Shown here: in pieces, positions 1 to 64,000 of the stretch
Layout of the letters: each line of letters begins with the position of its first letter
How positions within the stretch are numbered: position 1 is the first letter of the stretch
NCBI GenBank assembly: GCA_963971405.1
Contig: OZ020491.1
Location: 16,238,855 to 16,302,854, forward strand
Source: Psococerastis gibbosa
Taxonomy: Eukaryota > Arthropoda > Insecta > Psocodea > Psocidae
Length of the DNA: 64,000 bases
Reading direction: 5' to 3'
The notes under the pieces: model-generated
The model's input: only the letters and a program-made list of their open reading frames with translations
Databases searched by the model: none
Told to the model about the DNA's origin: nothing
Position numbers and translations under genes: made by a program

Positions 1-138
1 CCTTACCAGTTTTAGCCCGGCGCTGGATGAGCTTTGCTTTAACTTAAAAAATCGAATTGAATTACTTAACATTATGTCGAATTAATTTATGAGGATTGTC
101 GGCGCGTTGATACCTTCATCTTTTTGTTATATTTTCAG

Positions 139-378
139 CTAGGTTGGGCTTGCGTTGCCCAGGGATTTTACCGGTATTTCGCCATTGAGCCGGCAGTCTC
201 GGACCTCATACGAAGACATTTCGACACGTATCCCAATTTCGAGGCTCCTGTCAACTTCCAGTTTGACTTCAACTCTATGCTTGCCGCCTTGCTCTTTTTG
301 GTCTGGATGAGGGGTATCCTCTATCTCAAACACTGCTCATGGATACTCCCTTCTTTCCGTACCGTAGGAGATGCAGAG
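139..378 (+). CDS. TRPP copy 1 exon: S3-S4 / S4-S5 segment
   Basis: Acceptor ttttcag before 139 and donor gtaaat after 378; 240 nt, phase 0 at both ends, identical in length to the exon at 25328-25567 of copy 2. It contains GWACV and DTYPNFE, matching the human PKD2 region around TFPNFE, followed by an amphipathic S4-S5 linker-like stretch. Confidence 0.92.
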
Positions 379-3300
379 GTAAATTGAATTTCTCCCAAAT
401 TGAAAAACTCATTTGCTGGACAACTCGACCTTGAGTCCTTTATAAGAGAGATGGGACATGGCTATTTTTAGCATTTCTGCCGCCACCTGTCACGTCGCGT
501 GGCTGTAGACTGTTACCAATATGGCGGCTAGTGGGCCTGCACAAGATAAGTACGCAATTCCGCTGGGTGAATAGCCTGCACAAGCTAAGTACAGAGTTTT
601 TGACCGGTTTTGCCATGCTGCAATGTTTAAGACTTCGATATTTTTTGCGTTGGTACTTATCTTTGGTAGTTCGCTTATGGTTAACGGGTGCCCGCAAGGG
701 AAATTATAGCTCCTACCGTTCCAGTTAATATAATTATTATGTCTATGTTTCCAACTTAATAAAAATCCCGTCGTGCTTTGATTGGTCAGAACACGACGTG
801 TCAATTGGATGAAGTTCTGATTTATATCATTTATACATTCTTGGGGTATATAGACTGCTTATGGTGCGTGATTGGTCTGATTTCCCCTTTTTTGTCCCTA
901 TGGCAACTGGCGACCGAAATTTAAAAAGTAGAAATTACAAACATAAAAATATAATTTACTCATCCAAAAAAAGAACATTTTTTACATTTTCTTCAGATAA
1001 TACGCCCCATAACAATATCATATTTTAGCAATTTAATGGAATTTAAAATAAATAAAAAGTGATCACAATAAGACATTGACCAAAACTAACAAACAACGTT
1101 TGATGGTGTTACTTTAAATTTTGGGTTCAAAAAGTTACAAACTTTTTTTACTACAATAAACAGTTGAAATATACCAAAGGTACCATAATTTACCAATCGC
1201 AGGGCCATCACGGTTCAGTAGTAGTAGTACATAGACATATAGCATAATAAGTCTAAATACTCCAATTCTATGATACCACAATAGAGACTGTCACTGTCAC
1301 TAGCCCCAAAAATAACAAGCAGAAGACTGGACCGTCATATTCGTAAAATGTGTGGCACATAGCATATGATATGAAGTTTCAATGAAATTTTAGCTGATTA
1401 AGACCATTCTGATAATACAATTAACATAATTATTAAATTAACCATTCGTGAAATGAAGGGAAAGTCCAATTTAAAAAAATTAAATTAGACCTTAATTCAC
1501 AAATAGGCGAGTATTTATAAAATTAAAAATGTAGTACAACATACTGGAATAAACACGATTGACATGCATTCACTTTAGTCGAAAACAGAGCTTCATAGAA
1601 CTGTTTGTGTTCTGCGCATTATAGTGTACATTTCTTTGGCTTTGTTTTCAATTAAATGCATGATTTTTAAAGGGCAGGAAACCCCCAGCGCATGGGCAAT
1701 GTTTATTGCTATTTTTAAAATCCAGTAAAGCTGGCCATTCACGAGGGCTCCAAACGAAGCCGCGCCAAGCCGATTGGCGCGCCCTGTTCCATTTGGCGTT
1801 AGCGCCATTTAGAGGGGTCATTCACGACTACGCCGAATCAGTCGCTCCAAGTCTGTCAAAGTGTACAGTGTGACGATATGGAATACGAACTTTTGCATTA
1901 TGTGGCTATTTGTTTATATGTGAAGGGAAGAAAGCCGAAGAAATGGTGCAAACAGTGGCTTTTGAATAGAGGCCGCAATTCACACGTTAATTTATTCAAG
2001 GACCTTTTGCTTGAACACTGTGATTGGCGAAACTATTTAAGGACGAGATAGCCTACAATTACTTGCTTAACCTACTTACTCTTCTAATTAAAAAAAGAGA
2101 TACAGTCATGAGGCAAGGCATCACTCCTAATGAGAGATTGGCAGCTACACTACGATTCCTTGCTACCGGAATGAGCTACAGTATGAAGAACTCAAATTTC
2201 CTACAGCAATATCAGCACAACGCCTTGGAGTGATTATTCCAGAGATAGATAGATGTTTTTTTTTTGACACCACCAGTGTGGAAGAATTAGGGTCCTGCGT
2301 TTAGAACAGCTCTACCAGCTTCTCCATTGCCAGACCCCTAGCTTTTCACTTAATCATGGTAATCTGGGTCCGACACTTGCCACAAGCATGGACACTCTTT
2401 ATATAGCTCAAGAACATCAAGCACAAATTGTCGCTCGGCGATTTTACTCATTCTTAAAATTAATTATGTTATAATCTTTATTTTTATTGTCAGTTTTCAC
2501 GCTTTTTCAAAATGTAAACAAAACCTATTTTGTTTGATTCGTTCGAGAATTGAAAGAATCCCATCCGTGGCGCGCCAGATTACCACATTCACGGGGGCGC
2601 CGCTCTTAACGGGCTATCGCGCCAATTGGCGCAGCGCGATGGATTTCAGGCAGGTTGAATTTCCGATTTGCCGTCGCCGCCGCGCCAAGTCTCCTGGTTT
2701 TTCGCATTCACCATCCGGCCGCAGGCCATTTGGCGCGTTGGAGTCCTCGTGAATGGCCAGCTTAATAGTTCCCTATACGACGATTTTGTCCCATACCACC
2801 TTTATCTCAATAACTATTGGCCATACGTACCTTATGGTTTGATGGTTGGATGTAGCAAAGAAGACGTGGCACCAGAAATTCATGAAATGTCCTAACGTCC
2901 CATCTCTCCTATATAGAACTCAAACATTACAATTGATCTGAAAAGTATCGGAATTTTTAAGACTTGACAGGCCTTTCAATCGTTCGCTTTCAGAAAACCT
3001 GATATTGAAGGAGTTCGAAATTCCAACTTTTAATGGACCCAGGCCCATAGGTCCCTTTAAAATTCCAACTTGGTAACTTGAATATAACTTATACCGACAT
3101 GGAAGTGCAAGCCTTTCTATGTGCAGTAGATCTAGTTGGGACAAAACTTCCCTTGCGTCTGTTGCACCGCTCACATTCACCTTAGTCAGTAAGTCTTTTG
3201 AGTTATCAACCATGTTCTCAGAAATAATTTTTATTGTTCAATTATAGAACAGAAACGCTCTACTTGGGTTAACGCTGCTTTTCTCTGCAATGCTGTTTGC

Positions 3301-6300
3301 CATGGCTCAATTGGGATACCTAGTCTTTGGGGAACAAGTAAGCTGGACTTAATTATAAATGTATCTTTAAAACCGTTTTTCTGTGAGACCTGGGCTTCAA
3401 TAGCCTTGTAAGTGCGTCCTGAGTGACTTCCTGAAACAGTATTTACAGATTCCGATAAAAAATAAAAAAATTAAGAAAAGCACTACATTAATCTACATCA
3501 TGTTACGTCTGGGCGGGACGTACAAAAATTAGTCAGGATGGCTTACTATGCCTAAAATACCTACATTGGCTGAGAAGGAAAAAGATTAACAGCTTACCTT
3601 TGTGGGTGTAGTTCACGAATTAACCCGAGTATATTGATAATCCGAATACAATATAAATTTAACCCTTAACCTCTCTTATGAAGCTGGTCGGAACGGGGAG
3701 ACCAGTAGGCAATCATGATTACAAAATAGACTAATGAGATGTAAGTAATGTAATAATTGGAATAAGAATAAATACGCATGTGAATAGAGACTACTATAGT
3801 TACTACTAGCTTTTCTAATAGACCCCTATATTGTTGTCGTTATTAATGTAAACCAAACCAAATAGGTTGCTTGGTTCTGGGGTAGAAAAAATAAAAAGCT
3901 TTTCATTTTCAAGAAAATGACTAAAGTACTTTTTCTGCAAAACCTATGTTTTCTGACTTCTTTTAGGTGGTAAATAGAGTTAGAGCACCAAACCGGTTGT
4001 TATTTTCCCAAATAAAGAATTGGCTTAGAATTAAGCATTATTTTTTGAAGATATCATGGATAATTCACGCCCCAATACAATGCTTACCCTGCGATTATGA
4101 ATGTGTTGTATCGTATTATATTGGCCTGCCCATTATTGACTATGTAATCGTCCTGCCGATCAATCCAGTGCTTTGAGACAAAGAAACTAGAAATTTAAAC
4201 CTAACCCGAAATTTAACCTTAGGACAACTATTTACCAAGGAACTATAACAGTACCTATCCTAATTTATATTTATACAACCCAAAGGCAGAATAGTTCGTA
4301 CACCCCAAAAATTTATAACTGAGTTAAAAGAAAATTAATTATCAACTTAATAGATAATATTATAAAGAATACTTGCTCTCAATCGATAGAGGACATGATA
4401 AAAAAGTACATCTAGCTGTAGAAACTTCAAACATAATAAACTAGAACAACTCAGGATTAATATTTGTTTCAACAACTTGGGAGGCGTAATAGTTCGCACA
4501 GTCAAAGTGAATTGTCTATCAGTACTGCGATACCCCTCCTTTGTTTTCTTATAACAGCGGCAATTCTTTTGGGCACTGAAGAAACAATATTACTGCACAT
4601 CGCTGGTGTAATACCACTCCACACATCTTCAGTTCTTCCTTTGTCTTCGGGCTCTTTTTGGCTACTACCATCTTCATGGTGGGCCAAAGGCTTTCAATTG
4701 GTGACAAATCTGGGCTATTATAGCTACCCATGTCAAAACCGAAATGTTTTTTTTTTTCACCAAACCACTGTTTAGCAGAATTTTTAGTGTCACAAGTGTC
4801 AAAATTGCCATCGGGATGTAGGGTACTTATCGACGGTAAAAGATGGCTGTTTAGAATTTCTAAATACTTAGGGTCATTGACAGTGCCTTCTACGAAGTAC
4901 AGGTGACCAACTCCTTTCGAACTCAAGCATCCCCATATCATTACGCTGGTCGGGAACTTGACCGTCTGTTTTATGCATTGTGGCTGATAAGCTTCAGGCT
5001 TCATCCTGATGACTTTGGGTCCTTGATTGCTCATAATATGTAGAACAAACCGTGACTAATCGGACCAAATAATTGTTTCCCAGCGGTCTTTAGAAAAGTT
5101 TCTAACCCATTGTAAACTTCTTCGTGCTTGACGCCTTGAAAGCGCGGTTATTTTCTTCGCTGAAAACAATCTGTAACCTATTTCTTTCATGACCATTCGG
5201 CAAGTTCTTATAGAGAAAGCTTCACTAATAGCCTCCCTCTACTTTTCAGTGATTTCCTTCAACGTTTCGCGCCTATTCAGAGGAATTAAGGTCTTCAGGT
5301 GCCTGCGTTCTCTCAGAGAAATGTGAGTTTTTCGGCCTGTTTTTCGTTTAGGATGGCTACTGCTTCTTTCACGGAACAGGCTGATAATTGACTGCACTGT
5401 TGAAGGTGGTAGAAGCAGCTGCTGAGCAATGTTCCTCGCAGATACGCCGGTTTGGTGAAGATACATGATCTTCTTCCTTGTCTCTTCAGAAATTGGTTTT
5501 TCACTAGGCATTTTTGTAGATGTTGTTTCTGCAATATTTTTCAACTCTTTTCGGGTATTAAACATAAAAACAGAAGTGTAAATTGTTCAATCTGCAGTAA
5601 AATTTGGCCTTTATTTAGCCCAAAGGGGGTTCAGTAAAAGTGTGCGAACTAATATGCCTCACAAACGGATAAAGATAATTTTTTTCTGAACTGACAATAC
5701 TTCTTATATTTTAAGTAAATGTAGCTAGATATACTCTATCATGTCCTCTATCGACTGATAGCAAGTACTCTTTATAATATCATATAATAAGATTATTATT
5801 ATTATTTTTAAAAACAGGAGTTGTAATTTTTCAGGTGTGCGAACTATGCTGCCTTTGGGTTGTAAATAGGAAAGCATGAACGGGTTCACTTCACTCCTAC
5901 CGGTTCTTCATTTATTTTCAGTCGAAGCAGTTTAGTACTCTGAGGACATCAATAGCTACTCTTTTTATAGCCGTTATTGGACAAATAGATTACCTCGAAA
6001 TGGAAAGGATCAACGCTCCAATTGCCGGCGTATTTTTCATTCTCTACACCTTCATAGTTTTCTTCATTCTTCTGGTAAGTATAATTAGTCCATTTATATA
6101 CTGTATGTACAGTAGGCTATCCACAGTACATTTAAATTTTAAACTTCACCATTTCAAGTTATATCAACATCAGTGGCTGAGCGTGGGATAGTTGCGTCTA
6201 ACGCTTGCAAATATTTATTTAAGTTAAAAAAAACGCATCATTTTTTGTTCTATCTTCTTAAAAAGTAAAAATTTGAAAACAAAAAGAAAACACGCATAAT

Positions 6301-9300
6301 TTTACATAGTATGTTTTATCTTCATAGCCGGCTATTCCACTTGTCAATATTTCGTCAATAATTGATGAGATTTTTGTTTTGCTCTATGTCATTGTCCATT
6401 TTAACTTCCGCTTGTTAAAATTATTGATCAATGATCATAGAATAAAATCACGCTTAATAACAAACTAAAATTAAACAATGGCGTTCAGATTATTAATTAA
6501 TTGCAATAAAAATGCCTGTTTAGATGCTGTTTGCAGCTGTTGTAGCACACGCGTACGAAATGGCTGTAGCGTCTGTTCCACCAATCAAAGACAGGATAAT
6601 AACTTCATATCTGACGTTTGTTTTAACATTTGGGATAAGAGGCGGTAATAGCGACGACGATCGCACTCTACAGCATATTCGTTCAGCACTTTCAAGGTAA
6701 CACTTCAGATACAGTCGAACACATGGGCCCCACCACAAGTCCAGAGGTTAAGACGACGCCCCGGTTAGGCGTAGATCGTGGGTTCGAATCCCGCCAAGCC
6801 CAGTTTTTTCCATATCCTCTAATTTCGGTTATAACGAGGAGGTTACCTCTTCAACCAAAGTTAATTTAATGTCAGTGTTATACTGTATATACCATATAAT
6901 ACTACAATGTAATCAGGTTTTTCCACTAAGTCAAATTTCCCACGTAATATCAGCCGCAAACGTGATGCTATCTTTTGAAAAATTAGTAGAAATAAAAGTT
7001 GTTCTTCTACATTTTGATGTAAATCGTCCCACCGGCCACCCAGTTTTTTTTATTTTTTACCAATTTACATGACAGCAGCCCATCGGTGCTTTATTTTGTT
7101 TCCCAACGCCTGCTTGCAGCATTTCTGTGTTTTAAGCAACCCTGTGAGCCTGACGGAGGGTTTGAGGCTGGTTCTTAATTTGAAGCACCCTAAGGCGCCC
7201 ATTCCATCGACCGGCAAGGGCTATTTACAAAAACGGTGACGTGTTAGCAGACATTCAAGACTTAGGTGACGTTTCCACCGAACTCGCATTGCAGAATGCA
7301 AATGACATTGACGGAAATTAGAATTTTTCTTTTTATAGAAATCTATTAAAATGTTTGTACTTAACATATCCCATGACGCCATTTTTTAATTTTAGTTTGT
7401 TTGTGATTTTACTGTATGATCATTGATCAATTTTAACTATGGCATAGAGGAAAATAAGCATTTCCGTCAATTCTGCAATGCGAGGTCGGTGGAAACGCCA
7501 CCTAAGTCTTGAATGTCTGCTGCCACGTCACCGTTTTTGGAAATAGCCCTAGCCGGTCAATGGAATGGGCACCTAATGGCAGACTCCTTCACCCTCATGG
7601 AGAAGGGGTATTGACTGACAGAGTGGATGCGCTGATTATGGTGAGCAGGACTGGACACGCACTTAGACTGACTGGTATATAGTCAACGTTTTATCATGTC
7701 CCACCATGTTTCCTTGCCAACGCTGTGCACAGCACCAAGTTCGCTGCAGTTTTCAACAGGCTTCATTCTGATGGTTTCAACTTGGTATGGCCTTTGGCCA
7801 ATTGGTTGCAGTAACAGCCACATACTATATTATTTCGAAATATAGAGGAACATCTCTTCTTTATACTAAAAACTGATAGCTCGACTAAAGATATGTCATA
7901 TGATATTGATTTTTTACATTTTATTATTATTATACATTTTTTTGTCCCCTCCAGCCATTCCTTAAGCAAGGGGAAAGGAAAGGTGCGAAAGCGGCCCGTA
8001 AGTGTAGGAGCGCGTCGTCCCCAAGGCGACAAAATTATTATCAATACAATGGCATAAGCTTTAGGAACACTGCTGACGCTATTCAAGTTGTTTTTGTCAA
8101 AATTAAAATAAATAAATAAACATATATTGCTGTTAAATTATACAATACAAGTAATTGACAAGAATATATACAGTAAAATCGTCAAAATCAGGTTTACACT
8201 AACCTGACGTAGATGGCCAGTTTTTCAAAAGGAATTTTAAAATGTGCTGTGCAATTCATAAAATTAATGAACTTTGGGAAGTACATTTTGAGATGTCTAA
8301 AAAATGGTAAACAAAATCAGCCGTAGAATATGTCCCCATTGCTCTACTGCGCATGCCACGGTATTTGTGACAAGTTACTTCTGTTTCTCTGCAGTAAATT
8401 AAAAAAAAAAAAAAAACGTTCTGATTCAGAGTTTCCTTGTGAATACACTTAATATTAGAGCACGTACTGTATGTTTTTCAACAAATATATTCAATAGTTT
8501 AAATAGGAAACATCTTGAATTTCATATTATTAAAAAATTGAAAATTACGTGTATCTTATTTGAAATTTGGCGCGAAATCTGTAACTCAAGAGGTAGATTT
8601 TGAGGGTAGCGTTAGGTTTTATTTATAAATTTCTGTGAGGCTGACCTTGAATTCGACCGATCCCACACTTAAGTAACCCTGTTTTCGATTTACAGTATTT
8701 AGAACACAAGTACAAGTCTGATTTAGGCTGATTAGAAGATTCCGAATTAGAGGCACTACAACGTTGATTGCAGACCGGGTGTCGCTTTTTGGAACCCGCC
8801 AATTAATATATTAAAAACAAAATCCATTTTAAATCAAACTTACGAGAACTGGAGACAATTAGATTAGAATAGAAAACGATTTAATACACCACTACATTGT
8901 ACAATGATACCAACAAAAGTTTTCTTCTGGGAGTAGAATTTCAACTAGGCTATGAGAAACAATAAATTCTATATGGTGAAGTAATGGTAATAAAAAACCA
9001 ACATAAAGAGGCATTTTCCTAGTAAATTTAAGCACATTCTTCTATACACCACGGTTATTTCATCGAAAAAGGGTCTAAATGTAAGTGTTGGTTAAGGCGC
9101 GGTTTCCACCGACCTCTAAGTGCAAAATACACATTCGGTGACGTGGTAGCAGATATCATTAATAAAGGCGGGTTTTCCACCGACCTCTCATTTCAGAATG
9201 CTAATGGCATTGACATTTCCGTCAATGTCATTTGCATTCTGCAGTGAGAGGTCGTCGGAAACCCCGCCTAAGTCTTGAATGTCTGCTACCACGTCACCGT

Positions 9301-10245
9301 ATGTGTATTTTGCACTTAGAGGTCGGTGGAAACCGCGTCTAATCAGAGTCGTCATTATAGTTATAGCGGAGTGAAAAGTAAAGTGTTATTGTTACATTAT
9401 AATGATAATTTTTTTTGAATGTTGGCCAGGGCTGGATACACGGAGTTAGAAATCGACATGTTTTTCTCCAAATTTGGCGTAGAGCATGGAAAAAAATTAA
9501 CTGATGAAAAGAAGGCAGAATTGGTCGAGAAGCTTGGGGAACGCAAGTTTCAGTATGAGAATATAGGTGTGACCCCGCAGACGGTTGCCTACATGCTCGA
9601 CGAATTGTGTAGGTGGGTACTTTTAAAAACCTGAGGGTTTTTGAACATTCAAGGGGCGGAAATAGTCCAGTTGTTAGAGAACTCGAGCGTTAAAAGGAGA
9701 GTTGAAGTTGAGGCTCGATACTCGATATAAAAGGAAAACATTTCCGCCAACTGCAGGTCCACCCAACCTTAATGGGTACCTTTCATCGGTAGGGGAAAAA
9801 CGCTGCTGCAGGGAATGTTCCTCGCCACAACATCCCAAATAGAGCATTGGTCAAGAAGGATGATCCTGTACCTGTCGGGACATGAAGAGTGGTGGTTCAC
9901 CCGAAAGGTTGTTGGGTCCTACACTTGCTGCATTTTCTGACCATGCTTTGGGTCCCAGGCCTTCCTAGTGGATGAGTGTAAGAGTGTAACTTTATTTATT
10001 TCAAGAGCTCGCACTAGTTTTGATCAGGTCACCACAATTGAGTAGCTGGCAACCTGCAAAATCTTCGTTCTTTCAGGTTGAAGCATTTAGTTGAAGAGGC
10101 CTCTTCTGAAGTTAAGAAAAGCGGTCGCCAAATGGCCAATGCTATAAAAGCGGCTGATGATGTCACCAAAGATGCGCTTAACAATTTAGAATGCGGACCA
10201 GCAGCCTGTGTCGAACAAAGCATTCCACCGCACGATGTTCTCTAA
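139..10245 (+). CDS. Polycystin-2-like (TRPP) channel, upstream tandem copy, 3' part
   Basis: Six exons: 139-378, 3248-3337, 5922-6074, 6524-6696, 9430-9612 and 10077-10245, with GT-AG borders and consistent phases, give 335 codons plus TAA. The 5' exons lie outside the window. The first exon holds the S3/S4-side segment with the family signature DTYPNFE, then the S4-S5 segment (FLVWMRGILYLK). The second is S5 (AMAQLGYLVFGEQ), the third the pore helix, filter and most of S6, the fourth the end of S6 plus the cytosolic side. The last two carry an EF-hand-like but non-canonical region (RAGYTELEIDMFFSKF) and a short acidic/amphipathic tail. Known for the family: nonselective cation channels of cilia, ER or plasma membrane. 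The filter position that is acidic in human PKD2 reads V-I-G-Q here. Drosophila brivido-type TRPP is an alternative subfamily. Same exon lengths as the downstream copy across the core. Confidence 0.9.
379..1728. other. Intron sequence, largely featureless
   Basis: Intron of TRPP copy 1. The only structure seen is a short direct pair, GCCTGCACAAG(A/C)TAAGTAC, starting near 535 and 574. The remainder is AT-rich with no coding signal. Confidence 0.6.
1729..2762. mobile_element. Harbinger-like DNA transposon remnant, TAA duplication
   Basis: Terminal inverted repeats AGCTGGCCATTCACGAGG / CCTCGTGAATGGCCAGCT are flanked by TAA on both sides (1726-1728, 2763-2765), the 3-bp duplication of PIF/Harbinger elements. 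The interior (about 1878-2250, + strand) translates in broken frames to Harbinger transposase N-terminal-like text (KPKKWCKQWLL; then RQGITPNERLAATLRFLATG), so the transposase is truncated and frameshifted. A short foldback derivative is at 32561-32857. Confidence 0.8.
2763..3247. other. Intron sequence
   Basis: Intron between the S4-S5 and S5 exons of copy 1. No repeat or coding signal recognised. Confidence 0.5.
3248..3337 (+). CDS. TRPP copy 1 exon: S5 helix
   Basis: A 30-codon exon between attatag and gtaagc. It encodes NRNALLGL...AMAQLGYLVFGEQ, the S5 segment whose AQLxYLVFG motif is highly conserved in polycystin-2 proteins. Same length and phase as 27383-27472. Confidence 0.92.
3820..4275. 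repeat. Dispersed repeat R1, left part, split by the Tc1 insertion
   Basis: Shares long blocks with 31720-32330 and 43150-43895 in the same orientation: TGTTATTAATGTAAACCAA, GGTTGCTTGGTTCTGG, GGATAATTCACGCCCCAATAC and a stretch on a pair of pale CAAT-rich blocks. It continues after the Tc1 element at 5865 with TAAATAGGAAAGCATG. Class unknown; no ORF. Confidence 0.65.
4276..5862 (-). mobile_element. Tc1/mariner-like transposon with IR/DR-type ends
   Basis: Ends CAACCCAAAGGCAGAATAG... and ...CTGCCTTTGGGTTG sit between TA dinucleotides (4274-4275, 5863-5864), giving 1587 bp. The TIRs are about 200 bp. Each arm holds two related motifs: outer AGTTCGTACACC near 4291 and inner AGTTCGCACAGT near 4491 on the left; inner GTGTGCGAACTAAT near 5639 and outer GGTGTGCGAACTATG near 5834 on the right. 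This is the IR/DR layout of Sleeping Beauty-type Tc1 elements. Similarity of the flanks to repeat R1 shows where it inserted. Confidence 0.85.
4549..5565 (-). pseudogene. Tc1-like transposase, disrupted
   Basis: The N-terminal reading frame (5565-5239) has a Tc1 HTH region (EETRKKIMYLHQTGVSARNI...PPSTVQSIISL). The catalytic part is in another frame (5034-4549), with VMIWGCLS, the second catalytic Asp region (CDTKNSAKQWF) and SPDLSPIESLW, where Tc1 transposases have SPDLNPIENLW. The two parts are separated by at least one frameshift or stop (5035-5238), so no intact transposase is encoded. Confidence 0.85.
5922..6074 (+). CDS. TRPP copy 1 exon: pore loop and S6
   Basis: A 51-codon exon between tttcag and gtaagt, phase 0. 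It encodes the pore helix, a filter reading VIGQIDY (Gln codon 5982-5984) and the S6 start (ILYTFIVFFILL). The acidic filter residue of human PKD2 (LGD) is replaced. It starts 60 bp downstream of the Tc1-like insertion. Confidence 0.92.
6075..6523. other. Intron sequence, no feature seen
   Basis: Intron between the pore and S6 exons of TRPP copy 1; AT-rich, nothing recognised. Confidence 0.5.
6524..6696 (+). CDS. TRPP copy 1 exon: end of S6 and cytosolic stem
   Basis: Acceptor tgtttag, donor gtaaca, 173 nt ending in phase 2. It encodes MLFAAVVAHAYE, equivalent to NMFLAIINDTYSE of human PKD2 but without the Asn, followed by a basic/acidic cytosolic stretch. The homologous exon of copy 2 is 9 nt longer. 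Confidence 0.88.
6735..6860 (+). repeat. tRNA-derived SINE fragment
   Basis: A B-box-like GTGGGTTCGAATCCC at 6778-6792 is preceded by a decayed tRNA-like head. A second copy with the same CGTAGATCGTGGGTTCGAA string is at 61307 onward. It does not fold as a complete tRNA. Confidence 0.5.
7090..7830. repeat. Dispersed repeat R2, interrupted by a Harbinger MITE
   Basis: Both flanks of the MITE at 7192-7573 match the continuous copy at 49690-50010: ACGCCTGCTT-CAGCATTT, CAGCCTGGCGG-like text, GAGGCACCCTAAG, then GGCAGACTC-TTCACC and CCAACGCTGTGCACA. Class unknown. Confidence 0.7.
7194..7573. mobile_element. Harbinger-type foldback MITE (M1), TAA duplication
   Basis: Inverted ends GGCGCCCATTCCATCGACC / GGTCAATGGAATGGGCACC with arms of about 70 bp (GGTGACGTG-TAGCAGACATTCAAGAC). 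The flanking TAA on each side corresponds to the single TAA of the empty site at 49690-50010. An inner inverted pair surrounds an AT-rich core. Confidence 0.8.
7831..9095. other. Intron sequence
   Basis: Intron of TRPP copy 1 before the EF-hand exon. An A-rich tract is at 8401-8416. No coding signal found. Confidence 0.5.
9096..9339. mobile_element. Harbinger-type MITE with nested inverted repeats
   Basis: Ends GGCGCGGTTTCCACCGACC / GGTCGGTGGAAACCGCGTC between TAA (9093-9095 and 9340-9342). Inside it a second inverted pair (CATTTCAGAATGCTAATGGCATTGAC / GTCAATGTCATTTGCATTC) forms another hairpin, related to the M1 family. Confidence 0.75.
9430..9612 (+). CDS. TRPP copy 1 exon: degenerate EF-hand region
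   Basis: 183 nt. The acceptor is ccag before 9430, chosen because AG+G restores the Arg of RAGYT seen in copy 2. It aligns with the human EF-hand region (GHTDAEIEAIFTKY), but the calcium loop reads GVEHGKKLTDEK and lacks the D-x-D-x-D ligands. Confidence 0.88.
9653..9990 (+). repeat. SINE fragments (family A, then partial family B)
   Basis: 9653-9880 is homologous to 20946-21160: tRNA-like A-box text (AGTCCAGTTG-TAGAGAAC), then TATAAAAGGAAAA, GGGTACCTTTCATCGGTAGGGGAAAAACGC. From about 9885 the text CACCCGAAAGGTTGTTGG matches the family B SINEs (47115-47305 reversed). Confidence 0.6.
10077..10245 (+). CDS. TRPP copy 1 terminal exon
   Basis: Acceptor tttcag, TAA stop at 10243-10245. It encodes a 56-residue amphipathic tail (RLKHLVEEAS...AIKAADDVTK) ending in a Cys-containing stretch; shorter than the coiled-coil tail of copy 2. 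Confidence 0.85.
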
Positions 10246-11369
10246 CGCGTTTGTTATGATAGATTTTAATTATTAATTCTGAGACTCCCAAGAGATTTAT
10301 ATTGGATGAAATTCAGAAAACAAACGAATTGGGTGTGTATTGCACTATGTTTTGCTTTATACCTGAAATATTCTAATTGAATTATGAATTTAATGGTGAG
10401 GTTTTAATGTGCAAATCGGGCCCGATGCGCAAAGACGATTTCTACGCCGCAGTCGCGCTGGGAAATCCGTCATTGGAGCAAATGGGTGCCAAAACTCAGT
10501 CTACTTCAGAACGCTGAGCTCTCGATGAGCAAACGCTGGTTTTCCAAACAAGTGTACCATCGTTGATATCGCCTTTTTGCAGCGAGCGAGCTAACTTCAA
10601 GGGGCCATATATCAACATTAATAGTAGGTTGTAGGTTAAATCTATCTATCTATCGTCGCATTATACGAATACCTTATCAAGCCCACGTTTCAAATGAGGA
10701 CGTTCTAACCAGAGTAAGCGAATCAAAAACTCTCGTTGCATCGATAAGTAAAAGAAGAGCTCACTGGATTTAAAGTTTGCTTCGACACGAGTACTTCGTA
10801 GGCTGCATCATAGAGAGAAAACAATAGAAGGCGTCAACCGACCTGGGAGCCCGAGAAAAGTGTATCTGCAGCAAGTTATGGAGGATGTAGGGGCCAATAC
10901 ATACGTGGAGCTGAAGAGGGCGTGCCAGGATCGAGGGGAGTAGAGGCATCGAAGCCACATGTTGCTGCCAACTAGCCAGCCGGCTGTAACTTGAAGAAGA
11001 AGGTTAAATAGTTTTCTGCCGCTTGACTAGCAAAAAACAGGCCGGGACATTCACTCACTCAACATAGAGCCCATATCGTGGGGACCGGGTCCAACGACCC
11101 TAATTTCTCTTTTCTCTACCCCAATTTGTTTTCCCCAATTTATCCTTTTTGGTGTCTCTTTTCTATATAATTATTATAGTAGCTTAATTATTTTAATTTA
11201 TTTCAGGAAGTAATGTTTGGGAGGGTAAATATAAAAGAAGAATCAGCTGCATGACATCCAGTGGCCTGCCATGCCGATGTAGAATAACTTACTCTGTGGG
11301 TTAAAAATGTAAACATAACAATTTAGAATGAAACTTTACATTCTAAATTTGTCTTGCTAGCCTTTTTAA
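10246..11369. other. Intergenic stretch between the two TRPP genes
   Basis: About 1.6 kb separates the stop of copy 1 from the start of copy 2. The stretch holds an RTE 3' remnant (10670-11010), a short TCTATCTATCTATC microsatellite near 10640, and nothing that could be called a promoter with confidence. Confidence 0.5.
10670..11010 (+). mobile_element. RTE-type non-LTR retrotransposon, 3' remnant
   Basis: Broken frames translate to EGVNRPGSPRKVYLQQVMED and YVELKRACQDRG, colinear with the C-terminus of the RTE ORF at 21227-23671 (VAIGRPRAEYLDQLLRDF...YRDLKRLAEDRTEW). It ends in a GAAGAAGAAGG-like tail, as the complete copy does. Confidence 0.65.
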
Positions 11370-11640
11370 GGCGGCAATTCCACCGGCGAATTTACTTCAT
11401 ATTTTGTGATTTGAGATTTTTTGTTTGTTTTGCTTTAAGGAGACTATCATGTAGATACTTAACTTATCTATTATACATTAAGTTATAATATGGTAGCAGA
11501 CATCATTAATAAGTCTCTACCATATTATAATTTAATTTATAATAGATAAGTTAAGTATCTACATAATAGTCTCCTTAAAACAAAACAAACAAAAAATCTC
11601 AAATCACAAATTAAGTAAATTCGCCGGTGGAATTGCCGCC
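11370..11640. mobile_element. Harbinger-type foldback MITE (M2), TAA duplication
   Basis: Near-perfect hairpin with arms over 100 bp: GGCGGCAATTCCACCGGCGAA / TTCGCCGGTGGAATTGCCGCC, flanked by TAA (11367-11369 and 11641-11643). A relative is at 60656-60845. It ends 197 bp upstream of the start codon of TRPP copy 2. Confidence 0.8.
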
Positions 11641-11837
11641 TAAACCCAAGTTAAATTGTTACTTTACGGCATGGTAGACACGCAGGATCATTGCACGGGG
11701 AAAATGTTTTCACTCCCAGTTGCGGCTTTTTATTTCAATTTTACGACTACCGGTACTTCACTGTTCCTAAGTCATTATTTACTTTTTCAAATAAAAATAT
11801 TTTTTGTTTATTTTTAAAGAATTCTTTTTAACTGAAA

Positions 11838-11931
11838 ATGTTCGGCAAAAATGATAAATTAGTGCGCTTTGATTCAGGTCAACCGCGTAACAAACGTTTT
11901 TTCATTAAACATGATGATTCAAACATTCAAG
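11838..11931 (+). CDS. TRPP copy 2 exon 1 with start codon
   Basis: ATG at 11838 in the context CTGAAAATG. It encodes MFGKNDKLVRFDSG and a Lys/Arg-rich stretch, 31 codons plus 1 nt, donor gtaggt. No TATA box or initiator could be assigned with confidence; a MITE ends at 11640. Confidence 0.75.
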
Positions 11932-14900
11932 GTAGGTAAACTGGATATTTAACTTAAGAGTGTACAGCCCATAGGAAAGTGGCAGCCCGAAATTTAATAC
12001 TTTTTATTTGTTATTTAATTAACTAAGCATATGTGTTATTAAAGATTTGGCTCATCAAAGTTGTAAAAGACTAGCCTACTTCATGCATCATATAAAAGGT
12101 ATTATTAGTTTTCAAAATTGTAGTTTTTTTATAAATTCGATTTTACGTGAAAAGTTATTGCTTATGAAAAAATTACAATTTCGAAAATTAGAAATATCTT
12201 ATAATATGCATGAAGTAGTCTTCTACAACTTTGATGAGCCAAATCTTTAATAACATGCCTAGTTAATTAAATAACAAATAAAAAGTATTAAATTTCGGGC
12301 TGCCTACGGGCTGTACACTCTTAAATAGTGACTGTAGGTGCTGGCTATTGCCAAAACATACCTACCGTATAAAGTAATGCACTATACACCCTAATATAGA
12401 GCCCTAGTATAAAGGAAACAGTAAGAATTATAAAACCTATCCTTGAAAATTAAATTGTATATAAAGTAGATTAAAAATAATTATTGCTGTGGATTAGAGG
12501 AGATCAGGCGGGTAAATGGGCCTCCGCCATCCGCAGCGTAAACGATGAAACGGCGAAACGTTGTGACAGATTAAGCTTGGAGGTTCTTGCCACAAGCTAA
12601 TTACAGTCACAATAAAGCTGTTAAACTGGTCAGGTCGAGTGCGCAGAAGTTACTGCGTCAGTTCTGTTGTCAGCCCTGCCTGCTGAATTGCACATTTGTT
12701 TCTCATTTGCCGCAATTTTCTTTTTTTATGTTAAAACCCGACAAACCCAGTCAAATATCCTTTACCCGTCTTTGATATTTCCCCGCAATATCCCCATAAG
12801 TTTCACAGCTATAAAATAAATAAATGATGACTTTTTTTTCTATTACTAAGCCAACCTAGCGGAGTTACGGCTATAAAACCCTCCCTTACACTCAACTAGG
12901 AAAGCCCAGAACCGCCTGCTTTACATGCCCTCCGAACTCCGAAGCATGGGCAGAAAATGTAGCAAGTGTGGGACTCGAACAAACAACCTCTCGGGTGTAA
13001 GTCTGAGTCTATCAGCCTTAGTTAGCTTTTGGTTAGGCGCCATCTATTCTATATCTTTGGGGTAGGTCCCGAAAGTCTGTAATTACAATTGATTTTCTAA
13101 GGCTGCTTTCGATTGTATTGTTCCTGTATTATAGTGGAACCCATATCTATTATTATTGTTGTTGGGCGTTTTATGGTCGTATTCCTATTCGCAGTGTGGC
13201 ATATTGAACCTTGTTCTGTCAACGACCCCATCGGTTATCGGACAGCATTGGTAACTCTTCCAAAACAACTTCTTACCATTGGCAAACTGGTTCAATCCTC
13301 TCGAGAGAGCTTGACCAGCTCCCGCACCCGCATGTAACAATTGAGGAGCTTAGTTACAAACGTGGCCAACTCCATTTTTTTACAAAATGGAGTTTTGATC
13401 TGACCTTGCAGAAAATTTTAATGTCCACCTGCACGTTGTAAAATAAAGAGACAAAAGCAGCCAGATTGCGCACAGAAGCGTTGAGAAGTCTAGGGTTACC
13501 TATAAACTTAATGCAATTTTCAACAGAAAATCCACTCTCCTGAAAAATCCTACAACTTGGAGTTGGCGATGTTTGTAAACAGCCCCCTCAATTAAATATC
13601 TTATGTTAGTCGTTGAGTTGTCAAAGATATGTCTGGACAAACAGAAGAATCATTTTTGAACATTTCAATGCATGATGTGTACCCCTTTTTAACGCAGATT
13701 GGCCACAATTATTGAATTCGATTTGTCCCAAGGAAGGAGTTCAAAAACTGCGGCCAATTGGTGTTAGTGGAGGCCGCATGTCGTGTATCGAAATCCAGAG
13801 GTGCATTTCTGCTAATTTGTCGAATATTTTTGACGGCTCTGCATTCTACATACAATCGATATTTCCTGTGAAAATCGACTTTGTACAAAAAACGTGAGGG
13901 TACTCTGATTTGCTTGAAACAATAGTTTGGGAATATGCGTACGCCAAATAAATGAACTATAATAAAGGTGAAAGGTTATTAATTATGTAAAAGTAACCGA
14001 AGACTTCAACTTTTACCTTTCTTTTAGAACAAAATTAAATTATTTTTTGGTCCTTATTGTAGCCTAAACGAGTTTCTATGATTGTACAGTTTTTTTTTGC
14101 TTTGTTTCATTGCCTTTAAATAGTGGAAGAAGGTCGAAAAAAAGGACAATCTCCCGAAAAAGAAATAAAACGCAGCAGCAAAGTTTCGCAAAAGAGTAAG
14201 GACGTACCTGTGGATGCACCTGATGATGATCTCCTCTATGTGGGCCCGGAAAAACAGGATGGTAAATATTTGATGACCTCAGGCGCAAATTCCACCGACC
14301 TCGTTTTCCAAAGACCTAGTTTGTGTTTGTCAGCGTGATATTGACGTGGTAGCAGACATTAAAGACTGTCGGTGGAATTTGCGCCTTAGTGAGCATGACA
14401 TTGACGTGGTAGCAGACATTAAAGACAGTCTAAAAATGTCTGCTACCACGTCAATGTCATGCTCACTTTCAAAAACTAGGTCGGTGGAACCGGCAACCGG
14501 TTTCGTTCCTCAATTTAACACCTAAAACATGCCTGATGGTAGAAATCATCGATAGGAAGGATTCGCATCAATTTTTTTCAGTCATTTTTCATTAAAATTT
14601 AGTTATTTTTATTTTTTTACCCCCAGAAGGAAATGGCAAGCGACCCCCCGCATTTTATTAACATTAATAACGACTAGGTTACAATATATGTGAATTTAAA
14701 AGAAATCGTAGGAGCCGTTTTTGAGAAATAATTTTTGTAGGCTTTCTTTTAGTTTTTTTAGAATAATCCCCTAAATTGAGTTAGCCCTAAATAAAAAAAT
14801 AAAAATTGTCCCGAGGTGTGATATGAAGTCAACAAGGGAATAATGTTATCCTGGCACTGCTATGTTTGGTTGCCTCATTTTAATAGCATACATATTGTAC

Positions 14901-17900
14901 AGGTTTGACATAGATACCTGAGCTAAGGAAAGGTATAACCACGAAGACACAATGTCAAACCGCAATTTACAAAAAAGAGGCGAACTGGGTTACAATAATG
15001 CTGAAGTAACGGCTACCAGTTCCACCTAGAAAAAATTATAGTCAACCAGCAAGTCTAATACTATTTTCTTATTAATATTTTAGCTCGCAAAATACGGAAG
15101 AAACCGGTTCTTTCCGAAGATGAGAGACTGGATTTAGCAGTGAAACAGAAAATTCAGGAAATGTTTATGTTTCTGTTTTTCCTAGTTATTTCCACGATAA
15201 GTAAGTGTTTTCAATTCTCACCTTTTAACCACGTCGCTATTAGCTGACCCTATATATGCATTTCTATTAATTTATTTATGAACTTTTTTTTCTATTATTA
15301 AACCAAACGATTTAAGAGGATGTTTGGCCACCCCTGGATTACCGGTATTCGGTTGTTATTTTTATTTAATTTACAACGTAAGTTAAGAAAGTTTGGAAGT
15401 TGTAGAGGACTATTTCACTCACAATATCCCAGGGTTTTGAAATTTAATGAACTTAACGGGGGCTAAAATTGCACGCATTGAAAAGTTCATGCAGTTCAGG
15501 CAGCTCCAAAAAGTAAAAATCCCCCATGATTAGTGATAGATTGGTGAGCCTACTCTTTCAGGGGGGCCTACAAAAGTCAAATAAAATAATTGATTGTTTG
15601 GTTGGTATTAAACGTCAGATGATTTATGCTAATGGTGATGGGAGCTTTTACTCACAAAAAAATACAAAAACATGTGAGTCACTTCAGGATTCAACATTAT
15701 TACTAAGCACAACTGCAACACTTTACAAGTCATTATTTTAACTGAGCAATATGCGTCAGAAGATGGTTGACAAATTTGAACAAGCTATTGAGTTGTTGCC
15801 TGATGTTGGCTGACATGTAGAGCCGGCACCGAGAGGCAGAAGACTAGGAATAGACGATTTGATGAATGCGACAAAAACGACCAAGACGAGATCACCATCA
15901 TGCTCCATGGGACAGATTTAGGACTCATACATTCCTCTCAATTTGTGACTAGTTGCTTTCATGCCTCGCAGCGACCGGAAGCTTAGGAGGAAATTACAAA
16001 AATGCTCGAGATACTCGCTTAGTTTATTACCTATTTTCTAATGTTGACAGTTGTCATGGAGACGCAGAATACAGGTGCAGCTTATTTATCTCGCGCTATG
16101 CATATCATGTTTGTTGATACACCTTTTGTATCATTGGAAGAGGAAGTGAGTTCAGATGCTGACGGCCCCAAGACTACACCTACACCTGCACCTACACCTA
16201 AACCTGCACCTAAACCTACTAAACCTAAACCGCAGGCAGTCAGACAGTCACCAACAACCCCATATGCAGCTGACTCAATTATCAAGATGGGCCAATCTAG
16301 GTAAGGTTCCGAAACTGACTGGAAGCCATGGCTCATTCAGTAAGACATCAAAATATTTTGTAAAAAAAATAGGGACGAAATTATTTAATTGCTCGTACCG
16401 CAGTCAAAAAACCTGCGTATATGTATACAGCGCTTTTAGGGTGACAAAGCATACGATAAGCTTTTCTGCGCATGTCTTAGAGAGCTCTGGTTCCCAATGC
16501 CGAAGTCCAAAGACGCATGGGTACACTGGTACAGAAGCCGAGTTGCTGCTGACAGTTAAGAAACTGAAACTAACATACTTCGGTCATGTGGTGACGAACG
16601 AAGAATATATCGCCTTCTGCATGTTATAATCCATGGGAAGACACCCGGCAGAAGAATAACATGGTGTTTGAAAAACGTGAGGCAGTAGTTTGGCAAGAGC
16701 ACAGCTTCCCTTTTCAGTGCAACGGTCTCCAAGGTCCAAATCGCCACGATGATTGCCAATCTTTGCTTGAAGACGCATATAAAGGAGAAGAAGAAGCTAT
16801 CTGTATGTTAATTTACATAAGACAAAGAAAATTTAAAAAGGAAACACCCTATTAAAACACAGGGAAGAGTAAGCTATAAAAATCGCTAAGCCCAAAGATC
16901 CACGCATACAGTTTTGGTCATTGCATTATCGAAATTATTTATTGATTTCAGATCGGATGATTCGTCTACACCTTTTAGCCTTGGTATGTAACAATAACAA
17001 ATCTCAGATGCATTGTACTCAAGTGAATAAACTATTTACTATTATTATGATAGAAACTCACACCCGAACTTGGCTATGCCACGCTTAAGCCTGTTACATT
17101 CTGTCAATGGGAAGCTAGTCTCAGCTTGTCCATTATCGCTTGTAGCCGGTGTAGGTTTGACATATAGGACGTTGGCCAGCTTGCCAACGGCCCAAAAATT
17201 CTTGCGGAAACAATATCAATTATGTCCTTTAATGTCATTGGCAAGGCTTAGTGTATGTATGTAAATCGGCTTACGTACTTAAAAAAAACTCTTCACTTCA
17301 CTTTTTTACATTGTCCAGTAACCCCGGACAAGTTGCAATGTATTGAAAAATAATAAAACATTATGAAATAATAATAATAAAAATTGGATAGGAACCATAG
17401 TGGCAGCAGAAAATTAATAATTTGCTTCCGCCTAGGCACATTTAGGCAATAGGTTGATATGAATGAAATTTTCTGAACGAATGAGAATGCAACTTTTTTG
17501 ATACGACAAATATTTGAGTATTCTATTCTGCTAGTAGAACCCCTATTTACAAGAAGAGGAAGACTTTAATCTTTTAATACTTATCTTATGGTACCTAATG
17601 GATAGATGTTGCCTATAATACTTTCTGTATTTGGGTAATTTACCCTAAACATTTGTGTTCGGCATAGAAGTGTCTTCTACTGTGAGTACAGACCATGAAG
17701 GACTTGAAGCATCACTATCAAAAAATGCCAACCAATTGGCGACAAATGACGCTGCTGACAGTAATCCATTGGTTCTGGAAGAAAGCAAACGAAATTTGCG
17801 GATGGATTCTCCCATTATTGAGTCCCCTGATTTGTTGTATAAAGGCTACGACTGGAGGGGCGTTCTCGCCAAAGCAAAAAATGCCCTCGTTGAGCGCAAC

Positions 17901-20900
17901 CTTCAGAAGTCTTCGACAATACAAGACGTCTGGGATGTAAGTCCAATATTTAGAATAATCAATCTGTTTGAATTACTCTGAAATTTTTTGAAACTTTGAA
18001 CAAGCCAGCAGTTTGAAAATGAATTCGGTTCTAAAATTCTTCCATAAAACATCTGGAATGGGGAAAGCCTTAGGTGGGTATTCCACCGACCGGCTAGGGC
18101 TGAATACAAAAACGGTGACGTGGTAGCGGACATTCAAGACTTAGGCGGGGTTTCCATCGACCTCGCATTGCAGAATGCAAATGACATTGACGGAAATGTT
18201 TGTTTTCCTCTATGCCATAGTTAAAATTGATCAATGATCATACACTAAAAACCCAAACAAACTAAAATTAAAAAATGGCGTCATGGGATATGTTAAGTAC
18301 AAACATTTTAATAGATTTCTATAAAAAGAAAAATTCTAATTTCCGTCAATGTCATTTGCATTCTGCAATGCGAGGTCGTGGAAACCCCGCCTAAGTCTTG
18401 AATGTCTGCTACCACGTCACCGTTTTTGTATTTAGCCCTAGCCGGTCGGTGGAATCGGCGCCTTACAGGTGCATAAAATCAAATATCGATCGTTTTCTAT
18501 TTCTATCAATGCGTAACCTTGTATTTATACAGTTTTTAGATACCACATTTATAAACATGATCTACTGGAGGTACTGGTATTCCAATGAAGATCCTATAGC
18601 TCATAGTGAAGTTGACGATATGCAGGTCATGTTCTCAAGTAAACTCATTGGAGTGCCCCGAATCAGACAGGTAACCTAATTCGTTTACAAACTTCCATCC
18701 TTGCTACGTGCTTGCCTCAGGCTACAATAAGACTTACAAGGGGAAACTACAACCCCAGAAGGAAATTATCAAGGGGCAAGCGACGTGTTGTATTTTGTTT
18801 AAATTAATTATGACTGCAATATATGTGAATTTAAAGAAAATAGTTGGAGCCGTTTTTGAGAAATAAATTTCCTAGTTTTTTGGGGGTAAAACCCCCAATA
18901 TTGAGTTAGCCCAAAATAAAATGATTTTTGTGAACCAAATTGCCAAATTTCATCAGAATTCATTGACTAGCTTGCCCGCAAAATGACGAACAGACGTTTC
19001 GTAAAAACGACTTTTTTGGGTTCCTGTGACCTCAAAACGTGTAAATCCACAGAAATCCCGAAATCGAAAATTTGGACCATCTCAAAGCTTTCCTTATTCT
19101 GCATATAATAAGTAGGAAAGCAAAAATTGTATTGGGAGCAGAATGCGTTTTATCAGTCTGTGTGTTTTGCAGGTGAGAGTGCGGACAGACTCATGCACTA
19201 TCCACCCGAGCATCACCCACTACTTCAACTCGTGCATCACCTACTACAGCTCATCGGTTGAAGATACTTCTGCCATTCGTCCTGCATCAACAATTAAAAA
19301 TACAGAACCGGCGTAAGTATCCACAATAAATTAATTATTCACTAAATAACGGTTCCGAAGCCGTGCGCCCGACTGACCATTTTACTCCAGTGGTAGTCTG
19401 GTGACCTTGGTTGAGTCGGGCCTGTCACGACACAATGCGCCATTGATACTTATAGTTATTGTAAACAATGAGTGGGAGATGAGCTAGGAAATACGCAGCC
19501 GTATTGAACAAGCTCGAAATGACTTCATGCTTGAAAATGCAGAAAGTTTGTATTGTTTGTTTTTGTTTTTGACGTTACAACGTCTAATAAATCGATTACC
19601 ACTGGCTGGCGTACTGGGTGCACAGAACAACATACTATATATATGACTGGGTGCATGTTCGAAAAAGTGTTATGCCGAAGGGTGACGCTCATCCATTATG
19701 ATCTTTTTGGGCAGATGTAGAGGGCCTATCTCAATTTAAAATATACACCCATGCCTTCGCCTATTCTTCCTCTTTCAGGCCATGCTATATTTGTTGTGAC
19801 AGGGCAAAGGATTCGACTTTGGGGGAGGAAACGTGAGGAGGTGCGCCAAAATTTGGCTCAAATTTGCCGATTTTCATCGAAGATAGGCGTTTTGGGGGTG
19901 TTAATATCAATTTGAAAACTTCAAACTACTTTAGTTCTTTTCCACCTTTCTTACTCTTTCCAGACATATGTTCAGTTTTACTATCCGTCTCTTCGTTCAG
20001 GCTCAGGTGAGATGATAAGCCGTCCGTGTTTCGGCGGAAAACGGGTTGAAAGGGTAGTTCTCCAATTACATACATAGAGTAAAAAAATTCCACAGCCTGC
20101 AATTTTCAACCGAAATGAATTTTTAATGTTCCAAACGAGTATAAATACAGAGTTTGAAAATCACCCCTTAAACACGAGTGGGACACAAAATTTGTAAAAA
20201 AAATGACGCGGAAGAATTCATTTCCAGCAATCCCATTTGATTTGCATGGGCGGGTTTAAAGCAATTTTTTTTGGCAGATTTAGAAGATTTAAATTATACC
20301 CATGTCTTCGTATATTCTTCCTATTTCAGGCCATACTATATTTGTGGTGATGAAGCAAGGGGTTTGGCTTTGGGGGTGGGAAACGTCAGGGGGTGCGTAC
20401 GATTTTCAACAAAAATAGGCCTCTCTCGGCCGCGTTATTTATTATCAATTTAAAAAATTCAAACTACTTAAGGGCTTTTCCACATTTCTTTCTCTTTCCA
20501 TCCATATTATTTAAGTAAGATTTAGTAATTTAGGCGTTGTCACGTTAAACTATCGTCTGTAAACCGACTTACAGGCAACCAATTTTTTTTAAGTACTTGA
20601 GTGCCGGAATCTGCGGCTGGACTTTTTGGCATTGTTTCCTTGGCCGCTGGGAAAGTACTATACAGGTATGTAGTATTAGTGATTTCTGAGTCGTGTTTTT
20701 ATTTCACAGATGGAAATATGCGCAACCAGATGAAACGGAAGCATTTTATTCCTATGGGCAGGTCTCCACTTATGGTGCTGGCGGTTATTATATCGATCTG
20801 GAGTTTACTAAACCACTGACTCAGAAACTTTTTCTCGAACTTAAGCAAAACAAGTGGATCACGAGAAGCACTAGAGCGGTTATTATAGACTTCACTGTCT

Positions 20901-23900
20901 ATAACGTCAATGCCAATTTATTCGTTATTTGCAAGTTAGTATAATAGGTCAGAAATAGTCCAGTTGGTAGAGAACTAGACTATGAAACGGAAGGTCGAGG
21001 TTCGAGAATCCATATAAAAGGAAAAATTGTCCACCTAGCCTGGTTCTGGGTACGTTACCTATATGGGTAGGGAAAAACGCGGCTACCAGACATGTTTCTG
21101 GCCACTGCATACCAAATAGAGTCGTGCTCAAGAGAGAGGATCCACAGCCAGTCCTCATTTGGTTTTCGCGCCGCGTCGTTTTTTATGCCAGCGGGTCTTC
21201 TTTTTTCTTCTTATGGTGCACAACCACTAGGGGTTGGTTTGCAGCAGCATGCTCCGGATCCTCCATTCCGTTCTGTCCTCGGCCAGCCTCTTTAGGTCCC
21301 TGTACGTCGTGCAGTTGAAATCTCTGAGCAGCTGGTCCAAGTACTCAGCACGCGGGCGGCCTATCGCGACATAACCATACATATGCCCTTCCAAGATTGT
21401 GTGAAGTAATCCATCGTGGCGTAACGTGTGACCGATCCAATTGGCTCTCCGCTTAGCAATAGATGCCCCAATTTTTCTCTCTTCCCCTATGCGTTGCAGT
21501 ACTTCCTCATTGGTTACCCGGTCCATCCACGTAATGTTTAACATTTTCCTATAGCACCACACTTCGAAGGCTTCAATTTGGCTCCGCATAGTTTCCGCTA
21601 TGGTCCATGTTTCGCACCCATACATCATTATACTCCACACAAGAGACTTGAGGAGAGATTTTCTTGTGTCAAGGGTTATATTTCCAGACTGAAATATCTT
21701 CATCTTCTTATTCAATGCCAATCTCCCCAGGAATATCCGATTCTTTATTTCCTTGTTGCTTCGCCCATCTTCCGTTACTATTCCCCCCAGATACGTGAAT
21801 TCATTCACTTGTTCAATTCTTACGTTATCAAGGGTTACATCTATTCTACCGGGAGGTCTCTTGCCAACAGCCATTACCTTCGTTTTGGATTTGTTTATTT
21901 TCATATTGTATTCCTCCAGTATCCTGGCTAGCTGGTTGAGTGCCTCGTTCAGCTCTTCAGGGCTATCCGCGAGCATGGCAATATCGTCTGCATACCTTAT
22001 TGATAGTATCTTGACACCCTGTATCCTTATTCCCGATACCTCTTCAAGGGCTTCATTTAGTTCATCAATGGCTTTTTGTATGTAACAATTGAACAAGGGT
22101 GGGGATACTGAGCAACCCTGCCGGACTCCTTGCCTTATTCTTGCCTCCGCCTTACTGTCAGCAAGTACGACAACAGCCAACTCATCTCGGTACAGGTTCC
22201 ATAGAAGCCTTCTATCCTTGAACTTGACTCCTAGAGATTTCAGGATATCAAAGAGTCTCCTCCATTTTACTTTGTCGAATGCTTTTTCAAGATCTACGAA
22301 AGCAATATATGTATTCTTATCTATTCGTATCCTTTTCTCTAGGGTCACCCTTAGAGCCAGAGACGCGTCACGCGTGCCTTTGCCTTTCCGGAACCCAAAC
22401 TGTTCATCAGTTAGTTCTTCATCTATTTTATTTCCAATTCTGTTCATCAGGATGGTAGTTAGGGTCTTCGAAGCGTGTGACAGCAGACTAAGGGTTCTGT
22501 GTTGCTGGCATTTAGTGGTGCCTGGTTTCTTTGGTAGGGCTGCAATTAAGCACTTCGTGTAGTCCACCGGTATTTCGCCTGTTTCGTATATATCGGCAAT
22601 CAGTTTGAATAAGGCATCCTTCGCACCGTCTCCTGCATTTTTTAGAAGTTCCGATGGCAGTCCGTCTATTCCAGGGGTTTTGTTGTTTTTCAGTTGTTGT
22701 AGAGCAGTATCGAATTCCGACCTCAATATACTTTCCCCAGCATCATTCAAATCGTAGTTAACTTCTAGTATGTCTTCATTAGGAATTACATTCTCACCTT
22801 CGTATAATTCTTCTAGGTACCTTCTCCACCTGTCTATGATCTTGTCCTCTTCGAAAATGACATTTCCCTGTTCGTCTTCAATGGCATTACTTCTTAGTTG
22901 TGTGCGGCCTTCATTCATAAACTCTTTGGTCATTTTATATGCTATGTCAATACGCCCATGTTCAATATTGCTGTCAATTTCACGACATTGCTGTTGCAAA
23001 AATGTTTCCTTGGCGGCCCTGGATTCTCTATTAATTCTGTTTCTCAGAGCTCTGTATTCACTTTGCGCTTCATCGGACCGTAGATTCTTAAGTTGCTTTC
23101 GCCTGTCAATCAAGTCTAAGATTTCATTAGTGATCCATCTCTGCCTTGGTCGAGGTCTCTCTGTCTGCAATTCCTCATCCGCTGCTCTTTGGATACATGT
23201 TTTAATGTTTCCCCAATGTTGTTCCACACCTCCGTCGTTATCAATCTCTACTGCCATGTGTGTTTTATGCTCATACCTTCTCCTCACGTCATCGTTTTTC
23301 AGCAGTTTTACATCCCATTTTCTGCATGCTCTTCTTCTGAGTTTCTTGTACTTCAGGATCCCCTTTGCCATAACCATGTTGTGATCGCTGTCGATGTCAG
23401 GGCCAGCGTAACTTCTTGAGTCTTTAATTTGATTTTTATACCTCTCTCTCACTAGTATGTAGTCAATTTGAGTCCTGAAACGGTCTCCAGGCGCCTTCCA
23501 CGTGTACCGCCGCCTTGGGTGATGCTGGAACCAAGTATTTGTGATAATTAACTTGTGCTTCGTGCAGAACTCAATAAGTCTTTCCCCTCTTGGGTTCCTC
23601 CCTCCGAGTCCGTAAGGGCCTACTACAGGTCTCTGGGCCCCCTCTCCCACGATCGCGTTCCAATCACCCATGAGAATAAGGTTTTCATGTCCTTTTATCT
23701 GTCTTAGCAGGATTTCTACTTCTTCATACGGCTTGTATAAATAAATAAATAAATAAGGTCCTTCTTATTGTGGTCCCTTTGCCCAATGCTAACGACCTTG
23801 TGGGTTTTTGAACATTATTATATTGTTTCAGCATTAGTTTTAAACTGGTACACATCATCAATGTCAACCTTCACTAGCTACACACAATAATGGACAAGCT

Positions 23901-26900
23901 AAGACTAGACGGGGCTTGTAAGTCCTGCCAATTCTTGCCTGGTCTTGCCAATTTTATCAAATAGGCCTATATAATCTTATCGATTGGTCGCCGGTACTCT
24001 AACGACCACATAATGGAAAGAATGCCAAAATCGATGCCTTAAGTGTCAAAAGACTTAGCCTCTTAGTAGACGTTTGCTGGCTGCGTAAAAAATCGTTAAA
24101 ATCACATGAATGAATATGAGTGTCCATACTGTTTGCTGTCCAGAAAATAAGATCTACTTATAAATCCAAAATCTGCTTTAGGTTCATCTTTGAGACGCCT
24201 CCCACCGGTGGGATGATTTACAACGCCAGGTTCGAGCCGCTCAAGTTCTTCAGGTACGTGGAGACGAACGACTATTTGGTCCTTGGCTGCGAGGGTGTCT
24301 TCATTATGTTTATGTTCTACTTCACGGCCTTTCTTACCCACGGGCTTATACAGGGTAGATACCGTTACTTCAAGCATTTCGGTGTCATGCTAACAATCGT
24401 GGTTACTCTCGTAAGTACCTTGTCACTATGTACCTGTTAATTAAAAAATACACTTGCGATGGAACATATAAGTTGGTTTCATAAATGTTCGGACATCCCA
24501 TGATAAATTATAAGTTCCAATTTTGGTATTTTTATACTAATTTCGCTTAATAGTTCTCATTGAAAATGTTACCAATAAATAGAACAAGGTTTCAGTTTTA
24601 TAATTAGACACTTGTAAGTTGTAAGTTTGATTTTTAAAGTCATGAAGTGAGAGTGAAAACTGTCGCAAGGTCATAATTTTAGCAAGCAGACCCCCCTCTT
24701 GAAGCCTTTAGTACAGCGTCCATGTTTCTGACGGAAGTCCCTCACCACCCCAATAAGCCGTAATTTATGTGGCTCATTGCATGTGAATGGCAGGCCTGAA
24801 GAGCAACCTGTAGAGGAAACACGGAGCTAAGGCGCCTGACTACAAACAGGTCACTATTTAGTTTTTTTAATAACTCAGCAACGTGTTTGTTCCAATTTAA
24901 GTCCTTGTCAATGTGCATGCCTAAAAATTTGACGCTGTCGGTTGCAGTTAGTTATTGTCCTGCTATACCTGGGTATAATTCGAACTTAAATTGGGTGTCT
25001 TGACTAGGCGGGCTGGATGGGCATCCGGAGCTCAGCCACTCAACGATTCCGCAGTAGTTTCCTCGTGAATGCGGGCGGTACTCGCCATAAGGCTAATTCA
25101 GTCAAATGCAAGTTATTTAGATTTAGAAACTTACTACACGGGTTGAATTGTTCATTAGCCGTTATTATTATTTTTTTATGTTGGAACCCTACAACAGTTC
25201 CCCCATCGCAGGGCTTCCAGATTTCCTTCTACGTTTCACCGTTATCAGCAATACTTAACTATGGTTTGGCGCCAACTATTCTATTTTATTATCGTTGGTC
25301 TTGACGCATTTCTGTATTTATTTCCAGTTGGGGTGGGCATGTGTCGGTTTGGGAATTGCCCGTTTCTTCCTGGCAGAGATGGGTGCAGCTGAGCTGACAA
25401 GGACACACAACGACACCTATCCAAACTTTGAGCCTATCCGAGACATTCAAGCTGACTTCAATAAGTTGTGTTCTTTTATGTTGTTCATTGCCTGGATCAG
25501 AGGCATGCTGTACCTAAAGTACTGCCAATGGATACAGCCCTTATATCGTACAATTGGGGAATCAGAGGTAAGAAAACAAGATTAAATTACGTTCGTGTTA
25601 TCTTGCATTAATCCTATAGAAACTTCTATCGCGCGTAGGCATAAATATTTTGTGCTAATGGCTTCTTATAATAGTATAGTTTACTTTATGGACTCATTAG
25701 CCGATATTGCTCACAGTAAAGGCAATCACTGATTTGTCCCACTATTTGACCGTTAGTAATCGACGTCAGTTTCCTGGCGTTCACAAACTCGTATCCAAGG
25801 AGTAAATAAGCAAATTATAACATGTTTTTACAAGAATTGACAAGGCTTAACCCTCCGACGCATGCGAGTTAGGCCCTCTCCCACCGAATGTAGGTTTACC
25901 TTTGGTAAGTACTTTACTTCACTTTCCACATAATAGGAAAACTTACACTTGGTTCTCACTGCTCTTAGCTGCTGCCCCCCCCCCCCAGCGGCGTAGCCAG
26001 AAATAATTTTTTTGGGAGGGGACTATAGTTTTCATACAACATCAATACATAAAGTTTGCCCCCTTACGATAGGCTTTCGAATGGGGTGGTGTTTCATTTG
26101 GCGCTCCCCCCCTCATATTTTCGTAAAACAGTAAAAAAAAGAGGAAAGACGTTCTCATGGACGTATGGATATACCTTCTAATTAGGGGCATGATTTTAAT
26201 ATCCCCACCCGAGGGTCTCCCCCGGGGAAGGTTTCTTGGAAAAAAACAGGCCTGAAATTGTGGAGTTTTCCACATTTTGATGTACATGCGTCTTGTAACC
26301 TATTCTAATAATGTTTAGATTTAACAGCCCAAGAATAGTCGATCTACTGCAAGAAAGGGGGGTCCGGGTGTCTCCCCCGGGGGAATTATTTAGAAAAAGA
26401 ATAGGTGGAATAGTGGAATTTACGCACTTTGAGAGCAGTTATGCTCATATTTTACACATGAAGAATATCACGGCTAACATGGGGGCCCGGGGGCTACCGT
26501 GGGGAATGTTTTTTAAAAGATAGGCCTGAAATAGTTTGTCGGCAAAAAAATTTTGATTTTGCAGACGATAACATTATTAACAAAACTGGAAATAGCGCGA
26601 CCGGGGTCTCCCCGGGGAATTTTTTTAATAAATAACTGAAAAATTTTCTGTTTTGCTATATAAGGAGCTTGGTTACTAACGTGGCCAACTCCATTTTTTT
26701 ACAAAATGGGGTTTTGATCCGACCTTGCAGAAAATTTTAATGTCCACCTGCACGTTGTAAAATAAAGTGACAAATGCAGCCAGATTGTGCACAGAAGCGC
26801 TGAGAAGTCTAGGGTTAGCTATAAACTTAATGCAATTTTCAACAGAAAATCCACTCTCCTGAAAAATTCTACAACTTGGAGTTGGCCATGTTTGTAAACA

Positions 26901-29900
26901 GCCTCCTCATATACAGTATATATAGTACGTCTTGTAACCTATTCTAATAATGTTGAGGTTTTACAGCCGAAGAATAGTAAACCTACTGCAAGAAAGGGGG
27001 GCCCAAAATAGTGGAATTTACGCACTTTGAAAGCAGTTATGTTCATATTTTACATGTGAAGAATATTACAGCTAACAAGGGGAGCCCGGGTGCTACCGCG
27101 GGGATTATTTTTTAAAAGATAGGCCTGAAATAGTTTGTCGGCAAAAAAAATTAATTTTGCAGACGATAACTTTATTAACAAAACAGGGGGACCGGGGTCT
27201 TCCCGGGGAATTTTATAAAATTAATATCTCAAAAATGTGCTGTTTTGCTAAATTTGGGGGGGGTCCGGACCCAGCTGACCCCCCCCCCCCCTTGGGCGAC
27301 GCCAATGGCCCCGCCCCCTTGTGAACATGAGACTTGGAACTGTCATTATTGCTCGTTGTAATTTAATTGCTCTTTTTTCCAGAACCGTAAAGCACTGATG
27401 GGGCTAACAATAATTTTCATAGTTGTGATACTTGCGTTGGCTCAATTGGGTTACCTGCTGTTTGGCAATATAGTAAGTTGTTTGTAACTGATTATTTACA
27501 AGCCAATCGGAGAGGGAAAAGAATTACAGGTGTCGAAAATCAGGTATACATGAAATGCAATGCTTTCAAAAACCAAAAACATCATGTCCTTTAGAATTTA
27601 TGACTGTAGGAATGAGTTCAAGGCATACAGAAAAGCATCCTTACCCTATGTTAAGAAGATGCTTCGATACAAAGAAGAAACCTTCGTTACTAATAGAGAA
27701 AAATGGCATAGAAATGCTTGGCTAGAAAAGCTGAAAATGGCATAGGTGTTCCAGAATGCCCGTTAGCTTCCAAAACGTTAGTCTTAATAAGGAAGATCAT
27801 TCATTTCAACAGCGCAGTTCCTGAAAGCAACTGACAGGAATTTGGGTAGAATTTCTTTCAACTTATGCAGAAATTTTGGCCGAAAACACGCCCCTCCGAT
27901 GTTAAGCCAAGAAGGCTTTCGGGCCCCGAGTTAATTAGTAATTACACGGCTCCTTACAAAAATGTGAATTTTTTTTCAAAAAACATTAAATGTGCGTGGA
28001 ATATGCGTTTAATGAATAGAGCTACATTTTTATTAGTGTTTTCACTTAATTTTTTGCAGGATCCCCAATTTCGCAGTTTTAGTGATGCATTCACATTCCA
28101 GTTTTCGGCTATATTGGGGAATTTCAATTTCGAAGAAATCTACAATGATGAAGCTATACTTGCCACTTTATACATCATCCTTTACACCTTCGTTATGTTC
28201 TTCGTACTCCTTGTAAGTGATCAATTGCTCGAAGCTACAAATTTAAATAGGCATTCAATAAAATACAGTCTGTATACAATAAATAAAACTGATCTAATGG
28301 CTACTTTTACACTGAATTCTTCCTTATAATTTAAAGACGTAAGTGAACAGTAAAACAGTAATTGTACTTTTTATTATTATTTCAAAGTTTGTTATAATTT
28401 TATGGCGTTATTTTCAAATAGTCAAAGAACAAAAACTTTAAAGTGTAGAGATTTTAATGGGGGGTACAACGCATTGCATACGTACCAATGTTCTACTTCC
28501 GGAAAATTTCTTCACAACTTTTCATTTCATGGCCCCCTGAGCCTAAAACCACCCTCCGTTCAAAATGTTTAATATATTTTATATACATACATACTACCCT
28601 AACCAGCTTAAGTTCGGACACTTGATTTTTTGTATCACATATTTTACAAAATATTTTTTTTTTCTAAAATTGCGACAGAGTAATTTTTTTTCCACTATAA
28701 TACATTAAAATATGGACCATTAGGTAGATTTTAAAGAAAATATTAAAATCTATGGAAGCATAACCTCAGGGATAATATTTGTTTCCACCCTTGCAAGGAC
28801 TACGAAAATGATCCACTTCCTAGGACCTAGTTTTTTCGTAAAAAAATTAAACTTACCGGGTCAAAAACAATCTAAAACTAGAAAACAATTTCATTTTTAC
28901 AATAATAGTTGAAACATTTTCAATAATAAAATTTTTTTGTGATCATCACGAGAGGAATCGCGTTATCCGCGGATTTACGCTTTCGTAACTTGGGAAAGGC
29001 GTATGGAAAATAGCCGCTGGCTACTCCTGGCAGAAAGCACTGTTCAATATATTGCCTGAAAACACGAAAAAACCAGAGAAATCGCAGCTAAACCTACGGA
29101 AGGAAGCATTCGGACAGTGACGCAAGGGGAAGAAAGGGCCCTTGGACGAGTGGCCTGATGCAATAGAAGGAATACTAGTGATTCTATTAATCATAAATGG
29201 AACCAGCTCACTGGTAAAAAAATTCTGCTAAGATACTTGTCGCCAAACTTTGAAGAACACGGGGTTTCAATTTTACGCTGCTAAGAAGAAACCGTCACTG
29301 AGTTTGCTTCAAGTGAAAAGAAGACGCGTTTGTGGAAATCAATTCAAAATTTGGTCAGAATATATAAATCGAGATTTGAACATTGATTTCCACAAGCGCG
29401 TCTTCTTTTCATTTGACGCAAACTTAGTGACGGTTTCTTCTTAGCAGCGTAAAATTGAAACCCCATGTTCTTCAAAGTTTGGCAACAAGTATCTTTGCAG
29501 TATTTTTTGCCAGTGAGCTGGTTCCATTTATGATTAATAGAATCACTAGTATTCCTTCTATTGCATCAGGCCACTCGTCCAAGGGCCCTTTCTTCCCCTT
29601 GCGTCACTGTCCGAATGCTTCCTTCCGTAGGTTTAGCTGCGATTTCTCTGGTTTTTTCGTGTTTTCAGGCAATATATTGAACAGTGCTTTCTGCCAGGAG
29701 TAGCCAGCAGCTATTTTCCGTACACCTTTCCCAAGTTACGAAAGCGTTATCACTCATTCGCGTAAATCTCCTCTCGTGATGACCACAAAAAAAATTTTGT
29801 TATTGAAAATTTTTCAACTATTATTGTATAAATGAAATTTTTTTCAACTTTTAGATGGTTTTTGACCCGGTAAGTTCACTTTTTTACGAAAAAAACAGGT

Positions 29901-32900
29901 CCTAGGAAGTGGATCATTTTCATAGTCCCCGCAACGGTGGAAACAAATATTATCCCTGAGGTTATCCTTCCATAGATTTTAAAAATATTTTCTTTAAATT
30001 CTACCTAATGGTTGATATTTTTAATGTATTATAGCCTAGTCAAACAAAAATTATCTTCAATTTAAGAAAAAAAAATATTTTGTAAAATAAGGGATACAAA
30101 AATTCATGTGTCCGAACTTGAGCTGGTTAGGGTAGTATTATGTACTGTATGTATGGATATCGATTTTAGGAAACACTCTAACTTCCGTAAATATTATCCG
30201 ATTTTGAGGAAACTTGACACAAAAATTGATCATTCAAATATCTTAAGGCGCCCATTCCACATACGTACAACGTCAATGAAAATTATGAAATTGAAGGACA
30301 TTTCAATTTCTCATTGATGGGGGCCATTCCATATGTTTTTTCAAAAATTGACAATTTTCAATTGAAGCGTATGCGCCAAATTTTTGAAATTTGTTTGCAT
30401 TTGCTTCTTGAAATTGTATTTGTTTTCTTCGTCGCCTTATTATTTAATCCTTATTATAATTTTTATACAGAAATGCTTTCTTTTTAGAGAAATCAATTAA
30501 AATAGTTGTACTTGTCATATCACATGACGCCATTTTTTAATTTTAGATTGTTTGTTTCATTGTTTGTGATTTTACTCTATTATCAATTGATCATTGATCA
30601 ATTTTAACAATGGCATAGAGTAAAATTGAAATGCCCTTCAATTTCATAATTTTCATTGACGTGGTACGTATGTACGTACTTTTCATATATGGTAACTACA
30701 GAGCACAGATTGTTAATTTACCTGAAGTGAAGTCGCCTAGTGATAAATACGCGGAGGCTCTCCTTGGGCATTTGGTAACGACCATCAAGCTCTAATATTT
30801 CTTGTCGCAGGGTGTCCAAGCTTAACAGTCAGCAATCATTCTAGGATGAATATACATAATTATGGGGTTCCATATCATACTTTCATCACATTCGTCGAGA
30901 TCGCGTAGTATTATTGACGTCTTTTTTTCCTTTATATTTTTGTTGATTTTATACCTCGACGGACTCCTAGACTCTGTTATATCAGAATTGACGCTTATCT
31001 GACAATAAATCACAGATATAACTTTCAACTTCCTTAAGTAGTTCGCAAAGGTTTAAGATCATCATTCATGCCTGCTAGTGAATTTACTTGCCTTACCAAA
31101 CGGTTTATGCGGAAATGTTGCTTCAGTTTCACTGCTTTGGCCTTCCATCTTCGTCTTACTAGGCCTGCTTCCTTTGGTAAGACTTACCACTCTTTTCTGT
31201 GGTCGGAATGCCCTTAACTTCGAAATTAACTGTCTACTTTCAAATTGATCCATTTTATAATACACTATAGTAAGAAGAAAATTTTATAAATTTCTCAAAT
31301 TCAAGAAACGCACTAATAATATTTATAACAATAAATATTGCTTTGATTTTGTTCTATGATTACCTTAAGACCGTTCCACTAACGGTACTACAGTAGTTGA
31401 AGACAATTAACCAACATTCAGAAAAATTTAATTATTAATTTTGATATTGGAGTCGTGAATTCGTAAAAAGTGCAACAAATCGACAATTTTAGCCAAATAA
31501 ATAAGCAATGTCCACTTGTGACCTTAATGCATTAAATTTGTAATGGAACCCCCATAAGTTTTGTGTATACAAACACATGCAAAGTAGTTCTATCTCATTT
31601 GAAAATGCAGCATAGGAAATTTACATGGAGAGGCGGGGCTTGGAAAGGCATCACGGGAAAATCTTTTGTGCATTTGCAAACTTTTCTGGGCGAACAGTAA
31701 ATGGAACGTGGAGTCAGAGCCGAAAGGGATTTTGGGCTAACTCAATTTTGGGCAATAGACTACAATTTTTTTAAATAAAAAACAGCGATGTTCTAAAAAT
31801 TCACATAGGCCTATATTGTAGTTGTTATTAATGTAAACAAAGACCAACAGGTCGCTTGCCCTTTGATAGTTTGGTTTTGAGGGGAAAACAATTAAAAACT
31901 AAAAATATTTTTCTGTGGGACTCCTATCTATGCTTTCAACATCAGGTCTACGTTTCAGATGATAGAGTAACAAAACTGAACAGAAATTTTTGAGTTATGG
32001 ATAATTCATGCGCCAATACATTGCATTCCCTGGCATTATTACTACCTATGTTGTAATGCATTGGTCTGCCCGTTATAGACCATGTAATCGTCCCATCGAT
32101 CAATTCAGTGCTTTGGGGTAGGGAATGTCGAGGCAACCGAAATTTAACCCTACGAAAAGTATTTACTATGGAATTACTCATATTGTCTATCTTGGTACCT
32201 ATACTAATGAAATGAAATGAAATGAAAATACGACTTTATTGTAAACAAAACAAAAGGCGAATAATAAGACTATAAAGTCTTGTTTTCATGCTAACCTTTG
32301 ATATTATTGATAAATAGGGAAGCATGTTCGAGTAAACTAGGACCGATTCTTTTTTAGTCAGTTCCATGAATTCCTAAGAAGCTCTGTTTAACAATCATTA
32401 TAATACTCATCAGCTCCATTTGCCCGGGTGTGATACGTGAGCCCCTACCTACAACACGAGGAGAAGGGGAGACCTTCCACCACGCACAGCCAAGTGTGAG
32501 CGACTGGATCCTATATTACAAGGTTTCGGCCACCTTAGAAACCTCCCGATTGAACTGAGTGGCTGACCATTCACGAGGGCTCCAAATGGACTCGCGCCAA
32601 GCCAAACGGCGCGTCCTGTTCCATTTGGCGTTAGCGCCATTCAGAGGGGTCATCACGACTACGCTGAACCAGTCTCTCCAAATCTTTCAAATTGTACAGT
32701 ATGACGATATGGAAGAGGTACTTTTACACTGAATAATTTGAAAGATTTGGTTCAGCGTAGTCGTGATGACCCCTCTAAATGGCGCTAACGCCAAATGGAC
32801 CAGGGCGCGCCATTTGGCTAGGCGCGAGTCCGTTTGGAGCCCTCGTGAATGGCCAGCTTTAGAGAAGCTTTCTACACTGTCACTGCGGCACTAGCACAAT

Positions 32901-35900
32901 GACAGAACTGACTGATTTTGACGATTTTACTTTATACTTTCTTGTCGATTACTTGATTGGATAATTTACCGGAAATATATATTTATTTATTTACTCCCTC
33001 CGCTTCGTTTCTTATCATATCCCTTCGCGGCCTCTAATGGGATGTTCTGATAAACTTCATCTCAGTATGTACTGTCTATGATAAAATTCATATTGGAGGC
33101 AATGTAAGAGAGTGCTTTTATTTTACAGATGTTATTCGCCTCTGTAATTTCACACTCATATTCAATTGCTCGAGCTACTGTTTCTCCTATCAAAGACAGA
33201 TTAGTGTCCACTTATATCTGTTCATTTATTTACAATGTTTTCACCTGCGGAAGAAAGAGACGCACAGAAGAAGAAAACACCACTCAAGAAATAATCACCA
33301 GAATGAAAAGGTACGGCTATCTTTATAATGCTATAAGAAAATAGTTTTCAGATTTTCCTCAGTGACTACGCAAACTCCGAATTAAATAAAGTTGTTTTCG
33401 CTAAAAACACAACTAGACCAGTGCCATTTTCCGATAAAGCGAATGCGAGGGGCAAGTCATGTAACAATTTGTGCAACAGTGTTTTTAGATTACCGGTAAT
33501 TCAACCCAATGAACGTCTGTCAAATGAAAAACTAGCATAGAGGTTTGCTTTTATGCTCAAAATGAGCTAAATTTAATCACGTTTATTGAATTATTTTCCA
33601 CAAAAAATCAAATCACTTTTTACGTTGGAGAAAAACGCCAAATCCCGGTATAAAGTCTGATTTTTTTGAATCCAAGAACTACAATTTTTATTTTATTTTC
33701 ATATGAATTTTTTTTATGATGATTGCAATAAGGTTTTCTTCTCCAAAAACGAAATAGGCAAATAAATTATTATTCTGAGTCAACTAATAAGGGGGATATG
33801 GAGAAACTGGTTCATGCCGCCATCTGTGATTACAGGTCTTCGAAAATCCATTATAACAACAGGTAGATTCGTTCTCAGCTTGGTCGAATTAGTCAAATTT
33901 ATGCCGAAGTTATAATCTTTTTTTGACGAATCGTGAGCCGACAAGACTGGATAATTGCATAGACAACATTTTTACAAATCATACTGAGTTTACTGTTTCT
34001 GTATCTGATCCTACTGTTGCAGACCATAAAGCTGTGGAAATGTCATTAAACTTCTTTAAACCAGAGTTACGCGTTCCTTCTTGGTGTGCCAATTACATAT
34101 CTACAACCAGGAAAGTAGACGAAAATAATTTTCATATTCTTATCTCGCGACTCAATGAAATAAACTGGGATATTGTAATAGAAAATGCTCATCCAACTGC
34201 TGTTAGTAAGTTCACTTCTTTTTTCAATGTATTAACCGACATTTTTAATAAAACCTTCCCCCAAAAACACATACACACGCCTCAGTTAGTCACAAAGAAA
34301 AATCATAAGCCGCCAAAAAATCCATGGTATACCCAAGACCTCAGAAATATTAAGGAATATCTGCTAACGTTGAACTATAGGTTTAAAGAGACCCTAGATA
34401 CTGATTCCAAATCAGCGTTATATAGAAAATACCTGCGAGTTAAAAGTATTTATAAATACAAATTAACGCAGGCTAAGAAAAATTATAACGTAGAAACAAT
34501 AAATAAAGCCGCAAACCCATGTAAAGCCATGTGGGCCCTTGTTAACGCCCAGGCCAAAAAGCGACAGACTCCATTATGTCCTATCAGCCCTGATGAACTA
34601 AATAACTATTTCTCTGAGGCGGCAGATAAAATAATAAACAGCCTCCCACCCAGTAATACGGACCCTGTACTTGGAGTTACCAGTACAGATGTATCTTTTT
34701 CCACTTGGGCACCTGTAAGTTGTCAGGATGTAACCAAAATAGTAAATGGCCTAAAGACGTCTCAGAGTGCAGACGCATATGGGTTTTCGTCGCTAATACT
34801 TAAAAGTATCATTGATACTATTGCCACGCCTCTTACTACTCTATTAAATATCAGTCTGAAAGAGGGAATCTTCCCTGATGAGCTTAAGATTTCCAGAACC
34901 GTGCCCATACATAAGAAAGGAGATGTATACTCTCCAGGAAACTATAGACCGATATCAATTGTGCCAGTTATCGGTAAAGTACTAGAAAAAATTATGTGTA
35001 TCCAACTAGTGAACTACTTTGAAAAAAATGAATTGTTCAATGAAAGTCAACATGGTTTCAGGAGAGGTAAATCCACTTTCAGTGCTGCTTTAGAAATGGT
35101 TCAGGAGGCTCTAGACTGCTTCGAGGCAGGCGACTCCTTGGGCCTATCTTTCTGCGACCTAAGCAAAGCATTTGACTGTGTATATCATCCAATATTATTA
35201 GGTAAACTACAACGCTATGGTGTACGCAACGTAGTACTAACAATACTGACGTCTTATCTAGAAAACAGAACTCAGTTAGTAACCGTTGCGGGAGCACCTT
35301 CCACTCTTAAGTCTGTTAGACATGGGGTTCCTCAGGGCTCTGTCCTGGGTCCTCTACTATTCCTCGTAATGATAAATGATCTTAAAAACAGCACTATACT
35401 CTTTGCGGATGACACCACACTGAAGAAAAGAGCCTCGTCCCCTGAAGGTGCTGTTGCTGAAGGACGCCCCCTTCTAGAAAAAACAGCTGATTGGTTCATT
35501 AATAATAAGTTCCAACTAAATGCAGACAAAACCCAGCATCTTGTTTTGACACTAAAGGCATATCCAGACAACAACAGAGCGGTTAAGTTCCTGGGCTTTC
35601 ATTTAGATCCAACTTTAAGTTGGAATATCCATATTGATCAAATATGTAAAAAGTTATGTCGTATTACATACCTCTTCAGAAAGTTGAGGAATCAAGTTAC
35701 TTCAACTCATCTTCTGAATACATATTATGGATTATTCCACTCCCATATAAATTATGGTATTTTACTCTGGGGGCACGCTCCTGCTGCAAAGGATATACTC
35801 CTACTACAGAAGCGTGTGTTGCGAATAATAACTAACAGCAGATCTAGAGAGCCTTGTAGGCCTATTTTTTCCACCCTGGGTATTCTTACAATATATGCAC

Positions 35901-38315
35901 AATATGTACTCAATAGCCTTATATATATAAAGGAAAATCTAGTTAACTTCAGCAACAGATGTGATGTTCACAATTACCCCACTAGAACAGCTCATCACCT
36001 ACAAATCCCTAAGTGCAGATTAACAAAAACAAAGAGTAGTTTCCCAAATTTGGCCATTAAGTTATACAACTCCCTACCGAGGTCAATCCAGACAGAAAAT
36101 CTGCCCCAATTTGGAAAAACTGTTGAGTACATATTAAAAACACATCCCATATATTCCATAAATGAATTTTATGAACTAGTTTGGAGTTAGGTATAGGCCT
36201 ATGCACTGATAACGAAACCCTCGTGGTAAATTATTAATGTAATATTTATTATTAATGTAATATTAATGTAATATTTATTATTAATGTAATATTATTGTGA
36301 TAGTAGTGTAGGCTAATATTATTGTGATAGTAATGTAGGCTAATATTATTGTGATAGTCATTTTTTTTTTGTACTTCAATTTTTGACGATGTGAATCCAG
36401 CTATGTCCTGGCACTTAAACGGATTAAAAAAAAAAAAAAAAAAAAAAAAAAGTCTAAAAACGGCAAACGCTGTTGCTCCAATTGTTCATGACTTGCCGCT
36501 CGCATCTTTTAGAGACGTATTTTTGGAGAATGTAATCACAACATTATCTGATTTCGATGTAAACGTCATTATCAAGTTTGGCTACTTGTCCATTCTGCTA
36601 GTGTTTGGTGTTATAGTCTCAATATAACTTTGACCTTCTGTGGGTCTCTTATTCTAACATATAACCCATAGGAAACATAAGAACTCAATGTCTGTCTTAC
36701 AGTCATAAGGGATAGGATGTTTAACTGTTTAAGGCATTTGAATATCAATTGGGCTGGGCTGCATTTAGTACATTAGCTTTTAATTTGCGTGATTATTAAA
36801 AAATTTAGCAGTTTATTATTGTTTAGCTTGACCATCAATAACATGTGACATGGTCACTTTTGGAGTCAAAAACTAGGTATGTTTCTCTTATGGTAAGCTT
36901 ATGTATTTAAGCGTCATCTTAACGGAGTGTAAGACAGGTTTCTTTCCTATATATTATAAATACAGACTACATCGAAACCTGTAACTTTCTGATTTATTGT
37001 GCTATTTTATGCGTAAAGGTGTTTATTTGATAATGACTAGTTCAGATGGTTCATAGGAATCCCACCATTTTTTGGCCGCTGGTCGAGTTAAACAGACTAA
37101 TCGGCTAACAATCACCTAAGCATTCTACATAAGTATCATTTTTTCAGAGCTGGTTACACTGACCTGGAAATTGACATGTTTTTTGCTAAATTTTGTATTG
37201 ACGCAAGTAGTAGCCTAGCCCAAGAGCAAAAGAAGAAAGTTATTGATCAGCTCGAGTTGCGAATGTTTGAGTTTGAGAGCATAGCGGTTAATCCTCATAC
37301 TATGGCGAACATACAAGATCAGTTGGACAGGTTAGTATGACTGTGACTGCTAGTTATAGGACGCCATTCACAAAAGCATTCCATTGGCTTGTGAGACAGA
37401 AAGATGTAGTTTGTCTAAAGGAAATGTTGAGTAATCTATAATAAGAGAGGTGTTTTTAATAATAGTTATAATCAGAGGCGTAAAGTTTTAGAATTATGGC
37501 GGGGCAAAATTATGACGTCATCAGACAGGATAAGGAAAAATTGAAAATATAAGTGCAAAATAGTAGGGTTTTACGCATTTTAATAGATTTTAACAGTAGT
37601 AAAGTATAGCTGTTGATTTTACAAAGCTAACAAAGGAATGCTTATATTCATATTGCTGCAAAGGGGCCCGGGGGTCTCCAAGAACCACGTCCTACAATGC
37701 TGGAGGGGGGGGGGCAAGATGGACCGTGCCCTCGCCAACTTTACGCCCCTGGTTGGCTGGTTATAATAATGGAAATAAGGCAAAGCCCTTAAATACTATA
37801 ATTTTATCAAATTAAATTAAAATGTTATAAGCATTCGCTTCCATGAAGTCAATTAAAAACCCAGTCTACATTTGCAGACGTTTGGGAGAAAGTCTTGACC
37901 ATCAGCCCTGGTGATATTTTCGTCTTTTTTTTTTGACTGATCCAAGGTGCAAAGGTCGTGGTAGAGTAAAATTAGTGGCTAAGAAATTAATAGAATTTGT
38001 TTCATCCAAAGGCAAATATCACACTGACGTCCTCATTACAAATGGCTTAGAGTAATTATAATATCTTTTCACTTCAGGCTAACCAAAGACGTTGGCAATT
38101 TGACAAATGATTTGAATGCTAACAATCAGCTTGCTGAAAATTTGAATGAAAGCATTAATAGAATGAAAAATGCCCTAATAGAGCAGAAGAAAGAATTGGA
38201 TAAATGCAGGAAAGCAAAGATACCTGTGAAACCAGCTGAATCCAGTAAAACACCAGCACGGCCAAAGCATGATGATGATGATGAACCGAGTGGATATAAA
38301 CATGAACTTATCTGA
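11838..38315 (+). CDS. Polycystin-2-like (TRPP) channel, complete downstream copy
   Basis: Sixteen exons: 11838-11931, 14124-14261, 15084-15200, 16051-16300, 16952-16983, 17668-17936, 18533-18670, 19173-19312, 20710-20934, 24182-24410, 25328-25567, 27383-27472, 28060-28212, 33129-33310, 37148-37330, 38078-38315. They sum to 2718 nt (905 aa plus TGA) with every phase matching. Layout: basic cytosolic N-terminus (1-100), TM1 (about 103-117), polycystin/TOP domain (about 118-455) with a Pro/Thr-rich insertion, S2-S4 (about 460-600), S5 (625-654), pore and S6 (655-720), degenerate EF-hand region (about 765-825), and a coiled-coil-like tail with an acidic DDDD run. TOP motifs: LIGVPRIRQVRVR, YGAGGYYIDL, STRAVIIDFTVYN. 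Likely a ciliary/plasma-membrane or ER cation channel subunit. The filter is LGN rather than LGD. Tandem paralog of the gene at 139-10245; a brivido-like identity is possible. Confidence 0.92.
11958..12320. mobile_element. TTAA-flanked foldback element (piggyBac-like MITE)
   Basis: Inverted arms of roughly 150 bp (GAGTGTACAGCCC...GGGCTGTACACTC; ATTTGGCTCATCAAAGTTGTA repeated inverted) lie between TTAA at 11954-11957 and 12321-12324. It sits in intron 1 of TRPP copy 2, 26 bp after the donor. Confidence 0.8.
12825..13025 (-). repeat. tRNA-derived SINE, family B
   Basis: On the minus strand it has a tRNA-like head with B box TTGTTCGAGTCCC and the text ACCCGAGAGGTTGTT. It is nearly colinear with 47115-47302 (CTAAGCCAACCTAGCGGAGTTA, ACACTCAACTAGGAA, GCCTGCTTTACATGCCC). 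Confidence 0.7.
13344..13588. mobile_element. Short TIR element (family M3)
   Basis: A copy of the same 245-bp unit is at 26663-26908. Ends GAGGAGCTTAGTTACAAAC / GTTTGTAAACAGCCCCCTC are inverted, with GTGGCCAACTCC / GGAGTTGG next to them. Flanking AATT on both sides suggests a 4-bp duplication. Confidence 0.65.
13670..13915. repeat. Dispersed repeat R3
   Basis: Inverted relative to 48060-48350 and weakly to 60850-61010: shared text CACAATTATTGAATT, GGAGTTCAA-AACTG-GGCCA, ATTTCTGCTAATTTG. Function unknown. Confidence 0.55.
14124..14261 (+). CDS. TRPP copy 2 exon 2: charged N-terminus
   Basis: Acceptor tttaaatag, donor gtaaat, 138 nt. Highly charged Lys/Glu/Ser-rich cytosolic segment ending DDDLLYVGPEKQD. 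The model rests on phase matching with exons 1 and 3; the low-complexity sequence cannot be checked by family motifs. Confidence 0.72.
14285..14495. mobile_element. MITE-like inverted repeat related to M1
   Basis: AATTCCACCGACCTCG, TGACGTGGTAGCAGACATTAAAGAC (direct and inverted copies) and GGTCGGTGGAA. It begins 24 bp after the exon 2 donor of TRPP copy 2. Confidence 0.6.
14540..14840. repeat. Dispersed repeat R1 fragment (reverse orientation)
   Basis: GTAGAAATCATCGATAG, GGGGGCAAGCGACC-like text, ACAATATATGTGAATTTAAA and GAGTTAGCCC match 18730-19125 and 50590-50932. Confidence 0.6.
15084..15200 (+). CDS. TRPP copy 2 exon 3: TM1
   Basis: Acceptor atattttag, donor gtaagt, 117 nt. A basic segment (ARKIRKKP) and LSEDERLDLAVKQKIQE precede the hydrophobic FMFLFFLVISTI, which fits S1 of polycystin-2. 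Confidence 0.8.
16051..16300 (+). CDS. TRPP copy 2 exon 4: start of TOP domain and Pro/Thr repeat
   Basis: Acceptor gttgacag, donor gtaagg, 250 nt. It begins with a polycystin-like post-TM1 segment ending MFVDTPF (16101-16127), the equivalent of LFLDTPV in human PKD2. It then enters a (T/K/A)P repeat tract with period 6-12 nt (about 16168-16235). Confidence 0.82.
16440..16800 (+). mobile_element. RTE-like non-LTR retrotransposon, 3' remnant
   Basis: Broken frames read AELLLTVKKLKLTYFGHVV, GKTPGRRITWCLKNVRQ and ATVSKVQIATMIANL, the typical C-terminal region of insect RTE/BovB-like ORF2, followed by a GGAGAAGAAGAAG tail. It lies in intron 4 of TRPP copy 2. Confidence 0.7.
16952..16983 (+). CDS. 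TRPP copy 2 exon 5: 32-nt mini-exon
   Basis: Acceptor tgatttcag, donor gtatgt. It encodes about 10 residues (SDDSSTPFSL) of the low-complexity insertion and bridges a phase-2 donor to a phase-1 donor. It could be alternatively used; skipping it would break the frame. Confidence 0.6.
17668..17936 (+). CDS. TRPP copy 2 exon 6: rest of the insertion, back into TOP domain
   Basis: Acceptor ggcatag, donor gtaagt, 269 nt. Ser/Asn-rich text unlike any polycystin is followed by SSTIQDVWD, the equivalent of the MEDFW segment of human PKD2, at the 3' end. Confidence 0.82.
18073..18462. mobile_element. Harbinger-type MITE (M1 family), TTA duplication
   Basis: Ends GGTGGGTATTCCACCGACC / GGTCGGTGGAATCGGCGCC flanked by TTA (18070-18072, 18463-18465). 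The inner core (GCCATAGTTAAAATTGATCA...) is shared with the MITEs at 7194, 30247 and 53528. Confidence 0.8.
18533..18670 (+). CDS. TRPP copy 2 exon 7: TOP domain
   Basis: Acceptor atttatacag at 18532 (the closer tttttag would give a stop), donor gtaacc; 46 codons, phase 0. FLDTTFINMIYWRYWY and LIGVPRIRQ match GLYWKM and LLGVPRIRQ of human PKD2. It starts 71 bp after the end of a MITE. Confidence 0.92.
18730..19125. repeat. Dispersed repeat R1 fragment
   Basis: AGGGGCAAGCGACGTG, ATATGTGAATTTAAAGAAA, CGGAATC-like text and CCATCTCAAAGCTTTCCTTAT match 50590-51790. It lies in intron 7 of TRPP copy 2. Confidence 0.6.
19173..19312 (+). CDS. TRPP copy 2 exon 8: TOP domain
   Basis: Acceptor tttgcag, donor gtaagt, 140 nt. 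VRVRTDSCTI and SCITYYSSSVED match human VRNGSCSI and ECYDVYSVSSED, including two Cys of the TOP domain. Confidence 0.9.
19730..20510. repeat. Direct repeat pair in intron 8
   Basis: Two copies, about 19705-19975 and 20260-20500, share CCCATG-CTTCG-ATATTCTTCC, TTTCAGGCCATACTATATTTG, GGGAAACGT and TCAATTT-AAA-CTTCAAACTACTT. The space between holds no recognisable gene. Confidence 0.6.
20710..20934 (+). CDS. TRPP copy 2 exon 9: end of TOP domain
   Basis: Acceptor tttcacag, donor gttagt, 225 nt. YSYGQVSTYGAGGYYIDL and TRSTRAVIIDFTVYNVNAN match the most conserved part of the polycystin domain. Confidence 0.93.
20946..21160 (+). repeat. tRNA-derived SINE, family A
   Basis: A-box-like AGTCCAGTTGGTAGAGAAC and B-box-like GAGGTTCGAGAATCC, then TATAAAAGGAAAAA and a conserved body. 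It starts 11 bp after the exon 9 donor of TRPP copy 2 and abuts the 3' end of an RTE element. Confidence 0.65.
21185..23745 (-). mobile_element. 5'-truncated RTE-clade non-LTR retrotransposon
   Basis: A long ORF (23671-21227) of 814 codons, open further 5' to about 23743 where an ATAAATAAATAA tract marks the truncation. The 3' end carries the AAGAAGAAAAAAGAAG-type tail seen in other copies. It lies in intron 9 of TRPP copy 2, opposite strand. Confidence 0.88.
21227..23671 (-). CDS. RTE endonuclease-reverse transcriptase ORF
   Basis: 814 residues from the first ATG retained; the N-terminal part of the endonuclease is missing. Residues 1-100 hold the AP-endonuclease C-terminal part (MGDWNAIVGEG, RTQIDYILV, DSDHNMV). 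Residues about 300-570 are reverse transcriptase: NYRPI-type region changed to TKCQQHRTLSLL, FGFRKGKGTRDA, FVDLEKAFDKVKW, GVRQGCSVSPPLFN and SIRYADDIAMLA (catalytic YADD). The C-terminus (TYLGGIVTEDGRSNKEI...RRANWIGHTLRHDG) is typical of insect RTE elements. No stop codon or frameshift is seen, so the insertion is recent, but the truncated endonuclease argues against autonomy. Confidence 0.9.
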   Translation of the reverse strand: MGDWNAIVGEGAQRPVVGPYGLGGRNPRGERLIEFCTKHKLIITNTWFQHHPRRRYTWKAPGDRFRTQIDYILVRERYKNQIKDSRSYAGPDIDSDHNMVMAKGILKYKKLRRRACRKWDVKLLKNDDVRRRYEHKTHMAVEIDNDGGVEQHWGNIKTCIQRAADEELQTERPRPRQRWITNEILDLIDRRKQLKNLRSDEAQSEYRALRNRINRESRAAKETFLQQQCREIDSNIEHGRIDIAYKMTKEFMNEGRTQLRSNAIEDEQGNVIFEEDKIIDRWRRYLEELYEGENVIPNEDILEVNYDLNDAGESILRSEFDTALQQLKNNKTPGIDGLPSELLKNAGDGAKDALFKLIADIYETGEIPVDYTKCLIAALPKKPGTTKCQQHRTLSLLSHASKTLTTILMNRIGNKIDEELTDEQFGFRKGKGTRDASLALRVTLEKRIRIDKNTYIAFVDLEKAFDKVKWRRLFDILKSLGVKFKDRRLLWNLYRDELAVVVLADSKAEARIRQGVRQGCSVSPPLFNCYIQKAIDELNEALEEVSGIRIQGVKILSIRYADDIAMLADSPEELNEALNQLARILEEYNMKINKSKTKVMAVGKRPPGRIDVTLDNVRIEQVNEFTYLGGIVTEDGRSNKEIKNRIFLGRLALNKKMKIFQSGNITLDTRKSLLKSLVWSIMMYGCETWTIAETMRSQIEAFEVWCYRKMLNITWMDRVTNEEVLQRIGEERKIGASIAKRRANWIGHTLRHDGLLHTILEGHMYGYVAIGRPRAEYLDQLLRDFNCTTYRDLKRLAEDRTEWRIRSMLLQTNP
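24182..24410 (+). CDS. TRPP copy 2 exon 10: S2-S3
   Basis: Acceptor tgctttag, donor gtaagt, 229 nt. ETPPTGGMIYNARFEPLKFF matches human FPATGGVIPSWQFQPLK, followed by two hydrophobic segments. Confidence 0.92.
24655..25005 (-). pseudogene. Jockey/CR1-like reverse transcriptase fragment
   Basis: The minus strand reads VKFLGMHIDKDLNWNKHVAE, then LLKKLNSDLFVVRRLSSVFP, and after a shift SHINYGLLGW, the block after the RT thumb in Jockey-superfamily elements (compare VKFLGFHLDPTLSW in the element at 33.9 kb). Interrupted by stops and frameshifts; no ends found. In intron 10 of TRPP copy 2. Confidence 0.7.
25328..25567 (+). CDS. TRPP copy 2 exon 11: S3-S4 / S4-S5 segment
   Basis: Acceptor atttccag, donor gtaaga, 80 codons. 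It contains DTYPNFEPI and IAWIRGMLYLKYCQW. Same length as the copy 1 exon at 139-378, with roughly half of the residues identical by eye. Confidence 0.93.
25986..27306. mobile_element. hAT-like element with internal G/C-rich palindromes
   Basis: CAGCGGCGTAGCCAG at the left end and GGGCGACGCCAATG at the right resemble the CAG-GGCGT-type ends of other hAT elements here; the duplication is obscured by C runs. Two internal copies (about 26300-26530 and 26930-27130) share ATTCTAATAATGTT, CTACTGCAAGAAAGGGGGG and GGAATTTACGCACTTTGA. The M3 element at 26663-26908 is nested inside. Confidence 0.55.
26663..26908. mobile_element. Short TIR element (family M3), second copy
   Basis: Over 90% identical by eye to 13344-13588. 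Ends AGGAGCTTGGTTACTAAC / GTTTGTAAACAGCCTCCT, flanked by ATATA on both sides. Nested in the hAT-like element. Confidence 0.68.
27383..27472 (+). CDS. TRPP copy 2 exon 12: S5
   Basis: 30 codons between ttttccag and gtaagt. ALAQLGYLLFGN is the S5 signature. A large hAT-like element fills the upstream intron. Confidence 0.93.
28060..28212 (+). CDS. TRPP copy 2 exon 13: pore loop and S6
   Basis: 51 codons between tttttgcag and gtaagt. FTFQFSAILGNFNFEEI matches human FTQFRIILGDINFAEI, with Asn (codon 28120-28122) in place of the filter Asp; then S6 YIILYTFVMFFVLL. Confidence 0.93.
28597..30132. mobile_element. Giant foldback (about 750-bp arms) with TA-flanked ends
   Basis: CCCTAACCAGCTTAAGTTCGGACAC at the left and GTGTCCGAACTTGAGCTGGTTAGGG at the right are inverted, flanked by TA (28595-28596, 30133-30134). 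The two arms pair almost throughout, meeting near 29360. No transposase motif was recognised in the arms. It lies in intron 13 of TRPP copy 2. Confidence 0.82.
30247..30690. mobile_element. Harbinger-type MITE (M4), right end decayed
   Basis: The left end GGCGCCCATTCCACATACGT follows TAA (30244-30246). It is inverted and near-identical to 53528-53951 over AATTATGAAATTGAAGG-CAT, CAATTGAAGCGTATGCGCC and GATATGACAAGTAC. The right end stops at GTACGTATGTACG without the GGCGCC terminus. Confidence 0.7.
30718..31253 (-). CDS. Possible small antisense gene, three exons, unrecognised
   Basis: Minus-strand model: exon 1 31253-31188 (ATG, MDQFESRQLISKLRAFRPQK.., donor gtaagt), exon 2 30998-30955 (acceptor attgtcag, donor gtataa), exon 3 30820-30718 (acceptor gttaag, LDTLRQEILELDGRYQMPKE...VFITRRLHFR, stop TAA). 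Phases agree and give 70 aa. Alternatives: exon 1 may read through to a later donor (near 31085), and exon 3 may splice on, since its last codons overlap a gtaaat donor. No family recognised. It lies inside intron 13 of TRPP copy 2, between the MITE at 30.2 kb and exon 14, and could equally be a relic of a larger gene cut by insertions. Confidence 0.3.
31720..32330. repeat. Dispersed repeat R1 copy
   Basis: Same orientation as 3820-4275 and 43150-43895: GCTAACTCAATTTTGGG, GGTCGCTTGCCC, GGATAATTCATGCGCCAATAC, GGGAATGTCGAGGCAACC. A short ATGAA microsatellite at 32208-32225 interrupts it. Confidence 0.65.
32561..32857. mobile_element. Foldback MITE derived from the Harbinger element at 1729
   Basis: GACCATTCACGAGGGCTCCAA and TTGGAGCCCTCGTGAATGGCC are inverted. 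The first 130 bp of the full element's left end (GGCGTTAGCGCCATT, AGAGGGGTCATCACGACTACG, TTTCAAATTGTACAGT) occurs as both arms. Confidence 0.75.
33129..33310 (+). CDS. TRPP copy 2 exon 14: end of S6
   Basis: Acceptor attttacag, donor gtacgg, 182 nt. MLFASVISHSYSIARATV parallels MLFAAVVAHAYEMAVASV of copy 1; basic CGRKRRTEEE follows. Confidence 0.9.
33880..36451 (+). mobile_element. 5'-truncated Jockey/CR1-like non-LTR retrotransposon with A26 tail
   Basis: It carries the 755-codon ORF below, then a 3' region with degenerate tandem repeats (ATTAATGTAATATT and ATATTATTGTGATAGTAATGTAGGCTA units, 36228-36360) and a pure A26 tract (36426-36451). Same strand as the host gene, in intron 14 of TRPP copy 2. 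The 5' boundary is approximate. Confidence 0.85.
33923..36190 (+). CDS. Jockey/CR1-like endonuclease-reverse transcriptase ORF
   Basis: The first 40 residues are the C-terminal end of an AP endonuclease (TRLDNCIDNIFTN, ADHKAV). Reverse transcriptase follows: PIHKKGDVYSPGNYRPISIV, HGFRRGKSTFSA, FCDLSKAFDCV, GVPQGSVLGPLLFLVMINDL and ILFADDTTL (catalytic FADD). The tail KKRVLR-like region, CDVHNYPTRTAHHL and YNSLPRSIQ is typical of CR1/Jockey-superfamily elements. No stop or frameshift in 755 codons. The start codon given is merely the first in frame; the natural ORF began further upstream. Confidence 0.88.
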   Translation: MTNREPTRLDNCIDNIFTNHTEFTVSVSDPTVADHKAVEMSLNFFKPELRVPSWCANYISTTRKVDENNFHILISRLNEINWDIVIENAHPTAVSKFTSFFNVLTDIFNKTFPQKHIHTPQLVTKKNHKPPKNPWYTQDLRNIKEYLLTLNYRFKETLDTDSKSALYRKYLRVKSIYKYKLTQAKKNYNVETINKAANPCKAMWALVNAQAKKRQTPLCPISPDELNNYFSEAADKIINSLPPSNTDPVLGVTSTDVSFSTWAPVSCQDVTKIVNGLKTSQSADAYGFSSLILKSIIDTIATPLTTLLNISLKEGIFPDELKISRTVPIHKKGDVYSPGNYRPISIVPVIGKVLEKIMCIQLVNYFEKNELFNESQHGFRRGKSTFSAALEMVQEALDCFEAGDSLGLSFCDLSKAFDCVYHPILLGKLQRYGVRNVVLTILTSYLENRTQLVTVAGAPSTLKSVRHGVPQGSVLGPLLFLVMINDLKNSTILFADDTTLKKRASSPEGAVAEGRPLLEKTADWFINNKFQLNADKTQHLVLTLKAYPDNNRAVKFLGFHLDPTLSWNIHIDQICKKLCRITYLFRKLRNQVTSTHLLNTYYGLFHSHINYGILLWGHAPAAKDILLLQKRVLRIITNSRSREPCRPIFSTLGILTIYAQYVLNSLIYIKENLVNFSNRCDVHNYPTRTAHHLQIPKCRLTKTKSSFPNLAIKLYNSLPRSIQTENLPQFGKTVEYILKTHPIYSINEFYELVWS
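37148..37330 (+). CDS. TRPP copy 2 exon 15: degenerate EF-hand region
   Basis: Acceptor ttttcag, donor gttagt, 183 nt. RAGYTDLEIDMFFAKF aligns with the EF-hand entry helix of PKD2. The loop CIDASSSLAQEQ lacks most calcium ligands. Confidence 0.92.
37473..37759. mobile_element. hAT-type MITE with perfect 8-bp duplication
   Basis: The duplication GTTATAAT is at 37465-37472 and 37760-37767. The element begins CAGAGGCGTAAAGTT and contains near its right end AACTTTACGCCCCTG. It has the GGGGCCCGGGGGTCTCC palindrome text shared with other hAT copies. In intron 15 of TRPP copy 2. Confidence 0.75.
38078..38315 (+). CDS. TRPP copy 2 terminal exon: coiled-coil tail
   Basis: Acceptor acttcag, stop TGA at 38313-38315. 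It encodes heptad-like NLTNDLNANNQLAENLNESI and MKNALIEQKKELDKC, then an acidic HDDDDEPS tail. This occupies the position of the oligomerising coiled coil of PKD2. Confidence 0.88.
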
Positions 38316-38763
38316 AACTGTTACCGTTTGTCAGCAATTAGAATAGAATCGTTTCACTGAAATTTCGTTATAAGACTCTTACTTGAACCTTAATAGGCGT
38401 AGTAACTAGTATGGAAAAAAGGATTTGATATAATTCCTTACACGTTCATCTTCTTCTTGAGTTACAATCTAAGGAACTATACAGTTTAAAGATAACGATA
38501 ATTGTGATGTGTGCAGGTTGAAAGTTATGGCCATTATTTATAACTTTATAAGGCCTATCATTAATCCAAATTTTAAATTTTCCCGCTCTTTTTACAAGGC
38601 GGTGGAAATAGGGATCCAAATTTTTACAAATGTATCGATACCGGTATTGAATTGTAGGTATTGATACTGGTATTGTATTGAAAGAAAAGTATCGATAGAT
38701 ACCATGAGGTATTGGTATCGAATCAAATGCCACACGTTAAATATTTCCAATGCAGCACAGGGG

Positions 38764-40557
38764 CAGGGTTGCCGTTTTGCGTGAAAAATCACGAAATGCG
38801 TGTATTTTCAGAGCTTGCGTGATGTGCGTGTAAAGTGCGTGTATTTTAGACAAAATTGATTTTATAATTAAATAAAAATATTGAAATTTAAACCAATAAA
38901 ATAATAAAAAAATTAAAACCCAGGAAAAATGAAAACTTTAAAAAAAAAATGCCGAAAAATGCTGTTTACCTTACCTGATCTAGGACCACAGACCACAAGT
39001 GACAAGACCCCAACACAACTCCAAAAATCATATTCCAAATCTACTCAGCCGGCGGGCGGCCGTTGTGATTTGCTCATTATTTCATATTTGTCTGCCTCTG
39101 CGCCACATGGGCGCAAAATCGAACAAGATAATAAACATCCATATTATAGAACAAAGAAATGCCACGTGTGAGAGGTCTTTCTCTGATTGAAAATTAATAA
39201 AAAAAACTACTTATTTACGAACCACAATGTCTCAAAAGAGGTTGAACTCTATTGTTCAAGCGAATAAGGCGACCACTTAAAGCCTTAAAACCCCACGATT
39301 TTATAGGAAGTCAATATTTTGGGCCGAATTATTTAAAAAGTAATAACATAATAAAGTGCTCATCTGAAAAATCTAAACATTTTTGGCAAGATGCGTAAAA
39401 CCCCGTATTTCAGGTCTATTTAACAAACACCTTCTCCCGGGGGAGACCCCTGGACCCCCTCGTTTGGAATTAGCCTATGTTCATCGCCTGTAAACATCGA
39501 AACGTTACTCCTATCAAAATGCATGAAACCCCACCATTTCATCATGCTCATCATTCAAGAATTTGCTCGTAATTGGATTCATTGCCTTGAAAATCTATAA
39601 GCGTTAACCTATCAAAATGCCTAAAACCCCACTGTTTCAGACCTATTTAAAAAAAAGAAAAAATCATCTGGAGGAGACCCCCGATCCCCCTTGTATGTAG
39701 TTATATTCATCGTCCGTACAATTGAAACATTAGTCCTATCAAAATGCGTAAAACCCTTACCATTTCAGCCCTATTTTTAAAAAAATTTCACCCGGGGGAG
39801 ACCCCCGGCCCCCCTTGCTCGTAATTATATTCATTGTCTGTAAAATCATCAAAACGTAACAACTTAATAAAGTCGTTATCTACAAAATCTAAACATTTTT
39901 GACAAGATGCGTAAAACCCCGTATTTCAGGTATTTTACACAAATCTTCACCCGGGGGCGACCCCCAGACTCCCTCGTTCGTATTTAGCCTTTATACATCG
40001 CCTGTAAAAATCGAAACATTACTCCTATGAAATTGCGTAAAACCCCATCATTTCAGGCTTATTTTTCAAAAAGTTTGACCCGGGCCCCCCTTGCTTGTAT
40101 TTATATTCATTACGACCCTTGGGGGCCCCCGTTCACGTCTCCCGAACCCCCGGGCCCCTGTGCGACGGACAGTAATGTCATTAATTTAAATGCTGCGAAA
40201 GTCCTTGAGAACGGTTTTCCCCTTATTCTACACTATCATGAAAATGGGGGGGGGGGGGGCGAATTAAACACCGCCACCCTCGAAAAACTATCGTTACGCC
40301 ACTGGAAGTAAGAAAAATAATTCACACAGATTTTTCAGCCCCACTACAAGCTAAGCATAGAAGTTGTTAGATAAAATTAGCAAAACAAATGACATATTTT
40401 TTAGTTACCATATTAAAAAATTTAATATAAATTATGTATTATATGTATATATTATATTAATATGCATATATATTAGCCGATTAGTTGCTTGCGTGATATG
40501 TCGTGAATTTTGAACGTCAGTGGCGTGATATTTCATATGACACGTCCGGCAACACTG
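38764..40557. mobile_element. Inner hAT element with 8-bp duplication CACAGGGG
   Basis: Ends CAGGGTTGCCG / CGGCAACACTG; duplication CACAGGGG at 38756-38763 and 40558-40565. Subterminal GCGTG words (CGTGATGTGCGTG on the left, TTGCGTGATATG on the right). It carries no recognisable transposase and contains the minisatellite at 39385-40110. Confidence 0.85.
39385..40110. repeat. Minisatellite of about 100-165-bp units with CCCGGGGGAGACCCCCGG core
   Basis: About six diverged units beginning AAATGCGTAAAACCCC at roughly 39390, 39520, 39618, 39742, 39907 and 40030. Most units contain a CCCGGGGGAGACCCCC palindrome and ATTCATCG-CTGTAAAAT-GAAACGTTA. A likely hAT right end (CGTTACGCCACTG) follows at 40291-40303, so this block may be a further nested element. 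Confidence 0.65.
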
Positions 40558-41170
40558 CACAGGGGTGCATCCATGGACCCAGGGTATCAAGGGGCCTTTA
40601 AAAAGGTCTGGTAACTTCTTTAAATAAATAAATAAATACTCTAAAACTATTAACTATAATGTTAGACGCGTATATGACTAAAAATAACTTAAATTCAATA
40701 TAAAAAACTGGGGAATTGCAAATTACAATTTATAAACAATCAGACGCGCAAAATTAACCTAGTCCAACCTCTATACTAGCTTATGAAAGAACGCTCACAC
40801 AGCAAGTTGGTGACTACTTTGAAAAATAAAAAAAATAGCGGGAAAAAGTTTAGTTGTGTCGTAGGTGTTATTTGATTCAATACCAGCAAATAGGTATCGA
40901 TACCTGCAAGTATTGAATGAAAAGTATTGGGTATCAATACCAGTGGTATCGAAAGAAAAGTATCGATACTAGTCGTATATCAGTAGTATCGTTGGATCCC
41001 TAGGTGGAAAATATACACAGAAAAAGTCATTATACAAGGCAGCGGCATCTTACGTAGACTAGGCAGTCCTCTTAAAAAGTAAAAAGCAGAAGATCACTGA
41101 AACAGAAATACTGATGCGAGTTTTGTTTACATTCAGTTAATTTGAAAACTAAAATTAGTATTAATTTAAA

Positions 41171-41866
41171 ATGGCTAATAGTAGATTGGAAAGGATCGGA
41201 ACCATTTATTCCAGGTGGGTTTTAACCAGTCATTGAATTCACTGATGTAAATTCTAATTTACCACATTACTGTAAATCTGTGATATCAATCATAAAAACC
41301 TAGGACACCCGGCTATGTTTTTTGTATGAGACATAACTGAGTTATGACTGAATGTATAGTACTCAATATTGACGATCAAAAAGTATTCCTAAATAGATCG
41401 AATTATTTTTAGAATTACTGGACTACTTCGCGCAGGAGCCTTAAAAGAAGAAGACAAGCCAATTTGGTTTGACGTTTACCAGCATTTTCCACCGAAGTAT
41501 CCACCTAAATTTGAAAGACCCATCCCTAATGTCCCTCTGCAAAGTATCTTCTACCCAGAAGACACGACCAGAGCCAAGATTCACAAAGAAAAATCTGGAT
41601 TTATCGGATCGGTGAGCCTAAAGGACACAAATTATCCTACCAATACCCAGAAGTGCTTAAAATATTATGATGAATTAAAATATGAATGTGAAGATGAAAG
41701 TGCGGCACTGGAAAAGGCAATAGAAAAAGTTTTGAGTGAAAGAGTTTCACGAAGGGAGCAAATGGCTGTCCAGAATACATCACAAACCCAGTCAGCGTCT
41801 CCTAGTTTGGCTGAAGAATTTAAGAAATCACAGGGGATCAAAGTATCAGATATTTTTAAATCATAG
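41171..41866 (+). CDS. mRpS23: Mitochondrial ribosomal protein mS23 (MRPS23)
   Basis: Two exons, 41171-41214 (donor gtgggt) and 41413-41866 (acceptor tttttag), 165 aa plus TAG. Exon 1 encodes MANSRLERIGTIYSR, close to MAGSRLETVGSIFSR of human MRPS23. Exon 2 continues LLRAGALKEEDKPIWFDVYQ, close to [20 protein letters not shown], then FYPEDTTRAKI (human WYHEDRIRAKF). The protein belongs to the small subunit of the mitochondrial ribosome. The C-terminus is a charged helix-rich tail ending KVSDIFKS. Length is close to other animal orthologs. A compact gene between the TRPP pair and Srrm234. Confidence 0.93.
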
Positions 41867-43149
41867 TCTACTAAACCTACTAGCTATTATAGTATGGATT
41901 CATTCTAGGTTTGATTATTATTAAAACGTATTCCACTCCTTAATATTAATGAGCCCACCTCGCATAAATAATTTGGAACAAGTTATGTCAAGAAGTGGAT
42001 CAAACGCGTCTTGCAGTTACTGGACGACTGTCCACTTGAGCTCTCCCTCATTTGCAATGTATAGAGTTGATTAAGGGGGAAGAAGAATTCATTTCCGGAG
42101 TACCCATCCATTGTTTAATAAAACGTATCTCAGAACGGGAATGCCAATTTGAAATACTGTAATTCAATATACGGTACAGTATATAATTATTATACCCAAC
42201 AAATAGAGGGTGCCTCACCACCCACTCACATGCCACAATTGTCTCACTCTTAACAGTTCCTCACATATTTATAGAATGTCCGGATTATTCCATCTGCGGA
42301 ACCTTCCCTCCCAATACAGATAACAAAAAAAAAAAAAACAGTTTCCAACGCTACAATTCTTTTTCTGCCAATCCTTCCATTTCTCCACTCAGAAGCCCTA
42401 ACAAGCCCCATTCAGCTAACAAAATTACAGTAGCAAGGTCACAATATGTACACAAACACTATTTCAGTGCAGGTAATGTCAAACTGTTTTAGACGGTCCT
42501 TGGGTAACCTCCTTGCCCAATGTACTCCCGATAGCAGTTTGCCAAACCACAGGCTCAACTTCCCATGAAACATCTATCTGCACATTAGAAACTCATTTAC
42601 CCCATGAGTTGTGTTTGGTTTCGGGGAACAGAAGAAACATTCCACAGCTGGCAGTTTTTCAGTGGACCTCCTCCGATCATCCTCTTTCATTCAAACCCCA
42701 ATCAGTCACTGCAGTGTAGTAATTGTACATTGTTGTCATTATCATTTCTCAAATCAAAAACGCCGGGACTACTGATAATAGTGATAACACAGATATTGCT
42801 TGGATTGTTTATTTATTGTTCATTCGTGCAGTCAGGTAATGTGGCAAATTTTCAACCAAGTTTAAATTTTGAAGTGGACATTTGCAGGTATTAGGAAAAT
42901 GACTAATAATCAATATGGCTTTATTCTTATTTAACAAAGTGAAGTCATTATTAAACTGATACTTGCTAATATCACGATTCATCGACTAGAGATTGTATAA
43001 ATAAATATTGAACTAAATCAGCGACCAGATTTATTGAGTAGCACAATAGGTAAGCATTACAAACTAAAAAAAAATTGAAATCGCAATACAACATACCTAA
43101 CTATTGTAACATAGAATTTCTTTCTCGTAAAGCAAATAACTATTGTTTT
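41867..43149. other. Intergenic stretch, possible Jockey fragment
   Basis: About 42240-42300 reads TVPHIFIECPDYS on the + strand, which resembles the zinc-knuckle-like end (HILVECP) of Jockey-type ORF2. The call is weak, and the rest is unrecognised. Confidence 0.3.
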
Positions 43150-43895
43150 CCTGTTTATACGTTAGTATAAGGAAAGTTGTGATGGTCGATATTTTCGATT
43201 CCGAGATTTCAACGAGGTCCCTGGAACCACAAACAGTGGTCTTTCTGTCTGTCTGTCGATTTGTGGGCAACCTACTCGGTGGAGTAGGATTTTTGGCTCA
43301 ATTCAGTTCACAAAAATCATACCTCGCGACCAATTTTTTTTATTTTGGGTTTACTCAATTATGAGGGGGGGGGAGGGGGTTTATCCTCCAAAAACCTAGA
43401 AAATTATTTCTAAAAAACGGCTCCAATGATTTTTCTATTCGCCCTGTTAACAAAACGTAATAGGTCGCTTGCCCCCAGATAGTTTGGTTCTGGTGGAAAA
43501 ATCTAAAGACTCAATTTTCATGATAAATGACTTTCCAACTTGAGGTATATTTTAGGTGATAAACAAAGTAACAGAACCGGCTAGGTTGCGTCCCCAAGAA
43601 TAGTTTTGGTTTTGAATTAAAAATGATTGATAATTCATGTCCCAATACTTTACATAGGTACCATGTCATTATTACTGAGTTGTATTATAGTAAATTGGTC
43701 CACCCGTTCTAGGTCATGCAATCTTCTCATCAATCACTTCTGTCTTTTGGGATAGGGAATGTCGAGGCAACCAAAATTTAACGCTAGGACAATTATTTAC
43801 CATGGAACACATATTCTCTCTTGGTATCTATACTAATTCATAAATAGGAAAGCATGTACGGGTTCCCTCGAACCGGTTATTTGGTATGTTTAATA
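43150..43895. repeat. Dispersed repeat R1, longest continuous copy
   Basis: GATGGTCGATATTTTCGATTCCGAG at the left to GGAAAGCATGTACGGGTTCCC at the right, about 745 bp, uninterrupted. It serves as the reference for the other R1 pieces. No ORF and no clear TIR. Confidence 0.7.
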
Positions 43896-45190
43896 TTTTA
43901 AATAATGTTTCAGATTTTCTTCAATTTAGGCAACAATGTTTTGCATTAATATTGTATTACGGTATTCAATACTGTCAGTAGAGTATTCGTTTACACAAGC
44001 ATAAGAATATCAAATATCATTATTAACAAAACAATATCATAAATAATTAAATAGGTACATTACTTTACAACAATAAATAGACTAGTTGTATGACTAGAAT
44101 AAAATCAATAAAATCATTTCTTTCTCAGATTTAGATAGCTGATAGTTATACAAAAAGAAAGAGAGGTCTCTAAAAAAATGAGACTATTTCTTTACATGGG
44201 AATAAAATGTTTTCACAATAGAATGAGATCATTAGGTTTAGAATACTGCATCTACTGTCTACTGCTGGAGATCTTGGACAATTTGAATTAAAATTAATAT
44301 ACCATATGGTATTAATAGAAAAGGCTAGCCTATCTTCGACGATTTTGTGATGCTTTAAATTAAATATTGCACAAACAAGCTCAATACACACACAATTAAC
44401 TTAAAAACTACGGAAAAAGAAATAAATGCATCTGTTAGAAGAGTTTGTGTCTAGAATGTTTTAGCACAGCTCGGAATTGACAAACTGGCATATGCGAAAT
44501 AGATAATCATGGATTTTTGAAACACTTCAACGGGCCTACCATGCATGGTTTATGGATTATTTTTAATCTTAACCTGGGATTAAAAATATAAACAAGATAA
44601 TTTGAGAATGGAAAGTACTGCCCAAAATTGTTTATTTGCATTTTTAACTCCAATAAGTTACTAAACGGCATAGTAGACCCGTGGAACTGCAATCGAACAT
44701 TCCTGAATATTCAAAATTAGGCTATAGGGAATGTCAAAATTAAATTTGCATAGGTAGTTTACTAGATTAGTAGATTACCGATTAAGACTAAATTTTGCAT
44801 AGCCAATTTAAAAATATTTTATGTGCAAAATTTAAGCTCAATCACTCCAAAGCCACAAATTCATTTGGTTATTTCATTTTATAAAGGAATATATCATTGC
44901 ACCTATAATAACGATCAGGCTATCATTTATATAGGCTAATAATTCAGTTACGGCTAGGAAGAGTTTCGGTCATAACGCCTATGCATAGGCATATGCAAAT
45001 AATGAATTATTCGGATTGCACTTTTTACGGTACAATTATACCGTGTGATATACATATCTTCACCACGCTATTTTAGGTCTTTTAGTATTTTTAGATATCC
45101 TACTTATTCAAGTACAAAGACACTAGTTGCTGGGTCACTCATAAAACCAAATGGTTTAACAGATTTACTGGCAATCTAGAGCCATATTAA
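43896..45190. other. Intergenic AT-rich stretch
   Basis: Contains a degraded relative of the 46316 foldback (TAAAAATATAAACAAGATAATTTGAGAATGGAAAGT, near 44580) and otherwise nothing recognised. A TTTATT on the + strand near 44631 is a possible distal poly(A) signal for the minus-strand Srrm234 transcript. Confidence 0.4.
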
Positions 45191-45431
45191 GAGGAAGCTG
45201 ACCGTAGATAATGGCCACACTGGAAGACTGTTTCCATAAGTTATTTTTAATTTTTGGTGTTAAAATTAAATTTCATAATTCAGTAAATTTTTGTCCTTAA
45301 AACAGTTCTGCGGGAAAATCAAAGCACCAAAATAAAAATCCTTTTAGTAGGTACTGGGTATGAAATAGTCCTCTACTAATTGGATAGATCATTCTACCAA
45401 CCTACCGACCAAATTTACGGCCAGCTTCCTC
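45191..45431. mobile_element. Harbinger-like foldback MITE (M5)
   Basis: GAGGAAGCTGACCGTAGATAAT at the left and TTACGGCCAGCTTCCTC at the right are inverted; the interior contains GAAATAGTCCTCTAC. A second copy lies at 49112-49487. Confidence 0.65.
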
Positions 45432-45733
45432 GTAATTTAACTTATTAAACAAGCAGTTCATCACCGCGCTTTATAAGTAAATAGATAATAGACAGTAGTC
45501 ATGAAGGCTATCTTTCTATGGAAAGTATTCCTGCAGAACCACTAACTACCTTAATTTAATAAATATAAAATAAATAAGTAAGTAACTTAACTGTACAAAT
45601 GAGGACGTGAAATATTGGGCCCATACTATTGTATATGTGAATTAATATAGCCTACACAAATGAAAATAATTTCAATAATAGCCTTCCCAATCTCCGGCAC
45701 CCTATTCTAACTAGGCTTATCAAAATTCCAAAT

Positions 45734-46196
45734 TTAACAATAAGGAGTCCCTAAATAAGGTGAAAAATAAGAACCCGGTAAGTGGCGTTGTAAAGGCGAT
45801 CTTAAAAGAGGATGATAGGGATCGTGAATAATTATAGGCTCATGTACAAGAGAAAGACCTCCGTGCGGGCGATGCAAAATCAGAGGCGGATGCAAGTGTA
45901 TAGGCGTACGAGGGGGGAGAGCGCGGTGTATCGTTATGGGTGGCGGTGGTATCGTAGGCTCTGGCGTTATCATGGGCTCTGGTGTTTCCGGTTCGGGGGT
46001 CGGTGATCTCATAGGCGACGGCGGGGAGGGAGAGGGGGGTGGTCTTTGGACTGACTGTGGTGTAGGCGGTCTATAGGGCTGCTGGATTCTTGGTGGACTT
46101 CTTGTTCGGCTCTTTTTGAATGGTGACGGGCTTCGACTGCATGAGCTTGAGCTGGAAGGTGTCGGTCGATGGTATGGTATTGGTCTCTTCCGAGCG
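45734..46196 (-). CDS. Srrm234: Srrm234 terminal exon: core of eMIC domain and Pro-rich tail
   Basis: Acceptor aatcttccag, stop TAA at 45736-45734; 463 nt. The previous AG plus C gives Ser, then ARKRPIPYHRPTPSSSSSCS, the eMIC signature, followed by SPSPFKKSRTRSPPR and a long Pro-rich region ending YLGTPYC. Located 9.2 kb from the preceding exon. Confidence 0.88.
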
Positions 46197-49100
46197 CTGG
46201 AAGATTTTAAATGACATTTTAAGAGCACGTTACTACATAGATTTTGTCTCGGACCATGAAAATTTCCCCCCACTTTCATCTAAATTTTCTCTTTCAACAC
46301 AAATTGTTCGTGTTTCTGCAGCCTGATCGAGGCGATTATATATACCGGTAATTATTTAATCCCCTGGTAGTAAAAATGTAAACAAGATAATTTTTTAATG
46401 GAAAGTGCTATTCAAAATTTGTTTGTTTACAGTTATAATCCTAGGGTATTTATTTAACCCCGGTATTATAATCGCCTCGATCAGGCTGCAGGTAGGTACA
46501 TAATACAATGCAATATATACCTAGTCACTATCGTGTTTGCTTCGTGTCAGTGTATTAGGCAGACTAACCTACTCAGCGCGATGATTGGAGACAGTAAATT
46601 ATGTAGATCTTCTAACAAACTAATGCATTTCATAGTCAAATGTATGTTTTGTATGGTCTTTTGCATATTTTATTAGTATTGTTATTAGTATTGTTAGTGT
46701 GACGAACTAGTAAATAACCTACTACAGTAAATCAGGGACGGTTTCAGAAAAAGTTTTCGGGGGGGGGGGCGGTGACTTGAAAATATCGCGTTTCCCTTAC
46801 TTGAGTAACAATTTCTCTTCATTTCCTTCAAAAGTCCATTCTATCTAGTATAAAGCTATTTTTCTCGGGGGGGCCCCCCCCCCAAGGATCCGTCCCTGCA
46901 GTAAATTGTGTGGTGATCCCAACGCGCCTTTTTGGCTTTGTGGCACCGGTTCAGTAAAATTTGTTTTTTTTTTTTTTAGAAATACACGCATTATTATTAT
47001 TATTTTAATTCAATGTGAAAAGTTCCTTTGAACAGTACTGCTGTCAATGCGACAGGCTATAGGATTTACTACAGGTATATTATAAAATAAATAAATAAGG
47101 ACTTTTTATTGTTTCTATTACTAAGCCAACCTAGCGGAGTTAGGGCTATAAAGCCCTCTCTTACACTCAACTAGGAAGGCCCGGGACCGCCTGCTTTACA
47201 TGCCCTCCGAAGCATGGCCAGAAAACGTAGCCAGTCTGGGACTCGAACCAACAACCTTTCGGGTGAAAGCCAGAGTCCGTACCACTACGCTACATGTCCT
47301 GACTATATCGCTTATGCACGAGAAAAGTGACACATTTCTAAATATTAACTTTTGAGATAAATCAAATTTTAGTTTTGACCATTTTTTAGTTTTTACTTGT
47401 AGTACTATCGAGGCACTTAATACTTCTGAGATATGACAGTTTACTTGAAAGAGAAGTATAATTACCACGTCAACCCCTGGAGCACATTCCAAATTATGTC
47501 AGTATTGCCAAACCCGAAGTAGTCAAACTTGACAATGGATCAGTGACAAAACGCAATCTTATGGAAACAAATTAAACTAGATATGTGACATTACATTCAT
47601 AAAATTCGCTATATATTCCTCGACATTTTTGTGTAAATAACTCAATTTTGCAATTTTTTGAAATGTGTCACTTTTCTCGTGCATGAGCGACATATATATA
47701 TATATACTGTATATAGTATAGTATAGCTATCGTCCCAATTCAGGAAATAGCGTAACGTTCAGCATTCGTTCTTAACATTAAACAAAAGTGGGGTTTTACG
47801 GTCTTCATTTGGCATAAAAAATTAGTTACGGTGTTAGTTATTCTTCTATGCATTGTTATTTAACACTATTATATATTCGTGCCAAACAGATTCCAAAAGG
47901 CCCGTATTCGGTGCTTGGCATCGTATCTGAATTAACCTGAAATGAGTAATTGCTGCGAAATTTTACTCTTGAACTAAAGGGCCACCAAACTAACTGTAAC
48001 TGTTTTAACCCGAATTAATACTGTAAAATTAGAATAGTAGTTTATTAAGAGCGAATCGGAGTATCCCCACTATACGCGTTTTTTTTTTTTACAAAATTGA
48101 TATTCAAAACAAATATTGATTATAGAGCCGTCGAAAATATTCGTTAAATTAGCAGAAATGCTCCTGTGCATTTCGATATGACATGTCGCCTTCACTAACA
48201 CAACAACTGGCCACAGTTCTTGAACTCCTTTCTCGGGACTAGCACACCAGTCGTAAAAATCAAATTCAATAATTGTGGCTAATCTGTGGACATATGTATT
48301 AAAATGCTCAGGCACTTTTTTTTTTGTCTGTCTAGATATTTTTGACAACTCTTCGATTTAAATTTCATGAGATATATGATTTTACACTTATAAGGCTTTT
48401 CCCCTCCAATTATCTCTCAAAGATCAGACTGAAAGTTATGAGATGGATGTAGTTTTTGAGAAAATATAGTTTTATAGGCAAGACGCCGGTATTTCATTCC
48501 CATAAGAATGTCTTACCATATTTTATAAATAGGTTGTTCCAAATGCGGCCAAGAGCGTCCTTAGTTACCTACTAAAATAAACAACCTGTCTGTCCAAGCT
48601 TATTAAGTAAGATTAATACTGTACAACACATAGTTAGAAGAGTTTATTAACATTGGAATACCTATAAGCTCAAATTAATAAGCAGAGTGTAGTTAATAAT
48701 TGTTAGCTTGAGTTAACTGGTTTAGTGAGGCATCGAAGTGAGGCTGGAAGTGTAACTACAGTAATGAAATGATAACTACAGATGCACGAACTAAAAACAG
48801 AAAAAAATAAAAACACTCACCCACCTGGTGTAAGTCATCATTCAGCTTTCTTCACAATTGCTTTCTTTCGCTTTCATATACTTCGTCAATGCAATTATGT
48901 TTCCTCTTGGGCAGTATACGAAAAATTATTTACTATTACTATTACGATTTCTGTCGCAGCTGTATCGCCCAATGTCTACGCGAGAGATCCGTCAGAGACA
49001 AATCTTCTGAAGTAAACTGTGTTTTTGCAACAATCGATTGGCACCAATGTTCAATGATGGATCACCCAGCGTATCTGGCGCGTAGAAATCGCCTTTGTGC

Positions 49101-52100
49101 ACCAGGCGTAAGAGGAAGCTCGCCGTTGACTATGGCTACCCCTGGATCACCCCAAAATAGGTTGGTTTATATTTTTTATTTCATTTAATATTTATGTTAA
49201 AACTATTTGGCCTGTTCAATAAGCAGAGGACTATTTCATAGGCTACATTTTTTTTAGTTTTGGTGCCGGTGTTTTTCCGTTAAAAGTTACCGAATAATCG
49301 AATTCATGGAAAAATTATAACAAAAATGAAAATACCTTATAATACTATGTTTGAAATAGTCCTCTCTCCTCTACCAATTGAATGGACCAAATATTTTTTA
49401 CTTAAGTATTAACATAAATAAATTAATACATAACCTAACCTATTTTGGGGTAATCCAGTGGTGGTCAATGTCAACGGTAAGCTCTTTCTTAATCTTAAAG
49501 CCAATTGCAGGCAATGGGCGTTACTCAGCGTCATATATACATTATTTTTTTTTTTGGTTGGAAACAATTTATATTATTAAATGACAACAGAAAAGTTTTC
49601 TATTAATAGATAACTTGTCATTTAATTAGTAAGCGAGTGTCCATTTATGTAGCCATGAATCTATTGTGCGCTTTAATTATGTTATTTCTAACGCCTGCTT
49701 TCAGCATTTTTGCTTTAAACAACCCCGTCAGCCTGGCGGGGGGAGTGAGTCTGTTTGTTAACTTGAGGCACCCTAAGGGCAGACTCTTTCACCTCGGGGA
49801 AAGGGGAGTTGACTGACAGGGTGGACCTCCTGATTATAGTGGATTCCGAACCACTTGGGGAACATGGTAAAGTCACACGATGAAATCATGTCCCACCATG
49901 TTCCCCTGCCAACGCTGTGCACACTATCAAGTTTGCCGCAGTTTGAAACATGCCCTGCTCTAATGGACTCAACATGGTAAGGCCGTTGGCCGTTGGCTTT
50001 AATTATGAACCATCGGACATGGTAATATCGGGCGTGGTAGTAGAATATCATTGAAAAACAATTTTTTTTCTCATAATGCGGCTGGTCACTCGTTTCCGCT
50101 GCTGTAAATTAAAGCAAATAAAACCAAAATAATAGTGCAAAACCAAAATAAAATCTTTTATTTTTAATGTGTACAAACTAGCATTTACATGAATTACATG
50201 CGCAGTAGTCAATCATGGCTAAACTAATAAATCATAAAATAACAGTCTCACACAACACGATACAAATATATGAAGCAATTGAAACTAAATTCTAATGATA
50301 GAAAATAACAATAAAGAACCGGTCAGAGTTTACTCGAACATGCTTTCCAATTTATCAGTAAGTAGATAGAGATAATGAGTTATTTCATAATTTTAAATAA
50401 TTTCCTTATGGTTAAATTTAGGAACCCCTAGGGGGGGGGGGGGTGTCCATCTGACTCCCTTCTGGCTACGGCCCCTATCAAGAAGCACTGAATCAATAGA
50501 TGGCATTGCATATTATAGAGCGGGCAGACATTACCACACATTATTGGATGGTGAATTATATACCGTATTTAATTTCTTATAAAAAAACTTTTTGCACAAA
50601 ACCAAATACTTTTTTGGGAAAGCAACCTGATCGGTTTTGTTACTCCATGTAACACCTAAAAAATACCTGAACGTAGAAATCATCGATAGAATAGATATTT
50701 TTTAGTCATTTTTCATGCAAATTGACGTATTTTTATTTTTTTACCACCAGAAGAAAACTATCAACGGGCAAGCGACCCACAGCGTTTTGTTAAAATTAAT
50801 ATCGACTACAATATATGTGAATTTAAACGAAATCGTTGGAGCCGTTTTAGATAAATAATTTTTTTAGACGTTTTTTGAGAATAAAACCCCCCAAATTGAA
50901 TTAGCCCGAAATAAAAAAAAATTGTCCCGAGGCAGTGGCGGGTCCAGAGTGAGGCCATGCCCCCCCCCCCCCCCGAGAAAAATTAGCATACACTACATGA
51001 AATAGGACATTCTAAACAAAAACCTTAGTATGGTAACATAAATATGGCTTCCATGTTTCAATTATAAATTTTACTCCTGTAAAAATCGTAAGACGCCACT
51101 ATTTTAAACTTATATTTTCACATTTTTCCCCGGGGGGGACCCCCCCGGGCCCCCCTGTTTCGAGCAATTTGAATAAGCATTTAAGCATTCCTTTGTAAGC
51201 TCTAAAAAAATCAATACTTTACTGCTGTTAAAATGCGTATTTTGCCCTTATGTTTTCAATTTTTTCCTCCGGGGGAGACTCCTGTTTCCAGCAATTTGAA
51301 TAAGCATTATTGCTGCTGCTAAAATACGTAAACCCCCACTATTTTGCCTTTATATTTTCAGTTTTTTCCCCCGGGGGAGACCCCCGGACCCCCCATTGGT
51401 ACCTGTCTGCATCAGGCGCATAGGTTTTTCAAGTCATGCACTGTAAATTAATGTGCCTTGTTCTGCTAATAAACATACTATCCTAATTGCACAGTCGCTA
51501 AAAATTAATTTGGCTTGGTAGGCTACACCCACTTTTCTCGAAATGGCCCTCTCCGAAAATCTGTCCTGGACCCGCCCTTGTCCCGAATTTTTTTCCAATC
51601 TACATGCCAAATTTCATCAAAATCGACCGAGTAGTTTGCCCGGAAAGCGATGAACACACAGACAGACATTTCCAAAACCACTTTTTTTGGTTCCTGGAAC
51701 CTCAAAACGTGTAAATCCGTTGAAATCTCGGAATCGAAAATTTTGACCATCACAAAGCTTTCCTTATACTACGTATAAATTGGAAAGCAAAAATTAATAT
51801 GGAACTGGCCTAATCAAGTCATTATCGAAGATCTCAAAACAAATTGGCAAATTCCATGCAATTTCGTTTCCCTCCATAGCCATTTAGACCTGGAGAACTT
51901 TCCTACAGAAAATCCAACATGGAGGGCCTCCATCTCGCTTTGATTGGCGCGGCGCATCTCCATTTATTGACTTCCAAAAGGCGTTTGACTATGTACGGTG
52001 CGAGAAATTGCTCGATACTCTAACAAGTATTGGCATCGATGATAGGAACCTAAGAGCTATTGCTCATTTGTACTGGCATCATACTATTGCAGTCCTAATG

Positions 52101-55100
52101 GACAACGCGAAGTTAAATCAAATACCCACTAAGCGGGGCGTCAGGAAGGGATGTGTCTTATCACCTACCCTGTTCAACCTGTATGCTGAGCAGATAATGA
52201 CAAAGGCTTTGGATGCAGCCATGGAAGGCATTGTTTTCAATGGAGAACATGTCAACAATCAGTGTTATGCAGATGCCACTGCACTGGTTGCTTCATCAGA
52301 AGAACTGCAGTGTTTTTGAAATAAAATAAGCGTAGCAGACAGAAATGCGGGGGTCTTAATTAACGTGCAGAAGACGCAAGTGATGGCTGCCAGTAAGAGG
52401 GCAGAGACAAATCTGAATATTGTTATCGGAATATTCGTGAGCCTGTAGTACAATGTAAACAATACCTGTACCTCGGATGCATTGTTAACCGTGAGTGGAG
52501 ATGAGTCAGGGCATCCCCAGCCATACTAAACAAGCATGACGATTTTTTTATAGAAACGTTCTCCATCATGACAAGGCAAGAATTTGCCTATTCGAAAGTT
52601 AAGACTAGATAGAAGATTTAAAACGTCTGCGTTAAAACAAGTGTCAGAGCTCTTTACTAAGTTGTACAAATTGGCATCATGCGATTCTTTCGCAGTTAAA
52701 TGGCTAAGTGAATATAAAAATGTTTTTAGAATACTTGCATACAAGAAATTCAATGAATGAATCGAAACAACCTCTTCAGTAGGTAATACCTGATGAGTTA
52801 CGACAGGTCTCCGATCGCATGGCGTGACTGGCACAAGTTCGGGCAAGCTACCAACTATGCCAACGATAACTAACAATAAATTCGTATTTTGTAATGAATT
52901 CAAAATTAGATTCCCCGTTGTAATTAGGCTTTGAAAAAAAATTTAGCAATTTGTCTCTTAATTAGGTGCCCATTCCATTGACCGGCTAGGGCTATTTCCA
53001 ACAACGGTGACGTGGTAGCAGACATTCAAGACTAAGGTGGCGATTCCACTGACCTCGCATTGCAGAATTGACCTAAGTCTTGAATGTCTGCTACCACGTC
53101 ATCGTTGTTGGAAATAGCCCTAGCCGGTCAATGGAATGGGCGCCTTATGTAAATGTCATATTCTTGTTTATTTTGATGACCGCGGAAGTTTCAAAACAAC
53201 AGTCTACATTAAAATAACCACTCACGCACGCTACTTATAACAGCGAAGCTAATTAACAGACAATAAAATAAATATGGTACACTCGGTGGGTATCAGCAAG
53301 CCAATAATAGTGCAGACAGCAACACACTAGCGATGCCTCCTCTCCTAGGAACTATCTCGTTCTTTACTGCAATCCCAAAATAAAATAAACAATGGAAAAT
53401 CAAATCATAAGACTAAAGGGTAGTAGGGTAACATCCACAGACCTTCTGTCTGTGTGCCACTTTGTCTATATAGAGCCCTAAATTTTGTCCCAAATGCAAT
53501 GTATGCCAACAAATAATAACTATATTAGGTGCCCATTCCACATACGTACAACGTCAATGAAAATTATGAAATTGAAGGGCATTTCAATTTTACTCTATGC
53601 CATTGTTAAAATTGATCAATGATCAATTGATAATAGAGTAAAATCACAAACAATGAAACAATCTAAAATTAAAAAATGGCGTCATGTGATATGACAAGTA
53701 CAACTATTTTAATTGATTTCTCTAAAAAGAAAGCATTTCTGTATAAAAATTATAATAAGGATTAAATAATAAGGCGACGAAGAAAACAAATACAATTTCA
53801 AGAAACAAATTTCAAAAATTTGGCGCATACGCTTCAATTGAAAATTGTCAATTTTTGAAAAACATATGGAATGGCCCCCATCAATGAGAAATTGAAATGT
53901 CCTTCAATTTCATAATTTTCATTGACGTTGTACGTATGTGGAATGGGCGCCTAATGGGAAAATTACACATTTGTGACCTTTATGAGCTGATTATGATTAA
54001 CCTTAAAGTTGAATTAAGAATACCAGTACAATAGGCCTCTATGACTTAGGAAAACTGAAAATTACGCCTAGTCCAGTCGAACCCACCTGACAGCTACGAA
54101 CAACGCATTTATATGCAGACCCCGGCTTAGGAAATGGGATTACTAGTCGAATTCTAAACGAACGATTTAGGCAAATCAAGGCATAACACATTTAACAAAT
54201 TTTTCGCTTATCATATCAACCTCGGAAATTTTAATAAAACTATAAGATTGCAAACGTTTTTTTCTTTTAAAACTACATTTATGTCCACTCATTTACTGCA
54301 TACCTACGAAGAAGTTATTGATGACGATTTGCCTTATGCTGCCGTAAGTTATTTCCCTCTGAGAGGTACTTTTAAGAATTCAGAAACATTGAAGACAACT
54401 TAAGGGCCAACCGGAGTCGCCCATATTCCATTTTCTGTTCACACTTCAATTTCTCATGAAATATGGAACGCAGAATAATGAAAAAATACAGAGTCGCAAG
54501 AAGAATTTCTTCTCCTAATTTTGATACATAGTATGTGGCCTTTACTAACCCCAATTCGCCACAGTTGATGAACCCCTTCAACTTGAACTCCTGAGTGACC
54601 GTTATTTTTTGCGTATCAAGTTCACTAACTATAACCGATCGGTATTGATGATTGCAACATACTACTATAGTATATATATATATATAATATATATATAGTA
54701 TACGATACATCAAAATTAGGAGAAAAAATTCTTCTTGCGACTCAGCATTCCCTCATTGTTCTACGATCGATATTTCATGAGAAATTGAAGTTTGCACAGA
54801 AATGGAATATCGGCGACTCCGGTTTGCCCTTAAGCACGATGGGCAATACCGCTGTAAAATATTGGAATTTAGCTAAACTCTTACAGAAACGGAATATTTA
54901 ATGAGTGCATCTTCAATTTCTTCGATCCTTCCATGGGCCACAATCTATTTGAAATAAACAGATTTATTGGTGTATCATGCATGCAATTCTTTCTTCCAAT
55001 TCCATTACAATATGTCCCACCATTATTTAATGTATCTACAATCATGAAATGTTGTAAATTTTCATGTATTCACACAATTTAAATTGATTATCTATTACGA

Positions 55101-58100
55101 CCATACACAACGATGTGTAAGAAAATCTTCCAGCCAGTTAACGGTCGCATTGGACCCAAAGCAAATATGTGACAAGAACTTGTCACTCGCTCGCAATATG
55201 TCATTACAGCCTACAAATACAAAAAGGAGGGTATTACTACAATCAGAAAAACAAACGGTTGGGAATAAGTTGGACTACTACCTTACCTGCACTGGAGCCT
55301 AATACAATTATTAATGGGGCATTAAGATAGCATGGAATAAGGTGTTTCTCACCTGGTAATACGTCGACGATCCAGAAAGCTAGGAGATCCGCGACGCCTT
55401 GGTATAGACGGCGATCGATCGCGAGATGAGCGAGAAATTGTCGACCTAAAACAAAATGTAATTCACACTGGTGGCAATGTTTATTAATCCCTCCCATTTG
55501 GCAAGCAAGTTGGCTTAGCAAAAAATTTGGAAGGTCAGAAGGTACTTACTGAGCAGATAATTATTATATACTATAGTAGTACGTATCTCGTCTTAAAATG
55601 TTATTGATAACTTTACTGTGATAAAAGTGTAATTTCTTTTTTTAAATTTTGTACGAGCTTGTGTGTAGAAACTCGCAGTGCAAGCAAGCTATACTGGTCG
55701 TAAGTTACCTCGAGCTAGTTGAGCTGCCACGACTCCGTGAGCGGGATCTTGTTCGGCTCCGCCCGTCGCGGGACCGGCTGGGAGATCTACTGCCACTTTT
55801 CCTTCGCCGGCTTAAACTCCGACTCAGTCGCCTCCTGGGAGACAGGCTTCGGCGACGTGAAAGACTGCGACTCCTGCTGTTTTCCCCCAGTCTGCGACTC
55901 CGTGAAATACTGCGAGAGCGACTTCTTCGCGGTGACCGGCTCCGAGAGCGTCCCCGGCTCCGACTCCGACTAGTCAAGGAACTGCGTGAGCTACGAAAGG
56001 AGCGACTACTAAGAGACCGACTGCGTGAAGATCGTGAACTGTGAAAATGTCAATGAAGTCAGGTTAGGTTTCCTGAGTTGAGAAATAAATATGTAATGTA
56101 AAAGTATTGGGCTCACATTAGAATGCGGAACATTGGCTATAGGAACAGTTTGCAAAAAATAAGTACCTTCGAGAATCAAATGAGAAAGAACGTGCACGCC
56201 CAGTCTTTGGTTTCACCCTGGATTGGCCATTTGCAACGGGATCCGCGGTGACTAGAGTCGGAACTTGTATATTCTGAACACTGATGGCAGTCTGCTCTAA
56301 TGGGGCAGGATCAACAGGGGAAGTAGGTAAAGACGGCGTTACGGCGGGAGGACTTTCCTCAGCAACTACTTTGTCCACTTTTTCTTCGACAGGTTTTTCT
56401 GGTTCCTTCTCTTCCTGATCTTTGGTTGAGTCTTCCTGCTTTTTAGGAGAAAGTGGCTTCTCTGGAACAGGCAATTTCGGTAGTTCCTCCTGAGGTTGAG
56501 GGCCAATAGGTGGCAATTCCACTGTTGCAACTTTCAGTGGCTTTGCAATCTTTTCAACTGCTTCCTTTTTATTTGGCATTTTTCGCTCCAGCGTTTCCTT
56601 TGCTTTAGCTCTTAACACCTGTAAATATTACAATATTTTATTATTGATCTTCATGATCAGCGTTGAATTTAAAGGAAAAATAAAAATTGTCTCCATAGCT
56701 TAGTTGGAAACATAGAACACTCTGCTTTCATTTTCTAATGTAGTGGAGCTGTCTGAACTCATTATTCGCATATACAATACTATACAGTATATTCATTGCA
56801 TTGTCTTGTTAAAATATAAAAAGGGAAGCTTCATTAGCAAACGATCAATAGGCAATATCCAACATGGTAGATTTTAAATATTAAATCCGACCGAACCGTC
56901 CCAAACTGCACTGGAACTTTGTATTTTGTAGATGGTATCAACTACTACAATGTGCAGCGCTTTTAGATATATAAGTGGCTAAGATTTTCAATAAGATTCC
57001 GGCTGACGTAGATATTGAGGGAAATTTCTTACTGGTGGGCCTCCCAAAAATAGTAACGCACTGTTAGTGTCCTAACCCAACTGTCGTAGCCTACAGGGCG
57101 GAGCCTGAATAGGCTAAGAACGGGGGTCACAAGATGCCGTGCGGACTTGTGTAGGTGGGGACTGGCGTAGGTCCCAACTTGCGAGTGCGGACAATCGAGG
57201 ACGACGGCCACCTTCTGGTCTTCCCGAGGCTGAGAGAAGCTATGTCCCAAACGGATCTTTTGGACACCAATTACAAGGCCATCCAGGCCGCAACGTTTTG
57301 GATCAACGTGTCCTAGGTCCTAACACAAAAACATTGGCTGTCATCAGACAGAAAAACTGTCACATAAAGCAATTAGGTCTTCTTACAACGGGAAAACTAA
57401 TAATTTCGAGTTTTGCCAGATACACCGCCTATGCCGTAGTATAGAGGACCTTGAGGTCTATAATTGAGAAAAGTTTAAAGAAAATAGGTTGAGCCATTTT
57501 TGAGAAAAGTTAAATGCTTTCTTTTGATAATTAAAATTCCTAGCTCGGCTTCTGAACAAGCGAAGACTTTCGTTCTTGCACGGTCACGATCGGATGATTT
57601 TTATACAAGTTGGCAGTTGCTAACACATTTGAACGAACTCGGTCCAGTTGTTTGGGCTCTCCCTCTGCGCACATCCACATATACACATACACCACCCTTG
57701 CATACACGTACTATCCTCAAAAACATTTTTTTCATCAAGGGCCATGGGAAAAACAACATCTTTAAATCGGAAATTTGGTAGATCACAATACGTGCCACTA
57801 TACTTCGGATATGAGTAAAAGTAAAAAAACATAGTACGCACTTCCAATGCCCGGAGATCATCTTCACAGCTTACATCACTGGGCTGGGCAGCCTCGGGGG
57901 TTTTCCGGCCTTCGTCTTCCTGACTGGAACCGCGACGGACCACGACTTTTGGCCGGCGCTCGTCTGTCAAGTGGGCGTATCGCTCAGTGTTCCTGCCATT
58001 GGGGGAGCAGCTGAGGCTGGATGAGGAACTGCTTCTGTGTCGGCTACTCTTTACCTGCGCCGGGCGACGTTTGCTTGGCGGCGATTGGCGCTTCGCTTCC

Positions 58101-61100
58101 CGCTTACTGCTGCGGTTACGCCCGGATGATCGGGATCTGCGGTAAGAGCCGGACTCGCTGGTACTGGAACTGGAAGAAAAAGTTTAAAGTCAGTAAAAAG
58201 CAGACGAGGGGCTCCTTCCAATGAGTCAGAGACCAACACCAAAATATTGGCAGGGGGAACTGTAGTGCCGCCTTAGTTTACTGGATCTGATCTGACGTCA
58301 TTTGCTTATAAATCTATAAGACTGGGCTTTGCTGTTCCCTCGCTATGGAAGTAGGCATCTATTACTTCGTCACGTGAACAATAAGTAAAACCCCCAGTTC
58401 TACACAGGGAGATATCCAAAGTCCAGTCTTATCGATTTGTCAGCAAATTAGGCCAGAACCAGTAGACAAAAGTTGCACTATAACTTCGGTATTATTTCAA
58501 ATTTGTTAGCCAAGGTGGTTAGCGAACAGTGGATCCGTAATTATCTTGCTACTGCTGCATGGCTATATAAAGTGCCAATCCATAAAAACAATTCTATTCT
58601 ATTCTGGTGTTCGTACTTTTTATTTCTTTTTTACCACACAGATATTGAAGTCGGCTTGACAAATAACCAAACCTCACGCCATTAGAACTTCATACCAATC
58701 TTTAAGGGCCTACTAACCTGCTAGACGATTCCACAGATCGGGACTGACGTCGCTTCTTTGCAGACCCGCCATCCGCCGCATTCTATAACATAGCAGAGAA
58801 AATCCGAGTTTAATTACTAGTTAATAAGGCCTCTATGCGTTTGACAAGCGATGGATTTCTCACCAAAATCGTGCTGCATATGTTACACATCAAACAAAGA
58901 TGAATATATAGAAGGAACTGAAACACAGTATAATAACACAATCACAATGTAAATAAGGCACTTAAAGATGGTAGACTCACTAAGTAGAGATGAAAGCAAT
59001 TTGCCTCAGAAACTAGGATTTATTGTACTGTGTGTAGTCGTATGATTTACCCCTTAAATAGTCCCACAAGCATCTAGCTGAAATTTCCTAGTACCTACTT
59101 AACTTTAAAGAGCACTTGCTACATTGGGTTTTCTGTGATAAAGCAGACATTGGGATGAGACTACAGCTCGGAATACCGTAATTTTTATAACCCGGGGAAT
59201 TAGAAAAATGAAGTCCAGAAAAAAATTCTAATGAATAAGCCAATAAAGGCTGCCATTGGCTACATATAGGCCTACTGCACTAGCTCAGACCAGTCTCAAG
59301 ATCGATAACGCATATTTGCTTTTATATTGTCTTCTTAACGAAGTTGCGGAGGTTGTTTACATGCTTCTCGTCCCTGGTGACTGAATGAAAAACATCAACC
59401 CTTTTGCAGGCCGTTAAGTTCCCGTTAATAAGCCATTCTAAATAATTTCTGATTAAAAAAATAGATGTACAATCAATCATTGATCTAAATAAAAAGATAA
59501 TGATACTCACAGAAGCTAGTAGGCCTAGGTAGATATAATAATGTGTACCGTAAGCACAGTTCAGATAATGTGATAAAGATGTAAGATAGCATGCCAGATT
59601 GTTAGTTATAAAGCGATAAAGCTTCAAGTGCGATTCCACGAGAATTATGTTGCTTTTATTTTATCATAACCCGGAGCATATACAACAATAAAACTAAAAA
59701 ATATTATTCTTTACTTTAAGTAACATAACTGAAATTCGTGTGCTTACGTACGACTAACTCGGAAGAGAGAAAATTGAAGCCACAAATAAGGTATCGGAAA
59801 ACTACGCAGAGGTGAGCCATCCATCACAGCAGAAAAATCACAGTAGGCTAAGTTGACTGAGGCATACCGTGCAAGTGCTACGCAAGAAACAGTCACACAA
59901 ATGATATAGGTATGCGATGCGAGCTTTCGGATACATCATTTATAAGGTGACAATTGACCGCGTAACACTTGCACAGTATCCCGTAGTCAACTTACAGTGA
60001 TTTTTGTGTTGTGACGTGTAGCTCACCTCAGCGTAGTTTTACTATAAGGAATGTGGTGAAATTCTCATAATACAGCACCACTCTACATACAAAAAGCTGG
60101 AATAGACCATTTAAAGCTGTAGTGTTATAATAGAAAAATTATCTAAAGGTAACTTACACATTTAATAAAACAAAAAATTGTCACTAACTTACCTTCTTGA
60201 AGTGGACTTAAGAATAAGGTCAGCTGGCCAGCAACAAACAAAACACAGCAGCCTATAAACTAACCCTCCATAAATTCAAAAATACGAGTATCACACACTA
60301 AGGATAGCTATACGACCAAACATGGCACAGTAAGTGAAAAATGCTTCCATCAAACAATACTTTGCAAGAGGGAAATGGTGGCGGCAGAAAATATATATTT
60401 TGGATTTGGATGTTATGTTAATGTAATACTCTAAAAAATTTGAATTCCACTGTCAATTTTTTAAATATGGTTCACAGTATTGAAAAACGTAACAGGTAAT
60501 CTACAAGAAGTATCTAAAAAAAGCTCTTAAGCTAATGAAATAAATTTGTAAAAAATTGACAAGTGATTGTTTACCTGGTCCTACCAACGATTGAAAAGTT
60601 TTCGTAAGGAAATTTCAAAGGATGAGGGGAACGGTCTTAAGGCATCATTAGCAACTAAGGCGGCAATTTTACTTCAAATTTGATCTTTCCATTGACGTTT
60701 GTTTTGTTTTAAGGAGACTATTATGTAGATACTTAACTTATCTATTATAAATTAAGTTATAATAGATAAGGTAAGTGTCTACATAATAGTCTCCTTAAAA
60801 CAAAACAAACGTCAATGACAAAATCAAATTTTAAGTAAAATCGACCAGAGCAAGTCGGAGTACCCGGACTACCCCTCAAAGTCGATTTTCACACAAAATA
60901 CCGATGGAGCTGTAAACAATTTTCGTTAAATTAGCAAAACTGAGCCTCAAAATGTCTTCTGTTTATCCTGATATTTTTGATAACTCTATGATTGATATTA
61001 CATGTGATTTTTTATTTTGACACTTTCAGACAAGACTTTCCCCTCTAGTCTCTTAATAACAGTTTTATTGATCGAACTTTGTGCATAAATTCTTTAATAG

Positions 61101-64000
61101 GGGTACTCATGTACCTGCGGTAAAATGGAAAAGGGCTTGAAAAAATTGAAATAAAAAAATACCGTAAATAAGTAGGCCTAAAGAATATTTTAATTGCATT
61201 TTCAGTTTATTTCTTTGTTATCAATTTATTAAATTGACTATGGATGAAGAGGAAACCTCCTCATTAACCGAAATTAGATAAGCGAGTGGTAATACGATGC
61301 CCGGCAACTCGTAGATCGTGGGTTCGAACCTGCTCAGTCCTTTGTCTTGATTCTCTAATTCTTAGGGTCGATTTCTATTTTCCCTGGCGTGTCTCATTTT
61401 ATCATAGGCCAGTGAGTGCCCCAAATGCAAAGTATCCAGCCAGAGTCGCAGTAAAATACATAAGTTAACTTTCAATCTGAAGTCTGAGTAAAAACGACGT
61501 AACTACACAGCAGGTAGATAAAATTAAGATATCAGACAAGCAAAACTAATAGGGTGCTACATAAACTATGTGCGTGCAAAAAAATTAAAATTATAAGCAG
61601 CAAGCCCCCCCAATGAAGCCAAATCTACTGACACCTAGCAGACATAAATTAGTAATGCTACCTATTGCCTTTTAATCATGGAATCCATGTTTTGATCATC
61701 ATCTCCAAGGTTGATACAGTGCATCGCAACTATTCATTATTCTGAGGATTTCAACATTTAAGTGGGATATGTAAGAAACTTGCGGGAAAATTTTGAAACT
61801 ATTTTCAATAGAGTTCGAAGACAAAATGAACCATTGGGAACTCGTGTGGGATGGTATAATGTTGTAGAAATATTGCTCCAAACCCTTATCTCCAACGCCA
61901 AAAAAGATTATGAACTAAAAAATTTAATTAATTTCAGCCACTTTCCAATATTTTAGTACTGGCAATCGTGTCCGGAGATAGTCCTCATTATAATATAGAG
62001 CTTCACGTTGGGCTGGGCCAGGGGGCCTTCAATAAGTTCCTTTAATTTATCAATCCGTCTCCAAGGTTCAACTTGCCATGACGATCGCCAATCTTCGACA
62101 GAACGGGCATTTTATGAAGATAAACATTGATTGCAAAAAAATTGAAATATCTATTGTAATAGTTTCAAAAAGTACCCTTTGCGGTGTGCTCATATATTTT
62201 TTTGACTCTTAGTCAAAGTTAATTCTTAATAGAAACTTTTTCAAGTACCCTTTGGTAATTTAGCCTTAGTCACAAAATTGGTTCTCTAATTATTGTGGAG
62301 TGGTAGGCTACAAATTATTTTAGATAACTTGGACAAAGAATTAAAGTTCCATACATATTGCTATAGATATTGGTGATTTCGAAGGAAAATTAAATACATA
62401 CCTATTTCCCGAATGTCGGTGCCTGCGTTTAAAATGTTGTTACCACCAGAACGGAAGAGTATACGGTACTTACAGCACAAATAGCTTAATAGCACTCCGC
62501 CGACGTATAAGTGGGCTAAGTTATAGCATGAAATGAGCAAGCAGGCATCATTTTAGTAATCAGTCGAGATATAATGCTGCTTTGGCACTGCATCAACCTG
62601 TTTATTACTTAACACTAACTGCAACTTATCATAATACTATACAAGATATAAAAACTGCATTATCAGACCGTGGCTGCCATTTTAGAGTCACGTTAAAAAA
62701 TCATCGGAAAGACAATTTCAAAAAAAACATGAAAGCAAAGAACGCAATATATACTTGCAATACACCGCCAAAGTGACACGTTATAGGCCAATAAACTAAA
62801 TCAAAAATGCATCACTTGTTGAGCAAGTAAAAACCAAATTACTATATAATAACTATAGTAAAAATACAGTAAATGTGAAAATTTTGAAATATATTTGCAA
62901 AGGTATCCAGGAGAATTGCTATTCTATAACAAAATTCCCAGGCAGTAAAGGCCCATTAAAAACACAAAATACTATTATTTTGACTCCTTGACAGGTTTGT
63001 AAAATATATCCCCCCAAAAAAATTATGAAAGTTGGCCGTGTCGAGTATGATGATGTACATGTCAGTTTTGGGCAGTCAGGGTGTGATTTTTCGATAGCCG
63101 AACCAAAAATAGTTTCCACACTGAATCAAGGAATCGTCAATGTCTTCGAGAAGGGCAAAACAAAAACGTATTTGTTGATCAAATGGCTCACGCTTTATTT
63201 ACAGAATAATGAACCTTGTATGCAAAGTGTCACACTATACATTACAAAGTGTTCAAACAGTTAATTTGTTCAGTCCGGACATTAAAACAAGATCGTTCCA
63301 AAATATAAAATTCTACCTGCTGGGGCCATGAAACACGTTTACTAAAAGACCTTCCCTTCGCATATCATTTCATCAAATTCCGAAACAATCCGACAGACCC
63401 AACTCTTTTCACAAAGAAACATCAGCGTTTGGCAACTTCGAATTAAAATAATAATACTAACGAAAAACCAATATTATTGAGGAGGATGCAATGCCAAGAA
63501 GGGCCTGCAACAAGGACCCAAAGAACACGATCCTGACAGCTTGTAACATTAAAAATATGACTAATATTCTGTATTTACCTTCCGACTCCGCTCCTTTGCT
63601 CGCTCCCTCTCCCTTGTCCTTTCTCTATCTTTCTTCTCCCTAATCTTCAATTTCTTTTCCCTCTCTTTTTCAACCTTCTCTTCTTTTTCGCGCTCTAATT
63701 TCCTTTCTTCTCTCTCCCTATCCAATCTCTTCTCCTCCTCAAGCCTTCGTTCTTCCTTTTCAAGCTTCTCGGCTCGTTCTCGCTCAACTCTTCGCTCTTC
63801 CTTTTCTTTGTCTGCCTGAGCTTTATCGTCCTTTTTCTTTGAATCTTTGCCCTCCTTTTTCTTCTCTTTATCTGACTTTTTCTTGCTTCGTTCACTGGAT
63901 TTGTCCTTTCCACGTTTATCTTTATCATCCCGATCGCTGCCCTTGTCCCTTTTTCGATTTTTCGGAGGCCTTCTGTCTTTCTTGCGAGACTCCCTTCGCT
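45734..64000 (-). CDS. Srrm234: Srrm234 splicing factor (SRRM2/3/4 ortholog) with eMIC domain, 3' part
   Basis: Seven exons on the minus strand: 64000-63579 (open at the window edge), 58782-58718, 58169-57875, 56618-56167, 56038-55709, 55445-55353, 46196-45734; all borders are GT-AG and the phases agree, about 705 codons. In order: Lys/Glu/Arg-rich charged helix, Ser/Arg stretches, a Pro/Glu-rich linker, a dense RS domain, then GSPSFLDRRRIT joined to SARKRPIPYHRPTPSSSSS, and a Pro-rich C-terminus. The join reproduces the ITSARKRPIPYYRP core of the eMIC domain of vertebrate SRRM3/SRRM4. Known: this nuclear protein family activates neuronal microexons; the N-terminal cwf21 domain would lie outside the window. 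Alternative splicing of the last exon is likely. Confidence 0.88.
46316..46492. mobile_element. Short foldback MITE upstream of the eMIC acceptor
   Basis: GCAGCCTGATCGAGGCGATTATA and TATAATCGCCTCGATCAGGCTGC are exact inverted ends. The core GTAAACAAGATAATTTTTTAATGGAAAGTGC is shared with the degraded copy near 44580. It is about 120 bp upstream (in transcript terms) of the terminal Srrm234 exon. Confidence 0.75.
46733..46898. mobile_element. hAT-type MITE with perfect 8-bp duplication
   Basis: Duplication CAGTAAAT at 46725-46732 and 46899-46906; ends CAGGGACGG / CCGTCCCTG; long G and C runs inside. 166 bp. Confidence 0.82.
47115..47302 (-). repeat. tRNA-derived SINE, family B, best copy
   Basis: The minus strand begins TCAGGACATGTAGCGTAGTGGTACGGACTC (tRNA-like A box) with B box GGTTCGAGTCCC and the body shared with 12825-13025. 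Confidence 0.75.
47304..47697. mobile_element. Mariner-type MITE, TA-flanked
   Basis: Inverted ends TCGCTTATGCACGAGAAAAG and CTTTTCTCGTGCATGAGCGA with GTGACACATTTC next to them; flanked by TA-rich sequence, so the exact duplication is ambiguous. A TA microsatellite follows. Confidence 0.7.
47700..48780. other. Srrm234 intron, with repeat R3
   Basis: 48060-48350 is repeat R3 (inverted relative to 13670-13915). The remainder shows no coding signal or identifiable element. Confidence 0.45.
49112..49487. mobile_element. Harbinger-like foldback MITE (M5), second copy
   Basis: AGAGGAAGCTCGCCGTTGAC and GTCAACGGTAAGCTCTTTC are inverted; ACCCCAAAATAGGTTGG pairs with CCTAACCTATTTTGGGGT. Related to 45191-45431. 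Confidence 0.65.
49690..50010. repeat. Dispersed repeat R2, uninterrupted copy
   Basis: Matches 7090-7830 on both sides of its MITE. Reads CACCCTAAGGGCAGACTC at the point where the other copy is interrupted. Confidence 0.7.
50590..51790. repeat. Dispersed repeat R1, interrupted by a hAT element
   Basis: R1 text (AGCGACCCACAGCG, ATATGTGAATTTAAACGAAAT, ATTGTCCCGA) continues after 51580 with GAATTTTTTTCCAATC, CGATGAACACACAGACAGAC and CACAAAGCTTTCCTTATAC. Confidence 0.65.
50933..51580. mobile_element. hAT-like element in repeat R1
   Basis: Ends CAGTGGCGGGTCCAG / CTGGACCCGCCCTTG; flanks TCCCGAGG and TCCCGAAT, an 8-bp duplication with two mismatches. The interior has three CCCGGGGGAGACCCCCGG-type blocks. 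Confidence 0.7.
51955..52560 (+). pseudogene. RTE/BovB-like reverse transcriptase fragment
   Basis: FQKAFDYVRCEKLLDTLTSI, GVRKGCVLSPTLFNLYAEQI and QCYADATALVASSEEL are RT blocks. The catalytic second Asp of YADD has become YADA, and a stop follows. After a shift come GVLINVQKTQVMAASK and QYLYLGCIVN. Truncated at both ends; in the long Srrm234 intron. Confidence 0.82.
52965..53144. mobile_element. Harbinger-type MITE (M1), 180 bp, TTA duplication
   Basis: TTA at 52962-52964 and 53145-53147; ends GGTGCCCATTCCATTGACC / GGTCAATGGAATGGGCGCC; arms of about 80 bp nearly perfect. Confidence 0.82.
53528..53951. mobile_element. Harbinger-type MITE (M4), complete
   Basis: Ends GGTGCCCATTCCACATACGT / ACGTATGTGGAATGGGCGCC, adjoining TTA on the left and TAA on the right. 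Inverted relative to 30247-30690 and nearly identical to it. Confidence 0.78.
54404..54829. mobile_element. TTAA-flanked foldback element (second piggyBac-like MITE)
   Basis: TTAA at 54400-54403 and 54830-54833; ends GGGCCAACCGGAGTCGCC / GGCGACTCCGGTTTGCCC; arms also share AATTTCTCATGAAATAT and TTCTTCT-CTAATTTTGAT. A TA microsatellite (54668-54702) sits near one arm. Confidence 0.8.
55287..55298 (-). CDS. Candidate 12-nt in-frame microexon
   Basis: The minus strand reads attgtattag|GCTCCAGTGCAG|gtaagg. It follows the eMIC first-half exon after an intron of only 54 nt and would insert Arg-Leu-Gln-Cys in place of the direct joint without changing frame. TGC triplets lie upstream of its acceptor. 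No transcript evidence; chance occurrence is quite possible. Confidence 0.25.
55353..55445 (-). CDS. Srrm234: Srrm234 exon: first half of eMIC domain
   Basis: 93 nt, acceptor gttttag, donor gtgaga. RDRSPSIPRRRGSPSFLDRR leads into RIT. If the intron is retained, the next codons are AGG TGA, so translation stops at once. Confidence 0.87.
55709..56038 (-). CDS. Srrm234: Srrm234 RS-domain exon
   Basis: 330 nt, acceptor ttttcacag, donor gtaact. Almost entirely Arg/Ser dipeptides and RRS repeats (SRSRSPRRSRSRSISRS). Such domains are phosphorylated and mediate spliceosomal contacts. Confidence 0.88.
56167..56618 (-). CDS. Srrm234: Srrm234 Pro/Glu/Lys-rich linker exon
   Basis: 452 nt, acceptor atttacag, donor gtactt. 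VLRAKAKETLERKMPNKKEA, then ELPPIGPQPQEELPKLP and a Pro/Glu/Lys low-complexity stretch, ending GRARSFSFDSR. Confidence 0.85.
56640..57874. other. Srrm234 intron
   Basis: Intron between the Ser/Arg and linker exons. 57028-57450 is more GC-rich than its surroundings and may be a retroelement 3' region, but no motif confirms it. Confidence 0.4.
57875..58169 (-). CDS. Srrm234: Srrm234 Ser/Arg exon
   Basis: 295 nt, acceptor tcttccag, donor gtaagc. SSTSESGSYRRSRSSGRNRS through KVVVRRGSSQEDEGRKTPE. An internal CAG|gtaaag at about 58054 could serve as an alternative donor. Confidence 0.82.
58718..58782 (-). CDS. Srrm234: Srrm234 small SR exon
   Basis: 65 nt, acceptor tgttatag, donor gttagt; encodes NAADGGSAKKRRQSRSVESS. 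Phase 0 in, phase 2 out, matching its neighbours. Confidence 0.78.
59790..60046. mobile_element. Foldback element
   Basis: AAAACTACGCAGAGGTGAGCC pairs with AGCTCACCTCAGCGTAGTTTT; GAAAAATCACAGTA and AGTTGACT pair with inverted copies on the right. Arms of about 100 bp, moderately diverged. Confidence 0.65.
60656..60845. mobile_element. Foldback MITE related to M2
   Basis: TTTGTTTTGTTTTAAGGAGACTATTATGTAGA and its inverse surround a TTATAATAGATAAG loop, as in 11370-11640. The outer ends are diverged (GGCGGCAATTTTACTT / AAGTAAAATCG). Confidence 0.7.
61260..61345 (+). repeat. tRNA-derived SINE fragment
   Basis: GGTAATACGATGCCCGGCAACTCGTAGATCGTGGGTTCGAACC has an A-box-like and a B-box-like part; related to 6735-6860. 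Confidence 0.5.
61955..62125 (+). mobile_element. RTE 3' tail remnant
   Basis: TCCAAGGTTCAACTTGCCATGACGATCGCC reads SKVQLAMTIANL, the same C-terminal block found at 16440-16800. Only the tail is left. Confidence 0.5.
63579..64000 (-). CDS. Srrm234: Srrm234 charged-helix exon (open at window edge)
   Basis: Minus-strand frame with 140 codons and no stop; donor gtaaat at 63578-63573. Sequence such as RKKDRRPPKNRKRDKG and long EKEERRVERERAEKLEKEE runs, a single-helix or coiled-coil type region ending RERAKERSRK. Confidence 0.85.

Follow-up and report, generated by a model that had tools for sequence, protein, structure and literature searches.

A candidate alternative last exon within the intron that splits the eMIC domain of Srrm234 in the psocid Psococerastis gibbosa

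The closest described system is Drosophila Srrm234 (CG7971), whose last exons are chosen by splicing and poly-A site jointly (PMC8797185). As laid out in the accessible parts of that account and of a review (PMC10551640), the proximal exon, which does not encode the eMIC, serves either as a terminal exon that carries a poly-A site of its own or as a poison exon, and the eMIC is made only when this exon is skipped. A single donor is paired with different acceptors in the two states, and the forms are counted there by the junctions that start from it (PMC8797185). The same source reports that the regulated choice of last exon is conserved at least in holometabolous insects. A related case is the choice of distal last exons in the ELAV/Hu system, where a U-rich stretch is described downstream of proximal poly-A sites under Elav regulation (PMC8055025, in the part available). 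Finally, there is a rule in print, from a Drosophila study, according to which a phase-2 donor of the form GT(A/G)A puts TAA or TGA at the first complete codon of the intron when it is retained (PMC2809761, likewise in part).

The Srrm234 gene and its split eMIC domain

The stretch of DNA analysed here (the window) comprises 64,000 nucleotides of contig OZ020491.1 of Psococerastis gibbosa. Judged by reading frame and domain content, its minus strand carries an insect Srrm234 gene, of which the 3' part falls within the window. There, seven exons join, with the distal join to 46196, into a single open frame of 717 codons including the stop:

63579..64000, minus strand: Srrm234 coding exon, truncated by the window end (open-frame joining)
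58718..58782, minus strand: Srrm234 coding exon (open-frame joining)
57842..58169, minus strand: Srrm234 coding exon (open-frame joining)
56167..56618, minus strand: Srrm234 coding exon (open-frame joining)
55709..56038, minus strand: RS-rich exon preceding the first eMIC exon, with the phase-2 donor GAG/GTAACT (open-frame joining)
55353..55445, minus strand: first eMIC-encoding exon, with the phase-2 donor CAG/GTGAGA after 55353 (frame and Pfam)
46197..55352, minus strand: eMIC-splitting intron of 9,156 nt (frame)
45734..46196, minus strand: distal terminal coding exon, with the second half of the eMIC (ARKRPIPYHRPTP), the C-terminal tail and the stop TAA

An N-terminal exon was located on this contig, likewise on the minus strand, roughly 20 kb upstream of the window (L004:9800-9562). 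It carries the SRRM2-like start MYNGIGLETARGSGTNGYVQ and has a partial match to cwf21 (E 8.2e-07, positions 1-23 of 44). Both features are found in the same gene as the eMIC, the combination by which Srrm234 is recognised. The exons placed here are part of the full set, as the gene has further ones, among them some in its middle. A six-frame protein search of the whole genome (409 Mb) returned two places, which are the two eMIC exons of Srrm234, and no other; among viral contigs and the contigs of prokaryote genomes no relative of the eMIC peptide could be confirmed, which is what one expects of an animal gene.

When 55353 is joined to 46196, the frame reads ITSARKRPIPY and the eMIC domain is complete. 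The joined exons match Pfam SRRM_C with 56.5 bits (E 4.3e-15, profile positions 28-67 of 67; cut-off 27), in a query that lacked one Ser of a serine run, at a position outside the matched stretch. The first half of the eMIC followed by the Arg of the retained intron still reaches 30.1 bits, just above the same cut-off. An initial annotation of this DNA had recognised the gene, the division of its eMIC by an intron and the two possible protein outcomes, and the SRRM_C match and the frame bear it out in these respects. Its description of the truncated protein as lacking the eMIC core is too strong, since the first half stays.

The architecture is that of the fly gene, as far as it is described in the accessible parts of PMC8797185: the first half of the eMIC is encoded in an exon with a shared donor, and a distal terminal exon completes the domain. 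The scale is different, since the last intron measures 9.2 kb here as opposed to 1.2 kb for the fly minigene region, which holds the last three exons and two introns (PMC8797185).

Several inverted repeats occur in this intron. Perfect 25-nt inverted repeats, 126 nt apart, stand at 46316-46491, some 120 nt before the acceptor of the distal eMIC exon, and the segment 46196-46520 folds with -105.8 kcal/mol (z -9.1 against 100 shuffles). This element is perhaps a small transposable element; a 19-nt piece of its repeat arm does not recur in the window. Other pairs are found at 54399-54834, shortly after the candidate proximal poly-A signal described below (one pair of 103 nt at 85%, one of 35 nt at 94%), and at 52961-53148, 53524-53955, 49109-49491 and 47304-47694. 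These latter pairs look like palindromic small transposons that lengthened the intron. Elsewhere in the window there are two long open frames that resemble retrotransposons, one at 21227-23764 (minus strand; RVT_1, E 6.9e-39, with an endonuclease match) and one at 33893-36190 (plus strand; RVT_1, E 8.4e-30), as well as a weak match to the tRNA family at 6738-6794 (plus strand; 30.4 bits, cut-off 29), possibly a tRNA-derived repeat. The mitochondrial contig C68 contains a tandem array (L007:7717-8119) whose unit measures 36 nt, or 12 codons in the translations. An insect source is indicated by six PBP_GOBP matches above the cut-off, compared with none in any of 14 control genomes, and by a mitochondrial contig on which ND2, CO1, CO2, ATP6 and CO3 follow one another in this order when read with code 5.

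The stop codon at the donor and the proximal acceptor

The first eMIC exon (55445-55353) ends ATT ACC AG/GTGAGA in phase 2, with 55353 as its last base on the minus strand. If it is left unspliced the frame continues AGG TGA, giving ...RRIT-R-stop:

55349..55351, minus strand: TGA overlapping the donor, preceded by AGG (AG from the exon, G from the GT); it falls in frame only on retention of the intron or on use of a donor further downstream

The letters and coordinates given for this overlap in the initial annotation are correct, including the donor, the AGG TGA on retention and the restored ITSARKRPIPY at 46196. The overlap itself is unremarkable, because a phase-2 intron uses the G of GT as a third codon base, so that a GTAA or GTGA donor gives TAA or TGA next. 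Three of the five phase-2 donors placed in Srrm234 have an in-frame stop of this kind (55353, 55709 and L004:9562); the donor of the preceding exon, GAG/GTAACT at 55709, reads AGG TAA, and that of the cwf21 exon, AGG/GTAAGT at L004:9562, reads GGG TAA. The other two, at 58718 (GTTAGT) and 56167 (GTACTT), do not overlap a stop, and the remaining placed donors, 63579 and 57842, are in phase 0. Among the five, overlap is not rarer than expected for phase-2 donors, the expected share being 0.67 with assumed donor frequencies. Phase 2 and a GTRA donor account for the TGA as an ordinary consequence. A dedicated donor/stop switch is rejected, given that the donors of the preceding exon and of the cwf21 exon are alike and that the rule is published; what the accessible part of PMC2809761 describes is exactly what had been noticed here, with nothing specific to the eMIC.

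In the fly, as noted, the choice falls on an acceptor and a poly-A site, and candidates for both are present in the intron:

54940..55210, minus strand: candidate proximal alternative last exon with an approximate 3' end; AG plus GCTGTAA gives Arg-Leu-stop (from acceptor rank; its use would follow the fly model)
54963..54968, minus strand: AATAAA, candidate proximal poly-A signal (a hexamer alone is weak evidence)
55249..55255, minus strand: TTTGTTT, an Elav-type UUUNUUU motif, about 40 nt upstream of the proximal acceptor
54952..54958, minus strand: TTTATTT, a UUUNUUU motif right after AATAAA

The acceptor at 55210, situated 143 nt from the donor 55353, ranks first among the 476 AGs of the 9,156-nt intron in the first scoring model, in which the nearby AG at 55236 takes place 15 and the distal acceptor 46196 place 36; 10 of the 476 lie as close to the donor. 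In 56 scoring variants, in which tract length, weights and background were varied and the splice-site frequencies were assumed values, its rank ranged from 1 to 49, with a median of 3, and 47 variants placed it among the top ten; under the shortest tract (8 nt) it dropped to ranks 7-49. It scored above the distal acceptor in all 56. Joining 55353 to 55210 gives ...RRITRL-stop. Sequence, frame, domain, and the presence and rank of this acceptor are direct observations. The AATAAA at 54968 lies 242 nt downstream of the acceptor and would complete a candidate non-eMIC exon, with the reservation that this hexamer is common in such an AT-rich intron.

Signals of the Elav type give a less favourable picture. 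UUUNUUU motifs are not enriched near the proximal exon, with 2 sites against 1.26 expected per 385 nt from the intron average. The downstream U-rich stretch of the ELAV/Hu system (PMC8055025) is absent after AATAAA, where the T fraction is 0.24-0.26; the mean across the intron is 0.32 (sd 0.09), and the values behind the two nearby ATTAAA are 0.26-0.36. The likeness to that system would be that neurons skip a proximal last exon and use a distal one.

Probable alternative last exon choice and its rivals

Taken together with the fly account, the domain match and the rank of the proximal acceptor make it probable (about 0.72) that the eMIC of Srrm234 is switched by alternative last exon choice from the common donor 55353. 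In the off state 55353 would join 55210 and the transcript would end at the proximal poly-A site near 54968; in the on state, in neurons, the proximal exon would be skipped, 55353 would join 46196 and the full eMIC would be made. We infer the use of the proximal exon, its tissue specificity and control by the ELAV family from the fly. The likeness to Drosophila Srrm234, as far as PMC8797185 is available, extends to a high-scoring candidate for the proximal acceptor and a candidate poly-A signal between the eMIC halves and, presumably, to the truncated protein of the off state.

The initial annotation had proposed a two-state switch built into the donor through retention of the intron. If the transcript kept the intron at 55353 and received its poly-A tail near 54968, the TGA would end the protein after ITR, and both the frame and the downstream AATAAA are there for it. 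The resulting protein would differ from that of the alternative last exon by one Leu (563 against 564 residues in the part read), and because the two off forms are nearly the same, the TGA is dispensable for a switch. Retention is nevertheless improbable: the fly forms were quantified as junctions from a common donor (PMC8797185), and it is less expected at a donor that scores 7.2, above every other GT of the intron save 55287, with a strong acceptor 143 nt away. The off state is thus more likely an alternative last exon than a retained intron. The earlier interpretation holds for the outcomes of eMIC inclusion and truncation, as does its statement that eMIC inclusion is regulated in flies (PMC8797185, in part); the retention switch is not supported, the overlap being generic, and the proximal acceptor and poly-A signal in the window had gone unmentioned. 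Less probable still is constitutive splicing of the eMIC in this species, with no use made of the proximal signals. The negative results for Elav motif enrichment and for the downstream U-rich stretch agree with such a reading, but the conservation of regulated last-exon choice at least in holometabolous insects (PMC8797185) speaks against it, as does the fact that the best-scoring acceptor of the intron sits where an alternative-last-exon architecture needs it.

The interval marked in the initial annotation reaches down to 55287, the edge of another donor-like site, CAG/GTAAGG, the best among the 521 GTs of the intron (8.1, compared with 7.2 for 55353). In a choice between the two donors, use of 55287 would add to the exon 66 nt that include the TGA, the protein ending at ITR; joined to 46196, 55287 gives ...RRITR-stop, and its distance to 55210 would make an intron of 76 nt. 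The available part of the fly account (PMC8797185) contains no such case and the scoring rests on assumed donor frequencies, so this choice is very unlikely. The same site borders a further element:

55287..55298, minus strand: 12 nt, GCTCCAGTGCAG, flanked by a weak acceptor-like site and by the donor-like site that scores best in the intron (speculative)

Were 55298-55287 a microexon within the eMIC intron, a microexon activator would tune itself through a microexon of its own, and inclusion would insert Arg-Leu-Gln-Cys in the eMIC core (ITRLQCSARKR). This is the least credible of the readings, as the acceptor-like site before 55298 ranks 96th of 476 in the first model and the 5' splice sites of fly eMIC targets are weak, not strong.

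With alternative last exon choice as the preferred reading, the locus is most likely one more insect member of a mechanism already described in flies. The analysis corrects an attractive but generic reading, given that phase-2 GTRA donors bring a stop as a rule, and it provides the exact junctions, 55353 to 55210 versus 55353 to 46196, of a putative fly-type eMIC switch in another insect. If RNA agrees, the switch would persist across an intron that has apparently been stretched by inverted-repeat elements.
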